Source: Hexactinellida sp. DTS-2022
Lineage: Eukaryota; Porifera; Hexactinellida
Length of the DNA stretch: 64,000 bases
Reading direction: 5' to 3'
NCBI GenBank assembly: GCA_028753945.1
Contig: JAPNXP010000005.1
Coordinates: forward strand, 62,001-126,000
Part shown: positions 1 through 64,000 of the stretch, piece after piece
Position numbering within the stretch: position 1 is the first letter of the stretch
Layout of the letters: the number at the start of each line of letters is the position of its first letter
The notes under the pieces: model-generated
Databases searched by the model: none
Told to the model about the DNA's origin: nothing
What the model saw: the letters and a program-made list of their open reading frames with translations, nothing else
Position numbers and translations under genes: made by a program

Positions 1-28
1 TTGCATGCTATTATTATCTCTTCCCTAG

Positions 29-376
29 ACCGCCTATCTGTTCAACAACTGGCAGGCAAAGTACGAATGCTGCGGTTGGTACAACGGGTCCGCTTACGCC
101 TGGAGTCTATACGCCCAGTGGAATAACCCCGAGTGGAGGCCCACGAGCTGCTGCGGATGGCTAAACTCTACTGCATGGGAGAAGTGCACAAAAGACGCCG
201 ACACCTACTACTGGCAAGGCTGCAAGGGCCCCTTCCTCTCCGCCTATAGCAACCTGGAGTGGACATTCATCGGCATATCTATCGCCGCTACGGTTGTCGA
301 GGGGCTGGTGCTGCTGCTCTCGCTGCTGCTGGTCGGACTCGTGATGTCCTCCAAACCCCGCCCCGAGAAAGAGTAG
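29..376 (+). CDS. tetraspanin, C-terminal exon (gene starts outside the window)
   Basis: This is the last exon of a tetraspanin, a four-pass membrane protein that organises membrane microdomains. The exon follows an AG acceptor at 27-28 and runs 116 codons to TAG at 374-376. It holds most of the large extracellular loop, with the diagnostic CCG motif (AKYECCGWY), a second pair SCCGW and further loop cysteines. A hydrophobic fourth membrane segment (about 25 residues) follows, then a short charged tail ending KPRPEKE. AATAAA-type signals lie near 440. Two more tetraspanins lie at 3182-5104, so this is one member of a local family. Segments 1-3 are upstream of the window. Confidence 0.9.
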   Translation, partial: TAYLFNNWQAKYECCGWYNGSAYAWSLYAQWNNPEWRPTSCCGWLNSTAWEKCTKDADTYYWQGCKGPFLSAYSNLEWTFIGISIAATVVEGLVLLLSLLLVGLVMSSKPRPEKE

Positions 377-504
377 AGCCTTATTCACTTACACTTTTAG
401 TATTTCTTACGAACTATTTATACAATTATTTATTATTTCAATAAAATAAATATACCCCATGGTTTACTAAATCACTTATTTACAACTAATAAAAACTAAA
501 TGCT

Positions 505-2152
505 TCAAACGTGTACTTCCTGTGCTTTCTGCCAGTCAGCAAGGTAGATGCATTCCTTGCTCAGAATCGGTTGGTAGGTATTGTCCGTCAGCAGCTGGCA
601 GCCCCCCAGGTACGCCGCGTGCTCTCGCTCGCTCTGCGCGTTTATGCCGATCTGGAATCCCCTGCGGTCCCTACAGAATACAGGTAACTGTAGTACAACT
701 CCCTACATAATACAGGTGACACTAATGCCTATAACACTATAGCCTACCCCTGCTGCGAGAGGATGAGGGTCAGCTCCTTGTGCAGCCGCTCGGGCAGCCC
801 CGGCAGCAGGGAGGTGCCGCCCACCAGCAGCACGCGCTTGGCCAGGCCGCGTCTCAGGTCGATGTCCACGCGTTCAAGCGCCTGCGCCACGTACCGCGGG
901 AGCGAGGGGAAGTCCCGCCCCATGAGTCCCGGCTGGAAGAGCACCTCCGCGCACTGGAACCGCTCGGCGCACACCCGCAGGCTGCAGTGCGCACTGTTCG
1001 GCGGCGCGAACTCGGCCAGGTCCACGGCTCTCTCGAGGCTAGACACAGGATAACAGCTGTCGACCGACCGGACAACTCACCTCTGCGGGTCCTCCTCCGC
1101 CAGGGCCAGCTCCCGCTCCGGGTCCAGCGACACGAAGGCGTGTCTCTCCTTCAGCAGACGCCACAGGTAGCTCTCCACCAGCGAGGAGGTGCGCACGTTC
1201 CGCTTAGCCAGCAGCTGCGCGAGGTACGCGTCGATCAGGTGTCCCCCCAGCTCCGGGTTCCGCTGCGCCGCCGACTCAAGGACTATTCCCTCCACGATGG
1301 GAACAACCTCCATGCCCCCGCCAACCCGCACCACAAGAGCTATAAGAGCGTAACAGACAGGAGACAGGGGACAGGGGGACAGGTATAAGGGGGGCTACTA
1401 ACCTGTGAGAGAGGCGGGGTCGTGGTAGAGAGAGAGGCGAGTCGCCGGCAGGAGGGTCAGGGCCCCGAGTCCGAGCTCCCCGAGGATGACGTGGCATATG
1501 TCCTCCGTGTAGCCGGTCCATGCGTGCGGCAGCGCGAGCAGCAGACGGACCCTGTGTCTCTCCCGTATGCGCATCAGGTCGCAGAGGAGGTAGTAGAGCA
1601 GCGAGCTCAGATGCAGCGGCCGGAACACGTTCTGCCGCAGGTCCTGCGAGTACCGGAACCCCTCCGTTAGCCGGGAGCCGGTTCGCCGCGAGGCCGGCAG
1701 CGCCGCCTCGAAACCCCAGCGGAACTCTGCGCTCAGCTCCGCCTCCTCCGCGTGCGTCAGCACCGACGGGAAGTACAGCAGCGGCCCGCCCGCCCCCTGC
1801 TGGGAGAACCCTATACACAGTACAGTACATTATAGTATAGCACAGTATAGTATAGTAGCACAGAACAGTACAATACAGTACAGCACAGTATAGTACAGCA
1901 CAGTATATTAGTACAGAGCTATAGAAGAGCGCTTACCTGCGCGGACAGAGCAGGAGCCCACGACCACCACCAGGTCCGCCACCTCTTCGGGGTGCGACTC
2001 GAAGTGCAGAGTCATCTGACTCTTCACAAAGCCGGGGTTCAGCATTTCCTGGCGAATTGTGTCGAACCATTCTCCCGCCTCCTCGTCGCTGGTGGCTCGG
2101 CACGTGAACCACTTGTTGCTCTGTCTGTCTCGCACCTAGCACCACTAATAAC

Positions 2153-2188
<36 letters not shown>

Positions 2189-3073
2189 GACTGCTATCTT
2201 GCCTGCACCACGGAGCTCCCCTCCTGCCACCTGACGCTGCTCATAAGATCTCCGCTCTCCCCCTCCGGCCCCTCTATCGGCAGCAGAACCTAACAGAACA
2301 GCTGATTACAGCTGAGTAGGCCGGGCATAAGCCTACCTTTATCTTGGGCTTGCAGCTGGCTGGGTCCCCGGGCTGCTGCTGGTAGCACGTGAGTGTGCTG
2401 TCCGACACAAACAGGTACTTGCTGCGGTAGCGACGGAACAGTCCGGGCCGCGTCTGTCCGAGACTCAGCGTCTCTAGGATGCCCTCTTTGCGGAGGCGGG
2501 AGCGGTGGAAGTGCGAGTTCTGCGTCCGGTAGAGCTCCAGCAGCAGGCGCGTCGGGTCCCAGGCCGTCACGCGGAAGTCAGCCAGACAGGTCGGGTCGAA
2601 CTCGGGCCGCCCGCGGGCCCTCCGAAAGGAGAAGAACTTCCTTCCTAAACACAATAAAAATAACTTTCTTCCTAAAGACAATAATAATAACTTTCTTCCT
2701 AAACACAACAATAATAACTTTCTTCCTAAACACAATTATCAGATAGCATTCATGAGCTGGCTATATAATCAGATACAGTGGAATTGCTTTATTAGCAATT
2801 CGCATTTTGCATGAAATTTGGTTGCTAATAGGTGGAGTTACTTATTAGAGAAACAGAAATAACATTAAAAGTTCGCTTGGGGACTTTTAAGTTGCTAATA
2901 AAGCAATTCCACTGTACTATATAGAGCTGCGGTTACGGACTCGTGGATACGGCTCTCTGGGGGCGGGGCAGGGTAGCGGGCTTGTCTCTGTCGGAGCTCG
3001 GCCCGGCGGCCCCCAGCTGGGAGTCCGAGATGGAGAGGTGTCGGGACAGGGGCGGGGCCTCCTCTGCGGACAT
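505..3073 (-). CDS. PH-domain/actin-like fusion protein
   Basis: I model eight exons, on the minus strand: 3073-2937, 2640-2337, 2289-2203, 2135-1937, 1810-1403, 1339-1081, 1038-748, 670-505. They join in frame to 616 aa. Residues about 97-208 look like a pleckstrin-homology domain (KEGILETL at the start, a C-terminal helix with EWFDTIRQEM). Residues about 215-616 look like an actin fold: GSCSVRAGF for phosphate loop 1, FPSVLTHAEEA, VRVGGGMEVVPIVEG for phosphate loop 2, VLLVGGTSLLPG, and a C-terminal AAYLGGCQLL that matches actin's IGG segment. The acidic residues of both phosphate loops are replaced, so ATP hydrolysis is doubtful. I do not recognise a named family with this order. The 2202-2136 intron would be GC-AG. 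The first two exon borders are the least certain. Confidence 0.72.
1812..1920. repeat. degenerate CAGTA/TAGTA short tandem repeat
   Basis: About 105 bp made of shuffled ACAGTA, TAGTA and GCACAGTA units, inside an intron of the PH/actin-like gene. Confidence 0.75.
2149..2188. repeat. (AAC)n microsatellite
   Basis: About 13 AAC units ((GTT)n on the coding strand), next to the proposed GC donor of an intron in the PH/actin-like gene. GTT/AAC runs recur in this window at 10623, 24446, 42120 and 54571. Confidence 0.9.
2640..2736. repeat. 27-bp tandem repeat in first intron of the PH/actin-like gene
   Basis: Four imperfect copies of a unit like CTTTCTTCCTAAACACAATA plus an AAT-rich end. On the minus strand each copy carries TTTAGGAAG, which resembles the acceptor used for exon 2, so the acceptor region itself appears to have been multiplied. 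Confidence 0.7.
2776..2914. mobile_element. MITE, TA target duplication (CAGTGGAATTGC ends)
   Basis: A 139-bp element with terminal inverted repeats CAGTGGAATTGCTTTATTAG and its complement. It is flanked by TA on both sides and lies in an intron. The form fits a pogo/mariner-type non-autonomous element. Related sequence with GCTCGCTTG occurs near 41330-41450 and 45605-45690. Confidence 0.85.
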
Positions 3074-3181
3074 GCTAGCAGCGAATAGTCAGGCGCTAGT
3101 CAATAGGATAATGTAGTACAATCATATAAATGATAGGTATAAATAAATTAGTTCATAGGTAGCTAAATATAAGAGATCGGT

Positions 3182-4114
3182 TTACTCTTCCTCCTCCTTT
3201 CCCGCGGCGCTCTCCCGCTCGCGCGCCGCGTAGAACAGCTGCGGCACCAGCAGCCAGAGCGGCAGCAGCGCCGCCAGGAACTGGAACGCGCCCGCCGCCT
3301 TCCCCAGCGCCACCAGCGCCCACTGGACAGAAGCCAGGTACCAGAGCCAAGTCGCGGCGCAGCCCTCCTCCGGGATGATGGCCCGTCCGTTGTAGGAGGC
3401 CACACTCTCGTCGCACTCGTACTTGTTTACGGTAAAGTCGTCGCAGCAGGAGCGGGGCCGCCAGGAGGCCAGTTCGGGGAGTTTTGGGACAGCGGGCGAG
3501 ACGGCCGTGGCTTCCCAGAGGGCATAACTAGCCGCCGATCCGTTGCTATAGTCCGCGCCGTTGTTGTAGCCGCAGCAGCCGAACGAGTCCTGGAACCAAC
3601 CGAGATAGTCTCCGAACTAAAAATAGAATAAACTGTAAGCAACTCCCAATAATTAAGTAGGCGTTAGACTAACCCAGTTGTCCGGCGCGAAGGTTACGTA
3701 TTTGGTTCGATTCTCCAGTATTGCCGGCAGGCCCGGGAGCCCCTCCAGCCACTGGTCGACCTGCAGCGTCACGGCCACGGCATCCATGGTTACTCCGAGT
3801 ATGAGTCCCATTGCCAGCAGGCCCAGCAGCAGCTGCCAGCGGCGCGGCTGCACGAACAGAAACAGGACCCCCGTCAGGACCCCGAGAGCGGAGAGCGCTA
3901 TTAGCAGCAGCCCGCTGGTCAGCAGCAGCGCCAGCACAAGCTGCATCTGCGGCCCGTACGCCAGTAAGTAGAAGGCGGGGTTCCGCGCGTAGCCGGCGTA
4001 CTGCCAAGCGGAGAGAGTGGTGAGGGCCAGCCCCAGGACCGCCCCCACCGAGTAGAGGCTGATGAGCAGCGAGCTGAGCGCTATCTTCAGGGCCACGGAG
4101 CGACGGACCTTCAT
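3182..4114 (-). CDS. tetraspanin (two exons)
   Basis: Exons 4114-3674 and 3616-3182 give about 290 aa. Exon 1 carries a short basic N-terminus (MKVRRSVALK) and three hydrophobic segments, and then the start of the large loop. Exon 2 holds the loop with FGCCGYN (CCG motif) and RSCCDD, then a further cysteine (EEGCAA), the fourth membrane segment and an acidic tail ending KEEEE. The donor is GTTAGT and the acceptor TTTTTAG. The order of three membrane helices, CCG loop and fourth helix is the normal tetraspanin plan. The gene lies 102 bp from the next tetraspanin and is transcribed in the same direction, which suggests tandem duplication followed by strong divergence. Confidence 0.92.
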
Positions 4115-4216
4115 AGCAAGTCTAATTCGATTGCAAACAAATGTAAACAGGAAGCGGAGTAGAATGCGCAGTAGCGGTCGATAAATAAGTGTAAATAGTA
4201 ATAAATAGAAATAAAA

Positions 4217-5104
4217 CTAGGATTGTTTAGGGCTAGGGGTCCAGATGAGACCCCATATCACCATAGTTACCGGGACCAGACAGAAGTATGTGGCCCATAT
4301 AGCGATGATAACTCCCAGCTGAGACGCGTACAGCCCATTGAGAGCTGCCTGCACGGACGCGGCGCAGGGGACCGGCGAGTAGGAGGGGTCCCACCGGCGA
4401 CAGGGGAGCGTCTGGTTCCAGCAGCAGCTGTCCGGCAGCCAGGCGAGAGAGCTGTTCGCGGTTATGGCCGCCACCGAGTCCACAAAGTCTGTCGAGTTAT
4501 AGACCCCGCAGCAGCGGCGCTCTAACTGCCACTCGTCCCAGTAGGTCCGGAACTAAACAGGCATAAGTACATAGGGATATAGGACAGGGGACAGGGGATA
4601 AGGGGACTCACCTGGAACAGGTTACTAGAGTACGTGGGCCCCTGCAGACGGGTCCGCAACTCCTCTAGCACGAGAGGAGAGACACGGGTTGAGTCTATCC
4701 AGAAGAGAGAGGCCGCCACCGCGTAGGCCGTGCCCAGGAGGAAGCTGGAGGTCAGGAACAGCACCAGGAAGGTAACTAGGGAGGGCTAATTAGAGTCTAG
4801 CTTTGGAATGGTAAGAGCGCTAACCGGCCGTGACTCTCAGTTTGTCCGCCAGTAGGAGCCCCCCCGCCACGGCCCCTGCCGCCCCCACCAGCGCCAGACA
4901 CCCGCTGAGCATCAGGAAGAGCGCGAGCAGCCCTCGCGAGTAGCGCGCGTGCGTCGCGACAAGTTCCGCGAGTGTGAAGTCCTCCGAGACCACCGCGGCC
5001 CACTCCCAGGCCGCTATGTACAGAGAGGCGAGGCCCAATGCGATCAGGAGCAGATTCAGGAAAATAAATAGCGAAATGAGAGATTGTCGAATCAAGGAAT
5101 TCAT
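4217..5104 (-). CDS. tetraspanin (three exons)
   Basis: Exons 5104-4825, 4775-4612 and 4552-4217 give about 259 aa. The first membrane segment is near residues 8-34 (LISLFIFLNLLLIALGL). Two more lie in the exon 1/2 region and the fourth near the C-terminus. The large loop has the CCG motif (ERRCCGVYN) and DSCCWN, plus two further cysteines (LPCRRW, VPCAAS) to close the disulphides. Exon phases are consistent. The promoter is probably in the 240-bp gap shared with the divergent MORC-like gene at 5344. The sequence is only distantly related to its two tetraspanin neighbours. Confidence 0.9.
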
Positions 5105-5343
5105 GTTGTTATATTTCTATGTTAGCGCATCGGCTACTCGCTCCAATAGAGTACATTGCGAATATTATATATCTTGTTGTGGTGTGTTTACAATACTATA
5201 TTGAGGAAACACAATTAGGTGAACTACTCCAAACAGAGTAGAAAAGTGATTTTTGTCCAACCACAATCTAATCAGGCTACTACCTACTCAACTATTGAAA
5301 TTGTATCCGTCAATACTACACCATTTGCATTCCTCACATTCTA
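5105..5343. promoter_or_regulatory. short divergent promoter region between tetraspanin and MORC-like gene
   Basis: 239 bp, AT-rich, lying between two start codons on opposite strands, so it must serve both genes. No clear TATAAATA box like those of the bZIP genes was seen. Confidence 0.5.
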
Positions 5344-8300
5344 ATGGACCGCGTTGTTGTTAGGATTCAAGCGAAGAGTTTGAATCCCGCCGAGCAAGAA
5401 GAGCTCTCCTTCACTCTCGTCTCGAGAGGGACCATAGAGGACAGGTTAGTTGTTGAATTTGGAATTTCTGACTTCACTATTCGGACGGATAACTGGCTCT
5501 CTAAGGTAAGTTGGATATTAGAGAAGTCCAATAATGGAAGCAAGACTTGATATATAAATACGAGACTGTCAGGACTATATACTCTGGTATGCCCACAGAG
5601 AGTGGAGTATTCAGTTCCGCCTCCCTATAGGATATCCCCGGTAGAACTTGAGTTGTCGCAGTATGTGCGCGTCCGTGAGCTGAACGGGCACTGGGAGGGC
5701 GTTATGCCAGTCATCCTATCGAACAGTTCCACACAGAATAGAGACGTGGACGACTTCCGAAGGATGGTCACGTTTCTGCGGAACAAGGGCTATGTGAGTC
5801 GTCTTTTCGTTTCTAGCAAATAGCAGGAATGTTCCGTGTGTCTGCCGTGATTATGCTAGCACTCTGTAGGCAGGGCGAAGCCAGATGGAATCCAAGAGTG
5901 TGTATTTGAGTCCGTCCGACGCCACTGATGAGAACGGGTTCACAATCCTAAAATTGAAGTTTCGGAAAGTTCCCTCTTACCTGGACAGGCCCATGCGGCA
6001 GCTCTCCTCTAAGGTATTCTGTCTGTAATTCCCTTTGTATGGTGACGTCACTCTGTTGTTTGCAGCGACACCTGTCAGATTCCGACGGCAGGAAGCGCTC
6101 TGAGACCTCAAACTATTCGCAGGTGAGCTCACTAGTGCTGTCTTGTAGCTCCGCTTTATTGTTTGTTCGTAGCACAATTCTGTCAGTGACAGCGGAGCCA
6201 GGAAGGGCTCTGAGTCTAAAGTGAGTTATATCGGTCCGGTTGCGCATATGTTATTTGTGTCATTTAGAGCGACCTGGGCAGCTCTCTGCACAGCATAGCG
6301 CACAACGGTTCCCAGATTTCTTCCCTCGCCAAGTCGCTGCTGCCGACCAGGCCCGAGCCGGAGCCCGCCAGCCCCGCGGACGACTGGACTATTTCCAAGG
6401 TCACCGCGGGATCTTCCAACGTAGACTTGAAGGCCTCTCTTGTCCCCCCTAAGACCACAGGTACGAATATCAGCTCTCCATAGGATTAGGCTTCAGCCGT
6501 GTGTGTAGGCTCCGAGGTTCTGACCACGCCCCCCGCCTCGCCCCTCACGCCGGACACCACGCGGGACCACCGGGCCATCGACCGGTTCGACAGACCGGCC
6601 TTCAAATACTCGCTTCTCGTCTCTATGGCGGACCGGCACTCGGCTTGGGTGTTCGGCGCAATCGCAGAGCTCATTGACAACTCCGTGGACGCCGTCGCCT
6701 CCAAGGTCGAGATTGGGATTACGCATCACTTTTCCTGCGAGGCCCACTCGGGACCGGCGCTATTCGTGCTTGACGACGGACAGGTAGCCCCCTGGCGAAT
6801 AGGAATGTGCCCTGTTTCGGAATCTTACCGTTTGCTTGTGAGTAGGGAATGACGCACTCCGAGATGCAGAGAATGATGGAGTTCGGTCACGACTTCTCGG
6901 AGGGTCCCCAGAAGGAGACGCAGCGCATCGGCCAGTACGGAGTCGGGTTCAAGAGCTCCGCTATGCGTCTCGGTGAGTCTAGCCTTGCTTTTCCCAGCTG
7001 TTGCTATAGCCCCCCCCCCCCCTTTAGGCCAGAGCGCACTGGTGCTATCGCACAGCCGCAAGGAGCAGACCTTCTCGCTGGGGTTCCTGTCGCTGCCGTA
7101 CAACCGCGGCCGCAGCTCCGTCTCCGTCCCGGTCCTCTCTTTCCACGCGGAGTCCTTCAACCCGCTCTACACCTCGGCGCAGGACGTGGAGAATGCGCTG
7201 CACGACATAACCATACACACAGGTGAGTCTTGTCACCCCCCCCCCCCCTGTCTCCGAACCGACTTATCACACCTCGCAGGAATAAACCCAATCGCCATCG
7301 GCTCCGAGTTCCAGCTGCTCAAGTCCCTCTCTCCCTCCGGAACTAAGATTCTCATTTTCGACCTGCACCGGGACGACCAGCAGCTCGACTTCACGACTGA
7401 CCAAGACGACATTAGGATCAGCGCCCCCCAGAGCGGCCCGGCGCGCGCGGGGCCCCTGCCCCCCTTCCTGCGGAACTCCAGACGCCACATCGCCACGGAC
7501 ATCCCCCCCGACTACTCCCTCAAGGTATACTGCTCGCTGCTCTTCCTGCTGCCGCCACTGGAGATATTCATACGCGGCTGCGCCGTCTCCAACAAGTGAG
7601 TTCTCGCCTCTTTATGTTCCTTTCTAACTAGGGTGACCAGAGGATTTTGGGCCAAAACCTGGACATTTCTCAAAATTTCGACTAAAAACCTGGATAATTT
7701 AGAAAATTACTGGACATCGTACAATAATTCTAAAAATCTGGACTGTCCAGGCTAAAAATTGTACAATGGTCACCCTAGCTATAACGCCCCTAGGCCCGTG
7801 TTGGACCTGCTGCAGAACCAGAAAAGGAAGACCTTCTCCATCGAGGAGCCGGGGCGCAGCGACCCCTTCGGCGGCCCCCCCGCCCCCGCGGACAAGCCCC
7901 CCGAGGTCGAGAAGTACGTCGCATACGTGGGCTTCTGCCAGGAGGACAAGGACCGGGCCCTGGGGGGGTTCCTGCTCTACTACAGGAACAGGTGAGTGCC
8001 CCGGCTACCCTATGCCCTGTTACGTCACTGCTGCCATAGACTAATCCTCACGTACCACCGAGTGGGCATCCAGACCAAGAACCTGGACCTGGCCAACGGC
8101 GTCATCGGCGTGGTGGACTCCCGCGGCCTGCCGGTGCTAAACACGAAGCAGGACTTCAATCAGAACTCCAAGCACTTCGTCACTCTCGAGAGACACCTGG
8201 CCGAAATAGTGGAGCACTACTATTGGAACTTTGTTAATCCGGACGTGAAGGTTAGTCCCCAATAAGTTCCCCTATCCCCTGTGTAATATACAGGCATTTG

Positions 8301-8887
8301 TGAATACGCTCATAATCCTGGTCTGATCCAATTTTTCATAACTCAATTTTTTCGCGCTCCTAAATTCTAATTTTCCAAAAATTATGCTCCAAAAGGAGCG
8401 TCTCGCGCTCCTTGATACTTATTCCTTGCCTATCCCCTGTCCCCTGTCCCCTGTCCCCTATCCCCTATCGCTCCGTGTCTCTAGGTCACGCCGCTGCCGC
8501 CCAAAGCCCGCACAGAAGACGAGTCCATTTGGCTGCAATGCAACCACTGTCAGAAGTGGCGGCGCCTAAAGTCCTGGGACCAGGGCAAGCAGGTCCCCAA
8601 GTTCTGGTTCTGTCGCATGAACCCTGACCCCAAGTTCAACTCGTGTCTCTCCCCCGAAGAGACTCAGCGCCGCTCCGAGGTCACCACAGGTTAGTCCCCC
8701 CCCCTGCCCCCCCACTCGCGCGGTTATTTATTCTGCCTTAGGCGTCACTTCCGGCGCTCAGATTAGTAACGGAGCTAAGTCTAAGTTCTCAACATTCCAG
8801 TCCACCCCTTCCGTCGCGAAGGAGAGTCTTACTTTCCAAAACACTTATTCCCAATTAGAGACCAGTGCTAAGCGCCGAAAGATTTGA
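5344..8887 (+). CDS. MORC-family GHKL ATPase with CW zinc finger
   Basis: I model fourteen exons: 5344-5505, 5599-5793, 5870-6013, 6066-6122, 6173-6220, 6268-6460, 6497-6783, 6846-6972, 7028-7222, 7280-7595, 7794-7991, 8040-8250, 8485-8689, 8742-8887. They give 827 aa in one frame. The GHKL ATPase begins near residue 300: AIAELIDNSVDA (Mg/ATP asparagine), FVLDDGQGM across a junction, and IGQYGVGFKSSAMRLG. A CW-type zinc finger follows (WLQCNHCQKWRRL, then FWFCRMNPD and C). The protein ends with basic KRRK. MORC proteins are nuclear ATPases that compact chromatin and silence genes or transposons. The ~265-residue extension before the ATPase is unusual, since animal MORCs normally start close to it. 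No long coiled coil follows the CW domain. Confidence 0.88.
7627..7778. mobile_element. MITE with CTAGGGTGACCA inverted ends
   Basis: A 152-bp element inside a MORC-like intron. The left end CTAGGGTGACCA and right end TGGTCACCCTAG are perfect inverted repeats. The inside is AT-rich with repeated ACCTGGA/TCTGGAC words. Confidence 0.85.
8286..8437. mobile_element. GGAGCG-hairpin repeat family, copy 1
   Basis: Recurring ~170-bp intron element with TCTGATCCAATTTT near one end, CCAAAAATTATGCTCC in the middle, and a short hairpin GGAGCGTCTCGCGCTCC near the other. Further copies are at 35637, 37513, 51828, 55744 and 59826. Confidence 0.8.
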
Positions 8888-9002
8888 ACTCCTTAGTCGC
8901 TTTTGATCATTTGTTGCTTTTTGACTTATTTCTCAATTAATGATTTATTCTTTGCCCCTCTCTCTATAACATTCCTTCTGCCGCTCCGGTTGCTAGCTAG
9001 CT

Positions 9003-10741
9003 ATGGCACTTTGTTTCCTGTCTGCGGAGGAGCGGGAGGCGCGGGTCCGCAGTCGCGCGATTGACCGAAACCTGCGTCGCGAGAAACAGCTGGTGAAGAA
9101 TAGCATCAAGATTCTGCTGCTGGGCGCCGGCGAGTCGGGCAAGAGCACCGTCCTTAAGCAGATGCGCATCCTACACGGGGGCGGATACTCAGCCTCCGAC
9201 AAACAGGACTTCAGATCAGTCGTGTACCACAACATTCTAAAGGTACCCCTGTCTTATGTCCCCTGTCTTATGTCTATACACTACAGTGGATGCAGGTTAT
9301 AAGAACATCGTAGGGAACTGCATATAATGTTCTTATAACAGACATAAATTATATATGGTATATGGCAACCGTTTTCCAGGAGAATTTCTCATAACCTGCA
9401 TCTATCTACTATACTAACTCTGTAGGGCACTAAGATCCTGATAGAGGCTAGGCGACGCATGGGGCTGGAGTGGGAGAACTCCGAGAACGAGCGACACGCG
9501 CAGCGGGTCTCGGGGTACCGGGCCCTGGACATGGAGCCCGAGCAGTTCCTGCATTACGTCACGCCCCTCATCTCCCTCTGGGAGGACGACGCCATTCAGG
9601 GCACCTTCGCCAGGCGTCGCGAGTTCCAAATTGTGAGTTAGTTCCAGTTCCGGTTATAAGCTGTGTGTTCATATTAGAGCACATTGGGAATTTACATTGG
9701 CTTAATGGGCCGGTCAAGTTAATGTGTTAATGAGCTATGTGTGTAGGGAGACTCGGTGCAGTACTTCTGCGACAGACTATCGGAGGTGGGCACTCTGGTG
9801 AGTTGTGAGCTAATGCTGCTCTATAGGCTTAATAGCGCTGCTTAGGATTATCTGGCTTAATAGCGCCGCTTAGGATTACCTGGCTTAATAGCGCTGCTTA
9901 GGATTATCTGCCCTCTAACGACGACATCGTGCACGCGCGTAAGGCGACGCGGGGAATAGTGGAGTACAACGTGACTGTGAAGGAGCAGAACTTCCGGATA
10001 GTGGACGTGGGGGGGCAGCGGTCCCAGCGACAGAAGTGGTTCCAATGCTTCGACAACGTAGATGCCATCCTGTATCTGGTCGCCTCCTCCGCTTTCGACC
10101 AGAACCTGTTGGAGGACCGCGTGACCAACCGACTGGTCGAGTCCGTTAACATATTCGAGACGATTGTTAATAACAGGTGTTTCAAGAGCGTATCCATCAT
10201 CCTGTTTCTGAACAAAACAGATCTGTTAGAGGTACCAGCCTGTATTTGCTATAATATACTGATTATCTAATTACAGTAAAACCTTCAGGAAGTGAACACC
10301 CTGGGACCAGCCAAAATGTTCAGTTTTCATGATTTATCATAACGCGTGTCTAAATCAATAGGAAAATTTATGTATTCGCTATGCTAATTTATCTTATTTC
10401 TGTTTATCTAATTATTTTGTTATCTGTTTATAGGAGAAAGTGAAGACAACTCTGATTACAGATTATTTTCCAAACTTTGAGGACGACCCACACGACCTGA
10501 ATGCCGTTCAGGTATTTATCGTTTCTCTGTTCGACTCAGTTCGCTACTCCCGCGACAGAGATCTCTTCTACCACAGAACAACCGCCACCTCCACAGAGCA
10601 GATGAAGTTCATCGTAAAGGTATCTCTTGTTGTTCTTGTTGTTGTTGTTGTTGTGTTGTGTTGTATTATAACCTCTACTCTTCTTAGGTTGTAGCTGACA
10701 TGCTAATACAGGAACATCTCAAATCCATGAGTTTCGCATAA
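9003..10741 (+). CDS. GNA13: heterotrimeric G-protein alpha subunit, G12/13 class
   Basis: Six exons (9003-9242, 9426-9632, 9747-9797, 9902-10231, 10434-10619, 10688-10741) give 355 aa. The GTP-binding signatures are intact: GAGESGKST, the switch-I catalytic arginine in [26 protein letters not shown] with the catalytic glutamine, and NKTD. The long match [19 protein letters not shown] followed by [16 protein letters not shown] is characteristic of G-alpha-12/13, which couples GPCRs to RhoGEFs. The C-terminus ends SMSFA, unlike vertebrate members. There is no N-terminal MGxxxS myristoylation signal, as in G12/13, and a cysteine near the start (MALC) could be palmitoylated. The acceptor of exon 4 sits in a triple 28-bp tandem repeat. 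Confidence 0.95.
9283..9411. mobile_element. GGTTATAAGAACATCG MITE family, copy in G-alpha intron 1
   Basis: Starts CAGTGGATGCAGGTTATAAG and ends with an imperfect complement (CATAACCTGCATC). The internal GGGAACTGCATATAATGTTC is shared with copies at 33012, 51230, 53645, 61480 and 63278. Confidence 0.8.
9828..9911. repeat. triple 28-bp tandem repeat carrying the splice acceptor
   Basis: Three copies of CTTAATAGCGCTGCTTAGGATTATCTGG start at 9828, 9856 and 9884, with only one or two differences each. Every copy contains CTTAG followed by GATTA(T/C)CTG, which is the exon 4 start of the G-alpha gene. The last copy is the in-frame acceptor (exon from 9902). Confidence 0.9.
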
Positions 10742-11029
10742 ACGCTATTTTATTCAATCTTTCAGAATATCTTATCTATATATTTCATTTTTATTTCTTG
10801 AGTATTTTTAATATTTTAGTCATTAAAGTTATATTTATTAAAGTGTGACAATATTTAATCTTTGGTTTCGAATAATTTGAGAACAGAGTTGGTTGCTCTG
10901 ACGTGAGCACATTCCAATGGGTTCTCTGCCACAGCACGTATCCTGGCAACGCAAACTCCGTACAGGAATGCGGGCTCTGGCTTCAGAAGCCCGCGGTCCT
11001 ATTTATAGCAGCCGAGTCGAGAGAGAGAA
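10742..11029. other. intergenic region between G-alpha and sulfatase genes
   Basis: AT-rich at the left end (probable 3' UTR, with ATTAAAG near 10823). From 10890 it becomes GC-richer toward the sulfatase start. CTATTTATAG at 10998-11007 is a possible TATA-like element about 25 bp before the ATG. Confidence 0.4.
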
Positions 11030-12454
11030 ATGTCTGCCATTCTCTCTCTCCTGCTCCTACTGCCTGTGTGCCTAAGTCTGCCTAACGTGCTCGTTATATT
11101 GGCTGACGACCTGGGCTGGGGGGACCCCGGCTACCAGGGGGGCGCGGCCGCCACGCCGCATCTGGACCGCATGGCCCGCGCGGACTCCACGCTGCGCTTT
11201 TCGCGAATGTACGCCGCGGCGCCGGTCTGCTCGCCCTCCCGCGCGGCGCTCCTCACCGGCAGGAATCCGAACCGGTTCTGCCTCTGGGGCTCCAACACCG
11301 GTTGGAACCGTCCGGACATGTCCCGGCCGCAGCTGCTGCCCCTCCCCCCCTCCGAGCCCCTCCTCCCGGCCCTCCTAGGGGCCCTGGGGTACCGGACGGG
11401 GGCCTTCGGCAAGTGGCACCTGGGGGACTTCTCGGGCCCGCGGGCGGCGCCGCCGGACCGCCGCGGGTTCGCGGAGTGGCTCTGCACGGCGCGCTCGGCT
11501 CCCACGCGCTCCCCGAACTGCGGCTGCTTCCCCGAGGCGGCCTGCGACAACGGGCACTACCGGTCCGACCCGCCCTGCATCAACTACTGGACCGGCGTCG
11601 GCCGCAACCGGACGCTAGTCCCGTGGCCGCGACCGGTACCCGGGGACGACTCGCTCTTTCTCTACCGGAACCTGCGCCGCTTCCTGCTGTCGGCCCGACT
11701 CACGCGGCGCCCCTTCTTCGCGTACCTGTCTCTGCACGCGGTGCACACGCGCTACGTGGCGCCCCCGGCCCTGCGGCGGCTATACCTGTCTAGGGGCCAT
11801 AGCCCGGAGACGGCCGACTATCTGGGGGCCGTCTCTTCTCTCGACCGGACGGTGGGGCAGGTCCGGGACCTGTTGAGACGGACGCACTCCCGCTCCGACA
11901 CACTCCTGTGGTTCCTGTCGGACAACGGGCCCGCGAGGGGGTCCCCCGGGAGCGCGGGGGGGCTGAGGGGACACAAGGGGGACCTCTGGGAGGGCGGGAT
12001 CAGGGTGCCCGGCCTGCTCGAGTGGCCGGCGGGGGTATCGCGAAACCGCGATATCTCCACACCCGTGTTAGCGACCGACATTCTCCCTACAGTGCTGGAG
12101 CTGGTTAACGCGACAGAGGCCGCGGGGCGCCTGGACGGGGTGTCGCTGGTGCCGCTACTCCGCGGGGCGGGCCTGGCCAGGCCGGGGGTCGGGTGGGCCT
12201 ATAACGTGAGGGGGGACTTCGCGGGGCGGTTCCAGGTGGCATGGATGGAGGGGGACATGAAGGCGGTGTTCTTCTTCAGCGCGCGGGCCGCGTATCGGTC
12301 GCACCTGTTCGACCTGTCCGCCGACCCGGGAGAGACAAGGGACCTCGCGGTTATTCGCCCCCTCCGCGCCGCGGGAATGCTGAGAGCCGCCAGCCAGTGG
12401 CTGCGGGGGGTAGAGCAGACAGCCGTGAATGAATCGAGATGTCTGACTGAGTAA
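11030..12454 (+). CDS. secreted sulfatase (arylsulfatase family), intronless
   Basis: One uninterrupted 474-aa frame. Residues 1-17 form a signal peptide (SAILSLLLLLPVCLSL), followed at once by NVLVILADDLGW, whose acidic pair binds calcium. CSPSRAALLTGR at residues 67-78 is the sulfatase motif, in which Cys67 would be converted to formylglycine. GKWHLG (Lys128, His130) and LSDNGP near residue 298 complete the active site. It should hydrolyse sulfate esters in the secretory pathway, lysosome or outside the cell; the substrate cannot be told. It resembles the N-acetylgalactosamine-6-sulfatase/arylsulfatase group. It has no introns and is strikingly GC-rich, unlike its split neighbours. The gap to NDUFA11 is only 53 bp. 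Confidence 0.92.
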   Translation: MSAILSLLLLLPVCLSLPNVLVILADDLGWGDPGYQGGAAATPHLDRMARADSTLRFSRMYAAAPVCSPSRAALLTGRNPNRFCLWGSNTGWNRPDMSRPQLLPLPPSEPLLPALLGALGYRTGAFGKWHLGDFSGPRAAPPDRRGFAEWLCTARSAPTRSPNCGCFPEAACDNGHYRSDPPCINYWTGVGRNRTLVPWPRPVPGDDSLFLYRNLRRFLLSARLTRRPFFAYLSLHAVHTRYVAPPALRRLYLSRGHSPETADYLGAVSSLDRTVGQVRDLLRRTHSRSDTLLWFLSDNGPARGSPGSAGGLRGHKGDLWEGGIRVPGLLEWPAGVSRNRDISTPVLATDILPTVLELVNATEAAGRLDGVSLVPLLRGAGLARPGVGWAYNVRGDFAGRFQVAWMEGDMKAVFFFSARAAYRSHLFDLSADPGETRDLAVIRPLRAAGMLRAASQWLRGVEQTAVNESRCLTE

Positions 12455-12507
12455 TTGTGTGTTGTTCAAAAATAAATATATTATCATCCCTGGTCCGTTA
12501 GTGTAGC

Positions 12508-13138
12508 ATGCAGTCAGTCGGAGACCTGAAGGTCAAACAGCTGGAGGGATTCCAGGTTTCGGACGGAACCGACTGTGCGGAGAAGATGGTCTACGCCGGG
12601 GGCTGCTTCGCGGCGGTCGGGCTCCTGGCGGGGACCCTGCAGGGGGCGTACCCCGAGACCTGGCCTAAGGTCACGATCCGCGGCCCCAAGATTATGATGA
12701 CACTCTATCTTATGTCACGACACACCATCACAGGGGGTATGCCTTGCATTCCTCTGCCCGTATCCCGTAACTAGGTTATGCTATACTGTAGGTCTGGCCG
12801 GTGCCGCATTCGCGGTCGGCGCGTGTCTCTCTGCGAAATACTGGAACCGCGAGGGCGTGAGGAACTGCGTGGCGGGCGGGGCGCTGAGCGGCGCCGTGTT
12901 CGGACTCAGGTACCGGCGGACGCACGCGCTGGGCTGGAGCACAGCGGGGATGGGGGTTGTGATCGCTATCGTCACCTCTGTGTACAAACTGTTCCATGGG
13001 ACCTACCTGCCAGAGATGCCCCCTGACTACCCAAGGGAGTACATGGCACGCAAGACGACAGAGGCCCGCACGGGAGAGATGAGGGTGATCACAGAAAAGC
13101 GAATAACAGAGTACAACGAGTGGAGGAGTCGGCAGTGA
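12508..13138 (+). CDS. NDUFA11: NADH dehydrogenase 1 alpha subcomplex subunit 11 (complex I B14.7)
   Basis: Exons 12508-12736 and 12792-13138 give 191 aa. The N-terminal GTDCAEK stretch fits NDUFA11, followed by four weakly hydrophobic, glycine-rich segments of the Tim17/22/23 fold (GGCFAAVGLLAGTLQGAY, GLAGAAFAVGACLSAKYW, NCVAGGALSGAVFGLRYRR, AGMGVVIAIVTSVYK). It is an accessory membrane-arm subunit of mitochondrial complex I. The charged C-terminal tail of about 45 residues is longer than I would expect. The alternative is another Tim17-like mitochondrial inner-membrane protein. Confidence 0.75.
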
Positions 13139-13245
13139 CCTGTCTTGTTATTGTGCAATTATTCGATCGAATTAGATCCGTGGTCCAATTAATACTTAAC
13201 AACACTAATTACCTGTTTCTTATTATATTCCGTTGAGATAGCTAG

Positions 13246-13467
13246 ATGATAGAAGTGACCTGTAACGACCGACTCGGCAAGAAGGTGCGCGTTAAGTGCA
13301 ACGAGGACGACACGATCGGGGATCTCAAGAAGCTGGTCGCGGCGCAGACGGGGACGCACCACTCCAAGATAGTTCTCAAGAAGTGGTACAAGATATACAA
13401 GGACCACATAACCCTCGCAGATTACGAGGTACACGACGGATTCAACTTTGAGCTCTACTACAGCTGA
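13246..13467 (+). CDS. UBL5: ubiquitin-like protein 5 / Hub1
   Basis: An intronless 73-aa frame, [20 protein letters not shown] at the start and NFELYYS at the end. This is the full length of UBL5/Hub1 and is close to it throughout ([31 protein letters not shown]). UBL5 is a non-conjugated ubiquitin-like modifier that binds spliceosomal HIND motifs and tunes splice-site choice. The double tyrosine is kept, with serine in place of the usual last residue. The next gene, TXNL4A/DIM1, is also a core splicing factor. Confidence 0.97.
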
Positions 13468-13614
13468 TCCGTTATTCCTATTCTGTTTGTGTAGCTATTC
13501 TCATTCCTAGGCTATCAGTGGTTGTATGGTGATAATTCCTAATTATTATGTCTGTATATCAATTTGGGAAAGGCACTAATTCCATTTGCACTTCACGGTA
13601 GCTAGGCTAGCAAC

Positions 13615-14354
13615 ATGTCGTATATGCTGCAACATCTGAACAACTGCTGGCAGGTGGACCAGGCCATAGTGAATGAGGAGGAGCGCGTGGTGCTGTTAAG
13701 GTGGGGTCACGACTGGGACCCCACCTGCATGAAGATGGACGAGGTGCTGTACAAGATAGCAGAGAAGGTTAAGAACTTCGCTGTCATATACGTGGTGGAC
13801 ATCACAGAGGTTAGTTAGGTTATTATGTGATAATTATAGGTTTTGTAGTAATAATATATCTATATATATTTTTATTTATTTTATTTTTATTTTTATTAAT
13901 ACAGTCAGGTTCTTTTATTATGAACATTCAAGGGACTAAAAATTGTGTTCACAGTAGAGAGACTTCATAATAAGCGAACTCAACTTAATACAAACCCTAT
14001 GTAAGTTGTTAAATTGGGACCGTAGGGCTTGTTCATAATAAAAAATCTTCATATTAAGCAGACGAAATCTTGTTCATAATAAGCAGACCTGACTGTATTA
14101 TTATTACTACGCACTCACAGGTGAATGACTTCAACAAAATGTACGAGCTCTACGACCCGTGCACAGTTATGTTCTTCTTCAGAAACAAACACATTATGAT
14201 AGACCTGGGAACCGGGAACAACAACAAGATTAACTGGGCTCTGGAGGACGAACAGGAAATGATAGACATCATAGAGACCGTGTACCGGGGGTCCCGAAAG
14301 GGCAGGGGACTCGTGGTCTCGCCAAAGGATTACTCCACAAAGTACCGATACTGA
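13615..14354 (+). CDS. TXNL4A: spliceosomal U5 protein DIM1 / thioredoxin-like 4A
   Basis: Exons 13615-13809 and 14121-14354 give 142 aa, the exact usual length. Near-identical blocks include GHDWDPTCMKMDEVLY, AEKVKNFAVIY, DFNKMYELYDPCTVMFFFRN, HIMIDLGTGNNNKINWA and KGRGLVVSPKDYSTKYRY. The protein is a thioredoxin-fold component of U5 and tri-snRNP, needed for pre-mRNA splicing. The single intron carries a complete TA-flanked MITE. Confidence 0.98.
13902..14094. mobile_element. pogo-like MITE in the DIM1 intron
   Basis: 193 bp, ends CAGTCAGGTTC and GACCTGACTG, TA on each side. Inside, TTATTATGAACATTC and GTTCATAATAAGCAGA mirror each other, extending the inverted repeat. Confidence 0.87.
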
Positions 14355-14606
14355 AGGTTCGTTTGGATGTCAGTATTAGTCAGACTTTTGTGAAAATGCT
14401 TTGTAATATTATCCTGCTAATTCTATTGTGCAATAATGTTATGTGTGTTGCGCAATAAATAATTCCTTGTTGGAACTTAGGTTGTATTATTATTTCTAAG
14501 CATTCTATTCTTCTATACGTCTACCTACTGTATTTTCATTTGAGTTATATAGTTCTTTAATAATACCACGCGTGACTTTTAATTGAAACTATACTATTCT
14601 AAAATA

Positions 14607-15044
14607 TCAGAACTTGATTAGTTCGTCCCGAAATTTGTCATAATCACCGCTAGCCAGACATTCCTTTGCGGCCTTAATGTCTCCACGGATAGCCTCCACC
14701 AGCAGCGGCAGAGATTTGAAATCTGTCATTTCTCTTAAGAACCCCGCCACGCAGATCGCCAGTTGCTCCCCGTAGAAATCCTGTTTGAATTCGTGCAGTA
14801 CATGCGTCTCCACCGACTTGTGCGTGTTCTTGTAGTACGGGTTCCAGCCCAGACTCATGACCATGCCCCTCGGCTCGCCCTCGCAGACCCGCGCCCACCC
14901 AAAGTACACGCCCTCTCTCAGGGGCGGCAAGCGGGCCACCACCTCCTCCGGGAAATTAGCCGTCGGGACCCCCAGCTGTTTGCTGCCCCTGCCGAAGCCC
15001 TTGACAACCGGACCCTTGAGGAATGCTGGGAGATCTCCGGCCAT
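14607..15044 (-). CDS. RFK: riboflavin kinase
   Basis: An intronless 145-aa frame, close to the usual ~150 aa of animal riboflavin kinase. KGFGRGSKQLGVPTANF is the family signature (glycine-rich loop plus PTAN, with the Thr/Asn that bind Mg-ATP). GVYFGWARV, MVMSLGWNPYYKN, ETHVLHEF with its catalytic Glu, and DFYGEQL follow. It phosphorylates riboflavin to FMN in the cytosol. The gene converges with TXNL4A, with 252 bp between stop codons. GACTAG directly precedes the ATG. Confidence 0.97.
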   Translation of the reverse strand: MAGDLPAFLKGPVVKGFGRGSKQLGVPTANFPEEVVARLPPLREGVYFGWARVCEGEPRGMVMSLGWNPYYKNTHKSVETHVLHEFKQDFYGEQLAICVAGFLREMTDFKSLPLLVEAIRGDIKAAKECLASGDYDKFRDELIKF

Positions 15045-15632
15045 CTAGTCTGAAATAGTTTGAATCGTAAACACAAATTCCACTCAGTCAACAACATAGT
15101 TATACCTACCCCAAATTTATAATTATTGGATTAATTATATAATTATTTAATTATGGCACGTGATGAGGTCAACTGATTGCTAGCAAATCAAATTCAATGG
15201 AAGGTTTTAAAACTCTGCAATCAATCAACTTGTGTTCGAACTAATTACATATTTTGTGGTTGCCATGTTACACGACCCGTTTTCTTACAGTCTTATTTCA
15301 TAAACAATGCTTTCTCCTTCTGAGTTGATTCCTTTGGGAAAAGCAGAATTACTTACAATTAGTGATTACTTACTTAGAATATTTTCTTACAATCTGTATG
15401 ACATACATTATTATGCTATAGAGATCCCGAATTGCTTACAGGATAAGCAGTTGCCCCACGCTCTAGTCATTAGTTAGCTCCGCCCACGAGTCACTCGCAC
15501 AATTCTGTGATTTATCATAAGATCTGCGGGCAGCAATGCATTAATCATAGATTATGTCTAACATTTATTGTCTGTGATTAAAAAGTTTGAATTTATCTAC
15601 CGTTCCTTGGCAGCTTTGCGGTTAATGGTAGC
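15045..15632. other. intergenic region, riboflavin kinase to first bZIP gene
   Basis: AT-rich sequence holding the riboflavin kinase promoter and the 3' UTR of the bZIP gene. CACGTG lies at 15157-15162. I see no gene or clear repeat. Confidence 0.4.
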
Positions 15633-16403
15633 TCAGTGGGTCCCCTGTGGAAATCCAGCCAGCTTGTTGCGGTGTATCTTATCGTACTGGTTCTTGTACC
15701 GATTCCGTTCCTTCTTAAGATTCTCCACGTCAGCCCTGAGCTGCTCGATCTCCTCCTCGAGCTCCTCCTTCTGCTCGCGCATGGTGTTCTTCTTCTTGTT
15801 CTTCTTCTCGCGACACACCTGGGCGTAGCCGCGGTTCTTAAACTGTCTCCGCAGCCGCTTGAGCTCCTTCTCGCTCATCTTCCCCACCCCGATGTCCTTC
15901 AGCTTCTTGTTCAGGTCGGGGATCCCCAGATTGGTGAGGTCCTCGCGGGTTATGCCCTCGGGCAGCTTCAGGTCCATCTCTTGTCCGTCCTCCTCCCCGA
16001 CAGAGGATTCCTGGTACTTATCCTCGACGTCCGCGCGCGAGTAGGGACTCTCTCCCGCGTACGAGAACTCGCCGGGGCTCCGCTCCGCGCACACGGGCTC
16101 CGGCTGGTTGTTGTAGAATATCTCGGGACTGTTCCAGCTCTCGAAGTCGCCGTAGTTCGGCAGCTCCGGCGCCACCATGTGGTCCCGGCCGGTACCGGGG
16201 GACCAGTGTCCGGCCGGGGGCGGGACGGGCGGCAGGGCCAGCCCCGGGTGCGGGAGCACGAAGTCCGCCGGGAGCTCGAGGTGCCCCCCGAACGCCGCTG
16301 GATGCAGGAGATGCGGGTAGTTGAAGGTGAAGTCGCCGCCATGCATGTAGGGGAGAATCGGGAACTCGTAGTTGCCGTTGGGAGGTAGGTCGTTATAACT
16401 CAT
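15633..16403 (-). CDS. Maf-like bZIP transcription factor 1 (divergent N-terminus)
   Basis: An intronless 256-aa frame. The C-terminal third is a Maf-type bZIP: an extended-homology-like lead (IPDLNKKLKDIGVGKMSEKE), the basic region FKNRGYAQVCREKK with the Maf-specific tyrosine in NRxYAxxCR, and then leucine heptads (LEEEIEQLRADVENLKKERNRY). The N-terminal half is proline- and tyrosine-rich, a likely transactivation region. Unlike the other three genes of the cluster it does not share the near-identical N-terminal block. Maf factors bind TGCTGAC-type elements. A TATAAATA box lies about 38 bp upstream of the ATG, implying a very short 5' UTR. Confidence 0.9.
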   Translation of the reverse strand: MSYNDLPPNGNYEFPILPYMHGGDFTFNYPHLLHPAAFGGHLELPADFVLPHPGLALPPVPPPAGHWSPGTGRDHMVAPELPNYGDFESWNSPEIFYNNQPEPVCAERSPGEFSYAGESPYSRADVEDKYQESSVGEEDGQEMDLKLPEGITREDLTNLGIPDLNKKLKDIGVGKMSEKELKRLRRQFKNRGYAQVCREKKNKKKNTMREQKEELEEEIEQLRADVENLKKERNRYKNQYDKIHRNKLAGFPQGTH

Positions 16404-16440
16404 GCTGCGAATCTAATAATACTGCTCCTGGCGTTTGCTG

Positions 16441-16448
16441 TATTTATA
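16441..16448 (-). promoter_or_regulatory. TATA box of Maf-like bZIP 1
   Basis: TATAAATA on the minus strand, 38 bp upstream of the start codon. Equivalent boxes precede all four bZIP genes. Confidence 0.7.
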
Positions 16449-17352
16449 CACAGCAGTGTAGCATATTGTGTGATCGGTGCAACTTGTGAAAGGCTAGAGT
16501 TGTAACCAGAATGCTTTCAGTTCGGCGGAGCCGGCTCTATTGAGTTCGGATAATTTCTTGTAAGAATGAGGTGGTGCTTTCGGTTGCGGTCTGTGGTTTG
16601 TTGTTTATCTCTGAAATTAATTGGAGATTGCTCAACAAATATTCGGAGCTTAATCAGTTTGCCTCGGCCCAAATGTTACAAATTGATCTTTAATGCTAAA
16701 ATTAGTCTTAGGCGCATCATTTAGAGATAATTATAAACTCATTTAGAGCTAATTATAAACTGTGCTAAATTTAACAAAGTTTGCAACTAATCTTGTTGAA
16801 TAAGTATTGAACTCAATTAACTCTGATCACGTGTTAAGTTGAAAAGTACCTGGATTTTCCTACATAAGTATGTTGTTTACTAGCAGAGATTGTCCGACAG
16901 AATACGTTTGAAGGAGTAACTCTTTCCGACAGTCAGTGAGTAGAATCCTTCGTCTGAGAATTTGTTGAGTGAGAGACGAATTCCAGCGTTTTTATAGAAA
17001 AACTGAACGGGAAAGTGCTGACTGTTTTTCTGATCAGCGATTTTATTTTTTTGTCGCTATCTGTACCAATCTGCTGACGCCATGACTTTCCAATCGCTGC
17101 TGCTTTTACGAAGCAGGAATTTAGCTTCGTAAATTAATTATTTCTTAAAATAGAACTGTCATATTTTCACTTCTGGAATTCCATTTATTTTAGTAGTTTT
17201 TAAAAGTTCCAAAATTTCTATAATCTATTTTAAGAATTTTAGTTAGCCTTTTTATTTACGTCTGTAGCTATTTCGGTCTAATTTCATTCAACCTCTTGAT
17301 TAATTAAGTTCCGAATTGACAAAGTACTTGGTTACTATGGATACATTAAGTA

Positions 17353-17585
17353 CAATGGAGCCTGCTTAAATCCAACCCTCTATAATCCGGAATTCAACAA
17401 TTTGCTTTCCCAATTAGCGTCGAAATGTGCATTAGAGCCTGCAAATCCAACAATTTGGCAATCTTACCTGGTCTGTCCTAAATGCCTTGTAAGGAATACT
17501 GTTTTGCATCACGTGCTATTCCAGGTATAAATTAATATCCGACATTTCCCTATCCCAACAGTGTCGGATTATACAGGCTCTACTG
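17353..17585. mobile_element. MITE with AGCCTG / AGGCTC inverted ends
   Basis: Left end CAATGGAGCCTGCTTAAATC, right end CGGATTATACAGGCTCTACTG, flanked by TA/TG. A second element-like stretch inside (17466-17545) recurs at 19254-19333 without the ends. Related elements are near 43222 and 62388 (TCCGACAC, GTCGGATTATACAG). Confidence 0.7.
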
Positions 17586-18200
17586 TGTACGTATTTACTA
17601 TACTATCTCCTTGTAATAATATCTCTAACAACATGACTAATCCCTTGTGTCTCGCATTGCTATCTAGAGGCTGATATATAGCTTATTCTACTGTTTGGTG
17701 TTCGTTCTATTTGTTTTATAAACTTCGTAATTTCCTGGTTGCGACATCTTCAAATCTGACGCAGTTATAATTTATGTTCTAATTAATTCTGCAATTAATT
17801 TATTCACTTTATATTCCAACGCAACTTATGGCATAAGTGTAAGGTTAATTTGGCTATTGCGCATTCAGCAGCCAGACCGTGTGGCGACTTATTTAATTAT
17901 CGATTGAAACACAATTGTTGCTTAGTATTCCTTTCCGACCAATTAATTCCCTCCTAATTTGTAACACGCAAAGTGCTAATTACATAATACTTACAGAATA
18001 AGCAATCATAATTTGCTGTCATTAATTTATTATCACAAACTTAATTGGGACAATTGAGAAATAACAAACTGGCTAAGATCATATACTTTTATTGCACAAA
18101 ACTGGCTTCATTGGAACTGTCCATTAATGTGTACAGTCAATACTTATAAAATATAACTAACACCATAGACTACCGTAACATTAATACTGAGACCGTGTGT

Positions 18201-19112
18201 CTATGTGCGCTGCGCGGCGCTCTTGTTCTGCTTCATGAGTTCGTAGTTCCGCTTGTACTGGTCCCGCTCGAGCCTCAGACGGTCCACGTCCACTTTGAGT
18301 TCGTTAATCTCCAGATGCAGGATTTGCTTCTGCTCTTTCATTGTGGTTTTCCGTTCGTCCTTCTTCTTGCGACATGTGGTCGCGTAGCCCCTGTTCTTGT
18401 ACTGGCGTCGGATGCGCTTAACTTGGTTCTGCTGTTCCCTGTCCAGCCCCAGGTCCTTGAGGAGCTTATTCAGGTCCGGTATCTTCCGGTTGAGCAGGTC
18501 CCACTCGGTCACGCCCTCCGGGAGCTGCTCCTCCAGCTCTCGCAGACTCAGAGGGTCCATTTCCGGTCCCTCCTCCCCGTCCGACGCATCCTCGGGGTCC
18601 GCGGGGGGCTTGAGGGGGGCGGGGCTGTCCCCCGTGTCCGTACCCGGCCCCGAGTAGGCAGCGGGCGGAAAGTTGTAGAGGGGGCCTTGTGGATATAAAT
18701 AGAACTCGTCCTCTCCCACAAACCTATCTGTCGACACGAATTCCTGTTGCACGCGCTGGTCGTCATGGGGAGAGTGGGGACCCATGGGGGCCGCGGGGAG
18801 GGGGGCGGGGGGCGAGTTAGCCCAGGGGTAGGAGCCGTTGGAGGGCGGGTACTCCGAGAGGGAGGGGTACACGGGGGCCCCCTGTCCAGAGGAGACGGAC
18901 ATGTGGAGACGCTCCGCCGGGGCGGGGACAGGGGCCGGCGGGTAGGGCTGGTAGCTGGGGGGGTACTCGGAGAACAGGTTCGAGTGAGTAGGGGGGAGGA
19001 GGGGCTCCCCGAGCAGGTTTGGATAGGCCGACATGTCAAAGGTGAATGCACCGGGATTGTATTGGTAGTAGTTGTCCCCGGCTGGCGGGCCTGCGAAGTA
19101 TTCGTAACTCAT
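18201..19112 (-). CDS. Maf-like bZIP transcription factor 2
   Basis: An intronless 303-aa frame. Residues about 5-130 (from YFAGPPAGDNYYQYNPGAFT to the HDDQRVQQE region) form a Pro/Tyr-rich block almost identical to bZIP 3 and 4, including synonymous positions. The C-terminal part has IPDLNKLLKDLGL, the basic region YKNRGYATTCRKKK and heptads (LHLEINELKVDVDRLRLERDQY). The basic region is Maf-type (Tyr in NRGYA). It is expected to dimerise with itself or the neighbours and bind DNA in the nucleus. A TATA box lies at 19169-19176. Confidence 0.9.
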   Translation of the reverse strand: MSYEYFAGPPAGDNYYQYNPGAFTFDMSAYPNLLGEPLLPPTHSNLFSEYPPSYQPYPPAPVPAPAERLHMSVSSGQGAPVYPSLSEYPPSNGSYPWANSPPAPLPAAPMGPHSPHDDQRVQQEFVSTDRFVGEDEFYLYPQGPLYNFPPAAYSGPGTDTGDSPAPLKPPADPEDASDGEEGPEMDPLSLRELEEQLPEGVTEWDLLNRKIPDLNKLLKDLGLDREQQNQVKRIRRQYKNRGYATTCRKKKDERKTTMKEQKQILHLEINELKVDVDRLRLERDQYKRNYELMKQNKSAAQRT

Positions 19113-19168
19113 TTCGGTGGATTATTGTGTGGGGTTTTGAATAAGTTAGTTCACTCAGATTGTTGGGT

Positions 19169-19176
19169 TATTTATA
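19169..19176 (-). promoter_or_regulatory. TATA box of Maf-like bZIP 2
   Basis: TATAAATA on the minus strand, 57 bp upstream of the start codon. Confidence 0.7.
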
Positions 19177-19253
19177 TGCTGGATTAGTTGGTTGCCTCTG
19201 TAGGGTTGTATTGTGTCTTATATTGTATTGTGCAATAGGGACATTCTCCCTCA

Positions 19254-19333
19254 CCTGGTCTCTCCAGAATGCCTTGTAAGGAATACCATTTTGCATCACG
19301 TGTTATTCCAGGTATAAATTAATATCTGACATA
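19254..19333. promoter_or_regulatory. duplicated 80-bp upstream element with TTGCATCACGTG core
   Basis: Matches 17466-17545 closely: AATGCCTTGTAAGGAATA, then TTTTGCATCACGTG and TATTCCAGGTATAAATTAAT. TTGCATCA is the C/EBP-ATF composite site and CACGTG an E-box. This copy lies about 80 bp upstream of the bZIP 2 TATA box. Confidence 0.55.
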
Positions 19334-20034
19334 TTGTGCCCGCCTCTCATCGCGTGCTGCCTGCTTATAGCCAGACACAACCAGTTCTCTATAATGGCTT
19401 GTTGTTTCTGGTATTTATTTTCAAGATTATTTGTATTTTCATTTCATCAGATATTAAATTTAATATTACTTAACTTTCATATAATCGCTTAGTTGTTGCT
19501 TATTCGTCATTTGAATTATTGACGATTAGTTCTTATTAGAATTGCATCATTTGAGCTCATTTCCTAAAATGATAAGTTACTCCTTAATTTCAGATTTATC
19601 TGTATTGGAAATTGCTTTCTAGCTTGTTTATTGCTTTCGACATGATAAGTTCAGAGGTAATAGGTTAAATTAATTGTTGTTTCCTCCCTGTTAATAGAAA
19701 TTTTATATCATTTGCAGAATTTTGTACTTCAAGTACCGATTGTATTATTTTCTTTTTGAGAATTAAAACAATCAAATAACAAATTCTGCTTAATTCTCAT
19801 AAGTTTATTGGAAATATTATTGTTGCAACCTTGTTGTTTTAAAAATACTGTTAAAATAATCACCAAGGACTTAATATGTTTACAGCAATGTATAGCATTG
19901 TACAAATTTACAGTATTCACTATATTCCAGCTAGCATTATTAACAAATATATTCAATGTCGCTAAGACACTAGCTGAACACTTAATTAGAGCTATTTTTA
20001 TTCAAAAGTTTGTTACTTGGAATTCTTATGCGCA
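19334..20034. other. AT-rich intergenic region between bZIP genes 2 and 3
   Basis: No gene seen. The right part should be the bZIP 3 3' UTR. Long A/T-rich stretches carry no convincing open frame. Confidence 0.4.
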
Positions 20035-20997
20035 TTAGCTATTCTGCTGCTTTCGCTGCTGCATCATGTCGTAACTCATCTTGTACTGATTGCGCTGGGC
20101 CCTCAGTCGCTCAACGTCCGACTTAAGGTCTCCGATTTCTACCTCGAGTTGTTCCTTCTGGGATTTCATCGTGGTCTTCTTTTCCTCCTTGTTCTTGCGG
20201 CAGTTCTTGGCGTACACGCGGTTCTTCTGCTTGCGGCGGATCAGTTTAACTTCCATCTGTTCCTCCTGGCTGAACCCCTGGTCGCGGAGCGTCTTGTTCA
20301 GGTCCCGAATGTTGATCTCGGAAAGATCCTCGGAATCGGGGACGCTCTCATCTTCGTCTTTTATCATAGAATCGATAATTCCTTCCTCGGACCCGAACGT
20401 GTCGTCATACGGCGGCTTAACCAGGGTGGAGGAGGGAGAACTCGCGTCGCCAAAGTCGTTTCCGGGGTACGGCGAGGGGATCGACAGGTTGTCCATCATC
20501 ATCTGGCCCTCCGGTGCCATGTACATGGGGTCATTCCCGCCCCGCGGGTTCATGTAGAAGTTGTCGAAAGGTTCCTCGAACCTGTCCAACATTTCCAGGA
20601 GCTCCTGCTGCACGCTCTGGTCTCCGTCCGCGGGCTGCGACTGCTGGGGGGCAGGGGCCGCGGGGAGGGGGGCGGGGGGCGAGTTTGCCCAGGGGTAGGA
20701 GCCGTTGGAGGGCGGGTACTCCGAGAGGGAGGGGTACACGGGGGCCCCCTGTCCGGAGGAGACGGACATGTGGAGACGCTCCGCCGGGGCGGGGACAGGG
20801 GCCGGCGGGTAGGGCTGGTAGCTGGGGGGGTACTCGGAGAACAGGTTCGAGTGAGTGGGGGGGAGGAGGGGCTCGCCGAGCAGGTTCGGGTAGGCCGACA
20901 TGTCAAAGGTGAATGCGCCGGGATTGTATTGGTAGTAGTTGTCCCCGGCTGGGGGTCCGAGGTACTGGTTCATTCCCAAATCGAAATTTGCATTCAT
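20035..20997 (-). CDS. Maf-like bZIP transcription factor 3
   Basis: An intronless 320-aa frame. After a distinct start (MNANFDLGMNQYLGPPAG) it carries the same ~110-residue Pro/Tyr block as bZIP 2 and 4. The shared block ends near APLPAAP and is replaced by a different linker. The C-terminus has IRDLNKTLRDQGFSQEEQME, the basic region QKNRVYAKNCRKNK and heptads (LEVEIGDLKSDVERLRAQRNQY). The basic region departs most from Maf (NRVYAKN in place of NRGYA). A TATA box at 21043-21050 is 46 bp upstream of the ATG. Confidence 0.9.
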   Translation of the reverse strand: MNANFDLGMNQYLGPPAGDNYYQYNPGAFTFDMSAYPNLLGEPLLPPTHSNLFSEYPPSYQPYPPAPVPAPAERLHMSVSSGQGAPVYPSLSEYPPSNGSYPWANSPPAPLPAAPAPQQSQPADGDQSVQQELLEMLDRFEEPFDNFYMNPRGGNDPMYMAPEGQMMMDNLSIPSPYPGNDFGDASSPSSTLVKPPYDDTFGSEEGIIDSMIKDEDESVPDSEDLSEINIRDLNKTLRDQGFSQEEQMEVKLIRRKQKNRVYAKNCRKNKEEKKTTMKSQKEQLEVEIGDLKSDVERLRAQRNQYKMSYDMMQQRKQQNS

Positions 20998-22125
20998 GAT
21001 GTGTGCTGTGTAGAGTTTGTTGTTTGCAGAGTTAGTTAGGTCTATTTATAAGCCTGCATATATATTCTGCTGTAATCCTATCTCTAATCTGTGGCTGTGA
21101 TGGCCTGCGCAGCTGAGTAATTAACCTCTGACCCGAGCACCAATAATTCCGTACTAATTAGCGCAATAGAAATGTTTCAGTTTCATTTCTGGTAAAAAAG
21201 TTATATTTAGAAAAATTATTTTGTTTCAGTCCCGTTTGTAGGGAATTACTTTTAATTTCAGATATGACAACATTTTCATTTTCATGATAATAATTTTAGT
21301 TTAGGTGTTTTTATTATATTAACTGGAATTATCCAACATTATTGTGTATTGCTTTCAGCTTAAATTTCCTTTGGTATTTTTCCCTGTATGTTTACTGTTG
21401 CACAATACACGGGGTCAATTTATCAAGTCCCTTCCTTTATTATTTGTCAGCTATTTGACCGAAGACGAATTATCCGCAAAGGTTTTAAGAATTCAGTTTA
21501 TTAATTAATAACTATTTCATTGCAACATATTGTACTGTATCACATCCCGAGATATCATTTCCATTCTGTTTAATACTTCCTTTGATTCGCTTGTTTCTAA
21601 TAATTTAAACATTTATTCCAAAGACTGGAAACCACTACACACTGCTGACATTATTACTTAGGTGGATAGCTGTTGTAACTATTCGAACTAGCAACTTGAT
21701 GACATTCCAAATACCCTTTCAGGTTGTTGTGCTGTGACCTCATGCTTCCGCCGATGTGCGCATGGAAAGTGACCAGAGGCAAATGCCCAATTACGCACAT
21801 GTGAAAGCTATTGCGCAACCTATACTAGCTTATGGCTTGCAGTTCTATAACAGTATACGGGTCACCAGCAGAGTAATATGACACTTCCCAAACTCTAACT
21901 TATCGGCTTATGCAATGCAACCCGTCCTTATGCAACCCGTCCTTATTTCTCTGTTTTCCGTCCCCCGACGCCCTCTCCGCTGTTGCGCAATCTCCGCTCC
22001 CGCAGCTACTTTCAGTTCCTGAGCCCAGTCAGCTTAGCCAGCTCAGCTCTGCCACTATAAATAAGTCGAACTGTAGTAAGATTCACAAGCAAACAAGCAA
22101 ACAACCAACACAACAAATCTACGAA
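20998..22125. promoter_or_regulatory. 1.1-kb divergent promoter region of bZIP 3 and bZIP 4
   Basis: Lies between two start codons facing apart. It has TATA boxes at both ends (21043-21050 minus, 22056-22063 plus), a Maf half-site TGCTGAC at 21643, TTGCGCAA-like C/EBP sites near 21809 and 21983, and a small direct repeat ATGCAACCCGTCCTT at about 21915-21944. Confidence 0.55.
22056..22063 (+). promoter_or_regulatory. TATA box of Maf-like bZIP 4
   Basis: TATAAATA 63 bp upstream of the chosen ATG. Its position inside the longer upstream open frame argues against the upstream start at 21910. Confidence 0.7.
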
Positions 22126-23019
22126 ATGAGTTACGAATACTTCGCAGGGCCCCCAGCCGGGGACAACTACTACCAATACAATCCCGGCGCATTCACCTTT
22201 GACATGTCGGCCTATCCAAACCTGCTCGGCGAGCCCCTCCTTCCCCCCACTCACTCGAACCTGTTCTCCGAGTACCCCCCCAGCTACCAGCCCTACCCGC
22301 CGGCCCCTGTCCCCGCCCCGGCGGAGCGTCTCCACATGTCCGTCTCCTCCGGACAGGGGCCCCCCGTGTACCCCTCCCTCTCGGAGTACCCGCCCTCCAA
22401 CGGCTCCTACCCCTGGGCAAACTCGCCCCCCGCCCCCCTCCCCGCGGCCCCCATGGGTCCCCACTCGCCCCATGACGACCAGCGCGTGCAACAGGAATTG
22501 CTGGACATGCTAGACGAGTACCAGCATCCTATCGACAACTTCTACCTGAACCCGCAGGGATTCGTCCCGTCCCCCTACGCCGGGGCCGGGCCCGACTCGG
22601 GCGACAGCAGCCCGCCCTCCTCGCTCTTCAAGCCCTCTCTCGACGACGACCTGGACGACGACGAGGATTTCGATTTGGACCTGGAGGACTTGGAGCTGCC
22701 GGACGGGGTCACCGAGGGAGATCTGTCCGCGCTTAAGATCCCGGACCTGAACAAGAAGCTCCGCGACCTCGGGCTGTCACGGGACGACCAGAACCTCGTC
22801 AAGAAGATACGTCGGCAACACAAGAACAGGCGCTACGCACACACCTGTCGCCAGAAGAAGGTCGACAAGAAGAACACCATGAAGGTCCAGAAGCAGGTGC
22901 TCGAGACGGAGATTAATGAGCTCAAGATGGACGTGGAGAGTCTCCGGCGCGAGCGGGACGAATACAAGAAGAACTACGAACTCATGCAGCGACGGAAACA
23001 TGAGGCCGCCAGGCCCTGA
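22126..23019 (+). CDS. Maf-like bZIP transcription factor 4
   Basis: An intronless 297-aa frame from the ATG matching the starts of bZIP 2 (MSYEYFAGPPAG). The N-terminal block is nearly identical to bZIP 2 and 3, and shares the GPHSPHDDQRVQQE extension with bZIP 2 only. An acidic stretch (DDDLDDDEDFDLDLEDLEL) precedes IPDLNKKLRDLGL, the basic region HKNRRYAHTCRQKK and heptads (LETEINELKMDVESLRRERDEY). It is inverted relative to the other three, so duplication involved an inversion or strand-independent conversion. Confidence 0.9.
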   Translation: MSYEYFAGPPAGDNYYQYNPGAFTFDMSAYPNLLGEPLLPPTHSNLFSEYPPSYQPYPPAPVPAPAERLHMSVSSGQGPPVYPSLSEYPPSNGSYPWANSPPAPLPAAPMGPHSPHDDQRVQQELLDMLDEYQHPIDNFYLNPQGFVPSPYAGAGPDSGDSSPPSSLFKPSLDDDLDDDEDFDLDLEDLELPDGVTEGDLSALKIPDLNKKLRDLGLSRDDQNLVKKIRRQHKNRRYAHTCRQKKVDKKNTMKVQKQVLETEINELKMDVESLRRERDEYKKNYELMQRRKHEAARP

Positions 23020-23113
23020 CTTGTTGTTAATTTTAATAGTTTGTATCTCACACCTGACATTATAGAATATACTCTACGGCAGCCCCTAGCCTATACTCAG
23101 TTAATAATTAATT

Positions 23114-23306
23114 CAGTCGACTCCGCTTAATAGAAGTTATAGAACCACCTCGGGACCAGGTTACTTTGACCCGATTAAGCGGAGAAACCGATTAACCGAA
23201 AATATTGTAAGCCAAACTGTAATTCTGTCCTATAAATCCTGTGAAATTTTGACCCGATTAAGCGGAGAAACCGATTAACCGGTGGCTCTATTAAGCGGAG
23301 TTGACT
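23114..23306. mobile_element. MITE with CAGTCGACTCCGCTTAATAG ends
   Basis: Inverted ends CAGTCGACTCCGCTTAATAG and CTATTAAGCGGAGTTGACT. Inside, GACCCGATTAAGCGGAGAAA is present twice. A relative is at 28953-29177. Confidence 0.82.
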
Positions 23307-24729
23307 TTTAATTCATAACTCCGGTTAGTAATACGCTGCTTAGTGGCTGCTATTGTGTCATAAGTGCTAATATCAAGACACACTCGTGGCCATCTCAATT
23401 CTTATGTCTGGTATCACTCGCTCGCTAATTCTACTCATGCCCTACATACCATCTGCCAGCTGTGTAGTTAGGATAGCAGATTATACCGCAGAGCGCCTGG
23501 CGAATAATAGCCGAGTTTACAGGACTTGTCCGACTGCAAATATCAGATCAGCGCCTGGCCTTATATCGAGTGTACTAATTTGTGTCTAATTGAGATACTA
23601 ATTAGTCATACGTATATGCAAGGAATGTGTCTGTCATTGGATTGTGTCCTATCTATTCACTAGCGCCTGCGAGGTATGCTCATACATTATTACAGATATT
23701 CTCGAGCTCACCTATTCATTATCTGAACGTAACTAGTGCATACAGACACTTAACTCCTAGCATTCCTATGTCCCCTTTGATCTCTACCCATGCACTGCTA
23801 ATCAGTTCTTATGACTGCATGGGAGGAGAGGAGAGTTGCAATATCTAATTTCTTTAAACTGCAACTTGCCTAAGCATGGCTATCACAAGAGGCTGTCTTG
23901 TCTTATGGTGTAACTATCGGAATTAGAATGCTCTCATAATCTCTACAAATACACTTCCAATTAAACTCTTAATCTCTTAGAGTCCCACAGTATTTATAGC
24001 CATGTACCTGCTACCCAGCAACCAAGGTATTTGCTTACTTCCTGAATGCGAGCACATTCCTCTAATACGCTCCAATCCAGTGTTCTGCTATGCCAGTGTC
24101 ATTACGTTACGTAGGAACTGTAGCACAACCTATTAGCTAATTAGTAGATTAGTTAATTAGTTGATTAGCTAGTCTGTTATTGCTATTGCGTTATAATGAT
24201 GTTGGCTAGATTAAACCCTGTCCCTGTTATTCAACAGGATTATTGTGTAAGCTAACTGGGTTATATAATGTAACATGGAATTGCACAATATCCAGCTATT
24301 GTTGTTGTTTCCCCTTTGGTTGCTGTTACAGGATAAAATGGATTTATCGCCGAATCATGTTTCATACTGTCCCACTCGAGACTAAATATGTCCCTCGGGT
24401 CATAGCTTGCCCATTGGGGGTGTTGCATGACTGGAAATTATACACAACAACAACAACAACAACATGGTTGCGCCACTGTACAGTAGTCCTTGCAGCAAAC
24501 AGGTATTTCATTGCTTTTCTGATACAAATAAGGCCACGGGTCTAATTACCTTACGATGCACACGATATCATGATGTCAGCTAATGAGTCTACCGTTCTGC
24601 TCTGTAACAGTATACTAGAATATTCTCTGCCAGCAATAGAAATGTTAATTATCTACTCTAACTTACAGAAAGTTAAAAACATTCCCGTATATTCCTAAGA
24701 GAGAGAATTAATAATAGAATTCATAAGTA

Positions 24730-24998
24730 CAGTATAATTCGGTTATAACGTACCCCCTCGGGAATTATCCGAATTTTACCCTACATAGAAATACAACTGC
24801 TTTATAAACTAGGTTAGAATACTATACGTACCGTAAATCATTATATAATCTTTCAATTCATGTTTCAATTCATGTTGGACGTATCTATTGGTACATGATT
24901 GATTTCAATAATTTCCTGAATTTTGTAATCCTTGGGTCAAAGTATAACCCATAGGCCTAAGTACGGTACTAACCCAGGTATAACGGTTATACATTGCA
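24730..24998. mobile_element. MITE with CGGTTATAAC ends
   Basis: Starts CAGTATAATTCGGTTATAAC after TA. It ends ACCCAGGTATAACGGTTATAC, an imperfect complement. Related to 52969-53106. Confidence 0.65.
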
Positions 24999-25022
24999 GC
25001 TAATAGCTAGCTATCATAAGCT

Positions 25023-28000
25023 ATGGCAACCCAATCCGAAGTGCACTTTCCGCCGCCCCCCCGCCCCAAGGAGCCCTGGCGAGAGTTCCTAGCGCAGCAG
25101 GAGAGACAGGCGTCCGACTTCCATCAGGTAACAGTTAGTTAATAGTTACCGTATTCCCCGAATAAGCCCGGGTCAGGGGCGCCGAAAGTGGGGTGGAAGG
25201 GTGGGTGTAGACCCACCCTAAAATTATTTAGGGTAGGTTTAACCCACCCTGTTAAAGCTCAATATTTCAATCAATATTTTTATTCAATTGACCAAAGTAA
25301 TTGCTGTTATCCAAGATCCAATTTGGTTTTAGATTTGTTCACAATTTGTCACCAAATCTTTGGAAGTTTATAGACATTCAGAATGTATAACAAGTATATG
25401 TTATCTCCAACCCCTCTGGAGGTTTCTAATTAATGATTAATAAATATAATTTCTTATAATTACACGTTTTTTTTATAACAAACACAAATTCAAATTTTAT
25501 GCTAAAGTTCCTTTTTTATTTTGTCAATTTAAGCCTCAAAGTTCCTCATCAGTACCTTAATCTTTGGGCTTAATTAACATTGTAACGTTTCTATTTGACA
25601 ATATTGAATTACCTTATTATAGGAAATCAACGCGCCATGAAATTAACGCGAATTTCTCCAAATCGCGTTAATTTCATGGAGCGTTAATTTACATGACCTT
25701 TAATTTCCTGCTATTTTGCAAAATTATACAATGGATGGACAAACTTCCGAGCTACATATTTTCAGATGTGCAACTAGTTTGAAAGGAAATACCATGTCTA
25801 TCAAGTAGATTGGAAGCCTATTTGGGCACAATAATAGTATTCAATCAGGAGATTAATATTCTTGAAATCTTTTTAGTAAAATTTATTCACGTTAATTTCA
25901 TGTATTTGAAATGTTCAGCTCCAATTCGCGTTAATTTCATGGAGCCTTAATTTCCTTCGCGTTTACATGGCGCGTTAATTTCCTATAATAATGTAATCTT
26001 ATAGAAATAATTTTAGTCAATTAGAAATAAATTATATGTAAGTAAATGTAATAATGAATTCTATCTCAGCCTGGAGTTCCTTATAAAGGTATTCCTTATA
26101 TAAAAAAAACGTGTATTCTCGTTATTAGTCTTATTGAAAAAATATTTTAATTATATGTATATCGGGAAGTGTACCCACCCTGATACAAATGAGTTCCGGC
26201 GCCCCTGGCCCGGGTTAATATATATATATGACATTGGTATGATATAATTTAAGCACATTAGTTGTCACTGGAGTGTAATTCCATTGATTTTGGCAACTTC
26301 GATATGTATACTGTTAGAACTTAGATCCGAACTAAATGTTATTTTCTCAAATTTTCAAAAAAAACAGGATAATTTTGTCCCACGGAAAACAATAAGTGCT
26401 TATTCGAAGCAATACAGTAGTTAGTTAGTTACTTAATAAGTTATCACTCTGTACTACGGACCCCTTAGGCGACCCCCCACGCGTTCCTGGAGCTGCTGGC
26501 CAGCGACGCGCCCCCCCGCCCCCTCTCGGCGCTCCGGTCCGACCTGGACTCCCGAGGGGCGGAGAAGCCCCGGCCCCCGCGGGTCCTGCTGGGTGTCATT
26601 ACCCGCAAGAACCATCCCAACTTTCACCGGAAGCGGGACTTCTCCGAGGCATGCTGCTGCTCGGTCTGGCTGCGCGACGAGAGCGACCTCGTGCGCGTTA
26701 CGCTGTGGGGGGGCTCCGTGTGGGAGCACTACGGCAAGCTGCAGGAGGGCCGACTGCTGGTCCTCAGGGGGTTCAAGGTGCAGCCTCTGTACCAGCCGGA
26801 CAAGCAGGGGCCCGAGAGGGAACGCCTCTCTCCCGCGGAGGCATCCATAGGTGAGTCTTAGATATAGTCATTCTTGGAATTAACCTATTCTTAGACTTAA
26901 CCAATTATTTGCTTTAACAATTTCTTTGCTGTAACGATTTCTTTGCTTTTTAGAGATTTCTTTGCTTTACCGAATTCTTATATTTAAGACCATTCCTTAG
27001 CTTTAACCAATTCTTATATTTAACAATTCCTTAGCTTTAGCCATTACTTATCTTTACCTATTTACTAGCTAACTATATACTGTTTCTACCCCTATAGGGG
27101 GCATGGGACCCAGGAGCGGTATCAAGAGCTCCCTGCTCACCATAGACATGCACACGCTATGGCAGTTCCGGCCCCACGACACCATCATGAAGGCCTTTCT
27201 CCGCGGGTTCTTTAACTTCGGATTCTTCCCCGCCCCCCTCGGCGACCTGACCCTCTCTCCCGTCCCCACGGACGCACAGCGCTCCGTAGTCGCTAGGGTC
27301 ATATACAAGGTATGCTCTGATCAGCTGTTCTGAGCCTGTCTTAGAGGAAATAACTTATATGTAGACCGTCTATTTATAGACCAGGTTCTCTTACATAGAC
27401 ATTAGTACAGTGGAACCCCGCATAACGGTCACCTCAGAATAGCGGCCACCCCGATATTCCGGGCACTTTTTAAAGTCCCGTCTGACTTCACATAGACATT
27501 AACATTGATTTATTTCACAATTACGGCCACCCCGAAATTAAGGACATTTTTCTCGGTCCCAAGAATGACCGTAATTCCGGGGTTCCACTGTATTATACCC
27601 ATATACGGTAGGGCTAATGGTCTACATAATTTATAGACGGTCTACATTTTTGGCTTATTTGTATGGGCTTTTATAGACGGTCTACAATTTTTTGGCTTAT
27701 TTGTATGGGCTCTTATAGACCGTCTCATATAAGGGTGCTCGTCCCTAGAGCTCTGAGCGGACTGCGCACACCAAGCTCGGGGAGGTGCCCGCGCTGTGGC
27801 TCGCGCTTTTCGACGGCTCCCACTCGGGTCCGGGCCGCGAGTACGCGTGGCTCTACCTGGTCGCGAACTTCCAGCCGCGGCTCCTGGAGAGACTGAGGCC
27901 CAATCAGCTGATCGTAGCGACCGGGCTCTCCTGCGCTTACATGTTCCACGCCTCTTGGCACCTGGTGCCCGGACACGCCCTCCTACTCCTCTCCACAGCC

Positions 28001-28603
28001 TCCACACAGGTAGCATTCCTATGCACCCACCGGTATCTAGGCAGTAGTTATACAGCCATTGTACATACGCTCCTAATCCTGGTCTCATACAATTTGCATA
28101 CGCCTAAATCACACACTAATGTTACTGTATAGCAAAATGTTAGAATTCACCTAGAGACTAGCTTTTCGACGGTTATTTTAAGTAATTCCATATAGTATAC
28201 TGAATACGAATTTAGAATTATCCACTTGCAAATAAGGCTTATTTGTTGTTAAAGAGACACTTAGATACACATGTACAGTTGAAACCGGTTTTATCTAACC
28301 ATTTCTTTTCAGATAAAATAGTTAGAATAAACCGATAAGTTAGAATAACCCGAGTTTGAATAAACCGGTTTCGACTGTATTTGAGATAGGTGTCTCTAGG
28401 TGTACATACTGGAGGAGGAGCTTAACTCCAGTCCGTGGCACTACACTAAGCTGGTATACCGACAGAAGGCCCGGGGGCTAGCGGACCAAGCGGAACAGCT
28501 GTCTCTGCGCTTCTGCGACTCCGCCCCCGAGGCCACCCGCGTGCCCCCCTGCCACACCCTCTTCCGACAGGGAAACCTCGAATGCAAGCTACCCCCCAGC
28601 TAG
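25023..28603 (+). CDS. unrecognised protein with an OB-fold-like region
   Basis: Five exons (25023-25127, 26469-26850, 27098-27309, 27749-28009, 28400-28603) join in frame to 387 aa. I do not recognise the gene. A region near residues 70-140 (RVLLGVITRKNHPNF, CCCSVWLRDESDLVRVTLWG, LVLRGFKVQPLY) has the strand pattern and the variant-W/VTLWG wording of RPA-like OB folds, so single-stranded DNA binding is possible. The remainder (HTLWQFRPHDTIMKAFLRGF, ALWLALFDG, YAWLYLVANFQPR) is of unknown type. No signal peptide or clear membrane helix was seen. The first intron holds a hAT-like element. TAGCTAGC lies shortly before the ATG. Confidence 0.6.
25174..26207. mobile_element. non-autonomous hAT-like element with 8-bp target duplication
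   Basis: 1034 bp in the first intron of the OB-fold-like gene. The ends are CAGGGGCGCCGAAAGTGG and TTCCGGCGCCCCTG. The 8-bp GCCCGGGT flanks both sides perfectly (25166-25173 and 26208-26215), which is the hAT duplication length. There is no transposase frame. A second element is nested inside. Confidence 0.9.
25616..25992. mobile_element. palindromic MITE nested in the hAT-like element
   Basis: The ends TTATAGGAAATCAACGCGCC and GGCGCGTTAATTTCCTATAA are inverted repeats. Inside, CGCGTTAATTTCATGGA words recur in both directions. Being inside the hAT-like copy, it is the younger insertion. Confidence 0.8.
26873..27062. repeat. degenerate ~20-bp tandem repeat in an intron
   Basis: Repeats of TTTCTTTGCTTTAACAAT and TTCCTTAGCTTTAACC wording fill most of the intron between exons 2 and 3 of the OB-fold-like gene. 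Confidence 0.7.
27352..27733. mobile_element. GTAGACCGTCTATA repeat family, interrupted copy
   Basis: Inverted-repeat element with TATGTAGACCGTCTATTTATAG at left and TTATAGACCGTCTCATATAAG at right. It is split by the TA-flanked MITE at 27408-27590. Intact relatives are at 32303, 42690 and 55146. Confidence 0.75.
27408..27590. mobile_element. pogo-like MITE nested in the GTAGACCGTC element
   Basis: 183 bp, ends CAGTGGAACCCCGCATAACG and CGTAATTCCGGGGTTCCACTG, TA on both sides. Inserted into the host element between TTAG and TTATACCC. Confidence 0.9.
28276..28377. mobile_element. pogo-like MITE, CAGTTGAAACCGGTTT ends
   Basis: 102 bp, with right end AAACCGGTTTCGACTG and TA flanks, in the last intron of the OB-fold-like gene. 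Similar to 51393-51574. Confidence 0.85.
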
Positions 28604-28757
28604 CTATTCCTATTATCCTAATATACGTTCCTATTATAGTCTCGCTCAGATTACTGTAGCTATTGTAATTCTCCCCTTACTGCCTTACTGCCTTACTGCT
28701 AACCCCTACACCTCTGCTACTATATAACTATGCCTGTTCCTAGCAGTCCTATATAGC

Positions 28758-30968
28758 ATGGCGAGCACTCCTGTCAGCAAACTCTCGGAGGGAGAGACGC
28801 GCCGCCTCTGGGCGCAGAGCGACTGCGTCTGTTTCGACGTGGACTCCACCGTCTGTCAGGACGAGGGGCTGGACGAACTGGCAGAGTTCTGCGGGGTCGG
28901 GGACACCGTCAGGCAGTGGACCAGGAAAGGTAGGAAGTTATGGGAAGTTATACAGCATACTCCGGTTAATGGGGTCAAAATATTATAGGATTTATAGGAC
29001 GGAATTACATTTTGTCTTAAAATATTTTCAGTTAATAGATTTGTCCGCTTAATTGGGTGAAAATTACACAGGATTTTTAGGACGGAATGACATTTGGCTT
29101 AAAATTATTTGGTTAATAGATCTCTCCGCTTAATCGGGTAAAATTCCCGAGGTGACTCTATTAAGCGGAGTCGACTGTATATAGTTTGTAGGAATTCTGT
29201 TAATCTTACTTATTCTTATTCTCTGTTTCGCTATAAACTGAAAACCACTGCCAAAGCAGATATAATATAGCAACCCGATAGTATAATTATACAATAAGTG
29301 CCCCCGTCCCTTATGGACTGTTATACAACAGAATACTAGTGTTATATCTGTAATTCCATAATTATCTTGACGTCTTAATTAACAGTTAATTAAGCAATAA
29401 TTGCGCCATCGCCAATAGCTCATTTCCTAATTTGCTTATTATCCAAAAGCTATTCAATTCAACGATTGGTTGTGCAATAAATCATTGTGGGTTCATTCGA
29501 ATTGCATTTACGTATTGACTACCATCTGGACCTAATCAAGTTACACATTCTTAAGTTTCTACCCTAGCAACCGGTGATAATTATTAGGTAATTTTATGTA
29601 CTTTGCTCTAATAATAATGACATTTGCATGATTAAATTACAAAATAGAAAAGGTAGATTATATACCGCCCATCTGCTACGTGTAATTATCTGTAAAATAG
29701 AATATATTTGTAGTAATGTTGTTGTGAGAAATCCAAGTCATGTTCTTACAAAGCAAATTATATATTCACGCGTGACTTAATTAATGGAGATTCCTCTCCT
29801 TACGGGGATATAATTAGTCTACTCATTAACAGGACTGTATCGTATAACATTGATAGCAGTGTTTCATACAGGATTTGCATGCAAGGGGAGATGTAAATCT
29901 TAAGCGAGGCATAATTAGAACTTCGTTGCAGGCAAAATTATCTGTGCGCCTAGATTAAGTATGAGCTCGCTCACACGCGCCTAAAATACTCAATTTTTAT
30001 TACGTCTATGGGAGCATCTCTCCATTTTGTGCGCCTAGAAAAGTTTCCTTTCAAAATAAACGCCTGGATGAAACCCTGCTTCCTTGTGTAAGTGGTTTTT
30101 CTAGCGAGGGCAAGTGCCCCCCTGTATTGTATCGTATAACACTGACAGGAGCTGCCAGTTATTCTAGAATGTTCTTAGGCATGACGGGGTCCATCGGGTT
30201 CCGAGAGAGTCTCAGCACGCGGCTGGACATGATCCGTCCCTCCCGGAAGTCTCTACAGGGGTTCCTCGCCTCACATCCGGTGCGCCTCACGCCGGGGGTC
30301 CGGGCGCTGGTGGCGCGCCTGCATTCCAGAGGCACCGACGTGTATCTAGTGTCCGGCGGGTTCCGGGAGATTATACAGCCGGCAGCCGATCAGCTGTCCA
30401 TACCGCCAAACAGAGTGTTCGCCAACTCTCTCGTATTCGACTCGGAAGGTATGTATAGCTCACCATGGATAATAGCTTTATAGTACAGTAGACTCTGTTA
30501 TAGGAACACGGATAAGGCGAACAGTTAATACCCTAGCCTATACAAATAACTCCGGATTATACGAACAAATTTTAACGTCAAATTGATGCTCATATTAACG
30601 AGAGTCTACTGAATATATTAATACACTAGAACCTGTTAATACCGGCACCTAGGGACTAACCTAACATTGCTAGAAGACAGGTTAACTGTACCGTGTGTAC
30701 CATGGATGCTCTTATAGGGGAGTACCAGAGCTTCGACCTGACGCAGGCCACCAGTCAGACGGGCGGCAAGCGAGAGGTCCTGGAGGGCATCAAGGGGGCG
30801 GGGCCCTATGGCACCCTCGCCATGGTGGGGGACGGATACACCGACTACGAGGCGTACCCCCCCGCCGACCTGTTCGTCGGGTTCGGCGGTAACGTGGTGC
30901 GACAAAGGGTCCGGGAGCTGGCCCCCTGGTTCGTGACGTCATTCGCTGAGCTCCTGGAGGCACTGTAG
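28758..30968 (+). CDS. PSPH: phosphoserine phosphatase
   Basis: Exons 28758-28929, 30179-30448 and 30718-30968 give 230 aa, close to the usual ~225. FDVDSTV carries the nucleophile and acid/base aspartates of the HAD family. GLDELAEFCGVGD, FRESLSTRLDMIRPSR, VYLVSGGFREII (motif II), GGKREVL (motif III lysine), VGDGYTDYEA (motif IV) and GFGGNVVRQ are all typical. The enzyme makes serine from phosphoserine in the cytosol. Intron 1 is 1.25 kb and contains a MITE; intron 2 contains another. Confidence 0.97.
28930..30178. other. long first intron of phosphoserine phosphatase
   Basis: Contains the MITE at 28953-29177. The remaining ~1 kb is AT-rich with no open frame or repeat that I recognise. Confidence 0.4.
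28953..29177. mobile_element. MITE of the CGACTCCGCTTAATAG family
   Basis: Right end CTATTAAGCGGAGTCGACTG followed by TA. The left end is diverged (CAGCATACTCCGGTTAATGG). Two internal repeats GGATTTATAGGACGGAAT and GGATTTTTAGGACGGAAT. Confidence 0.75.
30486..30611. mobile_element. MITE with CAGTAGACTCTGTTA ends
   Basis: Right end TTAACGAGAGTCTACTG. Inside, GAACACGGATAAGGCGAAC and a TATACGAAC word relate it to the elements at 53119 and 58143. Confidence 0.75.
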
Positions 30969-31101
30969 CAGACACAGAGCTATTTCTCTATACTAGAGAT
31001 TATATGCTGGCGTTCTAGCCAGCTGTTAGTGCTTAGTTTGTAATGTTTGTAATTATACAGCCTCATACAATACATACACATTCATACAATACAGTCATTA
31101 G

Positions 31102-33709
31102 TCACTGGGTGTCCATGCTGACGTAGTCATTAGGTATGGACGACATTCCTAGCGTAGCCATGGTGCGGCCTGTCGAGTCGTGAGGCGGGGTGACGGCCTC
31201 ATATTTCTCCTCGATTGGTTCCTGCGAGAGTTTGAATCCCGTCTGTGCGTTATATGGGGGCGTAACCACCACGTAGGGGTCCGAAAGGAGGCGGGCCGGG
31301 GGCTCCTTGCTCCCCATGGGGACAGAGGGGGGCGTGACGGGGGCGTACGTGTCCTCGGAGAGGGTCCGCATCTGTTTAAGGGGGGGCCGGTCCCCGGTGT
31401 CTATCCGGAGCCCGGTACCGGTTGGGCCGGGCTCCTGCATCTCCATGTACGAGTCCTCCTTCGGGAGGGCGCCCGGGAGGGGGGGCAGGGGGAGGGGCCT
31501 GTCCACCTGTTGGTAGATGCTGTCCATCTCCGTGTAGAGGTCCGCGGGGGGCCGGAACTGGTTGTAGGCGGTCCCCTCCCCTGTCCCCAGGTAACGGTCG
31601 GACAGCTGCCGCATGAGCGAGCCCTTCCGCTTCGGGGAGGGCGGCACGCGGTTCTTGGCGCCGCTGCGCATGCACAGGAATATCCCCAGGAACAGCGCAC
31701 ACATGCCCACTATAACCAGACACAGCAGTCCTATTATCCCTAGAGAGGCGTAGGCTATGGTTAGCGCCCCCTCCTCGGGGGGGTCAGGCGGGGGGGAGGG
31801 GGCACCCGGAGAGGTGGTGGTGTCAACACCTGTGCCAGAGATGGTTAACTCGGGAGAGAAGGTCTTCTCGCTGAGACCGGTTGCCAGGTCGATCAGCTGA
31901 CCGGTCGACAGCTCCTGCAGCACTGACACCTCCGTTATCAGCAATCCCTGGTCCGGAGTCCGCAGGATTAGCTCCAGGTAATCCAGCTCCATCGGGGGGC
32001 TAACAACTCCGCTGTAGAGACTGAGACTGGGGACACTCGTGTCCACGACCTGAGAGCTGAAGGAGAACTGTCCTATCCGGTCCCGGTCCCGGAGCCCGCC
32101 CATGGGGCTGGTCACCCCCAGAGACAGCTCATTCCAATAGTACACTCGTATCTCCTTGACGGGGTACGACTGGTTCAGGAACAGCCGCAGTCCGGCCTGG
32201 TCCGGCTCCTGGAACCCCACCCACGCCCCCGCGTCAGAGAACGGGTCCGTACCTACAGGGCGTCATAAACACATTCCTACCTAACACGTTAGTAACCTAT
32301 CCTTATATGTAGACGGGCTATAAAAGCCCATACAAATAAGCCAAAAAATTGTAGACCAAAAGCCCTACCGTCTATGGGTATACTAATGTATATGTAAGAT
32401 AGCCTGTCTATAAATAGAGGGTCTACATATAAGTTATTACCTATGACTCCGTCCGTGAGCGCGCCGGTCCCGCCCGTGTAGAGGCTCCGCTTCTGTCCGG
32501 TGTACGCGGTGTCGTCGAACAGCTGGTTCAGCGTGACCAGGAGAGTGGGGGCATTCATGTTGTACTGCAGGAGGGCGGGGGGGACAGGGGCCCCCTGTGT
32601 GCCCCCCTGGGGCGGGGTCATGGCCCGGAAGTCCGCCTGGAGACACACGCTGACGGGCTGTCCCTGTCCCAACGGGGGCGCGGTACCCTCGATCTAACGG
32701 AGAATAAGCTCAGGGCCGTGCCACTAATACAAACCGACCAGGTCAAACCTGGGCATATTTACAATGGGTCGCAATGTTGCTTCCTCTAGTTAGGTTTGAC
32801 CTGGGCAGGTATCAATAGGCTCGCACGGCCTGTAAGATAGCTAGTCGGAACAGAGTGGGTATAGGAACTCACGAATAGAGATATCAGGTTCCCCTCAATG
32901 GGGGGGAATGAGAACCGCATGACCGGATTAAGCGCGGAGAGTCCCATCCTGGTCAGGTCCAGGAATCCGTTCTCTATGTAGCAGGAGCTGTTGACTGCCC
33001 TAAGACACGCATTATAGTAGATACCGGTTATAAGAACATTATATTGGAGAACGGTTGCCATATACCGGGTATATGGCAACCGTTTTCTTATAACTTCTTA
33101 TAATGTTCACTTCTTATAATCTTCTTATAAATGTTATTATAACTGGTTCTTATTATGCGTACAGGGCCCTGTATAATAAGACTTAGTTATAAGAACATTA
33201 TATGCAGTCCCCGATGATCTCCTTATAACCGGTATCCGCTGTTAACTAACACAGTAGCTAACAGTATAGTAGCACAGTGCTACAGGGCAGGGTATAGTCA
33301 GTGTACAGAGAGCTTACCTCTCGGGGCCCGGGGAGCTGATCTCCACCCCCATCCTGGTAACGACGGCCAGCTGTGAGGCCGGCTGCTGACAAGACCCCTC
33401 CGCTATCAGGTTCCGAATATCCACACCGGATACGGCGTACCTCGCGGCGGCATTAGTCGCGAGGGTAAAGCTGATCTCTTCGAACAGGAGCCCCTCGTTC
33501 CCATTCGTCCCGTTCCCGAGGGGGATTAGCCAGGTGGCCGCGCTGTCTATGTAGGGCACCCCCTCCAGCGTTAGGCCATCGGGGGCCCCGGTCATGGATA
33601 TGAGGTCAAGTGTTTTCTGGGCGTCCCCCTGGACCCTGTCCTTGAGTACACTGAAACTTTGGGCATCGGCCGAGAGGACCAGTACTAGCAGTAGCAACAA
33701 GGTATGCAT
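31102..33709 (-). CDS. DDR-like receptor A, kinase-less, with tyrosine-rich tail
   Basis: Exons 33709-33318, 32999-32873, 32693-32441 and 32252-31102 give 640 aa. A signal peptide (HTLLLLLVLVLSADAQ) leads into a diverged discoidin-type region. The second ectodomain module shares the ALTDGVIG and WVGF landmarks with receptors B-E. The membrane segment is IAYASLGIIGLLCLVIVGMC and following. The ~200-residue tail has no kinase domain. It carries three YxxM motifs (YTEM, YMEM, YVSM; the PI3K p85 SH2 consensus), three YxxVTPP motifs (YAPVTPP, YVVVTPP, YEAVTPP) and a PLPPLPGALP SH3-type stretch. Its stop is in the TM/tail exon, so no kinase exon follows. It is the last and most diverged gene of the cluster. 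Confidence 0.82.
32303..32440. mobile_element. GTAGACCGTCTATA repeat family copy
   Basis: In an intron of receptor A. Contains ATATGTAGACGGGCTATAAA, AAAAGCCCTACCGTCTATGG and a terminal GGGTCTACATATAAG. Confidence 0.7.
33012..33236. mobile_element. GGTTATAAGAACAT MITE family, compound copy
   Basis: In the first intron of receptor A. Several overlapping ATACCGGTTATAAGAACATT and CTTATAATGTTC words in both directions, probably nested insertions. Confidence 0.65.
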
Positions 33710-34014
33710 AGATTGTTAGTTTCATTACAAACTTTCTATTTATACTCCCTACGTCTGCTTGTTACGAGACCGCAGTCTCAAATCAATTACGAATTCGTTC
33801 TAACCAAATTAACCAATTCAGACAATCTAAGCAGATTTGTAAGCAGAGTTATACTGAATTAGCAACGTGCAATTCCTCTCTTTTTTGTTCCAAATCACTG
33901 CTATTTATAGAATAGCAGCATGGCACATTCTTATAGGAAGGAGCAACTATATTTATTTATTGTGTACAGACATATACAGAGTCAATAGAGATTACATAGC
34001 AACACGAAGGGTCA
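33710..34014. other. intergenic region between receptors B and A
   Basis: Holds a TATAAATAG box for receptor A on the minus strand (about 33736-33744, ~28 bp before its ATG) and the 3' UTR of receptor B. Confidence 0.5.
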
Positions 34015-37000
34015 TCAGATATTTATCTCTTCGATCTGAAACTTGCACATGTCCTCCAGTTCCCGTCGCACGGCCCCAAAGTTCGGTCTCAGTTCCCCCG
34101 TCAGATCCGTACACCTCAGGACCAGGTCCCACCCCTCCTCGGGGGCGTAGGGGGGCCTCTCCAGACGCACCCTGTCCTCCTTGTTGGCCAGCACGTCCTG
34201 AATCAGCTCGTGGTCCGAGAGACCCGGGTACGGCTTTTCCTGGCACTTGCAGAATATCTCCCAGAGGGTCACGCCGAACGCCCAAACGTCCGACTTTAGT
34301 GTGAATTTCCCGTAGAAACTCTCGTTTGGCATCCACCTATTAGCCGAGTAACGGACTGTATACACACTACATTCCAACTGACCTAATCGGTAACGTGGCC
34401 CTGCCCGTTATCTTGAAGTACTCGGAGCTGTATAGGTTCTGACTCATTCCGAAGTCGGCCACCTTAACGGTGTAGTTGGTCCCGACCAGACAGTTCCTGG
34501 CAGACAGGTCTCTGTGAATGTAGTTTCTGTCCGACAGGTACTCCATGCCCGAGGCGATCTGCTGTCCCATGTACACCATGCAGTCCTGGTTAACCTACAC
34601 CCATATATGGTCATGCAGTCATGCTTAACCGACACCCATATATGGTCATGCAGTCTGCTTAACCACAAAAGGGATTGAAAACTCATTTGATTTTTTTAAT
34701 TTTTTGATTTTTTCAAAGAAATTTAATTCATTGATTTGATAAAAGCTATTCAATTACTTATAAAAGCTATGCAATAACTATTGAATAGATTTTGCTCTTT
34801 ACAAATATTAAAACTCAACAGTAAATCAATTGATTTGATTTGGATTTTATATAAAAAATGATTGTTATACATCCCTGTAATAAATAAATACATTATTTAT
34901 TATTTATTATTGGTCATACAGCCCTATTACCCTCACTCCTTATATGGTCATGTGCCTCACTATACTCACCTCCTGTATCCTAAGGTTGGCGCCTATGCTG
35001 TCCACATAGTCCGACTCCTTCAGGAACTGCGCCAGATCTCCGTTGATCATGTACTCCATGGCCAGGAACCTGCCTGCGCTCGCGTCTAGACACACCCCTA
35101 TAAGCCGTATCACGTTGGGGTGGTCCAGTCGAGCCATGAACCTAACTTCGTTACTGAAGCTGTCCTTTGTCTGCTGGCTGGATTCCCCCGATAGTTTCTT
35201 AATGGCAATCTCTACGCCCATCCGCTCCGAGGCCCCTATGCCCAGGTCTCGGGCCGAATAGTTAACCAGCAGCGCCAGACATACCTCTCCGAACAGTCCG
35301 TTGCCAAGCAGCTCGTGCTACAAACACGCGTATACTTAATCAGTTCAGATAATTACTTGTTACATAGATACAGTAGTGTACAAGTGGTATGTCACAAGAT
35401 ACGGTACTTAGTTCAAACGACTGTTTGAACTAATCCCTCAACAGAGTCCCTATAAGGCGAGGGGGGGGTCCACAGGTGCAGCAGTTATAACAGAATACAA
35501 CTTTCAGAATACAACTTTCAGGTCTCGAGTTACCAGCCGCCCGCCCCCTAGTCAGTACTACCCAGTGCTTTCAATACAGATCTGTGTTATAAGCAGATAC
35601 TAAGCTTAGGCTATCGGTTACAAGTTACAACCAAGGAATTATCCAGGAGCGCGAGACGCTCTTATGGGAGTATGATTGTTGGGAAATTTGAATTTAGGAG
35701 CGCGAAAATTTTGATCTCTCTCCTATACCGTAACATTAATTTGTGAATTTAGAATGAAAATTGGATCAGATGAGGATTAGGAGCGTACTTACAAATGCCT
35801 GTATAATGCTGTATAATACACTGATTAGGAGCGTACTTATACACTGGTTATAACTCACCTCCTCTATGTCCTTCCAGGCGAGCACCCGGGGTCCCTCCTC
35901 CTGGGTCAACAGCTCCGGACTCTCGTAGAGACTCCCCGGCGGCTGCAGGGGCTGGCCCCGCCCCCCCTGGTCCCCGTCCAGAGGGGTGGAGGGGAGAGAC
36001 AGGTCCAACTGGGGCTCCGAGTATACCCGGCTCCTCTCTCGCTGTATTGTCGCGTAGATTGGCATTACTTCCTACAAAGGGTACGCTATAAGAGTGTTGT
36101 TACACAGCATGTACGTACCTGCCAACCGTACAGGGATTTTAACTATTTTGGTTGTTTTGTACAGGCGTAGATTTATTCAATTTGTACTGGGAATTTAGTT
36201 GGGACAAATGACTGATTGTGAGTCTAATAATACCCTGTATATTCTAGTATAATTCATTATATGGCCCATATAAGGATGTGTCCTAATAGGTTTGCAGCTA
36301 TAAGCTTACTGTTACAGGTAGGTAGCTAACTCACGGATAGGGGTGCGTATATGTGGAGGTCCTCCTCTCGGGTGTCGGGGGGCGGGTCTGCCTCTGTGAG
36401 CTCCGGGTCCGGCTTGTCCAGGACCGGACCGGATATGTCCAGAGGGGTGAGTCCCTTCACGGGCTCGTACACGGGGTCCCGCCCTCTCTTGAGGAGGCTC
36501 ACGGACCTTATTCTGCTCCGGATCCGCCCCGCGGTCCCCGTTTCCGCGTCGCCGTCCCACAGCTTCTTGAACTGCCCGTCCCTCCCCAGACAGAGGAGCT
36601 CCCGAGGGCTCATGCCCGTACTACGCATGTAGTAGAAGACGGAGACTATCAGGATAGCCGTCAGGACTATGATTATTATCATTATTATCCCGAATATGAG
36701 TCCCACGATCAGCTGCTCTCTCAGCTCCGCCTCGGTGGGGGCCACAGGGGTACCGGAGCCCGGGGAGGGGGGGACAGTAGCGACAGGGGGCGTGCTGGTT
36801 CCTGTCTCTTCTGTGCTTATGGTAGGTGTCTGGGTGGAGGTATCAGACTGTGTGTAGGGGGTTGTGTCGACAGTAGAGCTGACAACTGTAGTGACTTCCG
36901 TAGTAGGAGTTGTAGTAGGAGTTGAGATTACAGTTGTAGTGGCTATAGTGGTTGGTGTAGTGACAGGAGTAGTGTCAGGGGTAGAGGCAGAGGTGGTTGA

Positions 37001-38751
37001 GGTAACAGTAGTGGCACTAGTGGTAGAAGTGGGAGCAGTAGTAGCAGCAGTGGTAGCGAGGGTGGTAGGAGGGGCGGGTGTGGGAGAGGTGGTTATGCTA
37101 GCCGGGTTCCCGGTGAGCACGTTGGTCCCGTCCCGTCTAACGAGCTCTACCTCTGTGAGCAGCAGCAGCCCCGCCCCGGCCGCATACCCCATGCGCACCT
37201 TCAGGTAGCTGGACAGCACAGTCGTGTCTCGGGAGAAGCTCAGCGCCCTCACCTTATCTCCGAAGCTAATCACCTCCGAAGAGAAGGCGAGGGTCCCGTC
37301 GTACTGGTCCAGGAACGTGACGTCAGCAGGGGCCCCCGCCCCCGCGGCGCTGTCGGCCCAGTAGAACAGGTTTATGCGGTCGAACTGGTGGCTGGATTTG
37401 AGCAAGAACAGCACCTCCACTGTGGGGGTGTCCGTCTGGTTCCAACCGACCCACTCGGAGGGCACGCTATCAGCGTCTCCGCCTACAAATGTATAGGTGT
37501 ACTACCGAGTGTATTATACATGCATTTGTAAATACGCTCCTAATCCTGGTATGATCCAATTTTCATACGCCTAATCACAAATTAATGTTACGGTATAGGA
37601 GAAGATTCCAAATTGTCGCACTCCTAAATTCAAATTTTCCAAAAATCATACTCCAAAAGGAGCGTCTCGCGCTCCTGGATAATTCCTTGCTACACTTAAC
37701 ACAGCTGCTATTACTACTCACCCACAGCTGAGTCGGCGAGGAGGCCGGTCCCCCCGGAGCGGTATCCCCGGGAGGCTATGCCCGAGTAGGCGGGGTCCGA
37801 GTAGGGGGCCCCGGCTGTCGACTCGGCCAGGTTGTACTGGTAGAGGGGCCCGCTCCCGAGGGAGGGGGGCGAGCTGTCCGTCCTCTCGCACCCGTACACC
37901 TCCACGCGCAGACACACCTCTGTGCTCACACTGCTGTCCAGGGGGTCCATGGTCAGCACCTACACACATAAGTACCGTATTGTTAAGTATAAGCGTCCTA
38001 GCTTCCTCTATTCGTGAGCCATTTGTATCCTCGATTTTTTTTTTAATTTAAAAAAAAAAAATTGAAAATATTATTTTTGTAGTATTTGATTGTTCTCAGC
38101 GACATTATACTTACCACAGTTTCATAAATTACTGTAATTACACTCCAGTTATCAACTAGTGTGTATTAATGTTACCCTACAAGTGCCATTACCCGGCGCT
38201 TATCAACACAACACAGTCCTCACCTCGAATCTTAGCCCGTCCGCAGCCATCGGGCCGAAACTGAACCTGGTTGTCTGTCCGTCCCCCCTGGTGCCCCCCA
38301 GTCGCTGCCAGTTGTAGAACGGCGCGCTGTTCCTAGCCTGGGTCCCTGCCTTGAAGGGGGTGCTCACAAACGTGTACCCGGTGGCCTCCTTCACCTCTAT
38401 AGCGAGCTCCTTTATAACCGCCGTGCTGCTACACACCGTGCCCGCCGGGCCCTGCTGTATGTCCAGCGCGGTTATCCAGTAGTGCGGCGAGAAGCTGTCC
38501 TTCGCCGCTAGGATGAAGTGCGGAAATGTGAACACAGGGGCGGCGGTCCGTATTGTGAGGGGGTGCGAGCTGTTTATAAGCGGGAGACCGGTTATAAAGC
38601 CACCGGAGTCCCCTATGTCCTGTTGGAGGGTCCGACTCTTGGCCGGGTCCACGCTTATGACGTCTCTAAGGAGCGGGGTGTTACATTCCTGGGCATCCGT
38701 TGCTAGGAGCAGGAGCAGGAGCAGGAATGTCAACGCGTTTAGAAGATCCAT
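34015..38751 (-). CDS. DDR-like receptor tyrosine kinase B
   Basis: Seven exons (38751-38224, 37959-37722, 37482-36335, 36071-35859, 35317-34970, 34594-34383, 34336-34015) give 1002 aa. A signal peptide ([19 protein letters not shown]) is followed by a discoidin-type domain (ECNTPLLRD to the [11 protein letters not shown] landmark of DDRs) and a second module ([28 protein letters not shown]). A Thr-rich stalk and a membrane helix near residue 518 follow. The juxtamembrane region carries several tyrosines (VYEPV, IYATIQ, YESPELL). The kinase has [43 protein letters not shown] and FGVTLWEI, matching DDR kinases and with all catalytic residues present. DDRs are collagen receptors. I chose the second Met because a TATATAAG box lies at 38799-38806. 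Confidence 0.92.
34577..34675. repeat. 35-bp tandem repeat duplicating the acceptor of kinase exon 6 (receptor B)
   Basis: Units like CATGCAGTCCTGGTTAACCT plus ACACCCATATATGGT at 34577 and 34612, with a partial third. On the coding strand each holds a TAG acceptor followed by the first codons of the exon (VNQDCM). Receptor D has the same arrangement. Confidence 0.85.
35637..35824. mobile_element. GGAGCG-hairpin repeat family, copy 2
   Basis: Reverse orientation, in an intron of receptor B: AGGAGCGCGAGACGCTC, then CTCCTATACCGTAACATTAA. Confidence 0.8.
37513..37690. mobile_element. GGAGCG-hairpin repeat family, copy 3
   Basis: Forward orientation, in an intron of receptor B. ACGCTCCTAATCCTGG to AAGGAGCGTCTCGCGCTCC. 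Confidence 0.8.
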
Positions 38752-38798
38752 TGAGTTATAATTATGCAAATATTAATGGAATAAATCAGTCCGTGGCT

Positions 38799-38806
38799 CT
38801 TATATA
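38799..38806 (-). promoter_or_regulatory. TATA box of receptor B
   Basis: TATATAAG on the minus strand, 48 bp upstream of the chosen ATG (38751). Initiation about 30 bp downstream would fall at the first Met, favouring the second. Confidence 0.55.
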
Positions 38807-38965
38807 GTGGGCAGTCTCCGCCCTAAGGAGGGACCCTAGCATTCAGGCGCTAGCATTGTGTAGTCAAGCAAGATTATGGCGTAATCGTATATTGCAAATA
38901 CTGCTTTTTGTCATATTTTTATACTTATGCATTATAATGATCTGCTTATAATACGATATCCAAAT

Positions 38966-41216
38966 ATGACATAATGGCACAATATGACATAATATCACAA
39001 TATGACATAATATCACAATATGACATAATATCACAATATGACATAATATCACAATATGACATAATGGCACAATATGACATAATATCACAATATGACATAA
39101 TATCACAATATGACATAATATCACAATATGACATAATGGCACAATATGACATAATATCACAATATGACATAATGGCACAATATGACATAATATCACAATA
39201 TGACATAATATCACAATATGACATAATATCACAATATGACATAATATCACAATATGACATAATATCACAATATGACATAATGGCACAATATGACATAATA
39301 TCACAATATGACATAATATCACAATATGACATAATGGCACAATATGACATAATATCACAATATGACATAATGGCACAATATGACATAATATCACAATATG
39401 ACATAATATCACAATATGACATAATGGCACAATATGACATAATATCACAATATGACATAATGGCACAATATGACATAATATCACAATATGACATAATGGC
39501 ACAATATGACATAATATCACAATATGACATAATATCACAATATGACATAATATCACAATATGACATAATGGCACAATATGACATAATATCACAATATGAC
39601 ATAATGGCACAATATGACATAATATCACAATATGACATAATGGCACAATATGACATAATATCACAATATGACATAATGGCACAATATGACATAATATCAC
39701 AATATGACATAATATCACAATATGACATAATATCACAATATGACATAATATCACAATATGACATAATGGCACAATATGACATAATATCACAATATGACAT
39801 AATATCACAATATGACATAATATCACAATATGACATAATGGCACAATATGACATAATATCACAATATGACATAATATCACAATATGACATAATATCACAA
39901 TATGACATAATATCACAATATGACATAATGGCACAATATGACATAATATCACAATATGACATAATATCACAATATGACATAATGGCACAATATGACATAA
40001 TATCACAATATGACATAATGGCACAATATGACATAATATCACAATATGACATAATATCACAATATGACATAATGGCACAATATGACATAATATCACAATA
40101 TGACATAATATCACAATATGACATAATGGCACAATATGACATAATATCACAATATGACATAATGGCACAATATGACATAATATCACAATATGACATAATA
40201 TCACAATATGACATAATGGCACAATATGACATAATATCACAATATGACATAATGGCACAATATGACATAATATCACAATATGACATAATGGCACAATATG
40301 ACATAATATCACAATATGACATAATATCACAATATGACATAATATCACAATATGACATAATGGCACAATATGACATAATATCACAATATGACATAATGGC
40401 ACAATATGACATAATATCACAATATGACATAATGGCACAATATGACATAATATCACAATATGACATAATGGCACAATATGACATAATATCACAATATGAC
40501 ATAATATCACAATATGACATAATATCACAATATGACATAATATCACAATATGACATAATGGCACAATATGACATAATATCACAATATGACATAATATCAC
40601 AATATGACATAATATCACAATATGACATAATGGCACAATATGACATAATATCACAATATGACATAATATCACAATATGACATAATGGCACAATATGACAT
40701 AATGGCACAATATGACATAATATCACAATATGACATAATATCACAATATGACATAATGGCACAATATGACATAATGGCACAATATGACATAATATCACAA
40801 TATGACATAATATCACAATATGACATAATGGCACAATATGACATAATATCACAATATGACATAATGGCACAATATGACATAATATCACAATATGACATAA
40901 TGGCACAATATGACATAATATCACAATATGACATAATGGCACAATATGACATAATATCACAATATGACATAATATCACAATATGACATAATATCACAATA
41001 TGACATAATATCACAATATGACATAATGGCACAATATGACATAATATCACAATATGACATAATATCACAATATGACATAATATCACAATATGACATAATA
41101 TCACAATATGACATAATATCACAATATGACATAATATCACAATATGACATAATATCACAATATGACATAATGGCACAATATGACATAATGGCACAATATG
41201 ACATAATGGCACAGTT
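38966..41216. repeat. 18-bp satellite of two variants with higher-order structure
   Basis: About 125 head-to-tail copies of AATATCACAATATGACAT (variant a) or AATGGCACAATATGACAT (variant b), differing only at the TAT/TGG-type positions. Because 18 is a multiple of 3, several frames on both strands stay open for over 700 codons, which is not evidence of a gene. The order of a and b is irregular, but a 31-unit (558-bp) string at 39280-39837 recurs at 40072-40629. The array lies between the last proposed exon of receptor C and the promoter of receptor B. Confidence 0.97.
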
Positions 41217-41244
41217 GCATAGAGAATAGCAGGTGCCCTGTCAC

Positions 41245-43999
41245 TCATCTGAATTGGTAGTACTTTCCGGACTCTGCACTCCCATCCCCCTTCGCTTCCT
41301 AAACACACACAGTTAATACAAAGGTGTAGCCTAATAGCAAGCGCATTAAGCATTGGATTAGCTTGCTATTATGGGAACAGAATTAACATTAGATGCTCGC
41401 TTGGGGACTGAAAATATCTTGCTAATATAGCAATATAGTATTGCTATGAAATCACTTATATAGAGCTGAGCTTTGTAGAGTTCAGTTTTTCACTATGTGT
41501 ATTCATGCACTGAGAAAGGTCAGTTTTTTTCCAGAGTTTGAAATTGACCTTTAGAAAGTAAGCCTGGGCTTTTAGTATGGGAAAAAATCTGAACTCTACA
41601 AAGCTCAGCTCTATATAAGGATTCCCTATTGCTATTATGTGAGCATACTATATTCCCTAATAGCGCTCACAAGGCAGTATCTATAGCTCACCTCTAGAAC
41701 CGAATAGTACTGGCTGTCTGAGTCTGGTGTCTCCTCCTTGCTTTCTATTATATCCATACTGCATATAGTATCCATTGTATTCATACTGCATATAGTGTCC
41801 ATAGTATCTGTCTGTATAACGTTCTGGTAGCTGGGCAGCTGCAGGGAGCTCATGGGGACATAGGTCCCCTCGTCCACGGGCCCGTAGTCCCGTCCCTGGA
41901 CCAGGAACGCGCCCCGCCCCCGGACACACCTCCGACAACAGGCCCCCAGGCCCACCAACAGGAACCCGTTGAGACAGAGGGAGAGCAACAGACAGAGAGA
42001 GACCCCTAACAGGATGAGAGAGTCCCTCCCTAGTGACAGGAGGGGAGGGATGGTATGTACAGGGGCTGTAGTTGCTGTGTTGTTAGTGGTGTATAGAGAT
42101 GTGTTGTTAGGAGATGAAGTAGTAGTTGTTGTTGTTGTTGAATTTGTTGTTACTTCGGTTGGTATTGATACAGGTGGTGTTGTTGTTGTTGTTGTTGGTT
42201 CTGTTACCGCAGGAGTCAGCTGAGTGCTGTTCCGGCCCGTTATAACATTAACTACGCGTCCCTGGTCCGGCGCTAGCATCTCTATCTCCGCCAGCAGCAC
42301 ACAACAGCTGCTACCATAGCGGACGCGCAGCTTCACATAGCTAACTACCACTAGCGTATCCCGGGTATATATAAGCTCTCGCAGGTTAGAAGTCACGTTT
42401 CTAACTCGAACTGAGTCGAATGGAATTGTGTTGTTGTTCTGGTCTGTGAAATCAGCTGATCCGATCCCCGCGGCCGGGTCCTCCCAGAAGTACAGGTTTA
42501 TCCGGTTTATCTCGTGTCTCCGTTTGAAGAGGAACAACACCTCTATGTCCCCCGTCCGGTTCCGGTCCCACCCGACCCACCCCCCGGCCCCTGTCCGCGC
42601 GTCTCCCCCTACAAACGCACTTATAAGAACACATATATAGACAGAGCAATTCATATAGCATTTGATTGTATAGTTATATTTTAAGCGCTTCCTTATATGT
42701 AGACCGTCTCTCTCTAGATGGTCTATAAAAGCCCATACAAACTAAGCTAAAATTTGTAGACCGTCTATAAATTCTGTAGACCAAAAGCTAATGTATATGT
42801 AAGAAAACCTGGTCTAGAAATATACGGTCTGAGTAGCTAGTAGACAGAATTTATATCAGAACATATAGACACGTTCTATAGTGAATTTATGCATCTTATA
42901 TAGACACCGTTTAGCCAGCTGTCTCTGCTATTACTACTCACCCACAGTCCCATCGGCGAGGAGGCCGGTCCCCCCGGAGCGGTACCCCCGAGAGGCTATG
43001 CCCGAGTAGGCGGGGTCCGAGTAGGGGGCCCCGGCTGTCGGCTCGGCCAGGTTGTACTGGTAGAGGGGCCCGCTCCCGAGGGAGGGGGGCGAGCTGTCCG
43101 TCCTCTCGCACCCGTACACCTCCACGCGCAGACACACCTCTGTGCTCACGCTGCTGTCCAGGGGGTCCATGGTCAGCACCTACACATTGTTAGTTAGTAA
43201 TTACGTCACTAACTGTGCTATAGTAGAACCGTAGAATCCGACACCTGTAAGGGATAGGGGAAATATAGCGGTCAGGGCAATAGCCTGAACACTCTCACGC
43301 ACTAGGAACGCCGGTCAAGCCATGGCCTGACCACTTTATAACTGCTTCCTCCGGCCCTGTATAGGATTGCTAAATTGTCGGATATACAGGTTCTACTGTA
43401 TTGGTATCACGCCATAAGGCTGGTCCCTACATTCCTATGTATCTATACGGTATCTACATATTATACGGGGGACTATAGGCTACCTTTATTCTAATCCCGT
43501 CTCCTCCCATCGGCGGGAAGCTCAGTCGCACCACGCGCCCCCCCGCGGCGCCCCCCAGTTTCCGCAGGTTGAGGGTCGGGTTGCTGTTACTCGGGTCCCG
43601 TCCCTCCCGCCAGGGCGCGTCTATGGCCCTGTATCCGCTAGCCTCCTTCACCTCTAGGGTAACCTCCTCCGCGACGCCGCTGCTCCAGCAGTTCCGCCCC
43701 GCGGGCCCCTGCTGCAGGTCCAGGGCCGTGAGCCAGAAGTGGGGGGACAGCGGGTCCCGCCCGCTTAGCAGGAGGGTGGGGGTCGTGAAGTCTCCCATCC
43801 TAATAGTGAGGGGGTGCGAGCTGTTTATAAGCGGGAGTCCGGTTATGAACCCCGGGTCCGTCTCGCCGATGTTGTCGAGTGTGAATCGTGTGTTGGTCGC
43901 GTCTGGAGCCACCAGGTCCCGGAAGAGAGGGGTCCGACATTCCTGCGCTGTCACCGTGGATACCAGAGTGAGCAGTAGGAATGCAGTAAAACCTCTCAT
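41245..43999 (-). CDS. DDR-like receptor C, kinase-less
   Basis: Exons 43999-43484, 43179-42942, 42608-41692 and a proposed 54-bp last exon 41298-41245 give 574 aa. A signal peptide (RGFTAFLLLTLVSTVTAQ) is followed by a discoidin-type domain starting ECRTPLFRDL. Exon 2 is nearly identical to that of receptor B. The second module has GGWVGWDRNRTGDIEVLFLF, followed by a Thr/Asn-rich stalk coded by GTT-type repeats and a membrane helix (DSLILLGVSLCLLLSLCLNG). The tail is short, with YVPM, SYQNV and QYYSVLE. Exon 3 ends in phase 0 at GAG/GTGAGC. The proposed last exon adds EAKGDGSAESGKYYQFR. Without that splice the frame would stop at 41635. The exon could instead splice to the kinase exons of receptor B. 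Confidence 0.75.
41464..41619. mobile_element. palindromic MITE (CTTATATAGAGCTGAGC ends)
   Basis: 156 bp. CTTATATAGAGCTGAGCTTT at left is complementary to AAAGCTCAGCTCTATATAAG at right, with TGTAGAGTTCAG extending the arms. Lies in the last intron of receptor C. Confidence 0.88.
42690..42838. mobile_element. GTAGACCGTCTATA repeat family copy
   Basis: CCTTATATGTAGACCGTCTC at left, TGTAAGAAAACCTGGTCTAG at right, in an intron of receptor C. Confidence 0.75.
43222..43401. mobile_element. MITE with TCCGACAC / GTCGGATATACAG ends
   Basis: TAGTAGAACCGTAGAATCCG at left, GTCGGATATACAGGTTCTAC at right followed by TGTA, in intron 1 of receptor C. Confidence 0.7.
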
Positions 44000-44163
44000 T
44001 ATAAGTGATAAGGTTGCCTTATTACATTTGTTTACATGTTTACAGTTTGTATATCACAGTAATGTTTACACAATTTAATACAAATCATCCCATATTCACA
44101 CTGTTATTTACACAAACAAGAAAAGTTAAAAACTAAGTACAAAATCAACAAATAAAACAAATC

Positions 44164-47100
44164 TCAAATGGCCACCTCTTCCACACTGAAATTAGTCTCC
44201 TTCCCTAGTAACGCGGTCAGCTCTGAGAATGTGGGTCTATGAGCTGTCTCTATTACCAAACACCTGGTTATTACGGCCCATACCGACCCACTGGCGTAGG
44301 TGGGTCTCGCGAGGCGCACCCGGTTAGCCTTGTTCCCCATGACGTCACGAATCAGCTCCTGGTCCGTCATCTCTTCATACGGGCGGGTCTCCCCCTTAAC
44401 CATTATCTCCCATAGCGTAACGCCGAACGCGTACACGTCAGAGCTAACGGTGAAGCGCCCGTAGAACGTCTCGCTAGCCATCCACCTACACACGGTCAGT
44501 CCCAGGGTATTATACAGGAGTAGAATTGAACACTCCTAACTGTCCTAAGGTCACTAAAGTATGAATTTTGTACGCCTAAAAGGTTAGTTTTGTATTACTC
44601 TATGTGGACTTTCGGCAGTTTCGCGCTCCTAACCGCAAACATCCCAATTTATACTCTAGGCGTATGGCCGCTCCTGGATAAACCCCTGTACACACCCGTC
44701 AGTCCATGCTACAGTTAGCTAGCTACTCACCTTATAGGCAGTATGGCTCTGCCCGTTATCTTGAAGTACTCGGAGCTGTATAGGTTCTGACTCATTCCGA
44801 AGTCGGCCACCTTAACGGTGTAGTTGGTCCCGACCAGACAGTTCCTGGCAGACAGGTCTCTGTGAATGTAGTTTCTGTCCGACAGGTACTCCATGCCCGA
44901 GGCGATCTGCTGTCCCATGTACACCATGCAGTCCTGGTTAACCTACACCCATATATGGTCATGCAGTCCTGGTTAACCTACACCCATATATGGTCATGCA
45001 GTCCTGGTTAACCTAGATCCATATATGGTCATACAGTCTCCTTAACCTAGACCCATATATGGTCATGCAGTATAGTTTAAACTCTCGTTAATAGGAACAC
45101 GGATAAGGGAAATATCTGTTATGGAGTACAAGATTTAATTCCCCTAGTCTATACAATGCATGCAAGTGACTCCGGTAATACGCTACATTAACACGGTCCC
45201 CTGGTGTTCCTACAACAGACTACATATCCCCGCATACCTCTCCGCCCCTCAGGTTGCCCCCCTGTGTGTCCACATATCTGCACTCCTTAAGGAACTTGGC
45301 CATGTCCCCGTTCTCCACATACTCCATAACCAGGAAGCTCTGACTGCTGCTCTCCAGGCTGACGCCCAGCAGCCGCACCACGTTGGGATGGCTCAGTCGA
45401 GTCATGAACTTAACTTCCTTTCCGAAGTCCTGTTTGGCCTGGGCGGACGGGTCCGGCATCAGTTTCTTAATCGCGACTTTAACGCCCTTCGTCTGGGACC
45501 GCCCCAGGCCCATCTCCTGCGGCGACACAGCCAGCAGCGTAGCCAGCAACACCTCGCCAAACTGCCCGTTCCCAAGGAAGCTCTCCTAGAATGTGGTATT
45601 ATACAGCGGTGTTCGCGTAATAGCAAGTCGCTTGCCAATAGGCGAACATTAGAGGGAGAAAATTAACATGAATGCTCGCTTGCGACCTGTAAATCCCTTC
45701 CTTATATCCGGATATTCGTTATAAGCAGATAATAATCAATGCATTTAGTGCTCTGGGGAAAATCTCCATTTCGTTATAAGCAGTTATTTCGTTATATCCG
45801 CTTGCTTATAACGGGAGTTCACTGTACAGTATAGGCTATTCCTAATAGAGCAACATTGCTGTTATATCCGCTTGCTTATAACGGGAGCTACTAACCTCTC
45901 TGACGTCATTAGCGGAGAAGTGCCTGGGGCCCTCCTCCTGCAGCAGCAGCTCTGGGGCCTCGTACACACTGGAGATGGGCAGGAAGCTGCCTATCGAGTC
46001 GAAGGAGTCCCGCGAGGAGAGTCCCTGCTCCATTACGCTGGTCTTAGACAGGTCGTACAGGGGCTCTTCGTATATCCGCTCCTCCCGCCGGATGAGGGAC
46101 CGCTGCTTGTTGATGGTAGCGTACACGGCCAGGTCCTATGGACACAGGGTACATACAGGGGTGCACTTGTTCCCCGCCCCTAGACAAACCACTTACACAA
46201 CTAAGGTTGAATTTATGTCACCTTAAGATTTACATATCCCAGATTGACAAAATCTAAATTATTAAAACTCGATTGTTTGTTTTATTGGTTTGTTTGTTTG
46301 CTGTTTGTTTGTTTGTCCGGATTTTAGAGTGTAAAAATAAAAAAACTAATTCCCTGTTGTAAATTGTATATATACTCTGAGTATGTCACAGGTGTTCACA
46401 TAAGTGGAACTATAGACTATACAGAGATTAACACCTGCATACAAACTTCTGCTATTCTGTCTGTGATACAGATTGCAACACCTGCAACAGTAGCACGAAA
46501 AGTATAAATACAGTCAAGTTGTGAGCAGAATAGATGCTCTTACTGGAGCAACAGTGACTCCGATACGAGCATCTGATGCTCTTATGGGAGCGACAGTGAC
46601 TCCCATAAGAGCATCGGATGCTCTTATGGGGGCTAACCTCTGGGCGAGCGTATATGTTGTAGTCGTCCCCTCCTCTGTAGAACTCGTTCACCATGGTGAC
46701 GGCCCCGTTCTTGTCCCCAGACCCGGGGGACCCTGGAAACTCGTCCTCGATCAGCTGTGAGTATCCCTTCTCCTCCCGGACGCGCGCTATCCCGTCCGGG
46801 TCCTCGTAGTACGGGTCGCTGTGGTCCTGCTTGTTGATGGGCTCGTAGAGACCCATCTCGTTGCTCTGGCTCATCTGCCGCGTCGCCGTCCGGGTGTCCT
46901 TGGCCTTGGCGGCTGCGTACTCCTTGCCCCCACGGCCCCTCCGTCTCCACACGAGCAGACACACCACCAACAGCACCACAAGCAGCAGCAACAACAGCCC
47001 AATCGCCAGGACCCCCAGCACAGCCGCGAAGACAGCTGGGCTCATAGGGGCACTGGTACCGGCTAGGGTGCTGTTGGGTGACGTCACACTTGTAGCGGTG

Positions 47101-48551
47101 CTCTGGTATGTGGTGGCTGTGCTCGTTACACTGGGCGTAGCAGGAGCTGAGGTTGTTGCTATCTCTGTTGTAGATGCTGTAGTAGCGATAGTAGCAATAA
47201 TATCCATTTCGAACCGACTGGTGTCCAGCAGTACCCCCAGCAGGCTGTTGCCCGCTGGGTCCAGCAGCTGTACTTCTGTTAGCAGAGCAGTCTCTGTGCC
47301 CAGCAAACTGAGAGCCACCAGTCCGGTGGAGAAGCCGGCGAACGAGAGCACCCGTCGGTACACGCCCCCGTCCCTCTGCGTCTCTTCGCTGAGCGCCGTC
47401 TGACCGGACACCCGCACGGACGCCGCTCCCGGGGCTCCCCAGTAGAACGCACTGACGTTCTTGACAGACACACTGCTGCTAAACAGCAGGAGCATCTCCG
47501 GGCCCGACATGCCCTGGACCGTCAGGTCTGGTGCTGACCAGCCTACCCACTCACCGGGGTCTGTCTGTGTGTCTGTTCCTACAGGGGACAGGGTTACACA
47601 GCTGTACCATAGATAGGAATGTGGTCTGTTAGGGACCCCAGCGTTTTAGGGATCCCGTCCCCATATCGCTAGTGTTTTAAATCCCAGCTCAGGGGGCCCA
47701 AAACGCTAGCGATTTAGGGACGGAGGCCCTAAAACGCTGGGGTCACAAAGCGCGCTTACACCGGTACCTATGGTCCCGTCAGTGAGCAGTCCCTTCCCCC
47801 CGGACAGGTACCCCTCAGAGCGGACCCCCGAGTACCCGGGGTCCGTGTACCCACTGGCTGTCGGCTCCACCAGGTTGTACTGTAGGAACGTGCTGCTGCC
47901 GGGGGCGCTGTTAGAACCAGCGTTACACCCGTAGAACTCCGTACGGAGACACAGGAATACTGTCTCTGCAGTACCCCCTGGTGGTTCTGTTGTTTCTATC
48001 TACAGATATCGGACATCAAAATATTAACTCATAAAGAAATCTCAACTCACTCTAAACTTGATATAACTCCCTCTGATTGGGTTTGTCTTGAGTCGTATAA
48101 TTCTACCGTTGTTAGGATCTCCTAGCTCTGTCAGGTTCATAATGTTACTCTCTGCATAGCCTATTTGTATCAACGGATTGGTTGTAACGGTAGTTGGGTC
48201 CCCATCTCCTATCCTTATTGTCTGCATGGTTATAATCTCCCCATTTCCTGTACAGGAGCCTACGCTCCCGAACTGTATGTCTATAGCAGTTATCCAGTAA
48301 GACTGATCTAATCTGAATATTGGAGTGCTGAAAGTATCAAAGTTCCCCAAGTGTCTGAGCTCCAGAGCTTGTGATTGGTTGAGCAGAGGTACCAATCTAC
48401 CTGTATTGGTTCCTAATCCATTTTCAAAATCTCCCGTCTTACCAGTGTCTACGCTAATAATGTCTTTGAGTATCGGGGTGTTACATTCCTGGGACTCTGT
48501 AATATGTATCAGTCCCGCTATAGTGAGTAGTATGTGCAGACAGATTATCAT
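44164..48551 (-). CDS. DDR-like receptor tyrosine kinase D
   Basis: Seven exons (48551-48051, 47999-47768, 47578-46638, 46135-45896, 45585-45238, 44942-44731, 44485-44164) give 931 aa with the same phases as receptor B. A signal peptide and discoidin-type domain ([19 protein letters not shown]) are followed by [19 protein letters not shown] and EWVGW. A Thr-rich stalk and membrane helix ([21 protein letters not shown]) lead to a tyrosine-rich juxtamembrane region (LYEPI, DPYYEDP, IYARPE, VYATIN, YEAPELL). The kinase has [41 protein letters not shown] and FGVTLWEI, so it should be active. Exon 6 is nearly identical to that of receptor B, while exons 5 and 7 are clearly diverged. The ectodomain is closest to receptor E. 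Confidence 0.92.
44925..45080. repeat. 35-bp tandem repeat duplicating the acceptor of kinase exon 6 (receptor D)
   Basis: Four copies starting at 44925, 44960, 44995 and 45030, with a partial fifth. The first copy contains the true exon start. The extra copies lie upstream in the intron and each keeps (C/A)TAG followed by GTTAACCAGGACTGCATG or a close variant on the coding strand. Confidence 0.9.
45696..45828. mobile_element. inverted-repeat element with CGTTATAAGCAG words
   Basis: In an intron of receptor D. TATTCGTTATAAGCAGATAA and CGCTTGCTTATAACGGGAGT mirror each other, ending CACTGTA. The right-hand 29 bp are repeated at 45859-45887. Confidence 0.65.
46525..46632. repeat. tandem GATGCTCTTATGGGAGC palindromic repeats
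   Basis: About 2.5 copies of a ~43-bp unit. Each is itself a hairpin (GCTCTTATGGGAG and CTCCCATAAGAGC). The array starts just inside the intron after exon 3 of receptor D. Confidence 0.8.
47633..47749. mobile_element. palindromic MITE (GACCCCAGCGTTTTAGGG ends)
   Basis: 117 bp. GACCCCAGCGTTTTAGGG and CCCTAAAACGCTGGGGTC are perfect complements, and GATCCCGTCCC / GGGACGG continue the arms. In an intron of receptor D. Confidence 0.88.
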
Positions 48552-48787
48552 ATCTCCTGTGTTAGCTAAAGTGTAACAGAATCTGTCAGTTTAATTACTC
48601 TATGCATTAGAATCTCCACAATATATGAAAGAATATCATACCTATAATGACCCAGTTAATAACCAGATTATTTAGCTGCTAATTATGTTGTATAAACATA
48701 GCATTCTATATGTATAGCATTCTATACTTGTTCTATAAGAGTATCTAGGGCCTTATGTTTCCATGGTTACATTGAAAATATGCTTAA

Positions 48788-50874
48788 TTAAATGAATGGT
48801 GTATACTGAATATGCAGTCTGTGTAGGAATGGTTTGTCAGATAGCAATGCACTCCAGTTGAGAAAATAGTCAGGAGGTATGTCGGGAGATACGTTCCTTA
48901 AATCTCCAACCTAGCAACGTAAGAAATATTTTCTGTAATCCATTTGTCTTTTCATTTAATTCAAAAAATTCGATCAATTAATGTACAATTCAAATTATTC
49001 AATACTTAGTGTATTAATTATAACAAACGCATTGCTTTATTCCAATAGACAAGGCTATTAGCTTTCATTTGTACAAATCCATTCTCTAAGTTAGTTCATA
49101 ATACCCACTGGACTGGTGCGTTGGGTCTTTTGTTGTTTTCTACAATCGGTATATTAAATTATTGTTCAGATAGTTGAATCTCGCTATGTTATCTCATAAT
49201 ATCCAGTAGACTCCTGTAGTACTGTTGTGTCCTACAATACAACATAATGTAGTAATCATTCAATAGAGAGAATAGCTAACTACCTGTATCTCTGCATAGT
49301 TGTTCTCCTCTGTCTCATCCCCCGCAGGGAGCTCGTAGTACGGGTCATCCGTAGGCTGCTTATTTACAGGGTCGTACAGACCCAGCTCAATCATCTTCTG
49401 GAGCCGCTTGGTCTCCTCCTTTCGGCCCTGCCCCCTCCGTCTCAACACGAGCAGGCACGCCACAATAGGGGCACCCAGCAGCACTAATAGCAACAGTACC
49501 CCCATCGCCAGGACCCCCAGCACAGCTGCGAAGACAGCTGGGCTCATAGGGGCATTGGTACCGCCTAGGGTGCTGTTGGGTGACGTCACGCTTGTAGCGG
49601 TGCTCTGGTATGTAGTTGTTTCTACGCTGGGCGTAGCAGGAGCTGAGGTTGTTGCTGTCTTTGTTGTAGCTGCTGTAGTAGCGATAGTAGCAATAATATC
49701 CATTTCGAACCGACTGGTGTCCAGCAGTACCCCCAGCAGGCTATTGCCCGCTGGGTCCAGCAGCTGTACTTCTGTTAGCAGAGCAGTCTCCGTGCCCAGC
49801 AAACTGAGAGCCACCAGTCCGGTGGAGAAGCCGGCGAACGAGAGCACCCGTCGGTACACACCCCCGTCCCTCTGCGTCTCTTCGCTGAGCGCCGTCTGTC
49901 CGGACACCCGCACGGACGCCGCTCCCGGGGCTCCCCAGTAGAACGCACTGACGTTCTTGACAGACACACTGCTGCTGAACAGCAGGAGCATCTCCGGGCC
50001 CGTCAGGTCTGGTTCTGACCAGCCTACCCACTCGCCGGGGTCTGTTCCGTTACCTACAGGGGACAGGGTTACACAGCTGTACCATAGGAATGTGAGCTAA
50101 TCGTACCTATGGTCCCGTCCGTAAGCAGTCCCTTCCCCCCGGACAGGTACCCCTGGGAGAGGACCCCCGAGTACCCGGGGTCCGTGTATCCACTGGCTGT
50201 CGGCTCAACCAGGTTGTACTGTAGGAATATACTGCTGCTGGGGGCGCTGTTAGATGCAGTTGCACACCCGTAGAACTCCGTACGGAGACACAGGAATACA
50301 GTTACATCATTAGAACCTGGTGGCTCTGTTGTTTCTATCTACAGAGTACCTCAGTATATCAAAACTCTAAGTTTCTACTAGAATCTCAACTCACTCTATA
50401 TCTGATGAATATCCCTCTGGTTGGGTTTGTCTTGAGTCGTATAATTCTACCGCTGTTGGGATCTCCTAGCTGTGTCATGTTCATAACATTACTCTCTGCA
50501 TAGCCCACTTGTATGAACGGATTGTTTGAAGGTTCTGAGTCTCCTATCCTTATTGTCTGCATGGTTATAACCTGCCCATTCCCTGTACAAGTGCCCACGC
50601 TCCCAAACTGTATGTCTATAGCAGTTATCCAGTATGACTGATCTAATCTGAATACTGGAGTGTTGAATGTTTGAAAGTTCCCCAAGTGTCTGAGCTCCAG
50701 AGCTTGTGATTGGTTGAGCAGAGGTACCAATCCACCTGTACTGGTTCCTAATCCATTTTCAAGATCTGCCGTCTTACCAGTGTCTTTGCTAATAATGTCT
50801 TTTAGTATCGGGGTGTTACATTCCTGGGACAGCACTGTGTACACAAACAGAGAACTGACAACAAACAATAACAT
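48788..50874 (-). CDS. DDR-like receptor E, kinase-less
   Basis: Exons 50874-50395, 50338-50107 and 50053-49284 are firm. A last exon 48910-48788 is only a proposal (in-frame, 40 codons, containing IPPDYFLNW). Without it the frame would end after 7 more codons at 49260. The signal peptide is LLFVVSSLFVYTVLSQ, followed by the discoidin-type [18 protein letters not shown] domain. The second module and Thr-rich stalk are almost identical to receptor D at the DNA level. Then come a membrane helix (AVLGVLAMGVLLLLVLL) and a short tail with LYDPV, DPYYELP and NYAEIQ. There is no kinase. Exon 3 ends in phase 0 at CAG/GTAGTT, so splicing to the kinase exons of receptor D is also possible. An upstream Met at 50919 is less likely because a TATA-like stretch overlaps it. 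Confidence 0.75.
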
Positions 50875-50991
50875 TATTTTATAAACTAGCCTAACGGACA
50901 GACAGTATATTATACCCAACCCCTGTCATTTGATACTTTCCAATCTTATACCTCTTAATAATAATATTATTATTCTGTGATAGCAAATAGT

Positions 50992-53578
50992 ATGGCCACT
51001 AATCCTCCTCCCGATGACCCTTCTATATCCCCTGCCCCTATATCCCCTGTTCCTGTGTCCCCTGCCCCTCTCTCCCCTACGTCACACCCCCACGCCTTCA
51101 CGAAGCTGCAGCTCGCTGTATTCACCTGGAACTCCGCTAACACCACCCCCCTCCCCTCCCACATAAGCCAGATCCGCAGCCGCGTCATCAACGAAGGTAT
51201 CCACACTAATACTATACCCTGTATACCCTGTACAGTGTATACCGGTTATAAGAACATCGTCGGGAACTGCATATAATGTTCTTATAACCAACATAATTTA
51301 TATAGGGAATATAGCCAACCATTTTCCAGTAGAGATTTCTTATAACCGTTGTTCTTATAAGTATAACAGGCATCTACTGTATACCCTGTATACAGTCGAA
51401 ATCGGATTATTTTGTTTTATCGGACCATTTTGTCCTAATATTCGAGGAAAATTATGATATATATACCATTTTGCATGGAAATCCCACCGGGTTTATTTGT
51501 CTTATGACTTTTATCGGATTATTTTGTCGAATTATCCATGAAAAGAATTGGACAAAATAATCCGATTTCGACTGTACCCTGGCTATTCCTGTGCTTAGGT
51601 ATCGACGTGTTGGTGTTCGGGCTGCAGGAGAACTTCATAAAGCCTACCAATCCCTGGTCCCTAGTGGAGGACCCCATAGTCCGTATCTTGCAGGACGCCT
51701 TCTACGGAGAGGATCTCATACAGGTGCACTACAGCTACCTCCTCGGGATCACACAGGTATGTCCCCCTAATCCTCTGTCCCTTATACCCCTGTCCCCTGT
51801 CCATTGTCCCTTATACACAATGTATTATACAGGTATTTGTAAATACACTCCCAATTATGGTCTGATCCAATTTTCATACGTCTAAATCACAAATTGATGT
51901 TACGCTATAGGAGAGGATTCCAAAATTTTCGCTCCTAAATACAAATTTTTCAAAAATCATACTCCCAAAAGGAGCGTCTCGCGCTCCTGGTTATTTCCTT
52001 GCCTATCCCCTATCCCCTATTCCCTATACCCTACCCCCTGTCCCCTGTCTAACACAAGCCCCTAGGTTGTGTACGTCCGTAGCTCCCTGATCTCATTCTA
52101 CAAGCAGATACACACAGACACGGTGCGTACCGGTTTCTCCGGCTGGCTGGGCAACAAGGGGGCGGTCTGTTCCACATTCCAGCTGGGCTCCGTGACCGTA
52201 ACCTGTGTCTGCGCGCACCTGTGCTCCCAAGAGAGCAACGTCACTCGCCGTAACGAGGAGGTACAGGAGATCTGGCTGGCCTACCCCTGGCTCTCCCACT
52301 CCACCTACTCCTTCCTATACGGGGACCTCAACTACAGACTTGACGTCATACCCTTCTCGGAGGCCTTACAGCTTATGGCCCGTAAAGAGACGCAGAAGAT
52401 GCTGCAGTGCGATCAGCTGCACCGACAGATCCGCACAGAGCGGATCCCGCGGTTCCGCGAGGCGGACATCACCTTCCCGCCCTCCTACAAGCTAGTCCCG
52501 CACTCCGTGGACAACTACGCCAACGCCAAGCTCCGCGTTCCTGCCTGGTGCGATCGTATACTATACCGGACCTCCGACAGGCCGGTCTCCCCCGCCGCCC
52601 CCCCGATACCGGCGCGCCTGGATCCGGTATCCTACGGTACCCTGGACCTGCCTAACTGCTCAGATCACAAGATGGTGTATGGGTACTTCGACCTGTACTC
52701 GGACTGGCTGGAGTTCTCTCCGCCCCTCGAGTTCATCCTCCCGGACGTGAGCTGGCCCTCCGACAGCGACCTCACAATCCGACTGCTCCTGTCCGGCTCT
52801 AGGGAGCGCGGGCTCGCTAAGCTGCAGCTGTTCTCCTCCTGGGACTGGATAGCCCTGCACAGGTAACAGCTGATCTCCTGTTAACAACAGTGTTAACTGC
52901 TATACTACTGGTGTTAGGTTTAAAAGTACTGAGCGCATGCGCCTATCTTACAATACCTCTATTATACAGTAGAACTCGGTTATAACTTACCCCTCAGGGA
53001 ATAAGTATAGTGCGTATTAACAGAGTTTGCTTTACGTAGAAATACATACTGCTTTATAAACTCGGTTAAATAATTAGTATTAACCCAAGTACGTTATAAC
53101 CGACTGTATAACAAACTACAGTAGAACCTCGTTAGTATCAAGGTGACCGTCAAAATTCGTTCGCCTTACTCGGAATTCGAATTAACCAATATCATTTGTA
53201 TTGAAAAGGTTTTGAAGGGGACTGAAATAGTGTTCCTATTAACCGTGTTCGTATTAACTAGGTTTCTACTATCGTTATAACGGAATTTTACATATTATAA
53301 TTCCAATTGCCCCTGTGTGTCGCAGGTTCGGCTGTCTCTCTGTCTCCGACTACAGCTGCTACGTATGGTCGCCGCTCTCCTCGCGACACTCGGACCCCAG
53401 CACCGACCGGAGCCACTCCTGCACCCTGCGGGCCCGCGGGTTCCCCCGACACCTGGAGGGGGCCCTGTACCAGCTGTACTACCACACGGCAGATAAGGAG
53501 GTGTTGGCAGTCAGCCATCCCTTCTGTCTCACCCGAGGGGAGGAGGCCGCCTCTCTGTTGATGCCACTCAATAGCTAG
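50992..53578 (+). CDS. INPP5K: inositol polyphosphate 5-phosphatase, INPP5K/SKIP type
   Basis: Exons 50992-51196, 51599-51756, 52066-52862 and 53326-53578 give 470 aa. A Ser/Pro-rich start precedes LAVFTWNSANT. Catalytic motifs are GLQEN, WLGNKGAV, FLYGDLNYRLD, PAWCDRILY and SDHKMVYGYF, the standard order for Mg-dependent 5-phosphatases. The C-terminal ~130 residues (LFSSWDWIALHR to FCLTRGEEAASLL) fit a SKICH domain, as in INPP5K and CALCOCO1. The enzyme removes the 5-phosphate from PIP2/PIP3 and would oppose the PI3K signalling suggested by the YxxM tails of the adjacent receptors. It diverges from receptor E across 117 bp between the chosen start codons. Confidence 0.93.
51230..51380. mobile_element. 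GGTTATAAGAACATCG MITE family copy
   Basis: ACCGGTTATAAGAACATCG to AGGCATCTACTG, with the internal GGGAACTGCATATAATGTTC, in intron 1 of the 5-phosphatase. Confidence 0.8.
51393..51574. mobile_element. pogo-like MITE, CAGTCGAAATCGGATTATTT ends
   Basis: 182 bp, right end AAATAATCCGATTTCGACTG, TA on both sides. Near-perfect inverted ends. Confidence 0.92.
51828..51998. mobile_element. GGAGCG-hairpin repeat family, copy 4
   Basis: TATACAGGTATTTGTAAATA at left, AAAAGGAGCGTCTCGCGCTCC at right, in intron 2 of the 5-phosphatase. Confidence 0.82.
52969..53106. mobile_element. MITE with CGGTTATAAC ends
   Basis: CAGTAGAACTCGGTTATAAC and GTTATAACCGACTG, TA on both sides, in the last intron of the 5-phosphatase. 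Confidence 0.82.
53119..53271. mobile_element. MITE with CAGTAGAACCTCGTTAGTA ends
   Basis: CAGTAGAACCTCGTTAGTAT and GTATTAACTAGGTTTCTACT. Placed directly after the preceding element. Confidence 0.78.
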
Positions 53579-54375
53579 ACTGTTTTATAGCTGTATATGT
53601 TGTGTACATATCGGAGCTACTGTTGTATGAATAGTTTGTATTTCTTGCTATGGGGGGTGCATATAATGTTCTTATAACCTGCATAATTATACAGTAGATA
53701 TCGGTTATAAGAACATACTGGATATAAGAACATTTTACTAGATATAGGGAAAACGGTTACCATATATCCTATACAGTGGATATCGGTTATAAGCACATCG
53801 TCGGAACTGTACTTAATTTGCTTATAACCGGCATAAATTATACAGGGTATATGGCAACCGTTTTTCAACATAGTGTTCTTATAACCAGTGTGCTTATATC
53901 CGATATCTACTGTATAATTTATGCAAGTTATAAGAATATTATATGTATGCAGGTCCCGACGATGTTCTTATAACCGCCATCCACTGTACTATAGAATTTG
54001 CTTATTTCTCCTTGTATGACTAATTCACAATTTATCCGTATCCACAAATCCACAATTTTGTCTATGACACACAGACAATAGACAATGAACTAATTGCATT
54101 CCTAGCATAGTTTGGCAGCCATGGTTACATAAGTATGAATCCATACTTGGTATTTGTATAAAATATCCCGATTGCTATTGAGAAGCCGAGTGAGTAATAA
54201 TTTATTATAATTTACAAAGCTGAGTAGGTATAAGCCTGTCCTATAAATCCACTGGAAGCCTCAGAACAACTGTATCAAGCTCTATAACAGGAGATCCCAC
54301 TTTATTTGCATTAATTAAATTAACTGACATATAATTCTGTGTTGGTATTATTGAATCAGCTGATTAGCGCTTGTA
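53579..54375. other. intergenic region between INPP5K-like and Caskin-like genes
   Basis: The left part holds compound GGTTATAAG-family MITEs (53645-53988). The right part is AT-rich and must carry the promoter of the Caskin-like gene. CTATTGAGAAGCCGAG near 54174 follows a possible TATA-like TATAAAATA at 54157-54165. Confidence 0.5.
53645..53988. mobile_element. nested GGTTATAAGAACATCG MITE copies
   Basis: At least two elements: an inner one from CAGTGGATATCGGTTATAAG to CGATATCTACTG (about 53773-53911), and outer fragments on both sides with CTTATAACCTGCATAATTAT and GACGATGTTCTTATAACCGCC. Confidence 0.7.
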
Positions 54376-57300
54376 ATGGGGAGAGACACGGAGCTGATTA
54401 CGCTTATAAAGTCGGGGTCCCCTGAGGGGGTCAAGAAGTACCTGGCCAAGCTTAAGAAATCAGGTGGGATACCGATATGGAGTTATGGAATGTATTTGTT
54501 TTATCTCAGTTCTTGTTTAGGATCTGCAAAGAAAATGGCCACAATTAATTCACAGAATGAAGAGGGGTGAGTTGTTGTTGTTGTTGTTGTTGTTGTTATT
54601 GTTTATGGAAATACACTCTTATATTTTGGTTTCAATTCCTAAAACATTGCTTGGGCCACTAATGAAATAGCTTTGGTTGTTTAATTATTGAATATCCTAA
54701 TGAGCAACATTCCTGCGTTTTATGGTTATTTATCTCCACTAATTAAAATGTCAAATCGCATTTTTCAAAGGAATCTCGTCTCTAGGATACCAAGCGATAA
54801 GTTGGCATATTTGCTAACTGGTTTATAGACTGATTAGCACTTCAAAAGAGTAAATTCAACGCTTTTATTATTCTTCTTTCAGCAACAATTGTGTGTTCCT
54901 AATTCTTCGGTTTGAATAGAATTGCATTCTACCTGAATCCCCGCACTAATTAGCCACCTGTTATTCAGTGTAGCTACAAATCCATATTAGCACCTGTCTA
55001 TTTATAGATGCTATAACAATAACAACAATAAACTGTAGTTAGTGCCATTCAAAGTTCAAACGTTACGTAACGCTTTCAAGGGGAGTTAGCCAATGTGTGG
55101 CATACAAAATGTATAATTGCGTGTCTAATTTAATTAAAGATTTCTAGACCAGGTTTTCTTACATATACATTAGTATTACCCATAGACGGCAGGGCTTTTG
55201 GTCTACAGAATTTATAGACGGTCTACAAAGTTTTGGCTTAGTTTGTATGGGCTTTTATAGACCGTCTACATATAAGGATGCTCTAACCGATTACGAATTA
55301 CTTGCAACCACTGTATACAAATGTCCAAATAACATGTCTAATATGAACTTGCTATGCTCCTTATTGCTACAGTCTCTATTTGGACTAGAATTTGGCCTGG
55401 ATTAAAGCTTGATTATAAGCATTGAATTTGAACATATAACCGATTATGATCTACTTGCTATGCTCCTTATATAACACTCCCCTACAGTCTCTCCGCTCTG
55501 CACCTCTGCTCCATGCAGAATCAGCTGGGACTGCTCAACGAGCTGCTGGAGCTCAAGGCTGCGGTTAACCTAAGAGACACGCGGGGGCTAACACCTCTGC
55601 ACTACGCCTCCTTCCGAGGGAACCTGGAGGTGGCGATAGCGCTCCTGGAGTCCCAGGCCAACCCCTGCAGCACCGCCAACAGCGGGGAGACCCCCCTGCA
55701 CGTGGCGGCGCAGTACGGGCACTCCAATGTGGTCAGTTCATAACCATACAGTGTATACAGACATTTGTATATACGCCAATTCCATACGCCTAAATCACTA
55801 ATTAATGTAACTGTATAGGATTAGGATTCCAAATTATAGGCTCCTAATTCAAATTTCCAAAAATCATACTCCATAAGAGCGTCTCGCGCTCCTGGATAAT
55901 TCCTGTATCCAGGGTATGCTATATAGCCATGTTGTTGTTTACCTGTTGTTGTTTACTTGTTGTTGTTGTTTAGATGTCGCTCCTGGTTGACTACCAAGCT
56001 AATCCGCTAATCACTAACAACACCGCACAAACACCTCTCGACATAGCGTGCTTCATGGGGCACTCCAAGGTAGCAACCGTCTCCCTCTCAGGAATGTGTT
56101 ATTGTGTATGTTTCTAGGCTGTGAAGGTGCTGCTGGACACCGGCTGTTTCCCCACAAAGCACGGCGGGTCCCAATCCCTGGTCCAGTCGCCCCTGCACCT
56201 CTGCGCGAAGCAGGGACACACGGAGATCCTCAAGATGCTCATGGAGGCCGGCTTCTCCATTGACGACATGGGCCCCAACGGGACCCCGCTCCACGAAGCG
56301 GCCCTCTACGGGCGGGTGGACGTAGTCAAGCTGCTCGTTCAGGTATGTACAGTAGATATGGTGAGAATGGTTAGAATAACCAAATAGGAAATACAGTGGA
56401 GTCTCCGAATAATGTACACATTGGGGGCATCGATTTTGTCCGCTTTTCGGAATATCCGTTTTTCAATTTTCAGTGTTGCTACACCATGGGTATGAAAATG
56501 AAAGTTGTACTATTTCCTATTTTGAAAATCGACCATTTCCGCATTACCAGCTGTTGAGTTGGCAATCACATGTGTAATATGACGTCACTATAGCTGGGGT
56601 GCAACCAGACCCTGAGGAACTCCCAGAGCCAGACCGCTATCGACCTGGTGCATAAGTTCACAAACCCGCGCGCCTACACCTCCCGACAGATACTGCAGGC
56701 CCTCAGTGAGTTCATATCCATAGTCCCACCCTGCTTATTATAATCCTATATATCCATGGTTATAAGCTGCATATAATCCTATCTCTCCGCTAGGCCAGGC
56801 CCGCCCCGTGGCCATTCCCCGCCCGCCCTCTATGACGCAATCGAGCGGGACCCTCAACTGCCCGCCCAGCCCCTCGCATTCCAACACCTCGCTCCCTGAC
56901 TACGGACGCATTCCGGAGGCTAACTGCGGTTGCGCGGAGACGCCGGTCCGCGCTCTTAATCTGGACGGGATGCCTGACCCGGAGCCTGAGCTCCTAATGT
57001 CCCCTGTTCCCGCCTACAACGAATACGAGCGTAAGTGCACTTGTTAACAACCCACATAGCACCTATAACCCAACCTCTTCTGTTTATAGCGGCTGGGGAC
57101 GGAACCAACTTCGCTTCTATGATCGCACAGGCCGCGGTTCTGCGGAAAAACACGCTTACCTCAACGCGGAAAACAAACACACTCCCTCTCCATCGCCACT
57201 CCCCTAGCGACCCGGTTGACAGATTGGCATGCATCAAATCCTCCAAAAGAGACTCGTTTTCCAACTCAAGCACGGACACGTCTTTCAGTACAACTTCCAA

Positions 57301-60300
57301 CTCGGGATTCTCAACAGGTACCTGTTAACAGATTAATTACCAATCCATGGTTATATTACACATGACACTAAGTTGGATATTACATTGAAGGTTACCTAGG
57401 CGTGTCCACCCCCGACCGATTCCAGTCCCCATCTCCAGCCAACCTCCCGCCCCCCTCGCACCAAATCAGACCCGCATTCCAGCAGGATTACCATAGCAAC
57501 GACACCTACGATGTCCCGGAGGATTACCCCGGGGCTCAGCCCGTATCCATGGCAACCAATACGTCCCTTGGGTATGACCTGTACGACACCCCGTCTCCCG
57601 AAGCGAAGCTTGTAGAAATGAATATGGACACAACATTCCAAGGTTAGTTAAGCGTAACTATGCGTTATCTCATCGCGCTTTCGCTTGTATAGTTTCCGCA
57701 CCAATCAAATCTGAGTTTATAAGCCGATAATTAGCTGAGTGAATTAGTTCGAATTGTGTTTTCTTTCAGTCACCACTGACAGCTGCTGGCGCCTATAAAT
57801 ACAACTCAATTCAGTGCACTGCATATAAAATCCCGAAATTATTCGCACTCGCTTAGTATTCTTCCACGCCTTTTATAGTCTGTATTTGTGGATTTCCCAA
57901 TTTAGCCGTGACTCGTGGAATTCCTACAAATACTCTCTATGCGTTTGTATAAGTAGCGATTAGCTTAGAGCAGCTTACAATGATTGAGTATTGCCCGCCC
58001 GAAGTGGTTCTGCTGAAAATAAGACAGGCAAAGCTAGCTAAGGCGGCTAAAGCAGGTACACACCTAATATGCGATGAGTGACCACTTGTTATTAGCCGTG
58101 TGGGTATCAAATGACAAGTTTACTGACTGTATTTAACGCATACAGTAGAACCTCGTTAGTACGAACACGGGTAATAAGAATTCCGGTTAAGACGAACAAA
58201 CAGTTCCACAAAATCAGGTACCTACAATGGCTATACACTGGGTATTACACCGGTTAATACGAACACATATATACCGTCCGTTGCTGTTCGTACTAACAGG
58301 TTCTACTGTACATACACTGCATTCCTAACAGCACCTCCCCGTGTGTAGGAGAGAGGTCCTGTGTACCCCCGGGGTCCCGCCCCCCCAGACAGAGACCCTC
58401 CGAGCTGAGCCGCACACAGACGGAGGCCTCTGTCGTCATGAAGAAGCTCAGCTCCCTCCCCGCCGGATTCGATGACGTCACGGGGCCCCCTATGCCCCTG
58501 TACGACAACAGAAGTGAGTATGAACTATGCCGCGTTAGTTCCATATTAAGACGGTATAGTTCCATATTAATTAAGCATTCGAATAAATATCAGAACTTCT
58601 AAGGAACAGTTCCAAGGAAGACTCATAAGGGTGTATAGTGGGGACTCGAATAGTACTCGAATAGTAGCATAGGGGATTATTGTTTTATCGCCATTTTGGA
58701 ACAAAAATAATATTCTTAATTTTCGAGAATAATTACAATTCATTTATTAGGGTCGGTTGATAATCGTATCGAGACTTATATTATAGCAAAAATAAAATTG
58801 TATTTTCTACTTTGGGGTCTATTATTAGAGTATATTGACGTTAGTTCCATATTAACCTGGTATAGTTCCATATTAATCATATCTCAGGTGCCATTCAGGA
58901 GAGTGAGACTACATTCCAGCCGGTTGTCATGGAGACAGTTCCCCCTCGACCCCTCAGCAAGCCCAAACTGGCGCCTAAATCTTCTGTCCCCCCAGCCGAG
59001 AAGTGAGTTGTAACAAATATAGTGTCAACAGTACACATTCCATTCGTCAGGTTGCGTCTCTATGTCTGTTATGTCTCGTCGCCCTGCCTGTCTGGTATAA
59101 ATAGCAACTCTAACAACTGTCTGCTACTCAGTATAAATAGGAGTAGGACAGTGCCTGCATATAATGCGTCCCAATTACCGCGACTACCCTCCCCTCTACA
59201 GAGAGCACCTCACGGAGCTGCAGAAGAAGCTGCTCCTCAGGAAGATCGCCTCGGAAACCGGGACGCAGCCCCCTGGCGCCACCCCGCACCCCCCGCCCCC
59301 TCCCGTCTCCTCTCCGCCCCCTATCAGCCAGCCGGCAGAGGTACCCGCGCCCCCCAAGAAGCCCCCCCGGGACCCGCACCCCCTGCCCCCCCGAGCCCCC
59401 TCTCCGGAGGAGGACAGCTTGTTCCTGGAGGCCCTCAAGGCCAAGAAGGGGTCCCTCAAGCGGGCACAGACCCTGCAGGTCATCTCGCCCCCTCCCCTCC
59501 CGGACCCCGCCCCCCCCAGGCCCCCCTCCGTCCACGAGCAGAGCGAGGGTACATTCACATTCCAGGTAGGTATGCCGGTTATAAGAATGTGCATATAGTG
59601 TTCTTATAACCGGTGTTCTTATATCCGGTATCTACTGTGCTGTATAATTATATTGTATATAGCCTGCTATTGGGAAGCTGAAGAGATACGAGACCGACAT
59701 AGCAATCGGAACTAACACCTCCGCGCCCCCGGACTCCCCTCTCCCCCAGGAGCAGAGGGCCAGGTCCGGCACCCTCTTATCAAAGGTAACAAACAACAAC
59801 AACAACAGGATTACCCTGTGTGTAGCAAGGAATTATCCAGGACCGCGAGACGCTCTTATATGGAGTCTGATTTTGTGAAAATTTGAAATTAAGAGCGCGA
59901 AATTTGGAATCCTCTCCTATACCGTAACATTAATTTGTGATTTAGGCGTTTTAAATAGGATCATACACTGATTAGTATCGTATTAACAATACCTGTTATA
60001 ACACAACACACGTGTGTAGGTGTCCCCCACGGACTCGTGGCCTCTGGAGAGGTTCCTCTCAGCGCTTAAGCTCTCCGACTACCTCTCCCCGCTCGCGGCT
60101 GCCGGCTACGCGGAGTCCGCAGACTTCGTGGGGCTCTCAGCCGATGACGTCACCGAGGCGGGCGTGAGCAAGGCGGGACACAAGAAGAAGTTCCTCGCGA
60201 GCATACAGGCGCTCTCCGCCAAGCACGCGGGCTACCAGCACATTCCGGTACGTATCCTATATACCTCATGTATGGGCTACAAACGTTATGTAGTTAACCT

Positions 60301-62233
60301 ATGTGTGACAGGCCATCCTTTTATATTAGAAACAGGTGAAAAGCGAGTTTATTTCCCCTTGTATTTGCCTACGTAACGTTTGAACAGAACAAGCATTAAC
60401 TATTGCCTTTGTATAGACTAGCATAGATACGTGGCTGGCGCAATGGAATCTGTCCTCGTACCAAGACACGTTGATAGACTCGGGTTACGACGACCTAGAG
60501 TTCATAGCAGACATGACCCCCGGGGACCTCCGGGAGCTGGGCATAGCGCAGCGGCCCGTCCTACACCGGTTCTCTCTCGCCCTCTCACACCTACACGCAT
60601 GCATAGTTACACACAGGAGCATTGGTATGTTGTGAGACACACCCCGCTATACACAGCTGTTTATTGTTTCTTCAGTTCTGAGCAGCTCCCCTCAAGTGAC
60701 GCCGCACAAGCCCTCTAACCCGCCCCAGCAACCAGACAGGCCGAAGGAATGCAACAATCTTAAGCCCGTCCATACTACCACGCATAGGAAGCAATCAGCT
60801 GAGAGCGCGCCTGGAGTGGCACAACTAGAGGACACCCTCACCCCCTCGAGATGGTCCCCCCAGGAGACCCCTCCCACGCCCCCCGAGCCCACCTCACAGC
60901 TGCTACGCAAGTCAAGCGGACCCTGCGTAGCCAGGAAACCGGGCATTCCTCCCCCCGTATCCAGGAAACCAACCGCAGAGAGGACCAATTCGAAACCCCT
61001 CACTTCTCCGGACCAACTCCCGGACTTCCCCTCTCCCCCTAGGTTACCGAATGAGAGAAAGGAATTCACATCTCCCCCTAGGTTACCGAATGAGAGAAAG
61101 GAATTCACATCTCCCCCTAGGTTACCAAATGAGAGAAAGGAATTCCCATCTCCCCCCAGGTTACAGAATGAGAGAAAGGAATTCCCCTCTCCTCCTTGGT
61201 TACAGAATGAGACAAAGGAATTCCCCTCTCCCCCTAGTGCGAGATCACTCAATGAAAATTTCCCTCTCCCTCCTCCATCTGTGAGTTATTACATTCCATA
61301 GCTTTTCTAGGCAGCGACACCGGAATTTATCCCCTCCCTAGGTCCAGAGTTCCGGTTTGTTCCCAGACTTCCACGAGGATCTGCCCCCGCCCCCCCTCGA
61401 CCTGAGGTTCCCTCTGGACGAGACCCCCCCGCCCCCGCCCCCTGACACTTACAGAGAGGTCAGTTCCCAACACCTTGTACAGTGGATGCCGGTTAAAAGC
61501 ACATCGTCGGGAACTGCACTTAATGTGCTTATAACCGACATAAATTATATAGGGTATATGGCAACCGTTTTCCAACATAGTGTTCTTATAACCGGTGTGC
61601 TTATATCCGACATCTACTGTATTAAATAATCAGCTGTTTACAATTCTATTTATAGTTTGTGTGCCGGGAGGACAGACAGAGGAGACTGTCCGGTATAACG
61701 GACCTGGACGAGATTCTCTCCTCCATGAGCCCTGAGGGGGCCAGCTCTCCCCTCCGGTCCCCGCACCCCCACCCCCCTCAGGCCCCCCAGCAAAGGTACG
61801 CAGTGAACCTGTTTTTTGTTATCAATTCTTTGCATGAAATAAAGTAATAAAATCCGTAAAAAACCCTCATTAGTACACATTATGTATAGCCTCGTTAATA
61901 CAATGCGGTAATACGAACACTATACGAATTTATGTACAATGTAACTTGATTATCCGAACTTGTTGGGACCAGTTAAGTTAATTAATACGAAATTCGGTTA
62001 ATACGAACGCTATTTCAGTCCCCTTCAAAGCCTTTCAATACAAATGACGCAGGTTATACGAATCCTGATAAGGGGACATATTTAGAGGGTCCCCTGAGAT
62101 TATATTCCTTGTTTGTTTGTTTACTTTATTGTTGTTGTTTAGATCCATTCGATCTTCCGAAGTATTGAATGACATCGACCAGATGCTTGCTAATCTGAAC
62201 CTAGAGATTGACTCCTTTATGACGGACTCCTAA
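54376..62233 (+). CDS. Caskin-like scaffold: ankyrin repeats plus tandem SAM domains
   Basis: Twenty exons join in frame to 1253 aa: 54376-54463, 54521-54566, 55488-55731, 55974-56069, 56118-56342, 56594-56705, 56794-57030, 57090-57317, 57400-57642, 57969-58055, 58349-58513, 58888-59002, 59202-59565, 59663-59785, 60020-60247, 60417-60624, 60676-61280, 61342-61458, 61656-61795, 62143-62233. The N-terminus has about six ankyrin repeats (GLTPLHYASFRGN, GETPLHVAAQYGH, GTPLHEAALYGR). A long Ser/Pro region follows with YDVPED and YDLYDTP, then two SAM domains (WPLERFLSALKLSDYLSPL; TWLAQWNLSSYQDTL). The proline-rich C-terminus ends NLEIDSFMTDS. The order matches Caskin or ANKS1. There is no PTB, which favours Caskin, but I see no SH3 either. 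Confidence 0.85.
54567..55487. other. intron 2 of the Caskin-like gene
   Basis: Starts with a (GTT)n run at 54571-54599 and holds a GTAGACCGTC-family element at 55146-55282. The rest is AT-rich and unremarkable. Confidence 0.5.
55146..55282. mobile_element. GTAGACCGTCTATA repeat family copy
   Basis: GACCAGGTTTTCTTACATAT at left, TTTATAGACCGTCTACATAT at right. The best-preserved copy of the family. Confidence 0.8.
55744..55906. mobile_element. GGAGCG-hairpin repeat family, copy 5
   Basis: In an intron of the Caskin-like gene. ACATTTGTATATACGCC at left, AGAGCGTCTCGCGCTCCTGG at right. Confidence 0.78.
57789..57979 (+). promoter_or_regulatory. possible internal promoter of the Caskin-like gene
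   Basis: CCTATAAATAC near 57792-57802 and TTTGTATAAG near 57945 lie just before exon 10. Exon 10 contains an in-frame ATG (57980, MIEYCPPEVVLLKIRQAK). Initiation here would give a form lacking the ankyrin repeats but keeping the SAM domains. Confidence 0.35.
58143..58308. mobile_element. pogo-like MITE, CAGTAGAACCTCGTTAGTAC ends
   Basis: 166 bp, right end GTACTAACAGGTTCTACTG, TA flanks. In an intron of the Caskin-like gene. Confidence 0.88.
59826..59975. mobile_element. GGAGCG-hairpin repeat family, copy 6
   Basis: Reverse orientation: AAGGAATTATCCAGGACCGC, then CTCCTATACCGTAACATTAA. The hairpin is slightly decayed. Confidence 0.75.
61032..61262 (+). repeat. 39-bp coding tandem repeat in the Caskin-like gene
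   Basis: Six copies coding SPPRLPNERKEFT and variants, in frame and decaying from left to right. A proline/charged linker repeat, probably variable in number. Confidence 0.9.
61480..61619. mobile_element. GGTTAAAAGCACATCG MITE family copy
   Basis: CAGTGGATGCCGGTTAAAAG to CCGACATCTACTG, TA flanks. In an intron of the Caskin-like gene. Confidence 0.82.
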
Positions 62234-62513
62234 TCACATTCCAATCTACACCTTTCGTTGTCAGAGTTTATGTATATGTGTTTTGTTATGAGTTGTTAGA
62301 ATAGGCCTTTAAACAGCTGTCCTCATTTAATTAATTATATTATCAATGATTTAACACCTCTCCTTATCTACTAACGGAGTCATACATTAGAACCTGTCTA
62401 ATCCGACACCCGTTGGGAATACTTGGGATAGGGAAAATGTCGGATTATACAGTAATATAACCTAACTAATACAAATATAATCCATACATAACTACTGCTT
62501 TATAAATTGATTT

Positions 62514-62872
62514 GAATAAAATCCCAAATTGCAGCCTGGCCGACGCATTTCCTTTTGGATGCACTACATTTTGGTGGTTGGGTTAAATAAAATCCAAAAT
62601 TGCAGCCTGTGCCGACGCATTTCCCTTTGGAGGCACTACATTTTGGTGGTTGGGTTAAATAAAATCCAAAATTGCAGCCTGTGCCGACGCATTTCCCTTT
62701 GGAGGCACTACATTTTGGTGGTTGGGTTAAATAAAATCCAAAATTGCAGCCTGTGCCGACGCATTTCCCTTTGGAGGCACTACATTTTGGTGGTTGGGTT
62801 AAATAAAATCCAAAATTGCAGCCTGTGCCGACGCATTTCCCTTTGGAGGCACTACATTTTGGTGGTTGGTTA
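62514..62872. repeat. 72-bp minisatellite, five copies
   Basis: Near-perfect units containing AAATAAAATCCAAAATTGCA, GCCGACGCATTTCCCTTTGG and CACTACATTTTGGTGGTTGG. 72 is a multiple of 3, so frames stay open on both strands, giving a 24-residue repeat either way. The first copy differs most (TTTTGGATG in place of CTTTGGAGG). Confidence 0.93.
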
Positions 62873-63277
62873 ACAACTAGTAGTGCCTCCAAAAGAGAAA
62901 TAAGTTGAAACAATAGAATTATATTTTTAATTGAACTGAAGTGTTAGTAAACAAATAAAATTTCAAACACAATTGTGGCACAAACTAAACCCAATTTGAA
63001 AATTCGTGCACTGTGACAAGGTGTAAAATTAAATTCTCTATCAAATGCATATAAAATTATAAATTGAATATTCGCGCACTATTTATTGTTTCCTTTTCTA
63101 ACATTGAATAGGTGTAAAATGTGTGCAAAAATTTGCAATAAAAATCGTGACCCCAGGTGCACATCGGTAATTACCCCATGAGACACTTGTCCTGAAAATT
63201 TAAGTTCTTAGTTATAATAATAACTAACCAAGGCAGTAAGATTAGAACTGGGCCACTATACTATGGTATAGTCGGCA

Positions 63278-63438
63278 CAGTATACAAATGCCAGTTATAA
63301 GCACGTCGTCGGGAACTGCACTTAATGTGCTTTTAACCGACAAAATTATCTAGGGTATATGGAAAACGTTTTCCAACATAGTGTTCTTATATCAGATATG
63401 GTCTTATAACCGGTGTGCTTATATCGACATCTACTGTA
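63278..63438. mobile_element. GGTTATAAGCACGTCG MITE family copy
   Basis: CAGTATACAAATGCCAGTTA at left, CTTATATCGACATCTACTG at right, followed by TA. Ends just upstream of the LAMTOR1-like gene. Confidence 0.75.
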
Positions 63439-63502
63439 CGTTATAACCGAGTGTACCTTATCCTATAGCATTATTATACTACCACTGTGTATACGGCGGT
63501 AC

Positions 63503-64000
63503 ATGGGTTGTTGTCAGAGCAGCAAGACTCTGGAGGAGAGGGACCAGTCCCGCCCCCTGCTGGGGAGGGGGGGCTCCTCGGAGTGGCTCTCAGAGGGGGA
63601 GCGGTCCCGAGAGGACCCCCCGCCCTCCCTCGCCAAGCGCGAGACCTCGCACCGCAGCAACGGAGAGGTACATTGGAAGAGTTTACTTATACAGCTATCA
63701 CCGATCATCGGCGTTTGTATTAAAAAACCTGGCTAGTTTCTAGCGATGGTGTTTTTTTATAAACAGAAAAAAAACAATTGCTAGAAACTAGCCAGGTTTT
63801 TCAATACAAACGCCGATGATCGCTGTATAAGTAAACTCAAATTGGAATGCATGCGGTTATGTGTATTTATATCTCTGCTTATAGGAATGGGACCCGGCGG
63901 GAGAGCTGCGTAGCATTGAGGAGCGTCTGGAGTCTCAGATGGTGGACATCTCCATTCTGGACAGACACGCGTTCGTGTCGCGTAACCGGAGCCCCTCCCC
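63503..64000 (+). CDS. LAMTOR1: LAMTOR1/p18-like Ragulator anchor (partial, runs off the window)
   Basis: Exon 1 63503-63667 (55 codons) and exon 2 from 63885 to the window edge. The start MGCCQSSKTLEE is a myristoylation plus double palmitoylation signal, as in LAMTOR1 (MGCC), followed by an acidic/polar segment with PLLGRGG near the human LLLD region. Exon 2 (SIEERLESQMVDISILDRHAF) resembles the first helix of LAMTOR1 that contacts the roadblock pairs. LAMTOR1 anchors Ragulator on lysosomes for mTORC1 activation. The 3' part, needed for a firm call, is missing. Confidence 0.65.
63679..63838. repeat. long near-perfect inverted repeat in the LAMTOR1-like intron
   Basis: The left arm 63679-63744 and right arm 63780-63838 pair over about 59 bp with one 7-nt bulge and one mismatch, loop ~35 nt. 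The arms begin GAGTTTACTTATACAGC and close at GGCTAGTTTCTAGC. It fills most of the intron. It may be a MITE or a hairpin-forming transcript. Confidence 0.88.

Follow-up and report, generated by a model that had tools for sequence, protein, structure and literature searches.

ErbB3 is a kinase-deficient co-receptor with repeated YxxM sites that works as the partner of ErbB2, so that catalysis and docking are split between two receptors. In the DDR family, vertebrates possess two genes (PMC4332414), and the kinase-less DDR forms described so far arise by splicing according to PMC4789497. Work on DDR1 distinguished 'donors' with an active kinase, which phosphorylate 'receiver' dimers with a dead kinase; for the receiver the ectodomain is dispensable and the transmembrane domain is required (PMC5489314). 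The kinase loss of EphA10 and EphB6 was traced to jawed vertebrates (PMC6993872). Among the best matches in the open-access literature, judged by titles and abstract openings, we found no account of gene-encoded kinase-less DDRs.

The window analyzed here, which is the whole stretch of 64,000 nucleotides from Hexactinellida sp. DTS-2022, contains a cluster of five minus-strand genes with the transcription order E, D, C, B, A (Table 1). In the spliced models the coding frames of all five genes join without a stop and with matching intron phases. The predicted order with kinases in D and B only was confirmed. Each gene encodes a hydrophobic N-terminus, an ectodomain, a single membrane helix identified by hydropathy and a cytoplasmic tail, and the N-terminal hydrophobic stretch and the helix had been expected for all five. 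The proposed alternation of kinase-less and kinase-bearing genes is present, but it is weak evidence by itself, because two kinases in five places give this pattern in 1 of 10 arrangements.

Table 1. Position of the genes, the additional terminal exon and the homogenised tracts (coordinates of the whole stretch, minus strand).
Feature	Position	Exons or partner side	Length	Remarks
Gene E, kinase-less	49184..50874 (-)	50874-50395, 50338-50107, 50053-49284, 49231-49184	509 aa
Gene D, DDR-type receptor kinase	44164..48551 (-)	48551-48051, 47999-47768, 47578-46638, 46135-45896, 45585-45238, 44933-44731, 44485-44164	928 aa	model; PF07714 E 2.5e-71; DDR1/DDR2 best solved matches
Gene C, kinase-less	41245..43999 (-)	43999-43484, 43179-42942, 42608-41692, 41298-41245	574 aa
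Gene B, DDR-type receptor kinase	34015..38751 (-)	38751-38224, 37959-37722, 37482-36335, 36071-35859, 35317-34970, 34585-34383, 34336-34015	999 aa	model; PF07714 E 3.5e-71
Gene A, kinase-less	31102..33709 (-)	33709-33318, 32999-32873, 32693-32441, 32252-31102	640 aa
E terminal exon, second copy (KTTKDPTHQSSGYYELT*)	49086..49139 (-)			acceptor TTGTAG
E-D tract	49416..50830 (-), E side	D side 48495-46920		helix and mature ectodomain, together with introns 1-2
C-B tract	42925..43186 (-), C side	B side 37966-37705		exon 2 and few flanking intron bases
D-B tract	44725..45013 (-), D side	B side 34664-34377		catalytic exon 6 and ~80 nt of preceding intron

The open reading frame ends given earlier for E and C had to be corrected, as they run through splice donors and the terminal exons had been missed. 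Each of the two genes has its own short terminal exon, which is joined in phase 0 and has a YY motif at its end (the last exon of each gene in Table 1). The protein of gene E, in a frame-consistent model with GT-AG introns, ends with ...NNYAEIQ followed by DTTVLQESTGYYEIT, and the protein of gene C with ...YYSVLE followed by EAKGDGSAESGKYYQFR. The similarity of a second copy of the E terminal exon to the first one, in a right-anchored comparison, was matched by 0 of 20000 shuffles; this copy is a possible alternative last exon. The terminal exon of C resembles both E copies (shuffling p 0.005 and 0.0008). E, C and A each seem to be a separate gene with a 3' end of its own, in agreement with the idea that the truncated forms are gene-encoded.

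The kinases of B and D are complete and of the DDR type as predicted, with intact VAIK or IAIK, HRD and DFG motifs and matches to PF07714. Comparison of the D kinase with solved structures yielded DDR1/DDR2 chains at 2e-68 to 1.6e-66, with one EGFR entry among them, and the next families at 4e-50; the B kinase was assigned to the DDR type through its alignment to D plus Pfam. The cytosolic juxtamembrane part up to the LGNG motif comprises 186 aa in D and 171 in B. A DDR-type kinase domain is absent from A, C and E, and a tblastn search with the cytoplasmic parts of B and D revealed no convincing kinase remnants in the gaps that follow E and C or surround A (best match there: E = 0.33 over 9 residues). 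The whole stretch is free of any N.

Concerning the ectodomains, a discoidin-type domain followed by a DDR-like second module had been postulated, and the second module was recovered. A profile of the five ectodomains matched solved DDR1 (4ag4) with E 1.7e-8, spanning only the end of the first domain and the DS-like domain, and a profile of ten ectodomains reached E 1.7e-11; the DS-like second domain is identified by this match. The Pfam family PF21114 (DS-like) gave weak matches under the curated cut-off in all five genes, and among five relatives (F, H, G, K4 and K1) a match in F alone, again under the cut-off. When the whole genome was searched with the DS-like Pfam model, a single weak place came up, gene F (E 0.26), but this search is insensitive here, since the genes of the window itself were not recovered. 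The first module, predicted to be of the discoidin type, was not recognized as such: a Pfam match to F5/8C (discoidin) was obtained in 0 of 5 genes, and AlphaFold produced a poor model of exon 1 (mean pLDDT 49). Because the first module is not recognizable as discoidin, collagen binding is unsupported; the genome carries a fibrillar-collagen COLFI domain and C4 domains. Also the landmarks YGC, LTDG and WVGW are not common to all five genes, as A is without YGC and shows WVGF for WVGW, and LTDG is replaced by LADG in C and by LADS in B. An N-terminal Cys is present in nine and the YGC Cys in eight of the ten aligned rows (A is without both, K2 without the second), a pattern that would allow the N-to-C disulphide described for DS domains in PMC4332414.

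Comparison of the genes with each other revealed three homogenised tracts (Table 1). E and D are nearly identical in the mature ectodomain and the helix and share neither the signal peptide nor the 3' end. In blastn, E and D align in a piece of 737 bp (86.7% identity), in another of 712 bp (89.2%) and, weakly, over 58 bp of the tail. The dS value is 0.088 in the ectodomain part of exon 3 versus 1.25 in the tail, where dN (0.40) is below dS on a short stretch. Judged by these values the tails of E and D are old and appear to have split long before the latest homogenisation of the ectodomains. The tract between C and B is 96.6% identical over 262 bp (dS 0.10 versus 1.22-1.40 elsewhere), and the tract between the kinases of D and B 95.5% over 289 bp (dS 0.14 versus about 1 in the remaining kinase exons). 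dN is lower than dS in the compared segments of both pairs, E-D and C-B. Given the near identity of their mature ectodomains, E and D would be expected to bind a common ligand, and the ligands of E/D and C/B may differ. The proposed pairing of truncated forms with kinases was retained in part: overall identity puts E nearest to D and C nearest to B, but the C-B pair is less secure than E-D, because C is no longer joined to B in a tree without exon 2, and A is partnerless by sequence. Homogenised ectodomains with divergent tails in neighboring genes, a trait of paired receptors, are seen for the ectodomain and helix of E and D, and for exon 2 alone in C and B.

Elsewhere in the genome we identified eight further kinase-less relatives, six of them well supported and two (L and N) on thinner evidence. 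The kinase-less forms are more numerous than the kinases found, next to which the genome has unclassified kinase exon fragments. Most of the kinase-less genes found are located on contigs other than that of B and D. Full-length open frames were obtained for F, G, H, K1, K2 and K4, and N shows no interruption across the 530 residues read. The family membership of K2 is weak (exon 2 HMM E 0.09); L was missed by an HMM built from A-F alone and was found with a wider HMM (E 0.0022). K3 was modelled in part, as no link was found between its third and tail exons. A partial copy of H without exon 1 (H2 on C8) was left out of the gene count.

The tails of the kinase-less receptors are enriched in Yxx[ILVMF]. 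Ten tails, including K2 with its weak family membership and K3 with the tail frame used, contain 40 sites compared with about 15.4-15.6 expected, a number reached by 0 of 2000 shuffles. Hydrophobic residues are enriched at +3 after Tyr, whereas the eight other offsets examined show no enrichment; a control with ten other residues at +3 showed a mild excess for Gln alone (p 0.016). Only the number of sites is unusual: 9 of 10 tails have at least one, which is within expectation (shuffling p 0.26). The tails of L and N, which were found later, jointly contain 9 sites versus 3.5 expected (p 0.0026); L by itself is not significant (5 versus 2.7, p 0.10). In gene A, 8 of the 10 Tyr in a tail of 188 residues lie in Yxx[ILVMF], 3 of these in YxxM; the tail of C has 6 Yxx[ILVMF] sites, N has three YxxM sites, and the short tail of F, with 2 Tyr, has no Yxx-hydrophobic site. 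Neither acidic residues before Tyr (35 versus 30.1 expected, p 0.18) nor YxN (5 versus 5.2) are enriched in the ten tails. YxxM beyond the general +3 excess is not clear (10 of 49 sites versus a background of 12.5%, p 0.08) and was given little weight as a special PI3K signature. A weak p85 candidate was also given little weight: its score lies right at the cut-off of the family, and 8 of 14 prokaryotic controls likewise gave matches, these below the cut-off. The enriched tail motifs may be SH2 docking sites.

We propose, with a probability of about 0.5, that the kinase-less receptors are docking co-receptors whose tails are phosphorylated in trans by B and D. The DDR-type receptor system would then be split into enzyme-bearing subunits (B, D) and enzyme-free subunits (E, C, A and the scattered relatives), the latter consisting of an ectodomain, a helix and a tyrosine-containing tail without a catalytic domain, as found in the models and in the tail statistics. 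If both kinds are co-expressed, as we infer, a ligand would gather them into clusters, and B or D would phosphorylate the kinase-less tails in trans. The resulting phosphotyrosines would attract SH2 proteins, among them perhaps PI3-kinase at the YxxM sites, and the signalling output would be set by the kinase-less subunit, comparable to ErbB3 for ErbB2. The alternation in the cluster would plausibly originate from tandem duplication of a kinase-less/kinase pair, and gene conversion would keep E from diverging from its neighbor D in the ectodomain, which would imply a common ligand. The co-receptor or substrate function suggested in the original prediction is strengthened by the tail enrichment and by the donor/receiver work on DDR1 as reported in PMC5489314.

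Several alternatives have to be weighed against this proposal. E and C could be alternative ectodomain cassettes which are spliced into the kinase exons of D and B, and such joins would be in frame, since exon 3 ends in phase 0 in all four genes. The lack of AATAAA and ATTAAA in the 400 nt past the stop of C would also fit. We consider these joins quite unlikely, as they would need 3148 and 5620 nt, whereas the longest of the 21 modelled introns has 541 nt, and they would bypass three exons of the next gene, its start included. Moreover, E and C each have a terminal exon of their own, entered in phase 0, the ends of these two exons are similar, and AATAAA is located 143 nt past the stop of E. 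A further possibility, that the kinase-less genes are functionless partial duplicates in decay, is very improbable. Partial copies such as H2 exist and the K3 exons could not be joined, but A, C and E are as open from start to stop as the six relatives with full models, N is open over the part read, dN is below dS in the segments compared, and the tail motif is retained across very divergent members.

The tails also bear on the two remaining alternatives. Decoys or dominant negatives would bind the same ligand or dimerise via the helix and dampen B and D, with tails of little importance; the nearly unchanged ectodomain and helix of E and the tail of F would suit them. We regard this as unlikely, as the motif count over ten tails lies far above the shuffles and the tail of E, with dN below dS on its short stretch, diverged long before the last homogenisation of the ectodomain. 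The pure decoy variant of the original prediction is less supported because most tails examined, except the short one of F, are long and motif-rich. The Yxx-hydrophobic pattern is equally the AP-2 endocytosis signal, and the kinase-less proteins could be endocytic, adhesion or scavenger receptors used for matrix uptake or adhesion and unlinked to B and D. The missing acidic enrichment before Tyr and the location of most kinase-less genes apart from B and D point in the same direction. Such a function is likewise unlikely: the repeated sites in A and C exceed the need of a single signal, N carries three YxxM sites, and the homogenisation of E with the adjoining kinase D suggests a functional link between the two.

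The docking co-receptor reading can be extended to a paired-receptor system built on an RTK family. Two DDR kinases would serve as common enzymes for at least 10 kinase-less receptors in a non-bilaterian animal, with ectodomains matched by gene conversion and tails as exchangeable docking modules, possibly for matrix or self/non-self sensing. This extension is tentative and we rate it as doubtful; if true, it would represent the kind of repertoire logic seen otherwise in vertebrate immune receptors. Converted ectodomains predict receptors with a common ligand. If the docking function is confirmed, this would be an animal in which DDRs phosphorylate one another as their natural mode, as PMC5489314 described for engineered mutants, and the split between catalysis and docking would also have arisen in the DDR family of another animal lineage.

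Compared with known systems, the cluster shares with ErbB3-type receptors the lack of an effective kinase, repeated YxxM or Yxx-hydrophobic sites and a kinase-bearing sister; it belongs to another family, the kinase is absent and not weakened as in ErbB3, and the partnership is a proposed one. EphA10 and EphB6 are also inactive members of a receptor kinase family that work with active sisters, but their inactivity is due to altered catalytic motifs, whereas here the domain is absent (PMC6993872). CD300A and CD300C have ectodomains homogenised by gene conversion and differing tails like the genes described here, in which, unlike these immunoglobulin-type receptors, one partner is a receptor tyrosine kinase (PMC12447643). 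With vertebrate DDR1 and DDR2 the cluster has in common the DS-like domain, one helix, a long cytosolic juxtamembrane part and the DDR-type kinase, and it differs in the unrecognizable first module and in kinase-less forms that look like separate genes. The mammalian forms DDR1d and DDR1e likewise combine a DDR ectodomain and a helix without a working kinase, but according to PMC4789497 they result from alternative splicing of one gene, whereas E, C and A were modelled as distinct genes, each with a tail of its own, and the kinase-less forms here have the appearance of a separate gene family.

The receptor genes E, D, C, B and A lie on contig C14 of the 112.4 Mb genome, which comprises 18 contigs. 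Gene models were built exon by exon using GT-AG introns, and the splice sites were checked. The cluster of five minus-strand genes proposed from the sequence could be confirmed: the genes are arranged head to tail from 50874 to 31102 and all models are open from start to stop. The junctions of ectodomain exons 1/2 (phase 0) and 2/3 (phase 1) are common to all five genes, and gene A contains one additional intron inside its first exon. Adjoining the cluster is an open frame which presumably resembles inositol polyphosphate 5-phosphatase, and a tandem repeat around PPKCSASKGKCVGTGCNFGFYLTQ lies further along the window.

Receptor genes, kinase-less relatives and other features (window coordinates unless another contig is named)
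Feature	Location	Strand	Description
Gene E		minus	4 exons, 509 aa; open frame model
Gene D		minus	7 exons, 928 aa; open frame model
Gene C		minus	4 exons, 574 aa; open frame model
Gene B		minus	7 exons, 999 aa; open frame model
Gene A		minus	4 exons, 640 aa; open frame model
Relative F	C1		in-frame model, 0/1 phases as in cluster
Relative G	C15		in-frame model, 0/1 phases as in cluster
Relatives H, K1, K2, K4	C8		in-frame models, 0/1 phases as in cluster
Relative K3	C8		partial model
Relative L	C8		exon ends placed by eye, 0/1 phases as in cluster
Relative N	C11		single long open frame without the cluster introns, 530/555 residues read
Partial copy of H	C8, stretch L050, about 620-2388		begins within exon 2, without exon 1
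Two small putative membrane proteins	C8, stretch L045, 6279-6836 and 7379-7903	minus	adjoining L; short ectodomains
Kinase domain clusters	C10:1378857-1415855; C16:5493032-5512085		dense, long uninterrupted frames
E-D homogenised tract	E 50830-49416, D 48495-46920	minus	86.7% and 89.2% identity
35-bp tandem repeats	34577-34664 (B), 44925-45071 (D)		intron preceding the catalytic exon
Satellite	38956-41207		between C and B; 2.25 kb, 36/90-bp units
5-phosphatase-like frame (presumed)	52066-52866	plus	open frame
bZIP-like frames (presumed)	15633-16412, 18201-19121, 20035-21045	minus	open frames
bZIP-like frame (presumed)	21877-23019	plus	open frame
Tandem repeat	62500-62943		readable on the minus strand

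A Pfam scan of the five proteins with the tyrosine kinase model matched D (2.5e-71) and B (3.5e-71) and none of A, C and E. Among solved structures, the D kinase matched DDR1 and DDR2 chains at 2e-68 to 1.6e-66, with one EGFR entry among them, and the next receptor families followed only at 4e-50. Together with the catalytic motifs, which are intact in both D and B, these results bear out the complete DDR-type kinases of the original prediction. When the cytoplasmic regions of D and B were used as queries, no convincing kinase remnant turned up in the gaps that follow E and C or surround A (best E-value 0.33, nine residues). A genome search with the D kinase gave 136 matches, the best-matching exons being those of D and B; three exons of B reached 86, 53 and 47% identity. 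Other matches covering most of the domain showed at most 40% identity. Shorter fragments, no longer than about 100 residues, had 41-57% identity and could belong to an additional, intron-divided DDR kinase. The kinase domains clustered on C10 and C16 are possibly other receptor kinases.

The ends originally assigned to E and C had to be revised, as both frames run across splice donors. Each gene has a short phase-0 terminal exon downstream: E ends with NNYAEIQ, followed after the junction by DTTVLQESTGYYEIT and a stop, and C with YYSVLE, followed by EAKGDGSAESGKYYQFR and a stop. A second copy of the E exon, KTTKDPTHQSSGYYELT and a stop, is located 44 nt beyond the first. In stop-anchored comparisons the mutual likeness of the two E copies was reached by 0/20000 shuffles, and the C exon resembled both above shuffles (p 0.005 and 0.0008). 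An AATAAA polyA signal is present 143 nt past the E stop; neither AATAAA nor ATTAAA occurs within 400 nt past the stops of C and A. The 3' end of C is the least certain, since its last exon directly precedes the satellite, whose long ORFs are spurious because the repeats are open in several frames.

The predicted DDR-like ectodomains held in part. A profile of the five ectodomains matched solved DDR1 (4ag4) at 1.7e-8, the matched region running from the end of the first domain into part of the discoidin-like (DS-like) domain, and a profile of ten family ectodomains reached 1.7e-11; in the first module of the five genes, Pfam recognised no discoidin. The AlphaFold model of exon 1 was of too poor quality for use. 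An N-terminal Cys is present in 9/10 and the YGC Cys in 8/10 aligned family ectodomains (A lacks both, K2 the latter). This pattern is no more than suggestive of the N-to-C disulphide that, according to PMC4332414, marks DS domains.

Relatives elsewhere in the genome were sought with C, A, K4, H, F and K1 as queries, and the fetched stretches were scanned by tblastn and HMM; the resulting counts are lower bounds. An exon 2 HMM built from A-F only detected H, G, K4, K3 and K1 at 1e-12 to 9e-5 (best reversed decoy 0.14). K2 was weak with the exon 2 HMM (0.09), and L was missed by the A-F HMM and recovered by a wider one alone (0.0022). N is indicated by its layout and an E-value of 6.8e-4 with the K1 query. 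The Pfam DS-like model matched one of five relatives (F, H, G, K4, K1), namely F, below the cut-off. The evidence is thus good for six relatives beyond the window (F, G, H, K1, K3, K4) and weaker for L and N. The small proteins next to L have Tyr-rich tails with TYQEM, LYETL and HYSII and resemble adaptor-type transmembrane proteins; their motif excess is not significant singly (p 0.41 and 0.17).

The kinase-less tails are rich in tyrosine motifs. In the initial set of ten tails (E, C, A, F, G, H, K1, K2, K4, K3), Yxx[ILVMF] occurs 40 times versus 15.4 expected, a value reached in 0/2000 shuffles, and the juxtamembrane segments of B and D contain 6 versus 3.5 (p 0.11). The presence of at least one site in 9/10 tails is not unusual by shuffling (p 0.26). 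Hydrophobic residues after Tyr were in excess at +3 and at none of eight other offsets; of ten other residues at +3, Gln alone showed a mild excess (p 0.016). The later found tails gave 5 versus 2.7 (L, p 0.10) and, as far as read, 4 versus 0.84 with three YxxM (N, p 0.0034), jointly 9 versus 3.5 (p 0.0026). YxxM occurs seven times in the ten tails (2.0 expected, p 0.0025) and is lacking in B and D. A PI3K-specific reading is weakened, since methionine makes up no more than a mildly raised share of the +3 hydrophobics (10/49, p 0.08) and neither acidic residues preceding Tyr nor YxN are enriched in the ten tails. The p85 inter-SH2 candidate is weak (8.2e-6, at the cut-off), with sub-cut-off matches in 8/14 prokaryotic controls.

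The E-D tract starts close to the signal peptide end, stops just beyond the membrane helix and includes introns 1 and 2. The signal peptides and 3' ends of both genes are not alike, and the tails show weak likeness (58 bp at 77.6%). Within exon 3, dS is 0.088 in the ectodomain part versus 1.25 in the tail, the latter a rough value from 33 synonymous sites. This contrast and the tract extent indicate an old E tail and an ectodomain recently homogenised with that of D, as by gene conversion. Between C and B, exon 2 and a few flanking intron bases are 96.6% identical (dS 1.2-1.4 in exons 1 and 3); between D and B, catalytic exon 6, together with about 80 nt of intron, is 95.5% identical (dS 0.14 versus about 1 in the remaining kinase). 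The 35-bp repeats of B and D contain the first bases of the catalytic exon and lie partly inside this tract. Three of the four bZIP-like frames share an almost identical N-terminal half with different basic-zipper ends, possibly another half-gene conversion.

A tree of eleven ectodomains grouped E with D (100/100) and C with B (98/98) and required two changes of the kinase label. Without exon 2, E+D was kept and C+B lost, C joining the long branch F at 95/91; exon 1 alone left B and C unplaced. If a kinase-less/kinase pair was duplicated, both the gene order and the likeness between the terminal exons of E and C would be accounted for; the tree gives no proof.

Judged from these sequence features, the kinase-less proteins may be docking co-receptors, to which we assign a probability of about 0.5. 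Less probable rival readings are endocytic or adhesion receptors, decoys, and kinase exons shared between kinase-less and kinase genes. A COLFI domain and C4 domains were found in the genome (matches in 0/14 prokaryotic controls).

DDR forms without a kinase are described as splice products (PMC4789497), and kinase-deficient receptors are known in other families (PMC6993872). None of the top-ranked open-access literature matches listed described kinase-less DDR-type receptors that form a gene family, with tails rich in motifs and neighbours matched by conversion. According to PMC5489314, active DDR1 phosphorylates, in response to collagen, DDR1 mutants that cannot signal themselves; the receiver requires its transmembrane domain and neither its own kinase activity nor its ectodomain, and DDR2 can act as donor. 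E, C and A have the form of natural receivers, comparable to these engineered ones. The matched ectodomains and differing tails of E and D also follow the pattern of CD300A/CD300C, for which PMC12447643 describes that conversion holds the ligand-binding part alike while the tails diverge.
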